64,000 bases of DNA from Gautieria morchelliformis (lineage: Eukaryota; Basidiomycota; Agaricomycetes; Gomphales; Gomphaceae), in the NCBI GenBank assembly GCA_015179125.1, contig WHVA01000009.1:310001-374000 (forward strand), written 5' to 3'. Below the pieces are notes generated by a model, which was not told the origin of the DNA, ran no database searches, and saw only the letters and a list, made by a program, of their open reading frames with translations. How positions within the stretch are numbered: the stretch's first letter is position 1; every line of letters starts with the position of its first letter. Below, piece by piece: positions 1 to 64,000 of this stretch. Made by a program: the position numbers and the translations under genes.

Positions 1-1
1 C

Positions 2-1577
2 AAACGTCTAAGTGGTGAATTCCACAAGTTAGGATTCACTACGTCAGCCACAGACGGGGCTGTATTTTATAGACGTGGCGGAAAGGGGCATGTGATCATT
101 GCAACAGCTGTGGACGACCTTACCATCACAGCTGAGAATCAATCAGTCCTGGACGAAGTCAAACGAGATCTTGCTCAGGTCTTCAGTATGAAAGATCTAG
201 GCGAGATTCATTGGCTATTGAATCTCAAAATCGAAAGAGACTGGCAGAAGAAGACCATTGCAATTTCACAACTTGCATACATCGAGAAGATCATCAAAAA
301 ATTTAATCTCGAAGATGCAAAGACTTATGCTACGCCTCTTGATCCAGCCGTAAAATTATCTAAAGACCAATGTCCTTCTACAGAGAGAGGCAAGAAAGCC
401 ATGTCGAAGTTTCCATACAGGCAAGCTATAGGATCACTGATGTGGGCGGCTGTAGCCACTCGACCTGACATTGCATTTGCGGTGTCATTACTCTCGCAAT
501 TCCTTGAAAATCCAGGTGGCACACACTGGAATGCAGTCAAACGTGTCTTCAAATATTTGAAAGGCACGAAGCATTACAAACTCACACTTGGAAGAAATCA
601 AGACGGCTTGATGGGGTATTCAGATGCAGATTGGGGTTCACAGAGTCATAGGCGTTCGTATTCGGCATACTTATTTCAGATTGATGGAGGCACTGTTTCA
701 TGGAGTTGCCAGAAACAGTCGATAGTAGCCCTCTCATCAACTGAAGCCGAATTCGTCGCCCTGACCCATGCGGGCAAAGAGGCTCTTTGGATGCGCCATT
801 TTATTTCTGAAATATTCCAACCACTGAACAGACCCATCCAAGTTTATTCAGACAATCAATCAGCCATTGCCATCACGTATGGCACCCAACAACACACGAG
901 AACCAAGCATTTCGACATCCGATTATATTTCCTTCGAGATATAATCAAAAATCAACAAGCCAAGCTCGTTTATTTGCCAACCGAACAAATGTTGGCAGAT
1001 ATCCTCACTAAAGGACTTCCTAGTCCTAGAGTGAAGATTCTCAACGAGCAAATCGGAATATATTAAGCTTGAGGGGGCGTGTTGGGTGCATTTATGCTCC
1101 TGCACCAAAATCAAGCATAATATATCCAATTTGTTGTGTGGCCTTCCAATTTCTTCTCACATTGTTCTTGTATTATGCATCCATTTCTCTGGTTATTTTC
1201 GAAATTTTCCACTCATTCCTTATCTCTCTATTTCATCTTGTTATTCCTACTTTCACAAGCGGCTGCACCCAGCGGAGTCTGAAATGACTTCGACGCGCGA
1301 GCTCTTGGGCGCTAAAGGGCCGGGTAGTAGTACATGCGCAGTGGAACACATTTCCCCCTCTCTCAGTGACCACTAAATTCACTGAGAGAGGCAAGTAAAT
1401 TAGTCTAGTAGTCTTTGCATTTACTGACCTAGAAATCCTCTGTAGTGAATTGATTTCTAGGTAGTGTATAATATATTTAGAGTGACCACTAAATTCACTG
1501 AGAGAGTGAATTGATTTCTAGTCTATTCTTTTGAATAACAAGTCCATACCTACTGCCTATAATTCCTGTCCACAACA
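2..1577 (+). mobile_element. Ty1/Copia retrotransposon, 3' part (reverse transcriptase-RNase H end plus 3' LTR)
   Basis: An open frame enters from the left edge and runs to 1,066. It carries the end of a Copia reverse transcriptase (KDLGEIHWLLNLKI, then SKFPYRQAIGSLMWAAVATR) and the RNase H region (GYSDADWGS, LSSTEAEFVAL, ADILTKGL). A purine-rich tract (GAGGGGGC) lies just before the LTR at 1,080. The 5' half of the element is outside the window. The visible coding part looks whole, and the insertion is probably fairly young. The target duplication cannot be checked from here. Confidence 0.93.
1080..1577 (+). repeat. Copia 3' LTR
   Basis: The LTR begins TGTTGGGTGCATTTATG and ends CCACAACA, directly after the coding end and purine tract. 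The same sequence recurs as a solo LTR at 16,646-17,133, which fixes both ends. Inside the LTR the motif TAAATTCACTGAGAGAG occurs twice, about 115 bp apart, and this direct repeat is kept in the solo copy. Confidence 0.88.
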
Positions 1578-2000
1578 GCAAATTCCGGAGGAAGCGGAAG
1601 TCGAGTAGACAATGCGTGGGAACTAACTATTGGGAACAATGGGACTACAAGGGGGGTTCAGGGTAAGGTAGAACAATGGCAAAGAACAAGGGGTCGGGGA
1701 AACATATCTGACAACGAAACACAAGGAGGGTCGGACATTGGTCTTGATGAACGGTAAGGTGGGTCCGGTGGGTCCGAGTAATAGAGTCGAAAGAACAAGG
1801 GAAATGTACAAGGGGCGGAATGTCGGAGGGGCAGAATGTGTTGCGGAAATATCGTAGGGGCGGAAGGTATTGCGGAACTGAGGGTCGGAAGTCGGAAATG
1901 AACGGTCGTAACATAGGTCCACATAGAGTAAGTGGTCACCCTCCCCCAGCAGGCTCACAAGGTGGGCTTGTTCGGAGCAGCTCATGGATGTTTTGCCAGA
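1578..2000. other. Non-coding stretch with GCGGAA-rich degenerate repeats
   Basis: I see no gene here. Bases 1,790-1,910 hold loosely repeated GGGGCGGAA / GGTCGGAAG units on the + strand. The short frames on either strand look like by-products of this low-complexity composition. Confidence 0.4.
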
Positions 2001-2660
2001 TTGCCAGTTGATCTCCAGGTTATGATCTCAGAGCCAAGGGAAGCTGAGGATGATGTCTTGCACCCCGAGGGAGGCAACTACAAATGTGGTCCTCTTGAAA
2101 TATCCATTGAACTGAAGGATGGCATCCATGACTTCCATAACCACTCCCAAGGTGTTCGGACTCCCATCTACATTGCATATATGGATGGGCCTCTGGAGCT
2201 TCTGTGTACTAAGTTGGTTTCTCTCGACATATGTGTGATCCATGAACATTCCACTGGCCCCGCTGTCAATCAGGTGGGTCCAAACTTAATCTCTCTGGTG
2301 TTGGTGGTCTGGATTACTACCAGGGACTTGGTGGTGCAGACTGAGCTGATCACACACTGTCTTGGCATTCTCCTTTTGAAGGCTTGGAGCTAGGGCATGT
2401 GTGTCTGGAGGGTGGGGGTGGGCTTTTGTGTGGCTTCAACTGAATTCTCTTGTGAAGGTGAGGTGAGTGGAGGTGTTTCATTCTCAACTTCAAGACAAGA
2501 GAACTGGTTATGTACAGGCAATGAGGCACACTTTTCATCCGCTGCATTCCACAAACCCAAGGTTGGCTCTTCCTTATCCTCTGTGTTCCTCTGTCACCTC
2601 TGGATTCACTCAGCAAATTCTGTTCCTGAAATTAGGGTGGAACTCTGAGTGGATGCAATG
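2000..2660 (-). mobile_element. Gypsy fragment (protease region), fossil
   Basis: On the minus strand the translation between about 2,000 and 2,550 resembles the retropepsin region of the Gypsy relic at 29.3-32.9 kb. Shared patterns include FNVDGSPN-like (here CNVDGSPN), LGVQDIILSFPWL against LGKQDIILGFTWL, and an SCLEVEN-like stretch in both. It is a short, broken remnant of the same family, with no LTRs visible, and is probably old. Confidence 0.7.
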
Positions 2661-2849
2661 CATGAGTTGAAGCCAAGCCCTCCGATCTGAACCTTGGCTT
2701 GGTTCCCAATCCAAACACCCTATGTCAGACGTAGCCCTAACAAAACCCTTCAATACTTGATGACCCTTCACCAATGACATGCTACTTTGCTGGACAAGGA
2801 TGGCTCAGGGGTGTAGCATAGTAAGTCTGTTTGTACATATAATTTCTCT

Positions 2850-3063
2850 TACTGATGGATTTAGTTTTGGAGAGCAGGGTTGGGCAGTAATATTAACTAT
2901 CCTTGAGGCCCTGTTCCCTCCGGATACCCCCCTCCCCAACTCCACCATTCCCATGAGCCATGAAGAGTTTATTCAACTTGTGCTAGTACCTGAAGTCACG
3001 GTGGAACTGGTAATAATAACATTTATGGTGTATTGTTTACTTACCAGTCTAATTATGCTGTAG
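2850..3063 (+). pseudogene. RTC4-like domain fragment
   Basis: A plus-strand frame reads GEQGWAVILTILEALFPP and then SHEEFIQLVLVPEVTVELV. From memory this matches the C-terminal RTC4-like domain found in many agaricomycete proteins, often near transposons, where an F-x-x-LVPE core is typical. The frame ends soon after and no start or other domain is seen, so I treat it as a gene fragment. It lies just left of the Harbinger relic and may have been carried by it. The family assignment is not certain. Confidence 0.4.
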
Positions 3064-3189
3064 GTGGTCTGCAAGGAATTGCCATCATTCAGAAGCTTGT
3101 TCAATTGTACTCAATGGATAACTCTGGGGTGCCATTCATCTACCCCTGGCAAGCAGCATGGCAGGCAAGGACATAGATGTCAAGTATGA

Positions 3190-3977
3190 GGTGATGATGC
3201 AAGCTGCACAGACTGGTTATGATACTGCAGAGGCTCATCCCAAGGCCAAGCCATTTCGAAAAAAAAGCCATTTCCGCTCTATGATACTATGGCCGAACTC
3301 GTGGATGGGATAATTGCCATGGGTGCTGGCATTTTCAGAGGCAATGGTTCGAGCCCAAATACCATTGACGACGATGAGCTGGAGCCTGAAGACTCTGGAT
3401 GGGATGGGGAATGTATTGATGAGAGCAGTAGTGCGGAGGAAAGTGACGAAAAGGTGAGCCGATCTATGATTACCCACTAGGTACTCACCCTTGTCTCTCC
3501 CTCGCACCTCTCTCTCTCGTCTCCATCTCCCTGATCCCCCTCTCACTTGTCTTGCGGCTGCATGGCATGGCGTCGTAATACTCATAGGTTGCTCCCGGCC
3601 CAACATCTAATAAGAAACGCAAGGCTGCAACAGCGATGAATCCAGAACCCAAACGTGTGCAGAAACCTGGCATGGATGCCATGTTTGCAATGAGCACAGC
3701 GATTACAGGTATGACATATGCTCTACAGAACAAAGGCAGCTCCTCAGCGCTCGCAGCATCACCGGTGCGTAAGACCAAGGCCATGCAGCTGGTGGAGGAC
3801 GAAGAGGAGGGGCTTGCATATTCTGAGGTCATTATTGTAGCAGATATCTTTATGCGCAACACTGTGGCAGCTGACATGTACCTGGCCATGCGTAACAAGC
3901 CTCGGAGGCAACTCTGGCTCAATGCGCGGATTAGTGAAGAGACTGGTACTCCGGCAGCTCTATTTGGGGCATACTAG
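3190..3977 (+). pseudogene. Harbinger (PIF) element Myb/SANT-like partner protein, fragment
   Basis: Two blocks flank a 134-nt intron with good sites (donor AAAG|GTGAGC at 3,454, acceptor CTCATAG at 3,587). The first contains AHPKAKPF, FPLYDTMAELVDG and an acidic SSSAEESDEK stretch. The second begins KKRKAATAMNPEPKRVQKPG and ends LWLNARISEETGTPAALFGAY. This matches the C-terminal half of the second protein of fungal Harbinger transposons, in which an N-terminal Myb/SANT-like domain binds DNA. That N-terminal domain is not seen, and there is a local AAGCCATTT duplication near 3,245-3,270, so the copy is broken. It is convergent with the transposase relic. Confidence 0.6.
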
Positions 3978-3992
3978 GATAACGTTTAGTTC

Positions 3993-4690
3993 TACTCGCG
4001 CCGGGACCTTTCTCCCAGGTAGTCTTCCCACATCTTCTCTGCAATCTCATCACGCCTAAGGACAGCCCTTGTGGTTCCACTCGTGTAACGCCTGTAACCT
4101 CATCATACCCTTGCCCACTCGTGGATGCATGATCTGCTTTGGCGAAGTCCCATTCTATCATGTTGTCAATGTCATAAACATGTATAAAGTTATGCAGAGC
4201 ACAAAGTGCATGAATAAGATGCCCTTGTATGGCAATAGGATACTCATTGGCATAGCACAGCATCTTGAATTGCTTCTGTGAGACTCCAAATATATGTTCA
4301 ATGACATTCCGGGCCTGTGCATGTCACAGGTTGTATAATTCTTTGTAATTTTCTGGTCTATCCAGGTAATTAATTGACATATATATGGGTGAATGAAACA
4401 TTGACTTATGTTTACTAGCTTCCCATTCTCTGAGATGGTATCGGACTCCTCGGTATGGCACCAGAAGTACGTCACATGATGCAAAACTGGCATCAGCAAG
4501 GTAATACTTTCCGTTTGGTAGCTTCAAGTTGTGGCACCATGCATCTTCAAAAATAGCACCATCATACACACTACCCTCCCAGCCTGCAAGGATGTAGCAA
4601 TACTGTAGATCAAATGTGCATGCGGCAAGCACATTCTGAATCAGGGTTCCTTTTTGGTTTTGGTAATGAGCCTTGTCTGCGAGGGGTGTG
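3993..4690 (-). pseudogene. PIF/Harbinger transposase (DDE_Tnp_4), C-terminal relic
   Basis: The minus strand reads VLAACTFDLQYCYILAGWEG, VYDGAIFEDAW, LPNGKYYLADASF, VLLVPYRGVRYHLREW, ENYKELYNL, ARNVIEHIFGV, HALCALHNFIHVYD and finally EDYLGERSRRE. These are the hallmarks of the HARBI1/DDE superfamily-4 catalytic core: the second Asp lies in LADASF and the Glu in NVIEHIFG. A TGA directly follows ENYKELYNL, and the frame changes once more before the end, so the copy is dead. The N-terminal half is absent and no terminal inverted repeats were recognised. Confidence 0.85.
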
Positions 4691-5036
4691 TGTGGGAACC
4701 GTTGCTAATGAAAAGCCTCGCGAAAAAAGGATTAAAATCGCTTTAAAACCCTATTTTCCCAGCTGATAGTAGCTAATACACGTGGCTATTGTTGGGAGAA
4801 CTCTATTCAAATATTCCTTGAATTTCCTCTTATTTTTTCGCCATTTAACTTGGCTTCCCTGGCTCAAAAACTCCTTATTCTGTCAGGCAGAGTTATGAAC
4901 CCATGCACGTCCACAACCCTGCCACAGCCGCTCAGTTTCAAACTCCGACCGGAGCTTCCCACGAACCGTAAACTCGGAGTTGCAGGCACTCAAGCACCTA
5001 CAACTCCGGTACCTTGGCTCACTCAAACTCAGCCAC
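4691..5036. other. Flank of chromovirus insertion, no gene seen
   Basis: This stretch lies between the Harbinger relic and the chromovirus insertion point. Before the insertion it was continuous with 12,586 onward. I see no coding signal in it. Confidence 0.5.
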
Positions 5037-5041
5037 TGAGT

Positions 5042-6044
5042 TGTCAAGATTGGTTTTCAAGCGTTAATATCGTGTATTAGTGAACACAGCGAATGCCCGA
5101 ATAACTTGTGTGAAATAAGTATGCCGTTCGGCGAATAGGTGAACCAATGAATGTTCACAAGGTAAGAGGGTTTGCCTAAACGGGGCTCGCCCTATCTACA
5201 GTCATAGCGAAATAGCCCGTGGCTCTTGACAATGTAACCTGCAAGGTCTCACGGAAGGGCTGTCTAAGTCTCGACAATCCCTTCGCCAACAGCACGGAAA
5301 ATGGTTCGAAGGCTAAGGTAACGAAGATGAAGTATGAGAACTCACCAGTGATGCCTAAGTCCTTTGCTGGTCGAAGATAGAAATCACCAAGAGAAGGCTT
5401 AAGACGTGATCACAGTGAGGTCAAGTTTGCACAAGATGCACGACATATGATAATTGAACTGGGGAATATACATGCGAATGTAAACTACTTATATCGAATG
5501 CTCGTATGGTATCAGCGAATAGGAAAGAGGCCGTCACGAGTCAGGGTTGGATAGGGGTGCGCAGTCATGATACTAAGGAGATGGAATAAACATACAATAG
5601 AGTGAGGGAAGAATGCGAACGTGGAACGACGGAGAGTAAAAGGGGGCGAAGGCACTTATGGACAAAACCATGTCTTGGGACCCGCATACATGCTACCCTG
5701 CACGGACTCTTCGTTCACTGGGTTGATCCCGCACAACCTATGGAAGGGGCACCCTGCGAACACACATTGGCCATACGAACACCCAATGGGGTTGGATTAA
5801 GAAGATGATGGGGCTAATGATGAACCATCATGCCGGGTGATTGGTATCGATCATTTTTGATGGCGTGCCTGCTGGCGAAATGCGCGAGCAGTGAACAGCG
5901 GTTTGGAGGGTGAGGCGAACAGCGAGTAGGGTGGATGTAGAGGAGGAGTGGTCGGTAGGTGCGGCGAACTCTGACGAAGATGCTAGGGAGTGACGAGGGG
6001 GAACATGGAGGTAGCACGGTAGGAGAAATAAACCGGTCATGACA
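5042..6044 (-). repeat. Chromovirus LTR (3' LTR of the copy)
   Basis: On the plus strand it starts TGTCAAGATTGG and ends CGGTCATGACA, giving TG...CA termini. The right LTR matches it over nearly its whole length. The same LTR family occurs at 19,331-20,604 and, inverted, at 21,709-22,952. Confidence 0.93.
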
Positions 6045-6300
6045 GTACCCCCTCCTAGCTTCGGAGTCCAACGACGCTGCGTCCTATGGTGGGGCGGAAC
6101 CGTTAAAGACGTAATGGGTCCCCTGATGGGATCTCTGAAGCCTGGGCCCTGCGTAGCTGCGTGGTCCGTGCACGACTTCTTTTTCTGTTTAAAAACGCGG
6201 CACGGAACGGGGCTATGGGACCCATCTAAGCACCCCAGCCCAGCGTACTGCCCCTATGACGACACCTGGGTACTCAGTTCTCCTCGATCGATCGCAGACC

Positions 6301-7015
6301 ATGTCGAGGGTTAGGCCGGAGCTTCGGGGAGAGTCACGTGGGGATGTGGAGCAGTGGTTGGTCGATGCGGCAGGAGTTCAAGTGAGTACCGTTCTTTCTT
6401 TTATTAGCTTTCATTTGCTCAATGATGAGGTCTAGGAGGAGCTTCGGAAAATGCTGAAGGCCAAGGAGGTGGCCGACCAAACATTCGAAAGACCGTCCAA
6501 AGTAGACGAGCTGGCAAAGGAGATTCAGAAAACGAGGGTGTGGTTGGAGAGTTCGTCATCGACATTGGAATCGGTACCCGCAGAAGCGGATATTGACTCG
6601 ACTCCTGCTCCGATCTTTACGCTGACCTCGAAGGGGTGCGAAGGAAGGGAGGTGACTAGGGAGGACCCGGAAGGTATGGTTTCCTTCTGTATTCTTGTGA
6701 CGGCCATCCTAACTCGGTGATGCATTCGGCGAAGTCCCCTACTCTGATTCGCAGTCGGCCGGGGGTATGCCTGGGTCGGTGAAAGCTACAGAGCCTGGCA
6801 GGGTGAGGCGACTGCGCATCTGCTTCGCTCCTGATGGGGAAGGTAAGAGGGCATGGATAGCAGGGGGTATGGTCAGGACGTTGGCCAAGTATTGTGTGCA
6901 ACCCTCGAGTACCCATACTAGCCATCGAAGGGGGGCGAAGAGGTTGATGGGGAGCTCGGAGCATCCGAAGAGGCGTTGGTTGCGGGTGTCGAATGAGTCG
7001 AAGGGAGTTGGGTGA
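6301..7015 (+). other. Antisense gene-like unit inside the chromovirus (copy 1)
   Basis: Between the integrase end and the left LTR, plus-strand (antisense) frame segments resemble those of the second chromovirus copy at 20,784-23,468. The first runs 6,301-6,381, contains VRPELRGESRGDVEQW and stops at a GT donor-like site after a Gln codon, exactly as in the other copy. The second (6,436-6,720) contains FERPSKVDELAKEIQKTRVW against FERPLDVDDLVREVKEVKEW there. A TTTAAAA box lies at 6,188-6,194. The rest of the unit is worn in this copy. The product is unknown; the first part is acidic, helical-looking and rich in Glu. Confidence 0.5.
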
Positions 7016-7099
7016 GGATTGAGAGGAGGTTAATTAGGGGGGTGGAATCTATAGGTAGAATGTGAACAGAGTATCGTTTTCTTGGGGTTTGGTAAACGT

Positions 7100-10073
7100 C
7101 TAAGCCTTGGGTTTCTGGGGGTACTTCGCATGAAATTCGGCGAGTCTGCGAGCAGAATTAGTAACATTCGAAGAGGGTTCCCAAGACGTAGCGTCGGGGG
7201 TGTGTTCGTATCCCTTCCACTCTACTAGATATTCCAATCGCTTCCGGCGAATGCGACTATCGAGGATCTTCGTGATCTCGTACTCGTCCGCAGAGTCAAT
7301 TTTGATAGGAGGTGGGGGGTCTGCGTATCGACCTGGGATGGTAGATGTCATGGCGGGTTCGAGAAGGGATACGTGAAACACAGGGTGGATCTGGCGAAGG
7401 TCCAGTGGTAAGCCTAAGCGAAACGCATGAGAAGATATTTTAGCCGTGATAGGATATGGGCCAAGTCTTTGGTGGTCGAGTTTCTTCAAAGGTCGTTTTG
7501 TGCGAATATTTCGCGAGTCGAGCCATACTCTGTCGCTGACCTGAAACTCAGGGATCGGAATGCGGCGAGTGGTTGTGGCCGAAGTGTACTGGATAATTGA
7601 TTTCTTAATTTGATCTCGAAGGTATTGGTGAAGGTCCTTGAGGTCTGCCAACTGGCGATAAGCGTCCTCGGAAGCGACCGAAGTGAGCGATACTTCGAGC
7701 TTTGGATGGAAACCTTTGTTGGCGAAGAAGGGTGTGACCTGGGTCGCTGAATGGGCTGTTTTGTTGTAAGCGAATTCGGCGAGAGGCAAGAGGTCAACCC
7801 AATCATCCTGCTGGTAGTTGATATAAACTCAGAGATACTGTTTGAGGATTTGGTTTACTCGTTCGGTCTGTCCATCGGTTTGGGGGTGGTAGGCTGTAGA
7901 AAGGTTGCCTTTGATGCCGAGGATTTCGCAGAGAGAGGTCCAGAATCGGGATGTGAAGTGCTTCCCTCGATCGGAGATGATGTCGCTGGGGCTACCGTGT
8001 TTGGCGAATACGTGTCGAAGGAAGAGCATGGCGACATCTCCCAAATCGATGTCTGAGAATGTTGGAATGAACAGGGCCATCTTCGTTAGCCTGTCGACAA
8101 TGACAAGGATCATATCGTGCCCGTCTGACGGTGGGAGTCCTTCGATGAAGTCCATGGAGATCGAATCCCAAGGTCGTTGGCTGATGGGTAGAAAGCGAAG
8201 TGGACCGAAGGGTTTGTGATGAATGGACTTAGCGTGGCGACACTTGGAACAGGAGCCGATATAGTTGGTGACAAAGGTGGACATATTCGGCCAATGATAC
8301 TGTCTCCGAATGTTTTTCATCGTTTTGCTGATCCCTGGGTGGCCTGCTAACTGATGATCATGCAGCGAGCGAAGGATGTCCAAGCGAATATCATTATGAT
8401 CGGGGACATACGTTCGCTGTTTGTATAACAGCGTTTTCCCATCCTCTCCAAGTGACCAGGGGTCTGGCTTCACATTCGAAGGGGTGATTGCCAATGACTG
8501 AGACTGAAGACGAGTGATGTGGGCTGAGGATAAGGGATCGGTCAACTGGCCCTGTTGGATGGATGTCAACAGTGATGCAGAGTCAAGGATGATGGCGCGA
8601 ATGAGTTGCCCGGTCTTAAACATTGACTGGAAGTTGTGGGGATTCGCCAATGCGTAAGCACCATCCCCCCCTTTTGGGTACACGTCGCCCCGACGGGTCA
8701 ATGCATCCAGTTTTGTGCCAAGTCGCCCGGCTCGGTAGCGAATGATATAGTTGAACCCTGACAGGTGTTCGGACCAACGGACCTGTTGTCGGGTCAGCTG
8801 TTTCGTAGTTGAGAAGTACTCAAGGTTCTTGTGGTTGGAGAGGACGAGGATGACGTGGGATGCCCCTTCGAGGTAGTTTCGCCATTGCTTGAAGGCACAA
8901 AAGATGGTGAGCAGCTCCTTGTCATAGATCTCGTAGTTCATTTCGGCAGGTGCCATTCCTCGCGAATAAAAGGCGATTGGGTGGATATCACCATCAGAGG
9001 GGGTGATCTGGGAGATGATGGCGGCGATGGTGTAGTCGGAGGCATCCGTCTCGATGACGATCGGGTTATTCGGGTCGAAGTGGATGAGGACTGGGGCCTG
9101 TGAGAACACGGCCTTGAGTGCTTCGAAAGCCTCCTGCTGTTTCGCTCCCAGGCGAATGGAGTATCCTTCCTGGTCAGGCGAGTGAGTGGCAGGATGATGT
9201 CGGAGAACGAAATGATGAATCTTCTGTAGAAGTTTGCAAAGCCTAGGAATGATTGGACTTTGCGAACGTTCGTCGGTGCAGGCCACTTTGTGATTGCAGC
9301 TGTTTTTTCGATGTCCATAGAGACCCCAGCAGGAGAGATGATGAATCCGAGAAACTCAACCCAGTTCGAATGGAAGAGGCACTTCTCTGGCTTTATGAAG
9401 AGGTTGTGTTTCCGAAGACGGGCGAGGACCATTCGGACATGCTCTAAGTGATCCTCCCTGTTCTTGGAGAAGATAAGGATGTCGTCGAGGTAGACTACAA
9501 CGAAGACGTCAGCCATGTCTTGGAAGATGTCATTCATGAAGTGTTGGAACGTTGCCGGAGCATTCGTTAACCCGAACGGCATGACGAGATATTCGAAGGA
9601 CCCATATCGTGTTCGGAAGGCTGTCTTCCATTCTTGGCCAGAGGCGATCCGAACATTATTGAACCCGGCGCGAAGGTCGAATTTGGTATAGACGTCGCAC
9701 TTTTGAGTTGGTCAATAAGACTCGGAATCAGTGGGATAGGGTACTTGTTCTTTCGCGTGATATGATTCAGCCCTCGATAGTCCACACACATTCGCAGTGT
9801 GCCATCCTTCTTTTTCGCGAAGACAATGGGGGCGCCACCGGGTGATTGGGAGGAGCGGATAAATCCCTTGCCGAGCATGTCTTCGAGATATTCGCGGAGA
9901 GCCTCTAATTCGCTGTTTGAGAGTGGGTATATGGGGCCGTGAGGCAGTGTGCCATTGTTCTCAATTTCAATGGTGTGGTCATAAGGTTGATGTGGGGGCA
10001 GGTCTTTGGCTTTAGCACGCCAGAAGATATCGAAGAAGTCGTGGTACTCCTCTGGTACCACAGCCCTGAACAT
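7100..10073 (-). mobile_element. Chromovirus pol region: reverse transcriptase, RNase H, integrase, chromodomain
   Basis: Minus-strand frames show the reverse transcriptase ([18 protein letters not shown], then [18 protein letters not shown] and [13 protein letters not shown] with the catalytic YLDD), RNase H ([18 protein letters not shown]), a zinc-binding integrase start (LRSLHDHQLAGHPGISKT), an integrase core (DSISMDFIEGLPPSDGHD, DIISDRGKHFTSRFW) and a C-terminal chromodomain (ITKILDSRIRRKRLEYLVEW, DATSWEP). The chromodomain places it in the chromovirus branch. The region is a fossil with about three breaks. Confidence 0.93.
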
Positions 10074-10157
10074 TTCTAACTTGTCCTTTGGTAGAGGGTT
10101 TTCGTGGAGGAGTGTGGTCGGGCTGGTGCGTTGCCGACAGCATGAAGTGAATTGGGC

Positions 10158-11138
10158 TCAGGGATGGAAGGGTGCATGTTTAACATGATAGGTTTCTTCT
10201 TCGCCAAGTTTCATGATTAGCTCGAAGGCGGCTGCGCTGATTAGGGTTATATGCGGCGTTACCCTCCTCGTTGGAGGTGGATCAGGAGGTGAAGAGTGGA
10301 ATGGGAGGTGGTCATCGATCAGTGATTCTGCGTATGGTGTACAGGAACGAAAATGACTCGGAGTAGGCTCTGTTTTTGGTCGAATAGGTTCGGTCTCTAT
10401 TATGGGTTCTTTCGTGGCTGAAAATGGACGAATGAGATCGTTAGGAAGTGATATAGAGGACTCAGAGGAGTGATTCTCGATCAGCTTGGTTGAAAGAAGT
10501 AAGGGTTCGCCATCCACGTCGAATGTCTGTTCGTAACCAGAAAGATTCGGAATAGGAGCGGGCGAAGATGCGACGTCTGGTGGAAGGACCGGGACGTAGG
10601 AGAGTGGTCCAATCGCCATGTTCAGGATATAACCCAAGGATGGCGGGGACGAATGCGAACCAGGAACTGGCGGTGGCGATGTCATCGACGCAGTGTGGAG
10701 TTCGGGGATACTGTCGAAGATAGTCGGCGGGGAAATCATCGTACAGGCCATGGCGACCGTCATACGTGGAAGCATGAAACCGGTGCTGGAAGGAAAGGTA
10801 ATTGAGAGAGTGCCCCAATCGATGGTGGGCTTCGTAGAGCGAAGCCACGGAAGCCCAAGAACGATCGCGGCCGAAGGGTGTAACTTTGTGACAAGTAGCG
10901 AAATGTCCTGAGAAGAGGAGTCGCTGAAGGTGAGACTAGTATCTAGGTATTCGTGAATGAAACCAGCAGTGGCTGGCTTTCTGTCGAAAAGGGAGAAAGC
11001 GATCGGCGAACGGAGTGATGTACATATGAAACCAGGATGAGAGGAAAAGGAGCTATCAATAAAATTGGAAGTGGCACCAGAGTCAATGAGAGTAGGGATT
11101 GAGTTAGGTGTACAGAGGTGTAAGATGGTTATCGGCAA
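10158..11138 (-). mobile_element. Chromovirus protease and Ser/Pro-rich linker
   Basis: A minus-strand frame near the 5' side of the element has the retropepsin signature TLIDSGATSNFIDSSF and, further on, VLGLPWLRSTKPTIDWGTL. A long Ser/Pro/Thr-rich linker follows and leads toward the reverse transcriptase. A tandemly repeated version of part of this linker exists in the second copy at about 23,800-24,310. Confidence 0.85.
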
Positions 11139-11159
11139 GAGTTGTGGAGAATGAGTCAG

Positions 11160-11450
11160 AGTCTAATAGGAGAGATGGCCCAGGTCCGCCAAGTAGGGCA
11201 GAAAGCTGTGCGAAGGATTGATACCGGGGAGGGCGACCCATGAAGGGGTAAGGCTATCCCGCGAATAGACGAGGCTCAGGCCCGCCAGGCGAGGCAGGAA
11301 TCTGTAGAGAGGGGTGATGAAGAAGAGGTTGTCCCACGAAGGGAAATAGGGCAGGCCTGCCAAGTGGGGCAGGAATCTAGCGAATGTTAGGTGTGGGAGA
11401 GGCGACCGTTGAAATGGGGGGGCTGTCCCGCGAATAGATGTGGCGTGAAA
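11160..11450. repeat. Three imperfect tandem units of a gag-leader-like sequence
   Basis: Units of about 75-95 bp recur at roughly 11,172, 11,278 and 11,352. Each has a GCCxGCCAxGxGxGGCAGrAA core and later a TCCCrCGAA core. The same cores occur in the proline-rich leader of the gag frame at 26,330-26,480, so this block looks like an amplified remnant of that leader. Confidence 0.6.
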
Positions 11451-11505
11451 AAAAGGTGATGGGTAGAATGAATGCTTTGACTGTAGTTTGTTAGTTCAAT
11501 TATAC

Positions 11506-12580
11506 TGTCAAGATTGGTTTTCAAGCGTTAATATCGTGTATTAGTGAACACAGCAAATGCCCGAATAACTTGTGCGAAATAAGTATGCCGTTTGGCGAAT
11601 AGGTGAACCAATGAATGTTCACAAGGTAAGAGGGTTTGCCTAAACGGGGCTTGCCCTATCTACAGTCGTAGCGAAATAGCCCGTGGCTCTTGACAATGTA
11701 ACATGCAAGGTCTCACGGAAGGGCTGTCTAAGTCTCGACAATCCCTTCGCTGGCAGAGGTGCTCCTTCAGAGCCCTTCGCCAACAGCACGGAAAATGGTT
11801 CGAAGGCTAAGGTAACGAAGATGAAGTATGAGAACTCAGTTGGGGTTAGGGTTAGGGGTTAGGGGTTAGGGTTGGGGTTAGGGTTGGGGTTGGGGGTTAG
11901 GGCTGGTCGGAGATAGAAATCTCCAAGAGAAGGCTTAAGACGATGATCACAGTGAGGTCAAGTTTGCACAAGATGCACGATGTATGATAATTGAACTGGG
12001 GAATATACATGCGAATGTAAACTACTTATATCGAATGCTCATATGGTATCAGCGAATAGGAAAGAGGCCGTCAAGAGTCTGGTTGGATAGGGGTGCGCAG
12101 TCATGATACTAAGGAGATGGAATAAACATACAATAGAGTGAGGGAAGAATGCGAACGTGGAACGACGGAGAGTAAAAGGGGGCGAAGGCACTTATGGACA
12201 AAACCATGTCTTGGGACCCGCATACATGCTACCCTGCACGGACTCTTCGTTCACTGGGTTGATCCCGCACAACCTATGGAAGGGGCGCCCTGCGAACACA
12301 CATTGGCCATACGAACACCCAATGGGGTTGGATTAAGAAGATGATGGGGCTAATGATGAACCATCATGCCGGGTGATTGGTATCGATCATTTTTGATGGC
12401 GTGCCTGCTGGCGAAATGCGCGAGCAGCGAACAGCGGTTCCGAGGGTGAGGTGAACAGCGAGTAGGGTGGATGTAGAGGAGGAGTGGTCGGTAGGTGCGG
12501 CGAACTCTGACGAAGATGCTAGGGAGTGACGAGGGGGAACATGGAGGTAGCGCGGTAGGAGAAATAAACCGGTCATGACA
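11506..12580 (-). repeat. Chromovirus LTR (5' LTR of the copy) with telomere-like patch
   Basis: It starts TGTCAAGATTGG and ends CGGTCATGACA on the plus strand. It matches the left LTR closely but differs in length at two places: a short extra block near 11,750-11,780 that is also present in the LTR at 19,331, and a TTAGGG-like patch at 11,839-11,903. Confidence 0.92.
11839..11903 (+). repeat. Interstitial telomere-like repeat (TTAGGG / TTGGGG / TTAGGGG)
   Basis: About ten tandem units of GGTTAGGG, GGGTTAGG and GGTTGGGG type occupy about 65 bp inside the right LTR. In the left LTR the matching place carries ordinary LTR sequence of about 22 bp (CCAGTGATGCCTAAGTCC...). Basidiomycete telomeres are commonly TTAGGG, so this reads as telomere-type DNA patched into the LTR after insertion. 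Confidence 0.85.
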
Positions 12581-12585
12581 TGAGT

Positions 12586-13500
12586 CTGAATGTGTCCTCT
12601 ACCGCTTACACAAGCCTGTGCAATTCAAACCCAGCTGGCACATGACTTGCATCATAGCAACCATGGCTGTGCAAGGCTGCGTACAAAGTCACACAAAGAT
12701 GTACAAAGCCAACACTAGGGTGCAGGTTTGATAAAGCCTATTGGATGAAGGATCCTCCAAACGCAACACTACGACACCAAATAGGCCCCTTGATGTCATA
12801 GCAGCTGTGTAGGGCTGTGCAGGGCAGTGCAAGGCTGTGTATGGCTGTGAAAGGCTGTGCAACCCAGGGAAGGTGATTGGCTATCTATTTCCAATTTCTT
12901 TGCACAAACACACCGCAATAGTTACGAGGGTGTGTTTCAGCAGTGCAAATATTTACTTATGACATCACTCACCTAATAGATAGAAGAACCCCATTTTACG
13001 TAATCCTGTGTATTTTACAATATAAAAGGAGGCCATTCTGACCTCCTTGAATCATCATTCTAGCAATCTAACATCTTCTATCCATGTGACCTCGTGTGAC
13101 TTGCATCTTACTAAGCTGCTAATCCCAGCTAGGGTTATTCACTTACTTTAGTGTCTAATTCCTTGTTAAGTAGATACTTTTCTGCTTAGCCACCTAGACT
13201 AATCCTCCGTGTGTAATTCTACAGAGTGAGTCTGTCAATTGATAGTCTTGCCATTCGCACTCCAATACCCGAGACGATCTGATCAGTCGATTTTCCTGAT
13301 TAGAGACTTTCACAAGTCACTTCTAAAACTCGTTCATCCCTCGTTTTATTGCTGTGCGCTGGTATATTATCAGGGCAGTCCATTTATAAACTTGCCTGCT
13401 AAGTAAGAGGGACGGCAGACCCAGCCAGGACCCCCACAGCCACATGCCAGCCCTCTCACCGCTCCCAACAACATCAGCCTGGGCCCCACTGCTCGAAGGG
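12586..13500. other. Promoter-like, gene-free stretch with a GGCTGTG minisatellite
   Basis: I see no coding gene. Bases 12,800-12,866 carry six or seven degenerate copies of GGCTGTGTA/GGCTGTGCA. A TATAAAAGGA box stands at 13,021-13,030 and is followed by about 200 bp without coding signal, as in an LTR promoter or a 5' leader. The end leads into the LINE fragment. It may be an LTR remnant of an unrecognised element, but no second copy is in the window. Confidence 0.4.
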
Positions 13501-13543
13501 GACACATAGATGGAAGCGATGGGCCGCCCTCACCAACCCAGTA

Positions 13544-14985
13544 GTGATGTCCTACATGCTAGAACCATCGCCAAAGAGACTGAGAATATACCAACAAAAT
13601 CTCAATAAATCCGACAAGGCCCGATACGACCTCATCAACTCTACAATACACATGGAGCAAGACCTAATACTGCTGCAAGAGCCCTATATAGACATGCTGG
13701 GAAACACGAAGGCTAATCACAACTGGCGAGTACTATATCCTTCTTCTCATCTTACTGACCCAGCTGCCAAGCGTTCAGTGATATTGGTGAACACAGCGCT
13801 GGACACCAACATATGGTCACAAATTTCTTTCACTGCATCAAACGATGTGACGGCAGTCCAGCTCAAGCACCCTCGAGGCAAGATAATGATTTTTAACATC
13901 TATAATGATTGTGAGCACTCGGCGATGCTGAGGGCCATCGACAGCTATGTCAACTCGGAGTGGAATCGCATCATCCAACACGAGATGGATTCCCTGATGT
14001 GGTGCAGGGATTTCAACCGGCACCACCCCATGTGGGACGAGGAGAGGAACCACCACCTATTCACGGCAGTGGCAACCAGGGCTGCGGAGGAGTTGATCTC
14101 CCTCCTAGCAGACTACAACATGGTTATGACATTGCCAAGGCGCCTCCCTACCCTACAGTCCATGTCTACAAAAAATTGGACGCGAGTCGACAACGTGTTC
14201 TGTACAGATAACATAGCTGACTCGATTGTCATCTGCGATACTGCGCCGGGAAGAAGAGGGCCTGGCACTGACCACGTGCCCGTCCTCACAACACTCGACA
14301 TCGACGTCGAGGTCAAGAAACCGGAACCATTCCACAACTTCAGAATGGTCGACTGGGGTGGCTTCAGGGAACAACTGGCCGAGCAGCTTGAGGCAATCCC
14401 AGACGCGAGGGAACCAGGTGCCATGGCTGAGTTCAATGAGATGGTCAGTGCGCTAACAGTTGCCATCCAGGACACCATCGAAATTGCCGTGCCGCTGTCA
14501 AAGCCAGTGCCACACTCGCGTTGGTGGTGGACTAGGGAGCTGTCAGAGCTGAAGAAGAAAAAGAATAGGATAAATCATCAGTCTTATAAGCACTGCGCCT
14601 CTGCTGACCACCCCTGTCACGAAGAACACAGGGAGATAAGTGAAAAATACGGCAAAGCGATCAGCAAGGCCAAGGCACAGCACTGGGCCGACTACCTGGA
14701 AGGGTTGGACGAGGGATTGCTATGGACGGCGAATAAATACCTAACTAATCTGGCCACTGACAGAGGGAGGTCCCGGATTCCCTCACTGCACACCGTGGAC
14801 AGCAATGGCGTCGCTAGTACAGCAGAGACCAACGAAGAAAAAAGCAGGGCTCTTGCCACAGCTTTTTTTCCACCCAGACCCGCTGAATCACAGGTCCCCC
14901 CAGGCTACCGGTACCTGAGACGAGTGAACCACTCATTCCAGCTAAATGAAGACCAGCTCAGGCATCAGATATGCAAGCTGAATTG
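13544..14985 (+). pseudogene. LINE (Tad/I-like) ORF2 fragment: endonuclease domain without reverse transcriptase
   Basis: A 482-codon frame encodes an exonuclease-endonuclease-phosphatase domain of a non-LTR retrotransposon. Its motifs are IYQQNLNKS, DLILLQEPYID, DFNRHHPMWDEE, the Tyr/Arg-Asp segment NWTRVDNVFCTDN and the catalytic GTDHVPV near the end. A basic linker follows (HSRWWWTRELSELKKKKN). The usual GDFN is RDFN here. The frame ends HQICKLNCT, where a LINE would normally continue into KLN.YKAPG and the reverse transcriptase. Instead the sequence switches to unrelated DNA at about 14,985. Loss of the 3' rather than the 5' part is unusual for a LINE and points to later recombination. 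Confidence 0.88.
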
Positions 14986-15344
14986 CACGTAAATGTGCCA
15001 ATCTGGAGTGCATGGAGCACATCATGAGTGATGGTTATTGGGACAATGTTGATACTGAATGCATACATGCCGCTCCATGCATGCACACTGTCCTTGAGAA
15101 GCACCCAGTGGTGCAACGACACCTAGGTTGGGTTCCACCAGCATCAGTAACACCAGGTAAGCACTCTAGCTCTTAGCACCCCATGTTGAACATCCTTCTC
15201 CATTGATCACCAGGCCAGATGATGCCTCTTTCAGCCCAGTGCCACACAGTTTATAGTTGGGGCGACCTGTTCATGCGCAGCAACATACAATATCCAGATA
15301 GGCCCCATGAGCCTAACTCTCTGTGGAATGATGCTATCACTGTG
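14985..15344 (+). pseudogene. Unrecognised split ORF fused to the LINE end
   Basis: A frame with no stop reads CANLECMEHIMSDGYWDN to LGWVPPASVTPG and ends at a strong donor (CCAG|GTAAGC, intron 15,156-15,213). It continues in frame after CACCAG as QMMPLSAQCHTVYSWGDLFM to LWNDAITV and a stop at 15,344. The spliced frame and codon pattern suggest part of a real gene captured at the LINE breakpoint. I do not recognise a family, and no start codon belongs to it. Confidence 0.4.
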
Positions 15345-15359
15345 TGATCTCACAATCAG

Positions 15360-15545
15360 GGGACACTTGTGTGTGCCAATCCTGTGTTTGTGCCAGTACC
15401 CATCAGGTCTGTTTTGTAACATTTCTGGTGGATCTGGTCAATTCTACTAGGGACAAATGCTTCTCGCCTGCATTCATCAATTACTGATCCCTCAACATCA
15501 GAATCATCTGTCTTCCTGTGTTGTCCTCGAAAACTTTGATTTAAG
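15360..15545 (-). pseudogene. KDZ-like transposase scrap
   Basis: A minus-strand frame reads DDSDVEGSVIDECRREAFVP and then SRIDQIHQKCYKTDLMG. This resembles the segment before the CRHD motif in Kyakuja-Dileera-Zisupton transposases (a Cys, an F-x-A/P-S-R patch, then K...F.DTGLM). It is too short for certainty and no catalytic residues are present. Confidence 0.35.
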
Positions 15546-16112
15546 CAATGGTCCTATAGCTTGCCCTTCTTGACATGTCCTACATGGCAAAATCACGCAC
15601 CTCATTATCAAACCAACAGTAAGTGCAGACCCATTTCATATTACCACTTTATTCATGCTACAATGTTTAGTATATCAAGGCTCATATCCTTCTGGTGTTC
15701 CAAACTTGTTAGATATATCTTCAATCTGTTTTGATGCACTGAAGAGCCTGATAAAGCTCAGGGGCCACCAATCACATGTTGGGATAAAGTGCACACCATG
15801 GTAAGGTGCAAGTGGCGATAATGCATGTTGTGATAATGCACACAGGGACAACACACATCATGATACTGCATTGGCAATAATGCACGCACATTGGTGATAA
15901 TGCACCTCGTGATAAAGCAATGTGTGGTTGGAGTTCCCCTGGGGGGATGGTTGTAACTGTCATATATATATATGTATTTATAACTTAGCTCATCTATATT
16001 TCATAAAATATATCACAATCAAGGCAGTTTCCAGCACCTGTAAGGCATGCTTAATCCTAGCCCCAAAGTTCTTTCTCACAGTCTGCTGCTCCCCCAGGAA
16101 AGGGTGTATACC
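15546..16112. repeat. Gene-free stretch with degenerate GATAATGCAC repeats
   Basis: Bases 15,780-15,920 contain at least six spaced copies of GATAATGCAC, GCAATAATGCAC and related words at intervals of about 20-25 bp. Nothing else recognisable is present up to 16,112. Confidence 0.5.
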
Positions 16113-16643
16113 TGTTACGATCCGATCCTTCGTAAGGTTGACCGAGCCCGGGAGCGAAACCTGAGGTAAGGTCCAAGGTTACGGGGCGAGGTTGTGATAG
16201 GGAGGTCGGAGAGGGACTTGGCTTCAGCTTATGTGCTGTGCTGACCCTACATACAAGTCCCGACTTCAGAGGTAAACGAATAAGAGGTGAGGTTTGGTTT
16301 AAGAGGCGAAGGCTTAGAAAACTAACTAAGGATCAAAGGGTACGATAGTTGATTTTCAGACTGAAGAATAGGAATGCATACAGGGGGTTTATATATGGGC
16401 GAGGGTAAGGGTCAGGGGCGAGCATATGTGGGGGAATCAGGGCGAGGTCAATATACAAATGATGCGTGATAGGATGGGATCAGTAACTAAGGGGATTTGG
16501 GCATGGGATCAAGGTTGGATATGAGCTCGGGCTCGGGCTTGGGCGCAGGCTTATAATCACAAGTACTCGGGCTCGGAAAAAGAGTTGTACCAGTAAGTAA
16601 CCAGCCAAAGGCCGGGTCCTTATAATACCCTATTGTCTAAACA
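16113..16643. repeat. Candidate LTR remnant
   Basis: The block begins TGTTACGATCCGATCC and ends TTGTCTAAACA, giving TGTT...AACA termini over 531 bp, with a TTTATATATGG box near 16,389. No second copy is in the window and no clean target duplication is seen, so this rests on the termini and composition. Its end touches the insertion site of the solo Copia LTR. Confidence 0.35.
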
Positions 16644-16645
16644 TC

Positions 16646-17133
16646 TGTTGGGTGCATTTATGCTCCTGCACCAAAATCAAGCATAATATGTTCGATTTAT
16701 TGTGTGGTGTTTCAATCTTTTCTCACATTGTTCTTGTACCATGCATTCACTTCTCTGCTTATTTTCGAAATTTTCTAGTCACTCTCTACCTCTCCATTTC
16801 ATTCTGTTATTTCTATTTTCACAGGCGGCTGCACCCAGCGGAGTTTGAAATGACTTCGACGCACGAGCCCTTGGGCGCTAAAGGGCCGGGTGCAGGTATA
16901 TGCAGTCTGAGACAGAATAATACTCCTCTCCCAGTGACAATAAATTCACTGAGAGAGGCGAGTAGTATTCTTTGTATTTTCATAACATGTTGACTGAAAA
17001 TCATGTAGTACATTTGATTCTAGGTATTGTATTAATATGACAGTGACAATAAATTCACTGAGAGAGTACATTTGATTCTAGCTTTCTAAGAACTCTACCG
17101 AACCTTCCCTGCCATAACCCCAAGTTGCTAACA
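16646..17133 (+). repeat. Solo Copia LTR with ACATC target duplication
   Basis: This 488-bp block starts TGTTGGGTGCATTTATG, ends TTGCTAACA and is homologous to the Copia LTR at 1,080-1,577 along its length. ACATC stands immediately before (16,641-16,645) and after (17,134-17,138). This is a solo LTR left by recombination between the two LTRs of a full insertion. Confidence 0.93.
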
Positions 17134-17138
17134 ACATC

Positions 17139-18215
17139 AATAGTTGCATATCTTTGTACTATACATGCCTATTATTTTAAACATACCTTCTAATCAGATC
17201 TCTCAACCATATATAATAATATAGTACAGGTATGGTCCATACTTGCTTCTATATTCTGTGATTGTACATCTAACATGTTTCATATCTACTTCTAACATGT
17301 ACTCATATGGTCCATACTTGCCTTTATATTCTATCATCATACATGTAACAAGCTTCATATATACTTTTAATATATAGTCATCCACATCCTCTCTGAAATT
17401 GCTCTGTTATCTCAATACACACCATGCTTTAGCACATACAACCATATTTTTAAAATATCAGAACATTCAAAAAAATTTAGGATATCCACAATATACAAGT
17501 TGCTCAAAATGATGGACTATGAATTCGGTTAGGGTTGATATATTAAAAGATATCTAATATATCCTAGAAGAATGTACATTGTTGTCAATGTGAACATCCT
17601 CCCTGACAGACTCACCAGGAAATCTACGTGTGTCTGGATATGCACAGTCACAGACAACTCAGTGCTGGACTTATATATGATTGTCTGGCTGAGAGTGGCT
17701 ATGTGATCTGATGGTCCGCAATCTTCCTTGAGAGTTTGAAAGATATGGAATGGAGGACTCATTGACAACAGAACTCACTAGAGAACGTAATCACTTCTGT
17801 TTTAATCAAATTCCGAGTATTTGTGAGGCGGGTTGCGATAGCTGAATGAATAACTTTGAGATTGTGTCCCTCCTTTTCCAGAGTCAGCCTGCTTACTGAT
17901 AGCTCACACAATGCTCCCTGGAAGTATATAATAATGAGTGTGAGTAATGGAATAGAGGCACAAAAATACATGAACTTATCTATGAGTCACGGGAGTGGCA
18001 CATTTCCTCTATATGAAAGTAGCTCGGTGGGTTGTGGGTGCACTGCTGACAAATAATATTACATAAAAATTAGATCAGTGGGGAGCGGCGCAGCCGTGAG
18101 CACCAATGCTGCACAGCGGTCACATGACCAGTTTGCGACAATCGCGCGTGGTATAAAGGCAGAACAGTAAGGAGGGAGTGCCAGGAACCTGCCCAACCGG
18201 CAATTCCTCTCTCTA
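17139..18215. other. AT-rich gene-free stretch with a 78-bp tandem repeat
   Basis: Two imperfect copies of a unit starting TATGGTCCATACTTGCxT lie at about 17,231-17,310 and 17,307-17,385. A short minus-strand frame through them has a repeated peptide, but the low-complexity DNA explains this. A GTATAAAGGC box at 18,151-18,160 precedes the microsatellite. No gene is recognised. Confidence 0.45.
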
Positions 18216-18320
18216 ATGTCTGCTCTGTCTGCTGTCTGCTGTCTCCTCTGTCTGCTGTCTGCTGTCTCCTCTGTCTGCTGTCTGCTGTCTCCTCTGTCTG
18301 CTGTCTCCTGTCTCCTCCTT
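18216..18320. repeat. TGTCTGC / TGTCTCC microsatellite
   Basis: About 105 bp of alternating CTGTCTGCTGTCTGC and CTGTCTCCTCTG words are arranged as a higher-order repeat of about 28 bp, present roughly three times. Confidence 0.85.
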
Positions 18321-18539
18321 TAGCCGGCTGTGTTGGGCCTGTCTATTGCTTTGGCTGGCTGGCTATCTATTGGCTTGGCTGGTGGGGTCTACTGCCTTGG
18401 CTTGCTTCCCATTGGTAGGTAATGTCTCTTTTAATGCATTGCCATGTATTTTATTTTATTTGTGTTTGTAATTTTATTGGTTCCTTTTTTTTTTTTTTCA
18501 TAATACTGTATTGTCACAAATGTGCTTTATATTTTTGTG

Positions 18540-19200
18540 AATTTTTTCGAAAATAGATTTAAATAAAATTCCAAGACTGTGCTGAAAAAAGTGTATTTAA
18601 TATATATATTTTTCAGGTTTTTTTCAAAAATAGACATCAATAAGTTTCCTCTAAAATTAATGACAATAGGTTCTGCTTTGAAATTTGGTTTGTTTTGTTG
18701 TTTTATTTACTGTAAAGCTGCTCACCAGGCACTCCTCTCTGGCTATACTGGTGGCTGGCTCACTATGGCTTTGGCTGGGCTCTGGGTTTCTCTGTCAGTC
18801 TCTGGGCTTCTCTGGCTTTGGCTGGGCAGTAATAACAGCTTCTGCTTCAATGTACTGTACTTTTTCTGACATTTTTTCGCAAATAGATATCAATACATTA
18901 TCCTGACTTTGTGAAAATTGACAACAGCTCCAGGTTAAATGTACGGTGCATTTTGTTGACATTTTTCAAAAAATAGATAATCCTAACTTTGCTAAAATTA
19001 ATAACAGCTTCAGCTTACATATACTGGACATTGTCTTGACATTTATTCGAAAAATAGATAATCCTGACTTTGTTAAAATTAATGACAGCAGCTGCTTAAA
19101 TATGGTTTCCTTTACTATTTTATTTATGTCTGTATATGTCACAAAATAGATATTGTCCCTGAGTTTGCTAAAAGTTAATGATAAGTAACAGCCTCTGCTT
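18540..19200. repeat. Tandem array of diverged units of about 80-100 bp, AT-rich
   Basis: Units recur at about 18,541, 18,617, 18,870, 18,957, 19,038 and 19,140. Each holds TTTTTCgAAAAATAGATA, then ATCCTGACTTTGTTAAAATT, then AATGACAGC and a CTGCTTAAATATG-like tail. Similarity is clear but spacing varies. No protein is encoded. The array ends just before GGCATGCTACACAC-type short repeats and the chromovirus LTR at 19,331. Confidence 0.75.
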
Positions 19201-19330
19201 GCTTCACCCTGAGGCCCTTGGGGATATGCTACACATGCCATTGGGACATGCTACGCATGCTATACTCGAGGGGCATGCTACACACACTATGCATGGAGAC
19301 ACACATGTTATGCGTGGGGACACGCACCCT

Positions 19331-20604
19331 TGTCAAGATTGGTTTTTAGGTGTTAATATTGTGTATTAGTGAACACAGTGAATGCCCGAATGACTTGTGC
19401 GAATAAGTAGGCCGTTCGGCGAATAGGTGAACCAATAAATGTTCACAGGATAAGAGGGCTGCCCGAGCGGAGCTCACCCTATCTACGGTCGTAGCGAAAT
19501 AGCCCGTGGCACTTGACGATGTAACGTGCAAGGTGTCACGGAAGGGTTGTCTAAGTAGCGACAATCCCTTCGCTGGCAAAGGTGCTCCTTCGGAGCCCTT
19601 CGCCATCAGCACAGAAAATAGTTCGAAGGCTAAGGTAACGAAGATGAAGTATGAGAACTCACCAGTGATGCCTAAGTCCTCTCCTGGTTGAAGATAGAAA
19701 TCTCCAGGAGAAGGCTCAAAACGATGATCACAGTGAGGTCAAGTTTGCACAAGATGGACAACGTATGATAATTGAACTGGAGAATATACATGCAAATGTA
19801 AACTACTTATATCGAATGCTCGTAAGGTATCAGCGAATATAGGAAAGAGGCCGTCATGAGTCAGGGTTGGATAGGGGTGCGCAGTCATGATACTAAGTAG
19901 ATGGAATAAACATACAATAGAGTGAGGGAAGAGTGCGAACATGAAATGATGGAGAGTAAAGGTGGCGAAGGCACCTATGTACGAAATCATGTCTTGGGGC
20001 CCGCATATACACCGCCCTGCACGGGTTCTTCATCTGCTGGGTTGATCCCACATGACTTACGGGTAGGACGTCCCGCAAACGCACCCTGCTCATATGAACA
20101 CCAAAAGGGGGTTGGACCGAGAAGCTGATGGAGCTACTGACGAGCCATCATGCCGGGTAGGGATATTGATCGTGATTTGATGGTGTGCCTGCTGGCGAAT
20201 GATGCGAGCAGCGAATGGCTGTTCAGTGAAATGCGAGGAAGGGCTAACAGAGATGACATAGGGCAGGAGTGGTCGAGGTGGAGGGTGAAGCCGAGCGAAC
20301 ATGGGGCAGGAGTGGCGAAAGGGGAAATGGGGATAACAAGGTGCAGGAAATACACAAGTCATGACAATCCAATCATAGGAACATCATCGAAAGAGGGTTG
20401 ATCAGAGGAGGTGATAGGCCCAGCGATGACTGCCATGTCAGTCCAAAGATGTCAATCATGCTTTGACGGCATGGCTATGGTAAATGGCGCGAACAGTGAA
20501 GATCGGTTGCCGAACACAGTGAGGGCGATCGGAACGAACACGGAGGTGGAGTGAGAAATGGGAGAACAGGGCATCTGAGTATAGGAAATAAACGCGTCAT
20601 GACA
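19331..20604 (-). repeat. Chromovirus LTR, copy 2
   Basis: The plus strand starts TGTCAAGATTGGTTTTTAGG and ends CGCGTCATGACA. It is longer than the LTRs of copy 1 and clearly diverged from them. It is followed by GTATCCCCCTCCTAGC, the complement of the purine tract. Confidence 0.92.
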
Positions 20605-20728
20605 GTATCCCCCTCCTAGCTTCAGAGTCCAACGACGTAGTGCTCTGGGTGGGGGACGAGTCTGAGGACGTAATAGTGCCCCCGACACGATCTCTCACCA
20701 CTTGGTCCGTGCACGGCTCAGCCCTGGG

Positions 20729-20738
20729 TTTTAAAAGG
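20729..20738 (+). promoter_or_regulatory. TATA-like box of the antisense unit
   Basis: TTTTAAAAGG stands 46 bp upstream of the ATG at 20,784. A TTTAAAA occurs at the matching place in copy 1 (6,188-6,194). This suggests the antisense unit has its own promoter rather than using the LTR. Confidence 0.4.
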
Positions 20739-20783
20739 CATTGCGACGTGAGGCGACAGGTTCATTCCATCATTCAACCCCTC

Positions 20784-23468
20784 ATGGCCTCTAACGAGTC
20801 TTCCTCTCTCTCTGTGCTCATCGAGCGAACGCGGGTCAAGCTGAAGGTTCGTCCTGACCTTCGGGGAGCCTTGCGCGAAGAGGTGGAGCAGTGGGTTGCC
20901 GAGGCTGAAGAACTCCAGGTAAGAGAGCTCCCCTATCAAGTGTTTCGCTGACCACCCCATCACAGGCCAAGCTGCGTACCACATTGCGTGTCGAAGCGAT
21001 CGCGGATCCCAACTTCGAACGTCCGTTGGATGTGGATGACCTGGTGAGGGAGGTGAAGGAAGTGAAAGAGTGGCTTGGGAGTGTGGGTTTCTTAGTTAGC
21101 CCAGAGTTCCTTGATGCCGGGATGAATGTGGTGCCAGAGCTGACAGTGTCGCAAGGCCCGTCGAAGGAACCCGAGGTAGTGGGGGATGCTGCGAAGGAGC
21201 CCAGAGTCGAGGGGGACAGTATGAGGGAGCCTGAAAGTACGTGACACATGTTTGTTTGCTGGCCATCCTGACTCGAAGTCCTCTCGAAGATCCCGCTCGT
21301 GCAGCTGAGCCTTTTGCTGGATCACCTGGACAATCAGCCACAGTCCAGCCCGTGCGCACGAAACGGCGGCCCATGTTCCTGTCGTCTGAAGATGAAGGCA
21401 AAAATACACGAACACCGAAGAAGGCTCAGAAGGAACGCGCTCGGAGTCCTACACCAGAGATCGTCGCAATCGAGCCAACTCCTGCCCATCGTCGCAAGGG
21501 TCGGGCGAATGCACTGGTTAGCGAATCGGACAAGATCCCACAATTGGTGGTGAAACATGGTTACCCCAAGCATGCGTATTTGCTCGGCTGGCTGATTTAT
21601 AACGGGGTAAGCAGCATAGTTTTTTGTTGAAGTAATTCGCCCGCTGACTGTGTGCTTCTCCATAGCATGAGGTACTGAAGAGGCCTGCGAAGTGTGGGCG
21701 ATGCCTTCTGTTATGACGTGTTTATTTCTCATACTCAGATGCTCTGTTCTCCCATTTCCCACTCCACCTCCGTGTTCGTTCCGATCGCCATTGCTTTGTT
21801 CGGCAACCGATTCTCGCTGTTCGCGCCAATTATTATAGCCATGCCATCAACGCACAATCGACATCTTGGGGCTGACTTGGCAGTCATCGCTGGGCCTACT
21901 ACCTCCTCTGCTCAACCCTCTTTCGATGGTGTTCTGATAATCGGATTATCACAACTTGTGTATTTCCTGCACCTTGTTACCCCCACTTTCCCTTTCACCA
22001 CTCCTCCTCCGTGTTTGCCCAGCTTCACCCTCCACCTCGACCACTCCTCCCCTCCATCATCTCCGTTCACCCTTCCTCGCATTTTGCCGAACAGCCATTC
22101 ACTGCTCGCATCATTCACCAGCAGGTACACCATCAAATCACGATCGACATCCCTACCCGGCATAATGGCTCGTCAGTAGCTCCATCAGCTTCTTGATCCA
22201 ACCCCCTTTTGGTGTTCATATGAGCAGGGTGCATTCGCGGGGCGTCCTACCCGTAGGTCGTGTGGGATCAACCCAGTAGATGAAGAACCCGTGCAGGGCG
22301 GTGTATATGCGGGCCCCAAGACATGATTTCGTACATAGGTGCCTTTGCCACCTTCACTCCCCAAGACATGATTTCGTACATAGGTGCCTTTGCCACCTTC
22401 ACTCTCTGCTGTGACTCATGACAGCCCCTTTCCTATTCGCTAATACCTTACGAGCATTCGATATAAGTAGTTGGCATTTGCATGTATATTCCCCAGTTCA
22501 ATTATCATACGTCGTCCATCTTGTGCAAACTTGACCTCGCTGTGATCATCGTCTTGAGCCTTCTCTTGGAGATTTTTATCTTTGACTAGCAGAGGACTTA
22601 GGCATCACTGGTGAGTTCTCATACTTCATCTTCATTACCTTAGCCTTCGAACTATTTCCTGCGCTGTTGGCGAAGGGCTCCGAAGGTGCACCTTCGGAGC
22701 ACCTTCGCCGGCGAAGGGATTGTCGCTACTTAGACAGCCCTTCCATGACACCTTGCATGTTGTATCGTCAAGTGCCACGGGCCATTCGCTACGACTGTAG
22801 ATAGGGCGAGCCCCATTCGGGCAACCCTCCTATCTTGTGAACATTCATTGGTTAACGTATTCGCCGAACGGCATACTTATTTGCACAAGTCATTCGGGCA
22901 TTCGCTGTGTTCACTAATACACAATATTAACGCCTAAAAACCAATCTTGACACCTTCCCTATGGTCATACCTGCAGTGGCAAGGCGGGGAAGATGTGTGG
23001 GCGATGCATTCGTGATCGCGAGGGCTGTATCGCGGCAGAGGGTAAGTCTCCTCCTTTTCCATTCCTCCTACACCGTTCAAACTCATGTGGAGTCCTTGTC
23101 CCTCCTCTAGAGTATGTGGCGAAGGACGAGAAGGATGGTCGAGAGCCAGAGGTGAAAGAGCGAGGGTCGAAGGGGAAGAGCAAGGGGAAGGCGAAGGAAA
23201 AAGGGTCGACGACGGGTCCGTCCTCGGTTTCGTCGAAGGGTGTCCTTGGTAAGCCTGTTGTGCCCTCCTTCCAAGCATCTTTGGCTGATTCTCAGATACC
23301 TCCGAAGGCACCCGAACATCTACGCTGGCCGGCGAGGAGAGGATGGAGGAGTTGGTGGAGAGGTCAAAGGAGCTGATGAGGAGTGTGTCCTGGAAGTTGC
23401 ACGATTTAAGCGGAGAGGTGTTAGAACTAGAGGGGGTTCAGGTGATGATCAGGAAGTTAACAAAATAG
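20784..23468 (+). other. Antisense gene-like unit inside the chromovirus (copy 2)
   Basis: Plus-strand frame segments run opposite to the retroelement. They lie at 20,784-20,918 (starts MASNESSSLSVLIERTR), 20,966-21,240 (LVREVKEVKEWLGS), about 21,290-21,610 (basic, with TKRRPMFLSSEDEGKN and HAYLLGWLIYNG), about 21,665-21,708, 22,990-23,040 (CGRCIRDREGC), 23,109-23,250 (Lys-rich) and 23,325-23,468 (MEELVERSKELMRSVSWKLH, helical). Intervals between them begin with GT and end with AG. A CxxC pair stands on each side of the nested LTR. Similarity to copy 1 is at the protein level. The product is unknown; a helical N-terminus, a possible zinc-binding Cys cluster and a basic middle are what can be seen. 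Confidence 0.5.
21709..22952 (+). repeat. Nested solo chromovirus LTR, inverted, with CCTTC target duplication
   Basis: This 1,244-bp block begins TGTTATGACGTG and ends CCAATCTTGACA, the reverse complement of the family LTR. CCTTC stands directly before (21,704-21,708) and after (22,953-22,957). It is a solo LTR from an insertion into the antisense unit of copy 2. Inside it a 45-bp unit (CCCAAGACATGATTTCG...) is tandemly duplicated at about 22,314-22,404. Confidence 0.95.
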
Positions 23469-23799
23469 AGTAGAGTTTGTGATATTTTTGTGTGAACATA
23501 GAAGCGTTCTTTCTCTTGAAGCTCTAGATGGTGTCCTAAGCCTTAGGTCTCTTCAGGGACTTCGCGTGAAAGTAGGCAAAAGTGGCTCTAAGCGAATTCA
23601 ACTGGAGGTGTTGGTGAAGTTGTGCGAAGGGCGCCGAAGTGATTGCCAAGTTTTCTGAATGTAGGGGTTGTGAGGGTTTGTCCAATGCTCAAGCACCCAT
23701 CCCCCCCTTTATGGTACATGTCGCCCCGACAGGTAAAATGTGTGAGGGTGGTTCGGGATGCTGGTGGAAGACAGAATGGTTCGCTATCCGTGTTGAATG

Positions 23800-24310
23800 T
23801 CTGGTGGAAGGACCGAGGTGTAATAGAGTGGTCCAATCGCCGTGTTCGGGGTGTAGCCCAAGGATAGCGGGGACGAATAACGAGCAGCGTTATGGAGGAC
23901 TCGGCAGAGTGATGCTCGGTAGGCTGTGTGGAGGTAGCGAATAGTTTGCCGTCCATGTTGAACGTCTGCGCAAAAACAGAAAGATTCGGGATAGGAAAGG
24001 GCGAAGAAAAGGAAAGACACCTGGTGGGAGGACCGAGGTGTAATAGAGTGGTCCAATCGCCGTGTTCGGGGCGTAACCCAAGGATAGTGGGGATGAATAA
24101 CAAGCAGCGATATGGAGGACTCGGCAGAGTGATGCTCGATAGGCTGTGAAGAGGTAGCGAATAGTTTGCCGTCCATGTCGAACGTCTGCGCAAAAACAGA
24201 AAGATTCAGGATAGGAAAGGGCGAAGAAAAGGAAAGACACCTGGTGGAAGGACCGAGGTGTAATAGAGTGGTCCAATCACCGTGTTCGGGGTGTAACCCA
24301 AGGATAGCGG
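23800..24310. repeat. Tandem repeats of about 220 bp in the chromovirus linker
   Basis: Starting with GGAAGGACCGAGGTGTAAT, a unit of about 215-225 bp is present in two full copies and one partial copy (starts near 23,805, 24,029 and 24,246). The copies differ by only a few per cent. Copy 1 carries a single version at about 10,490-10,640. On the element's own strand each unit encodes the same Ser/Pro-rich linker. Confidence 0.85.
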
Positions 24311-24639
24311 GGACGAGGATTCGGAATGTGTGGTGAAGGTAACCGAAGAGTGTTACTTTGTTCCAAGTGGTGAAAATATCTGTTGGAGTGAAGTTGCTGA
24401 ATGAGACGAATATCTACGTGTTCGGCGAACGAGACAAGTAGTGGCTAGTGTGCTAGCAAGAAGAAGGAAAAGGAGACATCATTTGGGAGTTGGGGCGATG
24501 GATTTTTAAGAACTAGGATGAGAGAGGAACGAGTTATCAATGAGATTTGGAGTGACACCAGGGTCGATGAGAGTAGGAAGGAATTAGAGACTGGGAAGGT
24601 GTACATGGGTGGGGAGGGCTGTTGTTCGAAGGAGTAAAA

Positions 24640-25370
24640 CGATCCATTCTTAACACCACAGAGGAACCGCAAGCTAATCTTCCACAGGAGAGCTTTCGCT
24701 GTCTTCGGGAACTTCTTCGAGAATCGCAACCTGAGGGTCGCCTTCAAGGGTGAAGATTAATATAAATCAGATTAAGGGGTTGGAGTCGAGTGGTTAATAG
24801 TGTGATGGAGAGCTCAAGCAGTGTTCTGGTGAGAGATAAAAGCAATGTTCTAGAGTTCTAGAATTAAGCAATGTTCTTGGTGCAATAAGAGTTGAGGAGG
24901 AAACAATAATAGTCCAAAGAAGCTTATAACTTGAAGCTCTAGGGAAAAAGATTGTTAAGTCGCTTGTTTATTCTAGTGTAGAGTCCAAGTATTTAAGCAG
25001 TGTAGGATAGGAGGAAATAATCATGTGAAATATGATGCTACTTAGGGGATAGGAGCATAATGATGTCAACAGTGATGCAACAGCTCCTATGTGGCTAATC
25101 TCTTCATAAATGATGGAGATGATGCAATAAATGATGTCAGACCAGTGGAATGACGACTCGACTCGATAATAGGCATGAAAATGAACTCTTAACTCAATGG
25201 TACGCATGTCTGCGCCTCGACTCGATGTTTGACTCATGGTACGCATGTATGCACCTCGACTCGACTTGGAATGATGGGAAAATAAGGTGAGTGATAAGAG
25301 AAATGAGAAGTGAGATTGTCCTGATTGAAACTGTCCTTCCTCCTCCAATAACAAAGATAGCCCTGCCAGT
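24640..25370. other. Gene-free stretch between protease and gag remnants
   Basis: This segment has no counterpart in copy 1 and no clear coding signal. It contains repeated AGCAATGTTCT words near 24,815-24,880 and a duplicated GGTACGCATGT motif near 25,200-25,245. It may be an inserted fragment. Confidence 0.35.
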
Positions 25371-25454
25371 GGTTGAGGCAGACTCCTGAAAGCGGCACCC
25401 CTTCGCGTGATGTGTGGGGGGTTCGCCGCAATAAGGGCAAAGGCCTTTGTTTTT

Positions 25455-26828
25455 TCATCGCTCTTTCTCAGCTTCAGTCAGACGTCCGGTGGCATCGAGG
25501 ATACCGGAAAGATCTTTCTGTTCGTCGGGCTTGGCTGCGGCCGAGGGTCTGGGTCGAGCGTTAGCACGTGGCATAGAAGAAGGTTCGGAAGAGGAAGGGG
25601 GACGAATAGAGGTTGTAATCTGCTTTTTGCCTTGGCGCTCCCAGTAGCGATTGTCAATGCGAAGAGCCTGACGTTTGAGGTCGTCGAGGCTTTCAGGACG
25701 TTTGTAGGAGAGCATGTGGTCTTTGATGCGCTCGGCGAGGCTGTTGTAGAAAGTGTCGTAATGGGCAGCATCGTTCCACTCGACATAAGAGGACAACTCA
25801 GCAAATGTGGTCATGTGGCGATTGACACAATGGGTGTCGAGCATCTTGAGCCTGTGAATAGCTCGCTTGGACACCTGGATGATGTTGGCCTGACCGAAAA
25901 GATGGTTAAGTTCATCGACAAAGATAAGCCAGTTGCTCCGAATGGGAGGCTCTGGGACCTGAATGAGAAAAGGTTGCCACCAGATCAAGGCAATGTCGCT
26001 GAGGTAGGATGCTGCGTAGGAGACTCGCTGTCGCTCCTGCTGGAACTTTCGGGGCTTGTTGTTGAAGACCATAATACAACTAGTGATGAATGTTCGGAGA
26101 AGGCGAGGTTCTTTCCCTGTGAATTTGTCAGGCTTCGCAGCATAAGAATCACCATCAGGGGCGGCCTGAGGGTAGGCGAAAGGAAAGGGATAGTAAGGGT
26201 TCCATGGGAACCATGGTTGCGGCCAAGGCCCTCCACCAGGGGGTGGAGGTGGGCCAGGAGGTCTGGGGGGCCTGGGTGGCCCAATCAGACATACTCCGAA
26301 ATGGGGAAATGGTGGCCCGAGAGGTGGTGGAGGAGGCGGTACAGGCCCGCCAGGTGGGGCAGGAATCTGGGCTGGAGGTTGGTACAGGGGAGGTTTTCCC
26401 GCAAACGGGTGAGGTTGCCCTGCGAATGGAGGCGGGGCACCTCCGAATGGCAAAGCATTCGGATCATAATAGGGCACGCCACTAATGGGATAGCCAAGAT
26501 GTTGTTCGGGCGCAGGGTCAGTGTGGTGTCCCTGGTCCGCCAAAGGTGCCTCGCGAGGGGGTGTCTGTTGAGAACTGACTCGAGTATGGTCACTATGTAC
26601 CGAATGGTGAAGACTGCAAAGAGCCTGCAAAGAGTGCGAAGACGCATGTGAGTGATGCGAATGAGATGAAGATTTCTGCAAAGCAGGTGTGTGAGCCCGA
26701 GATTCCACATGTACAGGGGTGGTATGCCTAGAATTGAGAGGAGGTGTAGGCTGGGAGTTAGGAGGATGCTGGGCGTAGTGCACGTCGAGAAAAGGATTTG
26801 GAGTGTGACTAGGCAAAGCAGGTGGCAA
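25455..26828 (-). mobile_element. Chromovirus gag region
   Basis: A 457-codon minus-strand frame has a Ser/His-rich start, a long Pro/Gly/Phe-rich section (GGPVPPPPPPLGPPFPHFG) and a retrotransposon gag core (KPDKFTGKEPRLLRTFITSC, ALIWWQPFLIQ, FGQANIIQVSKRAIHRLKML, DAAHYDTFYNSLAERIKDHM). Its 5'-side sequence is cut by the Helitron boundary. No zinc knuckle could be made out with confidence. The region is a fossil, and this frame itself is long and open. Confidence 0.85.
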
Positions 26829-26849
26829 GTGGGGTCATGCGAAGGCCGA

Positions 26850-29289
26850 TTGTAATCAGAGTCCTGTAGGCTCTGGTGCTGTAGCTCAGTTGGCACCACC
26901 CCCTCCTGTCCCTGTAGGCTCTGCAGCAGTAGCGGCATTGCAGGCCCAGGCTGCTAATGCCCAGATAGCACCTCCTCCTCCTGTCCCTGTAGGCTCTGCA
27001 GCGGTAGCTGCGTTGCAGGCCCAGGCTGCTAATATCAATCCTAGACCTCTGGCACAGCAAAGACAGGGACGATGGCATGCACGGAACCCTGAACCTCTCC
27101 CAGATGAGATTGCCATTGTGCTCCCTGGAGAAGGTGTGCCTGGAGGCAATAGAGACATTGCCCTTCAGCTTAGAGGTGGAGAACTGCAATGAATTCAGGC
27201 CAAACATGCTTTGTATGCGCCACTACACTATGTCCTTCTCTTTGCCAGAGGTGAATCAGGCTGGCATTGGGACATTCCACGGATAGACCAAGCTCTTCCA
27301 CGACAAGGCCAGGAGGAGGAGGAGGAGGACCCTTCAAGTGACAGGCGTGTGACCATGTCAAAATACTATCGTTATCGTCTTTTTCCAAGGGAGGGTGAAG
27401 CTGAAACTCTCTTCCTGGCTGGCAAGCTCTTTCAGAAATACATTGTGGATGCTTGGGCAGCAACTGAACAGCAGAAGCTAAATTGGATCAAATTTCATCA
27501 ACATGAGCTGCAAGCTGAGGTCTACAATCAGATGATTGATACATTTGGACCTGAGGACAATCAGGCCAATCCAGCTAACTTGGGAAAAAAGGTCATCTTG
27601 CCTGCTACATTTACTGGGAGCGCCAGGGATATGAATGAGAATTTTCAAAATTCAATGGCGATCACTAGGAAGCATGGTCCAGCAGGTGTCTTTGTGACAA
27701 TGACAGACAATGACAGCAAACCCCCTGTGGAAGGAAATCAAAGATGCTCTCAAGCCAGGCCAGACTCCCAGTGATCATCCTGACTTGGTTGCAAGGGTTT
27801 TTGATCTCAAGAAGGAGCAATTGATCAAAGGATGGTATCCTTGGTCGCACAGTTGCACGTGTCCATGTGATTGAATTCCAGAAGCAGGGGCTCCCTCATA
27901 TGCACCTTCTTATATGGTTTAAAGAGGAGGATAAGATCAGGACACCGGAAGCTGTGGACTCTTTGGTTTGGGCTGTCTTTCCTGATCAGCAAGAGCATCC
28001 AAGCCCCTACAAATTAGTTTGTGATCTAATGACTCACGGCCCCTGTGGACAAGTGCATCCTCAGTCTTCTTGCATGACAGAGGGCAAGTGTTCTAAACAT
28101 TTCCCAAAGGAATTTCATGAGGTGACATCTATCAATGAAGATGGCTATCCACAGTATCGCTGTCCTAATGATGGCAGATGGCAAAATGTCAAAGGCAACG
28201 TCATGGACAACCGTGACGTGGTTCCCTATTGTCCCACCCTCCTCTTGGAATTTGAATGCCATATTAATGTGGAACCCACTTTCAATGTGCGCTCTATCAA
28301 GTACATTCACAAGTATATGTACAAGGGGCCCGACAGGACCACAATGGCCATTAATAAGGAGAGGGATGAGGTTAAACAGTACCTTGATGCATGCTATGTC
28401 AGCTCACATGAAGGTGCTTGGAGACTGCTGGAATATAAAATGCATGTTCAGGTCCCTGCTGTTATGGCACTTCCAGGCATGGCTTTGCAGAGGGAGGAGG
28501 GTGCTAAGACCATGCTCATGGCCTATTTTGAAGCCAATCACAGATATCCTGAGGCACGTGAACGACTCTATGTGGAATTTCCTGAGCACTATGTCTGGGA
28601 GAAGCCAGCCAAGCAGTGGAAACCTCGCCAGCAGGGTTTCAGTCTCGGTCGCCTTTATTTTGCAAGTCCAGCCTCTGGCTTACAGTTGTCAGAGGAGCAA
28701 CATCATTTGAGGAGCTTAGATCATTTGATGGTGTCCTTTGTCCTACTTACAAGGCTGCATGCCTGGCAAGGGGCCTGTTAGAAGATGATTTAGAGTGCAC
28801 ACAGTGTCTTCAGGAGGCTGCACATATACAAACAGGTTTCCAGCTCAGGAGGTTATTTGTCACTATTTTCCTTCGGTGTAACCCTGCTCAGCCTGCTCAA
28901 ATCTGGGAGGAGTTTCAGGAGCATATTTGTGATGACCTGGAGTATCAGCTTCAAAATAGGCATGGCATTCACCATCCTACCAATGATCAAACCTATGACT
29001 TTGGTCTCTTTCTCATTGACAAGATCATACGTCAGGGGGGGAAGTCTCTGGATGAGTTCCCAGATATGCCACAGATAGTGGGGCACTGGGAGGGATTGGT
29101 AGGGAACCGTTGGATAGCTGAGCAGCAGGACTATGACCCAGCTACAGAGCTGGAAAAAGCTGCCACCAATATTGACAAGCTTAATGCCGAACAGAGGTGT
29201 GTCCATGATGAGATCCTCCATTCAGCCATAAATGGAGAGGGTCTTCTGTTCTTTGTCAATGGCCCTGGTGGTACAGGCAAAACTTTTAC
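26850..29289 (+). pseudogene. Helitron Rep/helicase relic, truncated after Walker A
   Basis: Plus-strand blocks give, in order: an N-terminal Ala/Pro repeat (two units of PPPPVPVGSAAVAALQAQAAN), a Helitron-like N domain (FTGSARDMNENFQNSMAITR), the HUH relaxase motif GLPHMHLLIWF (His-x-His), a YLDACYVSSHEGAWRLLEYK region, the Tyr motif KYIHKYMYKG, and the helicase start DKLNAEQRCVHDEI, then FFVNGPGGTGKTF (Walker A). The copy has one in-frame TGA near 27,190 and frame changes near 27,720-27,860 and 28,660-28,690. The rest of the helicase and both termini are missing. The right edge abuts Gypsy integrase sequence. Confidence 0.9.
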
Positions 29290-32200
29290 CTCGTTGATGA
29301 AGAGGTGGGGATATTGCTCTAGCTCCTGATTGACCGGTTCCATCTGCCCGTCACTCTGTGGATGGTATGCTGTAGTGGCAGCCAGCGAGCTTTATTCCAA
29401 GCAGGCGGTAGAGCTCCCGTCTCAGTTACTCAACAAACTGTGGACCCAGTCAGAAATGACTTGCTTCGGGAGCCCATGCGGCTTCCAGACATGCACAAGG
29501 AACAGGTGGGCCGCTCCAAGGGCGATCGTCGTGTGCATCAGAATGAAGTGGGACACCTCACTGGAAGCATATAAAAATTTTCTGGTCTGAAAAACTGTTC
29601 AAAAAACTGTAAAGATATTCCAAAATTTTTTAGTGTTTTTAATGTAAAAAAACTTTAACAAGTTTTTGAGGTTTTGTTAGAATTTGTTGAGCAAGAAAAT
29701 TGTAAAAAAGTTTTTTGCATGGTTTTTTATGTCTTTTTATAAGTTTCTTTGTGAAAACAAAAGGAAACCCATAAAAAACCCTGAAAAAAACTTGGAATTG
29801 TTTTACAATTTTCTTGCTCAACAAATCCTAATAAAAACACAAAATTTTATTATATTTTTTACATAATGTCTTTTGATAAGTTTCTTTGTGAAAACACAAA
29901 GAAACCCATAAAAAACCCTGAAAAAAAAAAACTGGGAATTGTTTCAGAATTTTCTTGCTCAACAAATTCTAATAAAAACACAATATTTTATTATATTTTT
30001 TACATAAAAAACACTATAAATATTTGGAAAATATTTACAGTTTTTTCAACAGTTTTTCAGACAAGAAAACTTTTATATGCCTGCAGTGCCTTGCTTACCA
30101 AGTCTACAACATTCATGATCGTGTCGCAGCCATGAGACTCTGGGAGTTCAACAATGAAGTCAACACTGATGGTGTCCCTGCGGGATTCCAACCAGCTCTC
30201 TGATGCCGCTGTGCTTTGGTCCAGAGGCAAAGGTCGCACATCTTCACATACTGTCCAATGTAGTGTGACATCTGAGGCCACCAGTAGTTCCAAGCCACTA
30301 ACTCCAGCATCTTCCACCTGCCAGCGTGCCCTGTGACCCAGGTGTCATGGTGTTAGGACATGATGTGGTGGTGGAGGTCCACCCCATCTGGAACATAGAC
30401 CTTGCCCCTGAAGTGGAGCAAGCCATCATGTTCTGACCACTCTGCTGCCCGCACTGACTGCAAGTGCCCTTTCCGCAGATCCGCCACCACCTTCACCACT
30501 GATTCCTCCTTCTCTCCATTCCAGTACTGCCTCCAGATGTCCTGGAGCATTTCTGCTTCCTCCCAAACTGCAGCCACTCCTTCGAGGGCCCGGATTTCAA
30601 AGAGGTTTGGGTGGAGCAATGTCATGTTGGCATTGTCTCCACTTCCACTTCCATGATCCATTTGGCGGGACAGGGCATTGGGCTTGCCCATGGTGTGGCT
30701 GGGGCAGTGATGGAGCATGAAGTTGAACTGGGACAGGTGTAGGGACCACTGTGCCTGTCGTCAGTTCAATTCTTGGACATGCGGAAGTACTCAAGGTTCT
30801 TGTGGTCTGTCCATATCTCGAACAGGCACAGAGCACCCTCAAGGAAGTGTTGCCACTCCTCCAGCACTTGGATGATTGCCAGCATTTCTTTGTCATGGAT
30901 CTCATATTTCCACTCCACCAGACTAAGGCTTTTGGAGAAGAAAGCAATCGGATGCCACCTCCCACCATCTTCCGATGACTGTTGTGACAAGACTACTCCA
31001 GTGGCTGCATCTGAAGAACCTGCTTCAACTCAATAAGGGCGAGAGTCGTTGGGAAAGATCAGGACCAGGGCAGAAGTGATCACCTCCTTGAGTTTGTCAA
31101 AGGAGGCCTGTTCCGGCTCCCCCCACCACATCCAACATCCTTCTTGGTGAGGTTGAAGAGGGCATGAGCATGGCAGGAGAAGTCCTTGATGAACCACCAG
31201 TAGAAATTGATGAACCCAATGAAGGACTGGACTTCTTTCTTGTTCTGTGGTGTAGGCCATTCTGACACGCCAGAAACCTTGACTGGGTCCATCTCCACCA
31301 TTCCTTCCAACACGATCACCCCAAGATACTCTATCTGTGTCCACTCAAATTGGCACTTCTCCGGCTTGAGACACAGGTTGTACTCCCAGAGCCATTCTAG
31401 CACTCTCTGCACAATCTCTCAATGTTCCAGCAGTGTCTTTGTGAAGATGAGGATGTCATCAAGGTAGATGCAGACAACCCCTTCCACTATGATGTCATGG
31501 AAGATGTCATTCATCATCATCTAGAACGTCGCAGGACTGTTGGTGAGGCCAAAGAACATGACCTGCAGCTCAAAGAGTCCTCAGTTGGTGCAAAATGTGG
31601 CCTTCCACTTGTCTCCCTCGTGGATCCAAACATTGTTGAAACCCCAGTGGACATCCAGCTTAGTGAAGTACCTTGCACCTCAGAGTTGTGTGATCAGTTC
31701 AGAAATGAGTGGAATGGGGTACCAATTCTTGATCATGATCACATTCAAGGCCCAGTAGTCCTGCACAAGTCCGAGCGAGCCATCCTTCTTCTTGATGAAG
31801 AACACCAGAGATGCCATGGGTGACTTGGAGAGGTAGATCCTTGAGCTCTACTTGCTCCCTGAGCGACAGCAGGTAGACCTTACAGTTGGTGGGCTTTGAC
31901 CCAGGCTCCAACTCGATGGCATGGTCCCACAGCTTCCGTAGAGGCAGGGCATCAAACAAACTCCTTTGCAAAGACATCCTCGAACTCCCACAGGTACTCC
32001 GGAATCTCCATCTCCACTTTATCATGCTTCCTGGAGGCTTCTGCAAGGCGTTGTGAAATGTTTCCAGTGGCGTGGACGTGTTCTGCTTCCAGTGAAAGGT
32101 TTACATACAGCAAGTGTTCCCCTTCCACCAAAGTGTCTTCCGGGCTGATTCGGATGACATCAGAGTTGGAGTCGGAAGAGGGAGTGGGAGCTGGTTCATA

Positions 32201-32900
32201 TTCCACTTTGGAATCCTCTTCCGCAAGCAATGGGTGAGGGCCAGAATGACATGTCTGTATGAGCCATTCAGTCTTCTGCTGCTCCTGAAGCTCCTTCCGC
32301 ACTTCCGACTGCACATGTGACACTTGGTTGGGCATCGACTCATCAGCACCTTCCGAGTCTGCCAGTTGATCTCTGGGTTGTGCTCCTGCAGCCAGGTAAA
32401 CCCAAGGATGATGTCTTGCTTACCCAGGCTGGTGACTGCAAAGGAAGTGCATTCCATGTGTCCATCATAGTGGAGAATTGTGTCTACTATTTCCGTGATG
32501 GACCCCACCTCATTAGGGCTTCCATCCACATTGAACACCAGGATTGCACGTTGCAACTTCCATGTGGTCAGTCGGTTCCATTCAACATAATCCCTGTCTA
32601 AACCAACCAGTGGCCCCACAGTCAACAAGTGTGGGTCTGGATTTGACTTCTGCTGTGTCCATCATCTGGATCTCAACCTTAATGACCAGTGACTTGGGGC
32701 CCAGGGTGGCAGCAACAACATAGTGTTTCAGGAGGTGTCTCTCCCAAGGGCGGATGTGGAGTGGGCGGGATGTTGGACTTGGCTTTTGTGTGACTTTATC
32801 GGGTGGGTCTGTACGAAGAGAAGGGAGTGGGGGTTTCTCATTCTCTACTTCAAGACAGGCAAACCAGTTATGTACAGACCCAGTCGAGGCTGGTCCCCAT
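29290..32900 (-). mobile_element. Ty3/Gypsy relic (integrase, RNase H, reverse transcriptase, protease)
   Basis: Minus-strand frames show, from right to left, a protease (PTLVDCGATG, LGKQDIILGFTWL), reverse transcriptase remnants, a connection (YLGVIVLEGMVEMDPVKV), RNase H (HPIAFFSKSLSLVEWKYEIH) and integrase (DFIVELPESHGCDTIMNVVD, then AYHPQSDGQMEPVNQELEQY). The lineage differs from the chromovirus at 5-12.6 kb and is the same as the fragment at 2.0-2.6 kb. No LTRs are seen. It is an old, heavily broken copy with many breaks, and it is interrupted by a MITE at 29,567-30,080. Confidence 0.88.
29567..30080. mobile_element. MITE-like palindromic DNA element, 514 bp
   Basis: The left end reads GCATATAAAAATTTTCTGGT and the right end, read inward on the other strand, GCATATAAAAGTTTTCTTGT. 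The inverted similarity continues for well over 80 bp (CTGAAAAACTGTTxAAAAAACTGTAAA, then AGTGTTTTTxATGTAAAAAA). Inside, a unit of about 135 bp (TTTCTTTGTGAAAACA... TTTTTTACATAA) is repeated in tandem at about 29,740-29,875 and 29,881-30,010. The element is very AT-rich, codes for nothing and sits inside Gypsy integrase sequence. The target duplication is unclear because the ends are themselves palindromic. Confidence 0.85.
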
Positions 32901-33332
32901 GAGCACATTCATCAGGACAAGTATGGCGTATTTGTCCTGTGTAGGCGCCCTGCCTTCGTCATAGATGTTGGAGACAGCATCCTTGATCTCAGTGGCAGTG
33001 TAAGCAGTCCTGGACAAGTCAGTGAACTTAGCACTGACAGTGAAGGTAAGCAGGTCAACTTGGAAATCATTCCGCCATGATGAGTGTGGAGGCCATCACC
33101 CCTGTTTGCCAAGAGTGCCGATGATGTGTGAGTTGATGAGTCACAATTCAGCAGATTTCTTCTGATCCACAGATTCATCAATGGAGCCATTGATGTAGCC
33201 CATTATTCCAGCTCAAGGAAGGAGAACTCCATCTCCCAAGACCATTTCAGCCAAGAGCCTTTTGTAAGCTTCTCTAAGTCCTTCACCCTGATGTGATAAT
33301 CGAGTACCATTGTAGAGGTGCTGTATAGGAAG
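32880..33332 (-). mobile_element. Copia-like gag fragment, fossil
   Basis: Minus-strand frames read DYHIRVKDLEKLTKGSWLKW, GYINGSIDESVDQKKSAEL and LSRTAYTATEIKDAVSNIYD, resembling the UBN2-type gag of Copia elements (L-x-x-W...W, GY..G.I). It meets the Gypsy relic at about 32,890-32,900 and is split from its LTR-side leader by the hAT element at 33,333. It is an old and broken copy. Confidence 0.6.
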
Positions 33333-34298
33333 TAGTGTTTTCCAGGCTCAGTCCCGGCCAAAAAGCCGCGGCTCGGGCCCGGCTTGGTCAGTCCCGGCTC
33401 ACTCAATTCCAAGGCCTGAACCGATGCAAAAGTCCCGGCACGGCTTAAGCCCCGGCCTGTGGTGAGGTTTCTTACTAGGCCGATGTAGAGCCCAATGTAT
33501 TTGGTAGACTACCTAGAGTAGCAAAATTAATTATAAGTCTGCATCCTCATCTACACTACAATCCAAGTCCCATTCGCCATCGCCATCCAACTCCAGCGCT
33601 GTGGTTTCTTCGTCGTTGAGGATGGCAAACTCGGTAGTGGTACTCGGGGACGGTTCACAAACTAGTAGGTCAGTCCTTTGATTACCTGGAGGGCCTCTAC
33701 AGTATCACCCTTCAAGCAGTTGGATCGCTTGGTGATGGTGATACCCGACCCTGAAAACACTCGCTCGCTGGATACCGACGATGCCATTATAGGCAAGTAG
33801 TCATATGCTAGCGATTGTCCTGGTGCACGGTGTATAAGCCATACACAGTACCAGAGATTTGTACTTACCCTCCACCACTCAACCAGAGGCATGTTCTCTG
33901 GTAACCTATCTTCTGCTCGAATTGGCTTACAGTAATCACCCGCCCACACACACTTGTGATAGGGCCGGCAACCTCGATGACCTCCTCTTCGCTGCTGTCA
34001 CTGTCGGAAATGCGGGGCAAAGGCATAGGGGGCGATGAAAAAGATGGACGCAGATTTTTTCACTTATTAGTAGTAACAAAGACATGTAACGACCTGTCTA
34101 TTCTGGGTAAAGAGCTGGCTCCAGCATCGCCTAAGAAGCGCCCAAAAGCCGCGGCTTTCGGGCCCGGCTCCGGCTCTCTGGATCCAAGGACGGGACCTCA
34201 AAGCCGGCCCCATAACGGCTTGGGCCTGTCCCGGCTCGGTCTTTTAGCGGCCCGGCTCGGGCTAGGCCGGGGCTTTAGCCGGGACTTGAAAAACACTA
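33333..34298 (-). mobile_element. Non-autonomous hAT element, 966 bp, 8-bp target duplication
   Basis: The ends are TAGTGTTTTCCAGGCTCAGTCCCGGC and, read from the right, TAGTGTTTTTCAAGTCCCGGC. ATAGGAAG flanks both sides exactly (33,325-33,332 and 34,299-34,306). The subterminal regions are GC-rich GGCCCGGC repeats. On the minus strand 33,660-33,950 encodes the C-terminal dimerisation region of a hAT transposase (PLVEWWRVSTNLWY, LAYDYLPIMASSVSSERVFS, GDTVEALQVIKGL). The catalytic part is absent, so mobility would need transposase from elsewhere. The sharp duplication suggests a recent insertion. Confidence 0.95.
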
Positions 34299-34310
34299 AT
34301 AGGAAGTAGC

Positions 34311-34640
34311 TGTGATAATGGTTATGAATATCTGCACATAGTTGTGATACTTAAAGTGTGGATGGTAGGCCCATAACCTATTGGAAGCTGTACCCAGGGT
34401 GTCAGTTCTCAGTCTCACAATATGTGTGATGTAACTATATACCTGTACCTGAGGTGTCAGTTCTAGATACAAGCCTATCAATAAAGTGTATGTGCAAGTA
34501 TAGGAGCACTTTACCTCAGTCTCACAATACGTATGATATAACTGAGGGAAAGGGTGAAACTCCTGACTCGTGTCTCTCAGGTACCTGCCAGACATGTGGG
34601 TACTTGTCTACATAGCACGGTCACGTGTGTAACTCCAACA
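34311..34640 (-). repeat. Probable Copia LTR belonging to the gag fragment
   Basis: On the minus strand the block starts TGTTGGAGTTACACACG and ends CATTATCACA, 330 bp, directly upstream of the gag leader once the hAT element is set aside. No second LTR is in the window, so the limits rest on termini and position. Confidence 0.5.
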
Positions 34641-35150
34641 GTACGAGTTGGGCTTGATACTCAGTGTAAAATGACGTATTACCGGGAAGCTACAGATGGT
34701 GTGATGCGCAGTGACATACTCATGGTTGTTGGCACCAGCACCCAGTTCCAGCCACAAGCAAGCCACTTTTGCGGGCCAGCTATGGATATGACAAACGGCT
34801 TGAACGCTGGGCTGGCGCCATCACAGGCCCCTAGGTAGCTTTTATATAGCAAAAAATATTTCTATGCACTGGAAAATACATTCTGAGAATCATATGCAAG
34901 CCCCAACTCTGCAGAGTTTTTAAACGGCTCAGCTTGAAGCCATCACAAATCGAGCCGGCTACCAGTAGCTTGGCTGAGCCAAAGCCGAGCTGCGGCAACA
35001 CACTTTGGACTTGCCTATTTTGGAATAGTCATCTTTCCCACGGCGGGCGGGTTCCTAAATAGTCGCAATAGAACCAATGACCAAAACCGGGTAGTACATA
35101 TATTGCCTAGGACTATTTTGCCTCTCATCCCGCTGGCATAGTATCCTGCT
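34641..35150. other. Intergenic region between the transposon island and the MFS gene
   Basis: No gene is seen. Bases 34,900-35,000 hold imperfect inverted GC-rich words (GAGCCGGCT, TTGGCTGAGCC) that could be the trace of another small hAT-type element. The 3' part should hold the promoter of the transporter. Confidence 0.4.
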
Positions 35151-37578
35151 ATGGGGGATAGGCTGGCTCGCGCTAGGACTGCGACTCTGCTGGGCTCAGT
35201 GCTAACATCTTTGAGCTCTGGTACAAACTATGTGCGGCTCCAGGCTTTCCCAGAGTCCCAATGTCCTCAGCTGATCAGGCACGCTCGTATCTGATCAGGT
35301 TTTTTCTGGTGAAGAACAGCTATCCATCCATACTGAACTCAAGGTACTAACACTTTCGTTCAATTTTAGCATATGCGCCTCAAATGGGCTCCAGACTCCA
35401 CATAACGAACACCCAGTTAAACATCATCGGTAAGGAGGTTATTTACCTGATTCCCGTCTTAATGGCTTTAACTGCCGTCACTAGGTATTTCGGGTAACAG
35501 TACGCATACGTCTTACTTTGTTAGCATCGGCCTGTTGCTTACCATCCCCATGCACAGTGGGTTTTAACACCACCGGCGTCGTGCTTGGACGTATTGCCGA
35601 TAAGCATGGCCCACGACTGTGCGTGTGTGTTAACATGTCAGAAGATGAATCGTGACATTTCTATCACCTCATAGTCTTCTCATCTTGGCGTCTGTCTTTC
35701 TGTTTGCGGGATATATAGGCCTCCGCGGTTACTTTGATGCTGGGCCATCAAGTGAAGATGTCCTCCCGCTATTCAGTCTCATAGTGATGTCAGCATTGTC
35801 CTTTATGACTGGAGCCGGTGGGTCCTCGGGCCTTATAGCAGCGATGAACTCGACAGCTAAGAGCTTTCCTGAGCGCTTGGTAAGTTATAATCCAATTCCA
35901 TTCTTGTAATCTGTGCCTACTCCCTCTTCAGCGTGCGACGACCGTAGGCTTTGTACTTTCCGGCGTTGGTCTATCTGCTTTCTTCTTCTCTGCTCTCGCA
36001 CGCTGGTTCTTTCCTGACAATACCTCATCTTTTCTCCTCTTTCTGTCCCTCGGTACTTCCCTTCCCATCATCATCGGATTCCTGACCATCCGCCCAGTTC
36101 CTCATCCTGAACGCCCAGATGCCGGCCCGGGGGGGTTGACTTTGCACTCAGGAGATGACTTCCGTGATAGCACGTCTCGCCTTCTGGACTATGATGCCAA
36201 CAACACGGTGGCAGGTGAGCGTGGCCTCAACAGCTACGCAAGTGAATCTGGCGGCCATGAAGGCGCCGATATAAGTGCTGAAACCCGCGACGTGAGGGTC
36301 ACAGACATTCACCCTGATGTCCTTGTGGCCGAAACAGATTCACAGACGAGGTCTCGTTCTGTAGCAATTTCTCCTTCTAGGGGTGATAGTGGAAGAAGGG
36401 CGTCATCTTCTCAGAAAACTGTCAGTGAGACAAGGTCTCTCCCGCTCCCAGAACCCGTAGATACACACGGATGGCGGATCCTGACTGGATGGGAGTTTTG
36501 GGTGTTATTTTGTATTCTTTCGATACGTGAGTGTCACCCACTTCTCGCCTATAGGGTATACTTATCATTATACGCAGATAGTGGAACAGGCTTAATGTGT
36601 GAGACGATCCAGTGTATAAGTTGACCTCTTGCTCATACGAAATATCAGACATTAACAACGTCGGAACTATTGCACAAGCGCTGTTAGCGAAAGGAAACCC
36701 TGACTATGATAGAATAAAGGGTGTCCACCTCCAAACCGCGCAAGTCTCTTTGATTAGCTTGGCCAATTGCGGTTCTCGCATTGCATTCGGTCAGTCTGCT
36801 TTTATGGAATTAAGGTCAGCTAGTTGAACCGATGCTAACTGTTTTTCACCGATGGCATGGCTCCTCTAATTTAGGAGCGGGGGTTGACTTCCTGAAGAGC
36901 CGCTACGCGATCCACCGGTCCTACCTTATTTCACTAGTTTCTATCCTCCTCGTGGCCTCCCAAATCGTGGGAGCCCTGGTTGAGGACCCAAATCATCTCT
37001 GGCTGGCATCACTACTCTTGGGATTGGGTTACGGCGGCATTTTCGGGTTGTTACCTACGGTGAACGCTGTTGCCGTACATTGACCACTGAAAAGTTCTGA
37101 TGACTGAGCTCTCCCCCGCTCTGCTTTTTCAGGTGACAACGGAGTGGTTCGGTTTGGGTACGTACGATATATATTTCAGGATACTCACACTCGCTGAACG
37201 CCCGTTATGACCTTGCATGCTCGGATAGCCCATTTTTCCGAGAATTGGGGCTTTGTATCTTTGGCACCTATCCTAGGTGGCAACATTTTCAGCGTTCTGT
37301 TCGGGTGGAATGTCGACGCACATGTTCCTCGTTCCACCGACCTACCAAGTGGCCCTCGCGCGCCGGCATCAGGACCAGCCCGCCAATGCTTCGAAGGTCG
37401 CGTATGTTACGCCAGCACGTTGCTCGTAACTACTCTGGCCTGTGTGCTGGCCCTCTTTTTGAGTGTGGTGGCTGCTTGGAGGGATCGACGGAAGGCGAAT
37501 CTGACAAGAAAATATGAAGGCCTTCCTCAAAACCCTCCTCCCGGTGAAATACTTTGGGAAAGTGAGGCAGATGAGTGA
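35151..37578 (+). CDS. Major facilitator transporter, Mch1 / nodulin-like family
   Basis: The start ATG at 35,151 gives MGDRLARARTATLLGSVLTS, then SSGTNYV. Conserved blocks follow: YAPQMGSRLHITNTQLNIIG, TTGVVLGRIADKHGPRL, MTGAGGSSGLIAAMNSTAKS, SGVGLSAFFFSALARWFFPD, an acidic Ser-rich loop (36,130-36,460), YINNVGTIAQALLAKGNPDY, LLGLGYGGIFGLLP and a soluble C-terminus ending ILWESEADE. This layout of six helices, a long loop and six helices, with the TNY motif and GTGLMYINNVG split by a short intron (about 36,600-36,651), fits fungal Mch1-like proteins, which are membrane transporters of unsettled substrate. About seven short introns are present. The first junction after TNYV (35,230-35,373) is not resolved, so either an unusual donor or a small exon is involved. 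It is convergent with the Ca2+ ATPase. Confidence 0.82.
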
Positions 37579-38350
37579 ATGGACTGCCAGATGTTTACCT
37601 TTTTGAGTAATTAGATCGTGTATCTAGATAGAAAAGATTTTGACATGCGCACGACGCTTTGAAACGAGTCAATACTCCGATATATAAAATTATATACTAG
37701 TATGACTAGCACTTGCTTATATTTCGCCAAAGCGTTGATGAGCAAACAAGCTTACTTGTAAGCCGAAAATATCATGTTCGATGCTACCCCGTGAAGCTTC
37801 AAACATCGATAAATCTAACCACGATATTCGAAGCCGACCGAGAGGTCTCGTAACAATGTACGTCGATCCGATCCATCCCTGCAGGGCGCCGGCTGTGGCC
37901 TAACTATCAGAACTACGTGGACAATATTGAGGGCTTGAATTCCAGAGATTGTTGCGCTCCCTCACAGAATGCAGTGGAAGGATGAAGCAGATGATACATT
38001 AGCTAGTCGTTCAGGTACTCATCGTTATATTACTTGAGGTCGAGGTTGGATTAAAACGCACGAATAGGCCACAGGCTGAATACTCACATCTTAGCGTAAG
38101 TCGATAGATGTCGGGTAGGGAAACTGTGAGAAACGATATGCATTTACTGCTTCCTCCACAATGCTGGATCAAAACTGATTCTATTTGCTGGACGCAAGAC
38201 GGAACTCCCCGAGGACTGGGATGGCGCTCAAGAGCAGTTTTTTAGGGGACATAAGAAGAGTGCACACTGTGTGTGCACCTAAGGTTTACAACGAGGAACC
38301 TCTGTTGGCGCCGCTGATTTCCGTCTAATTATACATAGATCTATGTCCCG
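37579..38350. other. Convergent intergenic region
   Basis: These 770 bp separate the 3' ends of the transporter and the Ca2+ ATPase. They are AT-rich with no coding signal and presumably hold both terminators. Confidence 0.5.
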
Positions 38351-41930
<3,580 letters not shown>

Positions 41931-44647
41931 TAGAATGGAGGCTGGTCTAAGAGACTAGCTACAAGAAACTCTAGATGAGCCGTTTAGTAGATATACGAGG
42001 ATGCAAACGTCAAAAATCGCAAAGCGCTGGTTCCGCCACGTACTACGTTTGCGTCAGTGTGGCATTGTTGACGAGTGCAGGCGCGTCTGTATTCCCAAGG
42101 AATTGGGACCTTTCAACAGGCTCCCTTATTAGAGCTTAGAGCACTTATCTCTCACCAGAGGGGCGAGGCCCTCAGCCTCAGGAGCATTCCGGCACGACCA
42201 GTCCCTCTCCTCCCAAATGCTCCCAGCTTCAACCAGAAACCAGTTGACCACCATGTGGTCCCTTCGCAGTGATTGAAAGCGAGAGCAATTATACAGACTT
42301 TGGCGATCGGCTTGTTACAATGTCTCGGGACAGACTTGAGGCAGTTACAGTACAGTAACGCCTCCCGTCACAATAGCTTGAGAGTGACACGTCGCGTTGG
42401 CGTGGAGGAGCGTGACAATTTCAAATTTCGGCTTGGCTTAGTTTATGTAAAATTTCCATCTTCGATTATCGTCCACTACCTCGATGTTTTTTCTTTTGCT
42501 GTTTGGTTACTTGGGTGTTCCTGAGTCTCACGTGCGGCGTCCGTATAACGTGGTGTTGACTCTCAGCAGCAAGCAGTGGGTGATGGGCATGCCACGCGTA
42601 GTCACAGGACACTCATCGCAACCTTATCATCGATGAGCCAGAGTCTGCATACCTTTGCGCTACCACACCTGGCATCAATGTCACTGTGTCCAAGAAGCGA
42701 TCAATGTGAAGTTGGAAGGTATAACGAGAGTGCGGGTTTCGGAGACCTCGGATTGGCACTCCAAAATAGTGACGAGCAGTTCGACATCCTCGACGACTGT
42801 GCTTCTCTCAGCCAGGGAGCTGACTTCCGACAATCCCACATCATCGTATATGAAGATATATCGCTAAAGCTTCTCCGATGATGAGGCATTCAATTTCAAA
42901 TGTCAGTAGAGCCTCGTGTCAACCATTCTTTGGGTTCTGCCTGGCTCTGCGGTCATGATTAGAAGGAACAGTGTGCATTTTTAGACGTGCCAGGTATTCG
43001 CGCCCCTACCAATCTCTGCTGTGTTCAACCTCAGCTCACTGACGTCGTTTCAGCGTCAAAAGGCTATGCCTGTCTTCAGAGCCAAAGGTAGCGGGATAAA
43101 TACAGGTACCACATCGCTCAGCGCTCAGGCCTTTGTCAGCTGACTGCAGGCCGTCTTAGGTAGCTTTACTCGTGTATTCAGTGCGGCTCGCTGATTATGC
43201 CATCCCCAGCCATTCACGGTCACTGATTCAAAGTTGCGATAAGCAAGATTCACCGAGTGTTCCGTATACTATGCAGCATCGCACCGTGACGTCATTAAAA
43301 CTTACCATGCTATTACCGCGCCAAGACCACGATCCGTCTGTCGGCGCTATACCAAGTACATATGCGTGCACCCCTGAAAATCAGTTCTTCTAGGATACAA
43401 TTCACTCTAAGCCACTGTTTTTGGTAACTTCAGTATCTGCGAATACTTTAGCCCTTATGCACTTTCGGACTAGCGTTCAAGGCCGCATACTCTGTTCCGA
43501 GCTTGTCCTTTTCCGTGTAGGCAAGGAGGCATTTTGTGCTTGTGGACCACCATAATTATCTTGGGTCCCACACTTTCATCAACCAGCGAACCCTGCACGC
43601 CCGAAGTCGTCACAAGAAAGATCGGTGTATTTTATACGACAAATATAGAGTGCCATATTTATAGGTACGAAACGGCTCATACCATGTCAGACTCGGTTCT
43701 GATCCAGAACCGTGATATAGGTGTCAATAAATACTGCCAGTGACCTCTGAACTTTCTAAGAAAATGGTCTACGGCGTGATATCTTTGTGGAGGACGCCTC
43801 GTGGTAGAGTCTAAACGCGCAAGGAGGGCTTGGAAAACGCAACATTTGAACAGGTCACAATATGCAAAAGCGCCAGCGACCTGGGCCCTGAGATCTGTAT
43901 TCTGGGAAGTTTAACATCACATCGCTTGTGCATGCTTCAGGCAAAATTTCAACCACGTTGCTGAATTCGCTGGGTACAATTCCAGGTGGGGCCGGCTTGA
44001 TTTTATCCCGATCGGGGGCAGGGAACCCCAGATCACACCACAGGAGTTCAACTGCGGTGACCGACAGCTTGATGACACGCCTCGCAATGCCCGATATTGA
44101 ACCCCTCCCGAGACGGACGGTCTATGTGCGTGACTAGGTCAGTTGCTACGTCCTGCTTTGTTCCTCGACAAATGCTGACTGATAGTAAACATTTTTGTCA
44201 TGGGGTACTCAATATCTACCACCCGGTGAATACCGAACCCAGAAGTCACACGTAGCAATCAGCTTTGAGGTCTAGATGAGTCGACAGAGCGTGCCAATAC
44301 TGTGGCGTCCGCAATGTATATGGTAGGCATTCGTCGCCATCACCATCTGTAAGCATTGGATAGCGGTATGCCCTGCAAGGTGAAGTTGCACGAGGACCCG
44401 CTGTCCTCGCGCTCCCTGAGCACGAGTGTGAGGACGTTCACTGCAGCGCACCGAATCTTGGCACTGGTATGACACTGTTATGACACTGGGGAAATACCTG
44501 AGGTCGAACCTAAGTTATTGCATTCAGTGAGCCGCATTATGGACCAGCACCACAACAGAATCGCAGGAAATCGCCAACTCTGTATTCTATTAGGTGATGG
44601 ACTGCTCGGCAGAGGCGCGCATCAACAAGAGGTGCATGTATTATAAA
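41931..44647. other. Long gene-poor interval
   Basis: I find no recognisable protein, RNA or repeat in these 2.7 kb. Frames are short, with no credible splicing, and base composition is unremarkable. The first few hundred bases upstream of 41,930 should be the promoter of the Ca2+ ATPase. Confidence 0.45.
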
Positions 44648-46040
44648 GGAGCTATTATTGCTAGTGACAGGTGGTCAACAGGAATATCAGTTGTTTTACG
44701 AGAAGCAATAAGGGCCGCTGTAAGATGGGATGTGATTCGTTCAGTGACTTTCTGCAGGGCGAAGGATATTTAGATGCCGTAACCGTGCCTTAACAAGGAG
44801 TCTGGCATATATGCTCGGACAAATCGGGGAATAGTCCGTCGGGCGGCTTTGCAATACCTCGGATCCAGGCTTTAAAACTCGAGTATGATGACTGCAGATA
44901 CATGAGACGGGATGATTCACTGAGTCACGGAATAGAGCGCGACGTTCTGCATCCTTGATGTTGGCCTTGGTATACAGACGTGTCATTTCATGAAAAAGAA
45001 GGTCCAGTGCAAGCAGAGAAAGAGGTTGAAAGGAGAGAAGGAAGCAAAGTAGAATCGAATATGTACTTACCGTCTTACATAGGGCGAGGCCCCAAAAGAC
45101 GATAAATTGGAAAAAAAAAAAAAAAAAAAAAGAAGGTCCAAGGGTGCGGCACCAAAGTTAGCGATAGCGTAGACCGGAAGGTCAGAGCACGACAATACTG
45201 TGATCTTGACGTCTTCAGCAGAGTTTACGAGGGGGGTTATGTTTGTGTAAAGGATATTAGAGAGACTGACCATGGCCAGTTGCATAAAGAAGGGCGTCGC
45301 GGTCGAATGGCGGTTGTTGAAGAATCATGTAGATGTAGCGTTGAACCATGGTGTGCTCGTAATGCAAAATGCGATCGTACGCGTGTTGATTGAATAAAGT
45401 CAGAACGAAGAGGTAAATCTCCTTCAGGGGCACGAAATGCTTAACACGTCAGGGTAACACACTACAGGAGGGTGTAATGACCTACAACAAGCTCGAACGG
45501 GCCATTCTCCCAAATTTTCTAAAACAGAGCGGAACTGAATCCAGAATTTAACCGGAACAGGTAGTTTTTCACCTTGTTTAATAACCACTGGAGGTCCATC
45601 ACCTCGGATCCTAAGGGAACCAGTGTGAAGATCATAAATGCCTCTATTTTAAGGCGTATTTCTGGGCTATTTGATATACGGCTTAAGGCGACTGCTGCTG
45701 CGCTGACCGGAAAGATCGAGTGGCCCAACGAAGCGGGTTTCCTGGGTGGTATAGTGTTAACGAATGGCGATTGACGGTAGCATGTCAGTGACGGTTCAGG
45801 AAAATAAAGAAGGTTCCTGAATGCACAGGTCAGGAGCGAGGAAGTGAAAGTTGAATGGCACACCTCCTCTCGTAATTTATATGGCCAAAAGCGTCGATGC
45901 GCCTGATGGCAAGCGTAGCTTCCACAATCCACTAGTACCTGGCCTATATTATAAATATTAAAGCGTTCCAAGAAGCCGAGGCTTGAGCTTTGAACATCCA
46001 CTGGAACGGTTGCACGGTTGTGTCTTTGGCTGAGTGGCAC
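44648..46040 (-). CDS. Unrecognised multi-exon gene
   Basis: Minus-strand exons join without a phase error at six successive junctions: about 46,000-45,939; 45,902-45,864; 45,741-45,708; 45,661-45,573; 45,518-45,486; 45,439-45,271; and from 45,212 on. Peptides are AHRRFWPYKLREE, ETRFVGPLDLS, IRLKIEAFMIFTLVPLGSEV, IWENGPFELV, HFVPLKEIYLFVLTLFNQHA, MVQRYIYMILQQPPFDRDAL and VKITVLSCSDLPVYAIANFG. Later blocks may be LYTKANIKDAERRALFRDSV and KVTERITSHLTAALIASRK, ending at a stop at 44,648. No ATG was found for the first exon, one intron is only 36 nt, and a T tract of about 22 nt lies at about 45,110, so the ends are uncertain. The composition is that of a soluble globular protein. I do not recognise the family. 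Confidence 0.55.
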
Positions 46041-46343
46041 GTGGGTCGCGCTTTGTTTTTATAATCGTAATGTGGACTATTACTCTATATTATATGGAGG
46101 AGTGGTCACAATTGCCGCTGTAATATTGGGAGCTAAATAAAAGGGATAAAACACTTCACCGAAAGGTATTCTACTGTGCATGCCGGCTGTGGCTCAGTGT
46201 TGAGCACGTCCATATCCACATGAGTACAGTGGTATAAAGGCTGTCCAAGCCATCAACCTATGTAAGAACTTAAGATTCAAAGTCCGCCCATTTCATTGTC
46301 TAAAGCCACAGCAACTTCCCGACCATCATCTTCATTGAACATC
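46041..46343. other. Divergent intergenic region
   Basis: About 300 bp lie between the unrecognised minus-strand gene and the E2 gene. A TTATAAAAAC word on the minus strand at about 46,052-46,061 could serve the leftward gene. Confidence 0.35.
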
Positions 46344-47597
46344 ATGACAGCTCTCAGGTAGCGCCATCCTATTTGCCGTTATGGTCTTGATTTCATAGAT
46401 ACCCTGGGACATTGCAGACGTATTCAAAAGGTTTGGATTCATGTGGCCTTCAGTTGCTTAAGGTGACCTCTAAGGTTTTACGCGTTGTGTGGCCAGGAAT
46501 TCGTGGCTGTGAAGAACAACCCAATTCCCGTAAGTGAAGCACGGCTGTACCGTTATCATGGTGAGATCTCGCAGCCGGAACCCCTGGTAGGGTCTTTCTG
46601 TGGAACCGAAAGAGGACAACATGTTGGACTGGACCTGTCATATTAAGGCTGCTGTACGTTCGTGACTTCTCTTCCAGGATGGTATAATATGTAACTCATA
46701 TCCAAAATTTTCAAGTCTGATAGTCCCTATAAGGGTGGAACCTTCCACTTCAAGCTCATCTTTCCGGACAACTTTCCTTTCAAGCCCCCCTCTGTATATC
46801 CATGTTGTCCTTAATATAACATTATTGACATGTACACCCGTTTTCTGTTCGTCAGGTCACCTTTATGACCAAGATCTATCACCCTGGTTTTGACGAAGAA
46901 GGACACATCTGCGTCCCGATCTTGCGCGATCAGGTGCGTCGCTTGTCTGTTTCGACTTTCATCACCTTCATGCGGAGGCCATGTTCCGCCGTGCCGCGTT
47001 ATCTATTATTCTGCCATCCCTGTGATTGGACAATGATACTCACCCAATGCATATTACAGTGGAAGCCGACTGTCACCGTCTCAACAAGTGAGTGTTTAGT
47101 AGTCGTGTTCTCCTTTGCGCTCGGACGCATCGCGCCGGTACCGGCGTTGGGTTTTCGGGCCAGAGGATGTCTCCTGAGGCCTCATGGTTATGGCGTGTGA
47201 AACGAGTGACACGTTAACCTGCCTCTCTTTGCTTTATTTGCTTTACGGCAGTTCTACACACTGTACAGGACAAGCTGAACAACCCTAGCCCGGAGGATCC
47301 ATTTGAGCCTGAGATCGCTGCTGTACGTATGTCTCTCGCCGCATCCAGGCCCTTTAGATTAATCTACTTGTCTTGGGATATCACGTTTCTATCTGTGGAT
47401 GTTCTTGCCGTCTGGTTCTTTATGCAATGGTCCGAAAACGACTGCTTCGAATTCATGTTGCATCACAGTTACTTAGGGAGAACAAGAACAAGTTCCTGGC
47501 CACAGCCAAGGATTGGACGAAGAAGTGAGTGGCTAGTGTCTTCTACTAGTTGGTTATGAGTATAAAACGTCCTTGGATATACAGATATGCTCAGTAA
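46344..47597 (+). CDS. Ubiquitin-conjugating enzyme E2, UBE2L3 (UbcH7)-like, 148 residues
   Basis: Ten exons fit perfectly: 46,344-46,357; 46,418-46,430; 46,497-46,529; 46,591-46,653; 46,716-46,793; 46,856-46,933; 47,060-47,087; 47,252-47,322; 47,469-47,524; 47,585-47,597. The protein starts MTALRRIQKEFVAVKNNPIP, has DNMLDWTCHIKAA and YKGGTFHFKLIFPDNFPFKP, then MTKIYHPGFDEEGHICVPIL with the catalytic Cys, WKPTVTVSTILHTVQDKLNN, and ends DWTKKYAQ. It accepts ubiquitin from E1 and, in this family, passes it mainly to HECT or RBR ligases. The length and the Cys-x-Pro-(I/V) context match UBE2L3. The normally invariant HPN before the Cys reads HPG, which may affect catalysis. Three exons are 13-14 nt long. 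Confidence 0.92.
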
Positions 47598-48085
47598 CTC
47601 TGGTAGCCAGCTAGATGTCTTTCACAACTCATGTTTTCACCATAAACCGTTCCTCATCATGTACTGATCGGCAATTCCAATTTCTACATTGCTTTCCCTG
47701 CATACTTGATCGAGCCCACCAAACGGGCGATCTGTAAGGCAATCTCAAAATTGAAAACATGGGTAAACCTGAGAGAACGGAAATGGCCGAGCAGGAGCGT
47801 CTACACCACCTCGTGTAATTGCCTTTCCAAGGGGCGTGTAATTGCCCGACCAGTTGCCTTGCTCGCTCCACGAAGAATATCAGTCTTACGACTCACTTTC
47901 CTTACTTTTCTGCTCATATTTCGTTTGCCGATCTAACTAGACGCCTCGTTGATCTGGCCCTCTATCGTTCGCTTCGGCACAAGGGAAAATAAACGTGTTA
48001 AGCCACGATGCATCGCTTCCGGCATGTAGTCAGACCTCTCCCCTCTCCTCCATACGACTAACTACTTCCTCATTCGCTTTTGGTA
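47598..48085. other. Intergenic region, tandem genes
   Basis: No gene is seen between the E2 stop and the large Ser-rich gene. Short frames here lack splice logic. The promoter and possibly a first exon of the next gene are expected near the right end. Confidence 0.4.
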
Positions 48086-51000
48086 ACTGTTAGAAGAAAG
48101 TCGGATGCTAAACGCCCTCAAGTTCCAGACACTATTCCCCCAAGCAATTCGAGGTCCCAACACCCGACGCTACCTAATCAGCCCAATAATACGCCAGAGA
48201 GACTTTCCACTCTCCCACCAGTCAGCGACTTCCGAACGTCCCTTATCTTGCCCAGGTACGAGAGCGAGTGGATCTTCAAACCGAATCGCCGCTGATAATT
48301 CAATAGTCTGAGCAGACGCTTCACTCTTCTGCAGAATTCAAACGGAGACCCTGTGTCGCTTGACGACATGCGCGCAAGGTTTGCAGAGCAGCGGGCTCGC
48401 GGCGCCGAACATCAGATTTCTGAGGAAGAGGAAGATATGATTGTTCAGGCACTGGGTGAGTTACAAGCGGCTTCCCAGCCGCCTACCCCTTCTACACGGA
48501 GCAATGCTACTGCTTTCTCGCCGGGCGCAGCCAGCACATTCCAAACACAGCAAAATCTACCAGTCCATCACAATGCAGGGGGAGACTTGGACTACCCCAC
48601 CTCCATCAGGAGCGGAACAGCTTCCTTCGCATCCTCTCCATCATCCGTATATCCTCGCTCAATGCAGTCCTCCAACTCTACCTCCCGCACATCCGGCTCG
48701 CCCCGGTACTCCAGCAAGCGTAACAGTAATAATCTGTTCGGCTCTGGCCGATTCCACGATACGAGTTACCTCCACAGCATTAGCAAGGCCAGTATTGGGA
48801 GTGGTCGTAGTACTACCTCGTTAACGGGAAGTGATTCACATGGAGGAAGTGTCCGAAGTACTCATTCTTCGCGGGAGGCAGAAGGCGAGTCAAGCCACGT
48901 TATTGTGCCTGGTGGACACTCCAGCGGTGATCTTGCTGCTACGCCAGACATGGCGTCCTCCAGAGTGTGGTCGGTCTCACCACACTCGAGTCTTTCGGCT
49001 TCAAGGATGTCCAAAGACTTCACTCTACAGCAAGCTAGACGGACCTCGCTAGCGCTGGAACAAGTTATTCGTGGCATTGAGGAAGAGGCGGAAGAGACCA
49101 TCATGGTTCCGCGAACGTCTGTTTCAAAGGCTGGGGCGCTGAACTCTAGGGTTCACGTGGGTGCATACCTCCTTTTTCATGGATGATGATTGATTCTCGA
49201 GCAGTCGCCTAAACACTTCGAGACGCCTTCTACCGCTGGTACGCCTATTCCTTGGATGACAGACGAAGCCCGTGTGGACGATCGAGACGAAGATGAACCT
49301 GCACCATCCCTAGGGACCAAAATGTCTGTCAACTCCATGCCATCTTCGCCCTCGCCCTCGCCCTCGCCCGGACCACCTTCTCGGCCAGAAACGACATCTC
49401 CAACTCCCAGACTGCCTGGCTATATTCCGGGAATGACGCGTCCCCTGACACCACGTGATGCTGATTCCGACGACGGTGCGACTGGGTACTCGACCACACC
49501 GCGCGCCAGAAGTCCCGCCCAGCCACATCATGCTTCTAACCATACCCATTCGCTTTCATTTTCATATTCCCGTCACCAACCCCAGTTCTCTGTTTCTTCG
49601 GAAGGCCAATCAATCCTCCCTCCTAGCATTTTGCGCTCTAGTCGTGGTTCTACTCAGATGTCACCCTTACGCACAACTTCTCCGGGGCTCGGTAATAGAG
49701 CACGAGGAAACAGCTCGAGCAGCATATCAGCACCCAGCCCAGTTCCTTCACCCGCCCCCGAGGAGCGATTGAAAAGCGATCTTCTTGCACGTCGACCGTT
49801 GTCGCCCCTCATAGGGGGGATAGTAAGTAATGGATACAGTGGCTCCCGTCCTGCTACGCCGTCTGCCGCTGGATCATGGCAACCAAGCTCACCTCTTGCT
49901 CAAATGCATAACGCTCCGCCAACCCCTCCAAATGACAATGACTCTCGTCAGCCAGATCTGGGAGGACATAGCACAGATGAGGGTTTTGTCAGCGGGGATT
50001 TGGCTCACAATAACACCATGTCAGCCGCATCCTGCTCTCTCAGCTTTTGCGCGCTCCGACTCACTTTTCGTTATTGGTAGGTACAGCAATAGTGGCATTA
50101 TCCCAGGGGTTGGGGCTTGGGTGCATAACCAACATCCGATCCAGAATCGCAACGGGACAACGAGCACTAACGGCACCCTTGCAATCCATCGCGATACATC
50201 GGTTTCGACTTTTGACCTCGGACAATCATTAAATTCTCCTCGCTCATCCACTGTTGCGGCAAGGATTGCGGCCCGTCCACCGACTCCTGTGCACACGCAT
50301 ACCCGTTCACCCATCGCCAGCGATCCTGGACATGGTCAAGATCCCATCTTGTTAAATCGGACTGTGAGCAAGCGATCACAAAAACGTATGCGATCTCCAA
50401 CCCCTCCACCGCATATTCAGCCTCGTAGACAAACTCCTCCTTTGGCGTTGCACACGCCCTCCTCGTCTTCAAATTCGTCATCAAATGTGAACCTGAACCT
50501 TTATTCCAACGCAAGCCCATTATTCTCTCCCACGCTAAACACCTCTACAACTTCGCTTCTATCTGCTGGATCGAGTTACCATTCTGGGGCAGACGAGAAT
50601 ATCAAGAAGAGTGGCTGGGATCAGCTTGTGGAATACGACTCGCAGAGGTCTGCGTGGCAGGATATACTGAACTCTGGTGGGCCCAGAGTGAACGAGGCTG
50701 AGGACCTTTCAGACGCAGAAGCCTTGGGCGACCCGGAACAAGTGTTACAATCAATCGCGGGTTTGACAAAGGGTGACTTGGCAGCAGTGCAGCAGAAGCT
50801 TGTTGCAAATGCACTGTCGAGAAAGGGCTTTGATCCACCTCGATCCCCAACACGGAGGCGACGAATATCAAACTCCCGAGGCAGTTTTTCTGCTGTGCAA
50901 TCCGGTCGCGAGAGTGGGGTAAGTGGCGTGCCATAAATCTTCCTCACCCCATACTTACTTCGCATCCCTGCAGACCAATAGCCCGGCCCAGTTTGCATCT

Positions 51001-53392
51001 CTTGCCGCTTCTGTCACTGAGAATGGCCACATGCCGCCTTCACCAGATTCCACCTCCAGGGCGAACGCACTTTTGGATTCCGTTTTGAATAGCATACAGT
51101 CGCAGTCAGCAACATCTAATACGGCGTCGCCTGCTGCCTCGTCAGACAACCCCTCTGTTGACCCCCTTAATTCGACTGACGACGACTCAAGTAGCAAGAT
51201 TCTCAGCGTTAGTAGCAGCAGCAGAGAAAGTGGCGAGGATGACACCTCTGCTCTGCGATACAAGGCTCTTGCGGAGGCCCTTGCGGAAACTGAGAAACCC
51301 GCTCGTGCTAGCTCTCCGGATGAGCCGGATCCGCTAATTTCTGAGCCCGTCCAGTCACCTGAGGAAGATTCTGGAGAGGCTACGGAGGTTCCGGCTTCTC
51401 AGTTGTGGCGTAACCCGCCTGTACCAGTACCCGCTCCCGTCCCCGCTAACCACACTGTGCAGCTGGTGCGAGATGTTAGCAGAAAGGCTGCCGAGGCCAC
51501 AGCGGCTCTAAAGAATCCATCACAGACAAAGATTGGGGAGCTCGAAGGTACACTTCGCCGGAGGCCAACAAAGCGAATTGACACGCAGCATATCAGCAGC
51601 CCCCATTTTGTGTCGTCCTCGACGAGTGTCAACGCTATCCCAATCACGCAGAACTTGTCGCCCCAAATTTCATCACCCATGTCTGACCCTCGATCTCCGT
51701 TGAAACTGAGTCAGCGTTTCAGGAGGTTGCGTGGCACACTGCGTACTAAGCCGCCTTCTCGAGATGGCGAAGAAGTAACTCCTTTCGCCCTTACGAGTCC
51801 ATCGGACTTGTCTCAATCGGTCCATCGACTCCCTGCACCGACGGTCCCTGCCCAGACGTTGACATTGGCTGAACATCATGACCCTCCAGCGAGCGCGACA
51901 GAATTCGGAGCGAGGTTCAAAGTACCTGTTCCCTCTCCTCCTGCCTCAGCAGGGCCAGGACTCAAAGGCTTCATGGCTCGATTCCGGAAGCAAAAAAAGG
52001 ATAACAGCAAAGACGCAGGCATCTCATCTCGAGATTACGCCGGCTACCAGTCTCCGGAGCCCACGTATCCGGCCTCCACATTTCAAGAGCAGACAAACCC
52101 GGGAGCTCCGGTCTCAACTCCGTCTACTGCGAGGCCTCGCCATTCCGAAGACAATTACCCAGTGAACTCAAGTCGACCAACATCTCCTGCTCCCGACCCT
52201 GCAACCGTAATTCAACTGTTTGACGCGGCCTCTCAGCTTGGGCTTGATCGGCGTGCCTTGGATGCCCTTCTCGCGCGTTCAACTTCAACCTCATCTCGGA
52301 ACACAACTTTGACTCCGAATTCAACCGCAGCCTCTGCAAGTACGCGTTCAAAAATAACGGTCAGTAATCCGCCAGTTCCACAAGCTCGGGAGGATCTCAG
52401 CATTGATCGATCCCGAACTCCGGAGGCGCACAAGCCACCCGCGAGACCCAGTGCCACTGCTAATCGACCCGATGGTGAAATAATCAGACGGACGATCATC
52501 TTTGCGAATGACAACCTTTCCACTTCCGACTTAAACAGTGGGGCGCGAAAGGACTCTCTATCAGGCGGTCGTCCACAGCGCTCGCTGAGTGCAGCTTCTA
52601 TCCATTCTACTGGGTCCGCTGCGCGTGAGCCACCCGTTCCTCGGCTTCCTGTGGGTCTGGGCCGTACACATTCGGCTAAGCCGAGCGAATCAAGTTCATA
52701 GTATGTGTGCCTGTTGGCTGCCCCATTATGCACAATTTCTAACTGAAGTCTAGCTATGACCCGATCTCTCAAGAACAGACTTATCCAAGCGTTCAACGTG
52801 GTTCTACCGCCGAAGGGCCATCTTCCTTACCTCTAGGGACGACGGAAGAACAGGGCCAGGGACCAGCCCTTGAGGTCCTGCACTTATCCAACGGACAAGT
52901 GATATGGTCTGTGCTTGATTCCTTGAGAGCAGCTGCTGAGGAAGACACCGAATCGCTTTTCCGGCGAAGCATGGCATCTTCTCGCGGCAACGATGTCAAT
53001 GATGATATGGAGGTCCGTTTCAAGGAGCACAAACGTTGGGACTCAAAGGGTAGTAATTATTCGCAAGGATCACATCTTTCAAGGAGACGACAGGGGGGTC
53101 CAAGTGATCCTCGACCCGAAACAAAGGTTCGCATAAAGAATTATTGCCCTCTGCCATTTCACTAATGTGTTACGTGCATGAACTCTCGCAGCTGTTTAAA
53201 ACTAATTCTTCCACCATTGGCCGTTTGATCGAGGATCTCTCTAAAACTATGGACTCTGGTTCTTTCAATATTATGCGTGCCGCTACGGGAACCCCTGCCT
53301 CATTCCATTCCGACACTTCGGGACCCAGCGGTCAGATCGAACGTGACCTGGAGGCTTTACTGAATGTTATTAATCCTCAACCAGGGTCCTAG
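48086..53392 (+). CDS. Very large Ser/Pro-rich protein, conserved at both ends, function unknown
   Basis: Introns at 48,256-48,306, 49,151-49,204, 50,020-50,080, 50,919-50,973, 52,701-52,753 and 53,127-53,191 join frames into about 1,650 residues ending VINPQPGS. The N-terminal block PPVSDFRTSLILPSLSRRFT plus SLDDMRARFAEQRARGAEHQ and the C-terminal block VIWSVLDSLRAAAEEDTESL, then NSSTIGRLIEDLS, look conserved and folded. The middle is disordered (Ser, Pro, Thr), with one acidic, more ordered patch (SGWDQLVEYDSQRSAWQDIL, then GDPEQVLQSIAGLTKGDLAA). No known domain, membrane segment or signal peptide is seen. It could be a cortical or signalling scaffold, but that is only a guess. The start codon was not resolved; the frame is open from about 48,086. 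Confidence 0.75.
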
Positions 53393-53923
53393 ATTTGATT
53401 CCTTTTCCTCTGACATACTTTTTTGGTTTTCAGTTTTGATAGGTACATCTGAGTGATTTAGTAGTTTCACTGCTCTGTAGTAATTTCATGTGTGTACACG
53501 AAATCGACAACCGTAGTCACGAAAGGCAGGACGCATGTTCGTCACATTGTCCCATTCAGGTCAATCCATCGATTTAGTGAGAGTGCTAGTAGAGCCTCTA
53601 ACAACAAAGCATCCTGAGATTTGAAAGTGTACCGAAAGAGTCCGTGGCAGACGCCCCACTGCGAATTTTTTCAATTGTCAATCAATTTCTGAGACTAAAC
53701 ACAGGTCTCACGTTTGTCTGATATGATATACGCGAATACGTAGCTATCCTTCGGGCCCCAGGGGAAAAGAGCTAATTTCTAGGTTAAAGCTGTACCACCG
53801 AGAAGAGACGGGAGGATATCGTCACCTCATAGTCTTGTGTCTCCGTCCGTCGCCATTCAAACGGAAGACCATCTACAGGGGAAAGGAATCTGCGCACACT
53901 TCAAGGGGTTCAACGCTACAAGT
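53393..53923. other. Convergent intergenic region
   Basis: About 530 bp separate the 3' ends of the Ser-rich gene and the small two-exon gene. No coding signal is seen. Confidence 0.45.
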
Positions 53924-54340
53924 TCATGCGAGGTCGAGTGAATAGAGGCACTTCGGGGCGTAAGGTCTGACAAGCTGGCCCATGTGGAACTGTCTTTGGC
54001 CAATGGTTAGCAGCCCCAAGTGCGTCCCTGCTGGAATATTCAAGTTTGGAATAAGAGAGCAAAATATGTCTATTCTCGCACCTGCCGTCCAATCGAAAAT
54101 GGCTGCATCCCTCTGATCTCGATAGACCTACCAAAAGCTTATCGCATGCCACACATAGCACACTGGCATAAACATATGACCCACCCTAGTCTGAGTGGAC
54201 GTTTGGCTGGCAATCGTTGTGAATTGTATGAACACGGGGCGGTCACCTTCATAGCCTAAAATGGACACTTGACGAGGATTGTTCTGTACTTGGCCTTCAC
54301 CGAAGAAATACAGGTCATTGCAGTCAGTCGCATTGGGCAT
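53924..54340 (-). CDS. Small two-exon protein, 119 residues (DUF6593-like?)
   Basis: Exon 1 (54,340-54,185) encodes 52 residues starting MPNATDCNDLYFFGEGQVQN. A 57-nt intron with GTGGGT...GGTAG ends joins it in phase to exon 2 (54,127-53,924), which reads VYRDQRDAAIFDWTAGARID, then THLGLLTIGQRQFHMGQLVR, and stops after YSLDLA. No signal peptide or membrane helix is seen. The pattern of a VYRD turn, an aromatic (I/F)-(E/D)-W and a late GxRxFxMxxLV strand recalls the small basidiomycete DUF6593 family, whose role is unknown. That family call is tentative; the gene model itself is good. Confidence 0.6.
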
Positions 54341-54651
54341 GGCGGAAATTTAAGTTGGGAATGGACCAAATACTTGTCATCCTTACACTCGCCTCAAGGA
54401 GGGTGGGAAAAAGGATGAGCGAAGCGGACACTCCCGTAAATCAGCCCATCATTCCGGCTCACCGGGGCGAGGAGAGCCAGCTTATTGCACCGTGTTAGAG
54501 CTCATCGACACCGACACCGACGACGCTGAAGAATTGCCTTCGTAGCTGTCGGAAGACGAAATGACATTCAGCCACGATCGCGAGATTGGGAACAAACAAT
54601 TTTGACAGGTGAACAAACACAAGATGATGTAAGCTACGTAAAGCGACCCGG

Positions 54652-55850
54652 CTATTTGGTCACCTTCCACTGTTTCCCAAACCGTCAGTGGGAAAGGAAA
54701 CGAAAATATAGAGGGTAACGCACCAGTGGCCGTTTCTTCACTTTGCGGGTGACATGCACGGCACTTCCCGAGCTGGTCGTCCCACCAAAGGCCAGCACCA
54801 CAGTCTCCTCAGCACCACGCCCAACACCGGCCTTCCTCAACGATACTGCTGCTTTTGCGAACTGGAATCGTGCTTGATCAGAGCCTGTACGAAACCATGT
54901 TACCTCGATCCTTAAACAGTGCACCATCACATCCATACCTATTGGGAACTCGGGAGCCTCTACGGCATGCTTGAAAATGTCGAATGGAACCTGTGCGTAG
55001 ATATGTAGAAGGCTATCCAGTCCTGAGGGATGGCCATTAGAGGTGTTGGTACCCTCGGACGCAGGGAAGGCATGTAGGGTTTGAGGAAGAGTGATGACAA
55101 GGAAGTGGAACACATCGGCCCTCAATCGTGCTGCATAGGGACCGAAGACTGATGTCGGCACGTCCGTTGGGCCGCCCTCTTCTGGTGGAGGAGGGATAGT
55201 CTCAACGAAACGCAGCCACTCATTGATTGTCTCAACAGATATAGAATCTCTGCATCTCTCGTATGCCTGGACGCAGAGATCATGCAGTCCCCCGAGAAAA
55301 CAGGCCGCGGCAAGTACAGCTCGAGCGTTGCTTGGACGGAGCAATGTCAGAGAAACAGAAGAGTACAGGTATCCCAGGGCTGTGGACGCCAACGTAAGAG
55401 GCGCATAGGCATTTCTTTCAAAACTTACCGACAGCAAAACCCTACAATGGATCATTTTTAGCATCATGTCGGGCCGAGCCTAACACACTCACTTCTTCTG
55501 TTAGCTCCACTTCGTCTTCAATTGGAACATATATGTTGCGTGTGCTTGCATTTGTAGGTGATGTGGACATGAGGTGAGCTAAGTAAGGTGACCTTGAAAG
55601 TAGTATGGCGTGTAATCGATATTGTCGGCCGTGTACATGCTAGTGGGAAGTCAAAATGTGACTCGAGATCTAACAGATCATCATGCATACCAGTATAGTA
55701 TCGGCGTAATTCTATCGCAAAATTCGCAAGTGAGATGAAACGGAATTCATAACAATGACAACTTACTCCCATTTGAAAACCAGAGTGATAAAGATGATTG
55801 ACAATGTCTTCGTTATGCGAGGAAGGATATGAATTCCTACAAAACACGTT
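54652..55850 (-). CDS. BTB/POZ domain protein
   Basis: Exons include a first block from about 55,850 to 55,767 (SSHNEDIVNHLYHSGFQMG), a 21-nt exon (55,711-55,691), 55,639-55,493 (HVHGRQYRLHAILLSRSPYL, ending EDEVELTEE), a 13-nt exon (55,441-55,429) and a long block from 55,379. Together they give the BTB signature: D-x-I-x-V-x-G..Y.LH..(I/L)L.SRSPY, then GFAVALGYLYSS. The downstream part is helical (ARAVLAAACFLGGLHDLCVQ) and the end is KKRPLWKVTK. BTB domains mediate dimerisation and often bind cullin-3 ligases. A 54-nt intron without stop (54,938-54,885) interrupts FPIG|SDQARF. The start codon was not resolved. Confidence 0.82.
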
Positions 55851-56255
55851 CCGACCCCGGGAGCTTAGTTGACTTATTCCTTGCCGTGCAAAACCAGTCC
55901 ATTGGAGAAGAATACAAGAAACAGCGACTGCAGTCGGTGGACATGCAGCCCTGCTACGTTACAAAGTTTACTACTCACTGTTCATAGCCATTCTCAACTT
56001 GGCCAGAAGTGGACGCCTGGTCTGCAAGGTCGCTACCGACAGAATCTAGAGGTGAAGAAAGTCCATAGGGTGTGCGTCCTTTGTTGCCATTGACGGTACT
56101 AGCACCGTTGGGAAGGGAATAAGACATGTACGAAAATGGGAGTAAAGGTCCTCAGCCAAAACAGTTGTCACTGCCAGGTCACTGTGGAGAGTCACACCGT
56201 TAACAGTCTAACTTTCCGATACTTTCGGTAACAATGTCAATATTATTAACGGGGC

Positions 56256-57171
56256 TCAACAGGGCTCAACGTAGCTCCCCCCATTTCCCCATACCCTAAA
56301 TTCTTCGTCACTCATGATTTTGCCCGTCAAATCAGCGCCCGGCTCGGAACTGGTCATCTCCACAAACGTCTGCATCAGGTTGTTCGAAATGCCTTGATCC
56401 TGTGCCTTTCGCCCGACAATGCAGGGGTAGTCTGGTGGACGATGTACGTACACCGCGTCGTTGCTATGCACTGGAAGCTTCAGCTTCCAAACCAAAAATA
56501 AAATTTAGTACATGTCTGTTCCAGGTGGTCTAGAAGGCCTGATGCACCATGTGAGATCGGTCTGACGCAAATTTGTCAAGAAACTCTGGGGCTGGTACGA
56601 CGCGAAATCGACTAAAGAAAATTGTAGTCAAAGGGAGGAAGTGAATGCAGGTGAAAAGGTATCATTCCACCTTCGAAACTTTCCCGGAATCATCTCGCAC
56701 ATGGCCAATTTGAACGTGGTTTGGACATAGTCTGGAGACGGCAAGGCAAGTATTTGTCCCATGTCCGTGACAGTAATAAGTGCAGCATTCAGAGGGTGAG
56801 GGCGGCTAAGAGACGACAATGGGATATAACTCGCCTGACCAGCAGCAAGGTATGGTGAGACAAGTGTCATAGTCGTATACCCAAGCTGGTTCCGAGGCAG
56901 GTTCAAGACGGGGCCTCAGCACGAGAATGCAGTGGTAGTCCCAGACAACGGGATAGTCAGGACCGAGAGAGAGCTTCTGGCCCCAAAGAGCGACGGTTTT
57001 GCTTTCGTTAGACACGAAGACCACATTGATCTCCCAGGCATTAGTGATGACATTGTCTTGATGGAAAGATGCAGCTAGGAAGTATATGTTTTCTTCGCAG
57101 TAATAGGGCGTGTAATGGCATTCAGAAGGGAGGACAGGCGGTGGACAGGAAGCGGCTCTGGCACTGAGCAT
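56256..57171 (-). CDS. Protein N-terminal glutamine amidohydrolase (NTAQ1 / WDYHV family)
   Basis: The start ATG at 57,171 gives MLSARAASCPPPVLPSECHY. All three catalytic residues are in place: Cys in YYCEENIYFLAASFH, His in VVWDYHCILVL, and Asp in WVYDYDTCLTIPC. Later blocks are PSPDYVQTTFKL, FRVVPAPEFLDKFASDRSHM, LKLPVHSNDAVYVHRPPDYP, SNNLMQTFVEMTS and a C-terminus ending GSYVEPC. The enzyme deamidates N-terminal Gln to Glu and feeds proteins into the Arg/N-degron pathway. The family's WDYHV motif is WDYHC here. The intron between the IPC block and the PSPDYV block (about 56,830-56,730) is not resolved; those near 56,680-56,630 and 56,545-56,480 have good sites. The size fits the family's roughly 200-250 residues. 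Confidence 0.88.
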
Positions 57172-57420
57172 CAGTTGAACTTCAATTAAAGGAACTGGGC
57201 ACAAAGCTTAACTTGAAGGTCGGACTCAGCTGATTCAGCTCGGCACGCGCCCCAAAAAGCATTTCCTCATTCAGATACTTAAACAAATACGCATATTTTA
57301 ATACAAATTGACACTATTCTTTTAGGAATGACTGCATTGACCCTGGAGACCTACAGAGTACATCTGCTCTAGGGAAACCGGGTCATAACCCTCGATACTA
57401 CTCTGGTCAAGTCGATTATC
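57172..57420. other. Intergenic region between NTAQ1 and the ankyrin relic
   Basis: No gene is seen. The NTAQ1 promoter should lie here. Confidence 0.35.
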
Positions 57421-58375
57421 CTTGTTTGCATTGCATGGACGTAAATGCGAGAGACAGCGAGGGTTGGACTCACACCTCGCAGCGGAGTACGATGATGACG
57501 ATAATGGCGATAAGCCACTGGGTATATCACTGAAACACGCAGGGGATGTACATGTCGTCACCAACAATGGTCGAACACATCTCCACGCAGCAGCTACTGA
57601 TACCGTATTCGCAAGGTAGACAACGACGGCGTAACCCCGAAGTGATCGTTATCACAGCGATGCAGTGAGGTATCTCCTGGCCCGTGAAGCAAATGCCCGC
57701 TCTGGTTGACAGGAATGGCCGCACGTGGCACGCTGCTCCACGCTGCGGCCTCTTCAGAAAACCCAAATACTATCAGACGTTTCCTCCAGTACAACTTGGA
57801 TGTGAAAGTGGTCGACAAGAAGGGCCGCACGCTGGTCCACGATGCTGCTGCCTCTGGAGGAAACCCAGAGACTATCGAATATCTCCTCTAGCACAACCTG
57901 GATGCGAATGCAGTCGATAGCGAGGGCGTGGCGCCATTGCACTGTGCCGCAGAGGCGGATGAGTGGACCCTTGACATGTCGAGGATAAAGAAAACCTCAG
58001 CGCAGCTGACAAGCAAGGCCGGACTGTTCTTCATTATGTTGCATGTTCTCCAACTACGCAAGCTATCGAATTCATGCTTGAGGATTTTGCCATGGATGTG
58101 GGCGCGATGGACAACGACGGCACCACAACACTGCACTATGCGGCAGCATTATTGCCACGATGGTACATTCGGAGCTCCGTGCAGATGCTAGAGGTGCTCT
58201 TGGACCATGGCGCAAACTCAATGCAACCAATAATGGTGCAACTCCGCTGGACGTAGCAAGATCACTAAGCTATGAGGTGTATGTGAAAACAGTGACGAGG
58301 GACATGCATACGCGTCCCGATGAGACTCGTACCGATGTAGAGTCTCAGAGCGACTCAGGCGCTGGGACAGAGTAG
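57420..58375 (+). pseudogene. Ankyrin-repeat protein, decayed
   Basis: Plus-strand frames carry at least five ankyrin-type units: DVNARDSEGWT, a unit with VTNNGRTHLHAAA, then NLDVKVVDKKGRTLVHDAAA, NLDANAVDSEGVAPLHCAAE, AMDVGAMDNDGTTTLHYAAA and a final NATNNGATPLDVARSLSYE. The last frame ends SDSGAGTE and a stop at 58,375. The units lie in different frames, with frame changes near 57,480, 57,600-57,700, 57,950-58,060 and 58,200-58,230 and an in-frame TAG near 57,888. No intron set rescues them by eye, so the gene looks dead. Ankyrin repeats bind other proteins; the original partner is unknown. Confidence 0.75.
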
Positions 58376-58787
58376 GTGCGCCATATCCCATTCCGAGTCT
58401 TCGATCTGCCCACTTGCTCGTGAGGCGCTCGAACGTCGGATAGTATGTCCGTGTCTTGAGGCCTTATTTTCCCGTGGGTCCCGTGAATTATTTTGTTCGA
58501 GGATTGTAAGGCCCACATGGATCTTCTGGCGAAACTGAGATGAACAAGGGTGGGAATAGAGGGGGAATCAAGCCGAATCAGACAAGGGAGACAAGGATTC
58601 AGAATTCTTGGCCGTAATTATTCGACATTAACCGGAAAGGCATAGCATTTTTGTAAACATATGTGACCAAAAAAACATGCAGTGGATATATGATGAACTT
58701 CCATGGAACCTACCTAATGTGATGTTATGCAAGTGTGATGCGACAAATGTGTGATGTCAAAGGAAACGGATCAGATGAAACATAGGA
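58376..58787. other. Gene-free stretch, 3' side of the nucleoporin
   Basis: No coding signal is seen. It is AT-rich toward 58,640-58,760 and probably contains the 3' UTR of the nucleoporin gene. Confidence 0.4.
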
Positions 58788-61700
58788 TCAAGGCCTTTTC
58801 CCCCTACGAGTGGGTAAACCTTTTACTTTACGAGGCGGTGGCGTTGCAGCGCCACCCAGGGTGAACATATTATTGGCCGCGGTTGCACCGGCCTGTGGCT
58901 GCGACTGCTGTGACGAACTTGAAGTACCAAACTGGAAGGGCTGCGCGCTCGGGGTGGACGGTGCAGTGGCAGCGTCTGGCTTGGGCGCTCCAAACGCTCC
59001 GGCAGGGGCTGGCAAGCTGAACGAGAAGGATGGCGAAGGACTCTGCGTCGCTTGCGGGAAGAGCGACGGACTGCTGGGGGCAGTGGCGGGTCTGTTCTCT
59101 TGCTGCTGCTGGGATTGACCGAAGGGGTTCGCATTACTGCTAGTGCTCGGATTTGCGAACGAAAACGAAGATGGCGCTGGGTTGGATGAGCCACCTCCGA
59201 AAGCACTAGTTAAGGGAGCACCAAATACGGATGAAGGCGGCCCCGTGGCTTTAGTAGAATTTGTCCCAAAGCTGAACCCGGTGCTTGCATTTGCAGAGGT
59301 TGTTGACGTGTTCGTGCTCTGCCCAAAGCTGAACCCGCTGGATAGAGAGGGCTTTGACTGTCCGAGCGAGTATGTACTCTCCGCTGGAGTAGCTTTGCTT
59401 TGTCCAAACGAAAAGCCCCCTCCACTGCCGGTGCTGGTGCCGAAACCCGCAAACGCCGGGGTTTGTGGGGGTTGTATGGCAGCTGTATCCTTCTTTTCGA
59501 CGGTTCGTGTTGGACTCTCCTCCATTTGGTCTGCAGCGACTTCCATTCCGTCCCCGTTTTCAACCATGGCCTGGGATGGCTTCGGCGTACTGGGAGCCGC
59601 AGGCGTTCCTACGCTGCCAAAGCCACCGAAAACTGACTTCGGTGCCGCAGGCGTTGTTGAAGTGCCATCTCCAGCCGTCGCGCCAGCGGATGAAGTAAAT
59701 GCGTTTGTAACACCGAATGTAAACCCAGGCTTCTTCTCTGCAGGTGGAGGCGTGGAAGGAGCGGCTCCGAACGAGAATGGTGATGGCGCAGCGTCCTTGT
59801 CGGATCCCTCGGATGCGGTTCCGAATCCAAACACGCTCTTAGGCGTTTCCGATGTTGGTGCTCCGAACGAAAACAAAGGCTTGGAGGACTGATCAGTAGA
59901 GGGCGCTGTGGAAGTCGTCTCCTTTGGCTTGTCTACAGATGGCGTGGATGTCGACGTAGCGGAAGACCCGAACGAGAAGGGCGGCTTTGTAGATGCATCC
60001 GATGTGGTAGGCACCTGACTAGAGGCAGCCTTGCTTGCAGCCCCAAAGATGCTAATAGGGGCCTGTGCACCATTTGTACTTGGCGTGCCGAAGGAGAAAG
60101 CCGATTTAGGAGCTTCTGGCCCGTCCAGAGGCTTACTGAAGGGCGAGGAAACATTGGTGGAGGAAGTCGCTGATGCAGTGCTAGGGAGTGTCGAAGTACC
60201 AAGGGCAGACGCAGACGAACCACCGAACGCAGAGAGCTTACTGGTGTCACCGAATGGCGACGGCTTTGATTCACTGGGCTGCTGTTGTTCCTTCTTTTCC
60301 TCCTTGCCTGATGCGGGTTCGGCACCGGAAAGACTTGAGGGCCGCTCTGTCCCCATTTCGCCGTCACCGTTAGGCAGTGGGGCACCAAAAAAGGAACCAG
60401 AAGGAACCTTTGGCGGTGTGAACTGCATTTGAGTGTTGGAAAAGAAAGATGGGATCGCACCGTCCCTAGTGACCGGAGACGGCAAGGCAGGCGAAGGAAC
60501 GGCCGCAGATGTAGGTGAAGGCGCCGCGAAAGGGCTGGGAATACCCTCTGCAGGTTTGGGCGCCGATGTCGGTACACTCGACATGGTGAGGCTGAAGGGT
60601 AACGTCGCAGGTGCAGTACTCGACTCTGATGTGGGAATCGATCGGCCTTGAGCTTTTGGATCGGTCTCAGCCTTCGGAGGCTCAACGGGGAATTCCGCCA
60701 CCGGCTTCGAGGTTGTACCGATGGACGAGCCAATGCGAGACAGGAGAGAGTCGAAGGACTGCGGTTGAGCGGGAAGAATTGGAGATACGGCGCGATTACG
60801 CGCCGCATCGTCTGCAGAAGTATCGGTCTGCATACCCGCTTCAGACATACTTCGAGAAGAGGAGAAAGAAATGCGTGTCTGCGTCTGTGAATCACGGGTC
60901 AACAGGACTCGATACAGAGCGAAAGATCCACCGCGTACCAGTGCTTGATAGTTTTTAAGCTCTTCTACACTCATCCCCCACTCCTCTTCTTCCTCGTCAT
61001 CGTCAAGTGAGAATTTATTTTTGGGTTTCTTAAGTTTCGGAGCAGACGCATGTGAGCGATGTACCCTGTTTGACGGGGCACGCAAGCTAGAGTACGAGTC
61101 AGCTTTCGACCGCGGTGGGGAGCTGGGCAACGCGGCAGCCTCCTTAGAGGAAATTCCATTGACGTGAACACCACTCTGGTGAGGCTCCGAATTATCATCA
61201 GCGTCCGTCTCGATGCTCTGGTCCTTCCGGGCCCCATTCACATCACCTTCAGCATGTGGGGCCTGAGGCCCACCCTGAGCAAGTACCTTCCCTTCATTTT
61301 TCATCTCGGCTTCTTTTTGAAGTTCATCCCTACGCCTTGCAAGCAGTTTCCTCATGCCTGACATGCCAGAAGAGTAAGGCCCAACAACTTCAGGTACTCG
61401 CTTGCCCTTGTCCTTCTTACCCTCCGGGGTGTGATCGAATCTTAACTTGGATGGGTTGGGAACATGCACCTTGGGTGGTCGGCGAGCTTCAGGCGCGGAA
61501 GGAAAAACTGGCCCTTGCAGCGGTGTTCGGAAGCTTTCGAGGGTGGACAATGTCCGCTCAGCCTTGGGGATGCTTGGAGAGCCTGGGGAGCATTGAAGGA
61601 GCTGTAGCGTAGAGAACGAGGGCGTACACTTACGGGAGACAAGACTTTCATCACCAACAAGCATGCTCCGGCTGGGAGATTCTCGCATCGGGGATACCGA

Positions 61701-62519
61701 CTTGCCATAGAAGTTAGTATGACTGAAACCTTGAGGAAACGTGCGATTCACCTGTCTGCTTTTCCCAAGAAATGCAAGGATCGAATCTTCTGACCTGCCT
61801 CTCGACGGTGCCCCCGGGAACAAAGTCTGGTGCCCCGCTGCGGCAGGAGGTGGACGGGTGAATGATGGGGTAGGAGACGGACCTAGGAGGGGCGGAGCAG
61901 TGGATTCACGAGTCTTGCGCTTTGGACTGGGGCCGAAGGTGGCCCCGGCGGCGAGCGGAGTGAAGCTGGAACGGGAAAACGAACGCGCAAAAGGGGATGG
62001 TGGAGGCATAGAAGAATCTCTGGTCATAGATCGAGGCTTGAGGATAGTGTCATGTGGTTCAATTGACATGGATGTACGGGTCATGACGGAGGTACCGCGA
62101 GAGGGTGGGAGCGGGAGGCCGGTGGGATCTACTGCTGAAGAGGGAGGCTCGAGCGACATGGTTCTAGCCGGAGTGATGCCATTGGAAATGTCCCAATGCG
62201 GAATCGGTGGCCTCTTTGACACGAAGAGTGACGAAGGGGGGTCGAGGTAGCCCACTTCCTCACCATCCTGGGGGCTCTCGCGCCGTACGCGTTTGGGTCT
62301 TGGTGGAGTGCCGGCACGTTCTGCAACGGACACCCGCCTCTTCTGGGGGGTATCATCCGATCCTTGGGGGTGGTCACCCGCCGAGAACCATGTCAGCGGC
62401 GCAGTTACGATGTTTTTGAGCGCGCCGAGCAAGGAGCTTGGGCGCTCTACGCCAACGTCGCGAGTACGATGGGCGTTGGAAGGCCTGGCGTACGGGTGAC
62501 CTCTGCTTTTGGCAGCCAT
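58788..62519 (-). CDS. FG-repeat nucleoporin, Nup1/Nup153-like, about 1,226 residues
   Basis: From the ATG at 62,519 the protein begins MAAKSRGHPYARPSNAHRTR. An amphipathic LGALKNIVTAPLTWFS follows, typical of the membrane-binding N-terminus of Nup1/Nup60 proteins. The middle is Ser/Pro-rich and basic with an acidic DDDEEEEEWGMSVEELKNY patch. The C-terminal half has about 30 FG units (FSFG, FGFG, FGAP, SVFGGFG, FAGFG). The extreme C-terminus KVKGLPTRRGKRP is basic, as in yeast Nup1. FG segments form the transport barrier on the nuclear side of the pore and bind importins. A 51-nt intron lies at 61,583-61,633 (SRSPSIPKAE after splicing). The frame extends 65 codons further up to 62,714, but the later ATG starts the conserved basic N-terminus. 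Confidence 0.88.
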   Translation of the reverse strand: MAAKSRGHPYARPSNAHRTRDVGVERPSSLLGALKNIVTAPLTWFSAGDHPQGSDDTPQKRRVSVAERAGTPPRPKRVRRESPQDGEEVGYLDPPSSLFVSKRPPIPHWDISNGITPARTMSLEPPSSAVDPTGLPLPPSRGTSVMTRTSMSIEPHDTILKPRSMTRDSSMPPPSPFARSFSRSSFTPLAAGATFGPSPKRKTRESTAPPLLGPSPTPSFTRPPPAAAGHQTLFPGAPSRGRSEDSILAFLGKSRQVNRTFPQGFSHTNFYGKSVSPMRESPSRSMLVGDESLVSRKCTPSFSTLQLLQCSPGSPSIPKAERTLSTLESFRTPLQGPVFPSAPEARRPPKVHVPNPSKLRFDHTPEGKKDKGKRVPEVVGPYSSGMSGMRKLLARRRDELQKEAEMKNEGKVLAQGGPQAPHAEGDVNGARKDQSIETDADDNSEPHQSGVHVNGISSKEAAALPSSPPRSKADSYSSLRAPSNRVHRSHASAPKLKKPKNKFSLDDDEEEEEWGMSVEELKNYQALVRGGSFALYRVLLTRDSQTQTRISFSSSRSMSEAGMQTDTSADDAARNRAVSPILPAQPQSFDSLLSRIGSSIGTTSKPVAEFPVEPPKAETDPKAQGRSIPTSESSTAPATLPFSLTMSSVPTSAPKPAEGIPSPFAAPSPTSAAVPSPALPSPVTRDGAIPSFFSNTQMQFTPPKVPSGSFFGAPLPNGDGEMGTERPSSLSGAEPASGKEEKKEQQQPSESKPSPFGDTSKLSAFGGSSASALGTSTLPSTASATSSTNVSSPFSKPLDGPEAPKSAFSFGTPSTNGAQAPISIFGAASKAASSQVPTTSDASTKPPFSFGSSATSTSTPSVDKPKETTSTAPSTDQSSKPLFSFGAPTSETPKSVFGFGTASEGSDKDAAPSPFSFGAAPSTPPPAEKKPGFTFGVTNAFTSSAGATAGDGTSTTPAAPKSVFGGFGSVGTPAAPSTPKPSQAMVENGDGMEVAADQMEESPTRTVEKKDTAAIQPPQTPAFAGFGTSTGSGGGFSFGQSKATPAESTYSLGQSKPSLSSGFSFGQSTNTSTTSANASTGFSFGTNSTKATGPPSSVFGAPLTSAFGGGSSNPAPSSFSFANPSTSSNANPFGQSQQQQENRPATAPSSPSLFPQATQSPSPSFSFSLPAPAGAFGAPKPDAATAPSTPSAQPFQFGTSSSSQQSQPQAGATAANNMFTLGGAATPPPRKVKGLPTRRGKRP

Positions 62520-63302
62520 TCGGGTCTGCTTTGGTGAGCGGAACGGATCTGGCATCGAGCAGGAGCAGGCGGCGGTGAGGACCACGCGTGGCGGCGCTTG
62601 AAAAAATTTGATTCTGATCAGTTGCCACCGTGGCCCGCTCAGTCGCAGGCTGGCAGGCCCATAAGATCTGAACCTTGGGGAGCTTCTGTCTCTAGTCGAC
62701 ACCGCTAGCGCCACGAAGGCAGGGTACCGGGTTTCCCAGCTCAGAGCCTGAAATGTTCCACGGCCTCATGATGTGACTGGCGAGTGCTGGCGTTGTTGAA
62801 CTCCAGACCTATAATGCATTGGTTTCTCCTGCGGAGTCGTTGTACACCAGGGCGGGTAGCCAGCAGCTGGCGCGTCAACAGCCATGCGATCGCTGCTTTT
62901 GTTGGGGCCTGCTGCAAGCCTGGGCGGTGGCTAATATTACGCCGGACAACAAGCCTTGTCCGATATGCAACCCTCGTTGGCTGCAGGCTCGCAGTTAGTG
63001 AATACATGATGTAATTTTTTTCAACCTCGAGCACCCTTATAAAGTGAAATATTTGGATAACCACTATTAATACAGTGAGCTTAATTTCGCCAGTGCTTAT
63101 AACTTGGGCAACATGCCCTTGAATCATAGGCGAAAAAACGGCGCGATAGGCGTTGACTGCCTGTAGGCTGTAATACTTTGTACCGGCGTGACTCAGCGTC
63201 CGTTTGGAGCTGCCATTGAATGTTCAAGCCCAGCTGGCAAAGCCGTGCAGCGAGAGTTTCTCTCCACATCCCTCATATTTGCCACAACACGTCTGAACCG
63301 GT
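62520..63302. promoter_or_regulatory. Divergent promoter region, nucleoporin / SPT16
   Basis: The two start codons face away from each other across 783 bp. No other gene is recognised between them; the minus-strand frame at 62,741-63,127 looks like chance. No strong TATA box was seen near either start. Confidence 0.55.
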
Positions 63303-64000
63303 ATGCACGTTGAGCTCAACACAAAATTGTTCAGCGAGCGCGTCAAGCTCGTCTACGACGCGTGGGCGGTTGGTCCTTGCATTTCAGCTTTGCCATAACT
63401 TTCCTAATGCCCTGTCTGTCCTCAGAGCGCTGGGCACAAGGAAGAATACGAATCGCTCGCGGGCATCGATGCCCTGTTATTGGTGGCAGGCGACCCTGCT
63501 GGGGAGGACGAGCCGGTGCGCAAAACAACTGCCTTCCAGGTCTGTAATTTTACGCGTCCAACGTGTCATTGTGGCTCACATGAGAGCAGACATGGCTATT
63601 GGGTTATGAGTTCCCATCCACTTTGATTTTATTCACCAAACAGAAAATCTATTTTCTGTGTTCGGCTTCCAAAGGCGCGTGTGCCACACACTTCTCAGAT
63701 GCGTTGGCTTATCCTCTTATCAGCCAAGGTCCTCATTCAGATCGAACAATCAAATCAACACATTCCCGTTCAAATATTTGCCCAGGCAAAACCGAAAGAC
63801 CCTCCAAGTGATGCTTTTCCAGCCTTCGTTGCGCTGTACAAGAGCCACGAGAAAGTTGGCATGATTACCAAAGAAAAACACTCGGGGAAAGTAGTCGATG
63901 AGTGGAACAAGTTGATCAAAGACGAAGATGTCAAAGTCGAGGTAGTTGACATGTCCTACGCTGTGTCTGCATTCATGGCTGTCAAAGACGAGGAGGAGCT
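63303..64000 (+). CDS. SPT16: FACT complex subunit SPT16, N-terminal part
   Basis: Exons 63,303-63,368, 63,426-63,539, 63,590 to about 63,674-63,680 and 63,724 onward give MHVELNTKLFSERVKLVYDA, LAGIDALLLVAGDPAGEDEP, KTTAFQ, TWLLGYEFPSTLILFTKQKI, YFLCSASK, VLIQIEQSNQHIPVQIFAQA and VVDMSYAVSAFMAVKDEEE at the window edge. These match the N-terminal aminopeptidase-like domain of Spt16, a histone chaperone that with Pob3 moves nucleosomes during transcription and replication. Introns are about 43-57 nt. The third intron can start with GT at 63,681 or with a GC donor at 63,675; both keep the frame, and the GC choice gives the shorter, more typical SKAKVL. The rest lies beyond the window. Confidence 0.93.

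What the first reader, a model, noticed from the sequence alone, without database searches (positions are those of the whole stretch)
20784..23468. Antisense gene-like unit shared by two chromovirus copies
Between the integrase end and the 3' LTR, both copies (6,301-7,015 and 20,784-23,468) carry frame segments on the strand opposite to the retroelement. They agree at the protein level (VRPxLRG...VEQW, FERPxxVDxLxxE) while the DNA has diverged. The first segment ends at a GT donor-like site after the same Gln codon in both, and both have a TTTAAAA-type box about 50-110 bp upstream. Cys pairs of CxxC type and a Lys-rich block suggest a nucleic-acid-binding product. Antisense frames are known in some plant Gypsy elements; I know of no described fungal chromovirus gene like this.
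Basis: partly seen in the sequence, partly recalled or inferred. Interest (0 to 1): 0.78.

Follow-up and report, generated by a model that had tools for sequence, protein, structure and literature searches.

The report
Antisense gene in chromovirus retrotransposons
A mobile element in this genome carries a real, intron-bearing gene on its opposite strand that natural selection has preserved in many copies, and it occurs in sister element families that seem to have divided the usual retrotransposon genes between them.

Summary
Both copies carry a spliced gene antisense to the element, beside the 3' LTR. In copy 2 it has six exons (20,784-23,468, about 380 codons), now split by a solo LTR (21,709-22,952). 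The genome holds roughly 100 relatives. In 22 near-complete copies median dN/dS is 0.28, close to the family's gag (0.23); on internal branches stops are 3 against 23.6 expected. A TATA-like box lies near -54 in 21 of 22 copies; exon 4 keeps six cysteines with Zn2Cys6 spacing in 21 of 22.

Copy 1's family has pol but no room for gag; copy 2's has gag but no pol. They share leader, PPT and LTR ends. The gene lies within 3.5 kb of integrase in 87 of 105 family hits. A third, younger chromovirus family (integrase 44% identical) has an antisense frame in the same place in 101 of 150 listed copies; homology is unproven.

Antisense genes here are known in plants and in fungal Boty (brtn), so this is a new variant. 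Most likely a nuclear regulator; function untested.

The parts
5042..6044 (-). 3' LTR of element 1 (pol family); duplication TGAGT at 5037-5041
   Evidence: sequence
6436..6673 (+). antisense gene of element 1, exon 2
   Evidence: of the 80 best genome matches 71 are stop-free and 64 lie next to a listed integrase hit
6735..7015 (+). antisense gene of element 1, exon 3 (last exon found; no Zn exon found). Element 1's copy departs near its end from the common 94-aa version
7100..11162 (-). element 1 pol region: protease, RT, RNase H, integrase, chromodomain
   Evidence: Pfam, (protease match just below its cut-off)
11506..12580 (-). 5' LTR of element 1; duplication TGAGT at 12581-12585; holds telomere-like repeats
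19331..20604 (-). 3' LTR of element 2 (gag family); 80.6% identical to element 1's 3' LTR
20605..20620 (-). [quoted passage not shown]
20729..20736 (+). TATA-like TTTTAAAA box, about 54 bases before the ATG
   Evidence: such a box near -54 in 21 of 22 relatives
20784..20918 (+). antisense gene of element 2, exon 1
20966..21236 (+). exon 2
21290..21606 (+). exon 3 (acceptor at 21289/21290 or 21304/21305, both in frame); basic
21666..21708 (+). exon 4, first part (Zn2Cys6-spaced cluster)
21709..22952 (+). solo LTR of the same family inside exon 4; duplications CCTTC at 21704-21708 and 22953-22957
22953..23041 (+). exon 4, second part (22953-22957 is the duplicated target site)
23111..23248 (+). 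exon 5, Lys-rich
23296..23468 (+). exon 6 to the stop codon
23590..23800 (-). remnant of the RNase H-integrase linker of pol
23801..24316 (.). 220-bp tandem repeats typical of the gag family
25323..26306 (-). gag of element 2 (one stop in the match)
   Evidence: Retrotrans_gag in relative L031

Best explanation
The unit is a true accessory gene of chromovirus elements, lying antisense beside the polypurine tract, spliced, and selected for its protein. Shown: gene structure from sequence, position, copy spread, purifying selection in the gag-bearing family. Also shown: two versions in two sister families with complementary gene content, a pol family without gag (element 1; short version, no Zn exon) and a gag family without pol (element 2; long version, six-Cys cluster). 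Inferred: it is transcribed from its own promoter; the two families replicate with each other's help, Gag from one and Pol from the other; the product is a nuclear DNA- or RNA-binding regulator that helps its own element, for example by acting on the LTR or its chromatin. Introns persist because they run antisense to the genomic RNA, so they are not spliced out before reverse transcription (inference). Rough odds: gene real and selected 0.95; accessory gene of the elements 0.95; gag/pol pair cooperating 0.5 (lowered from 0.6 after one search showed another abundant chromovirus family that could serve as donor); nuclear regulator 0.45.
For: Selection: median dN/dS 0.28 in 22 copies; on internal branches nonsynonymous changes at 0.37 of expectation and 3 stops against 23.6 expected; on terminal branches 0.59 overall, 22 stops against 38, and CpG changes at 0.95, i.e. 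decay after insertion. The family's gag gives 0.23 (13 copies, 78 pairs). Anatomy: ATG in 21 of 22, TATA-like box near -54 in 21 of 22, GT and AG in 22 of 22 for introns 1, 3 and 4; intron 5 GT 20, AG 22. Linkage: opposite-strand gene hit beyond the integrase C-terminus within 1.2 kb in 77 and within 3.5 kb in 87 of 105 family integrase hits; of 92 Zn-exon rows, 48 lie beside this gag, 8 beside integrase, 36 beside neither in my lists, none beside both. LTR directly upstream in 25 of 30 fetched loci, one being the window's own. LTR pairs 97.7-99.1% identical with 5-bp duplications in the four gag-family copies examined that have both LTRs whole. No gag in the pol family: in 36 of 39 other scored places the protease start follows the LTR-leader piece after only about 95-120 bases. 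Shared leader start and polypurine tract. Six Cys in 21 of 22. A third family places an antisense frame 126-166 bases beyond integrase in 101 of 150 listed copies.
Against: No RNA data, so antisense transcription and splicing are not shown. No domain match: PF00172 only at E 2.6; fold model mean pLDDT 52. In the pol family one relative could be read; pooled over three exons that pair gives dN/dS near 0.7, with constraint visible only in exon 2, so selection there rests on open frames in many copies. Intron 2 fits the reference sites poorly (GT 17, AG 9 of 22; an upstream acceptor explains most). Only 6 of 22 copies lack stops and frameshift indels within aligned exons. Other chromoviruses could supply Gag or Pol: C251 with both and the third family with pol frames up to 1249 aa. 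36 of 92 Zn-exon rows had no listed gag or integrase neighbour, so a free host copy is not excluded.
Confidence: 0.5

Rival explanations
1. The product works in the particle or the integration complex (nuclear import, packaging, targeting) rather than in transcription.
For: It is kept in both families, beside gag in one and beside pol in the other; basic blocks and a six-Cys cluster fit RNA or DNA binding.
Against: As an antisense gene it would be made separately from Gag-Pol; nothing in the sequence points to packaging.
Confidence: 0.25
2. The antisense RNA, not the protein, is the functional product (copy-number or siRNA control).
For: Antisense transcripts of LTR elements can feed RNA silencing (review PMC7264820, text read).
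Against: dN/dS 0.28, codon-position bias (identity 0.90 at positions 1+2, 0.79 at position 3), conserved splice sites and few stops on internal branches show selection on the protein. An RNA role could exist besides.
Confidence: 0.07
3. A host gene captured by the elements and carried passively or serving the host.
For: Introns and a TATA-like box are what a captured gene in antisense would show; 36 of 92 Zn-exon rows lack a listed element neighbour.
Against: It occurs in two versions in two families, and an antisense frame sits at the same place in a third; passive carriage does not fit dN/dS 0.28.
Confidence: 0.1
4. The two families do not cooperate; each is a defective relative that parasitises complete chromoviruses.
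For: Long open pol frames are common here: 12 of the 42 integrase rows at 47-49% identity lie in 1257-aa frames, and the third family has frames up to 1249 aa.
Against: The two families share leader start, polypurine tract and LTR ends; the gag is under purifying selection (0.23), which pure parasites need not maintain.
Confidence: 0.4

Closest known systems
brtn of Boty-like retrotransposons (Botrytis cinerea, ascomycete)
   Same: Antisense additional gene in a fungal Ty3/gypsy element with chromodomain, between pol and 3' LTR (text of PMC7264820; passage of PMC4227169).
   Different: The Boty-like element described has gag and pol in one element; homology of brtn to this protein could not be tested; exon structure and motifs of brtn were not seen (Zhao et al. 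2011 not held).
Retand antisense TRP28 ORFs (plants)
   Same: [quoted passage not shown] DNA binding suspected (PMC11963269, abstract and passages).
   Different: Non-chromovirus lineage; TRP28 domain not found here; the word intron does not occur in that text.
Grande gene23 and RIRE2 antisense ORFs (plants)
   Same: Own promoter and nuclear protein reported for Grande (PMC7264820).
   Different: Plant elements; function unknown; no sequence link tested.
HTLV-1 HBZ
   Same: Antisense gene of a retroelement with a nuclear product (mentioned in PMC11963269; spliced form recalled).
   Different: Promoter in the 3' LTR; bZIP protein (recalled); no homology claimed.
Athila pol-less elements and BARE-2
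   Same: Pol-less elements with gag and env under purifying selection (Athila, PMC2410132 passages); an element living without GAG (BARE-2, reference title only).
   Different: Here a gag-only and a pol-only family occur in one genome and both keep an antisense gene.

Membership tests
Antisense additional ORF between pol and 3' LTR (aORF-3R class) | Lies between pol and 3' LTR, opposite to gag-pol | tested here: met
   element 1 in the window; 87 of 105 family integrase hits have it within 3.5 kb on the opposite strand
Antisense additional ORF between pol and 3' LTR (aORF-3R class) | Present in most copies and conserved like other element genes | tested here: met
   dN/dS 0.28 against gag 0.23 in the gag family; for the pol family only presence was shown
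Antisense additional ORF between pol and 3' LTR (aORF-3R class) | Transcribed antisense from its own promoter | tested here: inconclusive
   TATA-like box near -54 in 21 of 22; no RNA data
brtn (Boty) protein family | Sequence homology to BRTN | not testable with these tools
   no brtn sequence on hand
Zn(II)2Cys6 binuclear cluster | C-x2-C-x6-C-x5-12-C-x2-C-x6-8-C (consensus recalled) | tested here: met
   C-x2-C-x6-C-x7-C-x2-C-x6-C; six Cys in 21 of 22 copies
Zn(II)2Cys6 binuclear cluster | Match to PF00172 above its cut-off | tested here: not met
   E 2.6, 8.7 bits against cut-off 21
Retand TRP28 antisense proteins | PF04195 domain | tested here: not met
   not among the three Pfam matches at E up to 10 for the spliced protein (weak matches above about 0.1 are mostly filtered)
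Chromovirus (Ty3/gypsy with chromodomain) | Chromodomain after integrase | tested here: met
   element 1: PF00385 E 6.4e-12, rve and RVT_1; element 2 has no integrase
Autonomous LTR retrotransposon | gag and pol in one element | tested here: not met
   element 1's family lacks gag, element 2's lacks pol

The most novel reading that the evidence does not exclude
A bipartite chromovirus: Gag and Pol are divided between two high-copy LTR elements that share leader, polypurine tract and LTR ends. Each half keeps its own version of an intron-bearing antisense regulator, one with and one without a zinc cluster, and antisense regulators of this kind are a standing feature of several chromovirus families in this genome.
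Probability: 0.27. Interest if true: 0.8.

Novelty: new variant of a known kind. Interest (0 to 1): 0.63.

Why it matters
The review read here (PMC7264820) calls the function of antisense genes in LTR retrotransposons unknown. A case with about a hundred copies, clear purifying selection, a six-exon gene, a recognisable cysteine cluster, two versions in gag-only and pol-only sister families, and an antisense frame in a third and younger family makes that question directly testable. It also suggests how a retroelement can keep an intron-bearing gene: by carrying it in antisense. If the pairing holds, it would be a naturally split LTR retrotransposon.

Tried and rejected
Chance open frames: rejected by frame controls and the CpG-aware branch test. 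Sense-strand coding over the gene: not supported; the three sense frames carry medians of 8, 5 and 10 stops. Two integrase-bearing copies in the window: rejected. My first reading that the gene is confined to this family: given up. The 0 of 45 at 47-57% integrase identity holds only for queries from elements 1 and 2; L050, with a 44%-identical integrase, has antisense exons 1-3 like element 2's joined to another C-terminal frame, and that frame recurs beside such integrases in 101 of 150 listed copies. Relatives in prokaryote genomes: none confirmed. Solved-structure relatives of the Zn region: none (best E 2.5). NCBIfam: nothing relevant. Fold of the Zn exon: low confidence, not searched further. 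Selection in the pol family from one pair: inconclusive. Literature: no paper holds both 'antisense open reading frame' and 'chromovirus', none holds 'antisense gene', retrotransposon, Basidiomycota, gypsy and LTR together; only open-licence papers are held. That the host is a fungus was not tested; short introns fit.

Full report
What is there. Element 1 (5,042-12,580, minus strand) is an LTR element with target duplication TGAGT on both sides and LTRs that match at 969 of 996 aligned bases, with protease, RT, RNase H, integrase and chromodomain. Between the integrase end and the polypurine tract it carries, on the plus strand, three exons of a small gene. Element 2 begins with its 3' LTR (19,331-20,604), then a polypurine tract near-identical to element 1's, then a six-exon plus-strand gene ending at 23,468, a remnant of the RNase H-integrase linker, 220-bp repeats, and gag at 25,323-26,306. 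Its homology to complete relatives ends near 26,869, so its 5' end is missing. A solo LTR of the same family with duplication CCTTC sits inside exon 4; the window's copy of the long gene is therefore interrupted.

Is it a gene. Exons 1-2 match 199 places in the 122-Mb genome; a query of the exon-3 end plus the Zn exon matches 172. Of 30 fetched loci, 25 (the window's own included) have this LTR. For 22 copies with more than 300 aligned codons, median pairwise dN/dS is 0.28 (231 pairs) while four other frames give 0.94-1.28; the sense frame with aligned wobble positions gives 0.38 but has a median of 5 stops. 6 of the 22 have neither an in-frame stop nor a frameshift indel within their aligned exons, and five of those six have at least one exon aligned short of its full length by 1% or more; 21 of the 26 stops are TGA. 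Because the copies decay by CpG transitions, I counted changes by mutation class on a tree: on internal branches nonsynonymous changes reach 0.37 of expectation and stops are 3 against 23.6; on terminal branches the overall ratio is 0.59, stops are 22 against 38, and CpG changes run at 0.95, the mark of decay after insertion. The sense gag of the same family gives 0.23 (13 copies, 78 pairs), so the antisense gene is about as constrained as gag. A TATA-like box stands near -54 in 21 of 22 copies; introns 1, 3 and 4 have GT and AG in 22 of 22, intron 5 GT in 20 and AG in 22; at intron 2 the reference sites hold in only 17 and 9, and an alternative acceptor 15 bases upstream is seen in 18.

What it encodes. 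The long version is about 380 residues: an N-terminal part with FERPxxVDxLxxE, a basic stretch, a cluster C-x2-C-x6-C-x7-C-x2-C-x6-C whole in 21 of 22 copies, a Lys-rich stretch and a charged C-terminus. The cysteine spacing is that of fungal Zn2Cys6 clusters (recalled), but Pfam gives only E 2.6 and AlphaFold on the exon alone gave mean pLDDT 52, so membership is not claimed. In the pol family only exons 1-3 were found; of the 80 best matches to its exon 2, 71 are stop-free and 64 lie next to a listed integrase hit. The one relative that could be read there gives a pooled dN/dS near 0.7, with constraint visible only in exon 2.

Link to the elements. Of 105 integrase hits at 67% identity or more, 77 have an opposite-strand gene hit within 1.2 kb of the integrase end and 87 within 3.5 kb; of 45 hits at 47-57% none has, with these queries. 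That control is not the whole story. L050 has an integrase only 44% identical to element 1's, yet antisense exons 1-3 like element 2's lie beside it, followed by a different C-terminal frame with an acidic end. That frame matches 150 listed places (385 candidates), most of them stop-free, in frames of up to 344 aa, and L050-type integrase ends match 150 listed places (3,260 candidates) in frames up to 1249 aa. 101 of each 150 pair up on opposite strands 126-166 bases apart. So a third, larger and younger-looking chromovirus family also carries an antisense frame right after integrase. Whether its upstream exons are homologous to those here is not shown; L050 may be a recombinant.

Two complementary families. 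In four gag-family copies with both LTRs whole (97.7-99.1% identical, each with a 5-bp duplication) the space between repeats and 5' LTR holds gag, and no RT or integrase match lies between the LTRs. In the pol family the stretch from LTR to protease leaves no room for gag: of 39 other scored places (of 2,327 candidates) 36 show only about 95-120 bases between the LTR-leader piece and the protease piece, one about 580, and two lack the second piece. Only 3 of 108 integrase hits have this gag upstream on the same strand within 15 kb: C251 (56% identical, a complete family), C243 at 6.1 kb and C434 at 13.6 kb. Of 92 Zn-exon rows, 48 lie beside gag, 8 beside integrase and 36 beside neither in my lists; none beside both. 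The families share the first bases after the 5' LTR, the polypurine tract and the LTR ends; their 3' LTRs are 80.6% identical in the window. That they help each other is inference.

How it most likely works. The gene is probably transcribed from its own promoter near the 3' LTR. Because its introns are antisense to the genomic RNA they would not be removed before reverse transcription, which explains how a retroelement keeps a multi-exon gene. The protein is most likely a nuclear nucleic-acid-binding factor acting on the element. Selection in copies that lack pol means the gene helps the element that carries it, directly or through a partner.

What is known. [quoted passage not shown] functions unknown. 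PMC11963269 (abstract and passages) shows antisense TRP28 genes, tandem repeats and non-autonomous members in Retand. PMC4227169 (passage) describes a Boty-like element with gag, RT, integrase and chromodomain plus brtn. Zhao et al. 2011 was seen only as a reference. PMC2410132 (passages) describes pol-less Athila elements whose gag and env are under purifying selection. So the kind is known; the six-exon structure, the cysteine cluster and the versions in gag-only and pol-only families are what I saw no description of in the listings, within an open-licence library.

Noticed in passing
window 11838-11902: The 5' LTR of element 1 holds telomere-like CCCTAA repeats where the 3' LTR has ordinary sequence (5 matches in the window, 0.12 expected).
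   Followed up: partly
L050:6245-6559 (minus strand) and G000 relatives: A C-terminal antisense frame with a strongly acidic Ser/Glu/Asp end lies beside integrase in a third, abundant chromovirus family: 101 of 150 listed copies.
   Followed up: partly
window 24757-25353: An insertion of about 600 bases in element 2 between gag and the repeats; flanking homology overlaps by about 5 bases, like a target duplication; identity not determined.
   Followed up: no
window 26869-29329: Element 2 is cut off near 26,869, next to short tandem repeats and frames matching Helitron_like_N and PIF1 helicase.
   Followed up: no
G000 C251:30425-35598: A more distant chromovirus with gag and integrase 3.4 kb apart and long open frames; no antisense gene hit beside it with my queries.
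   Followed up: partly
window 13403-14992: Frame with an endonuclease-reverse transcriptase domain (LINE-like).
   Followed up: no
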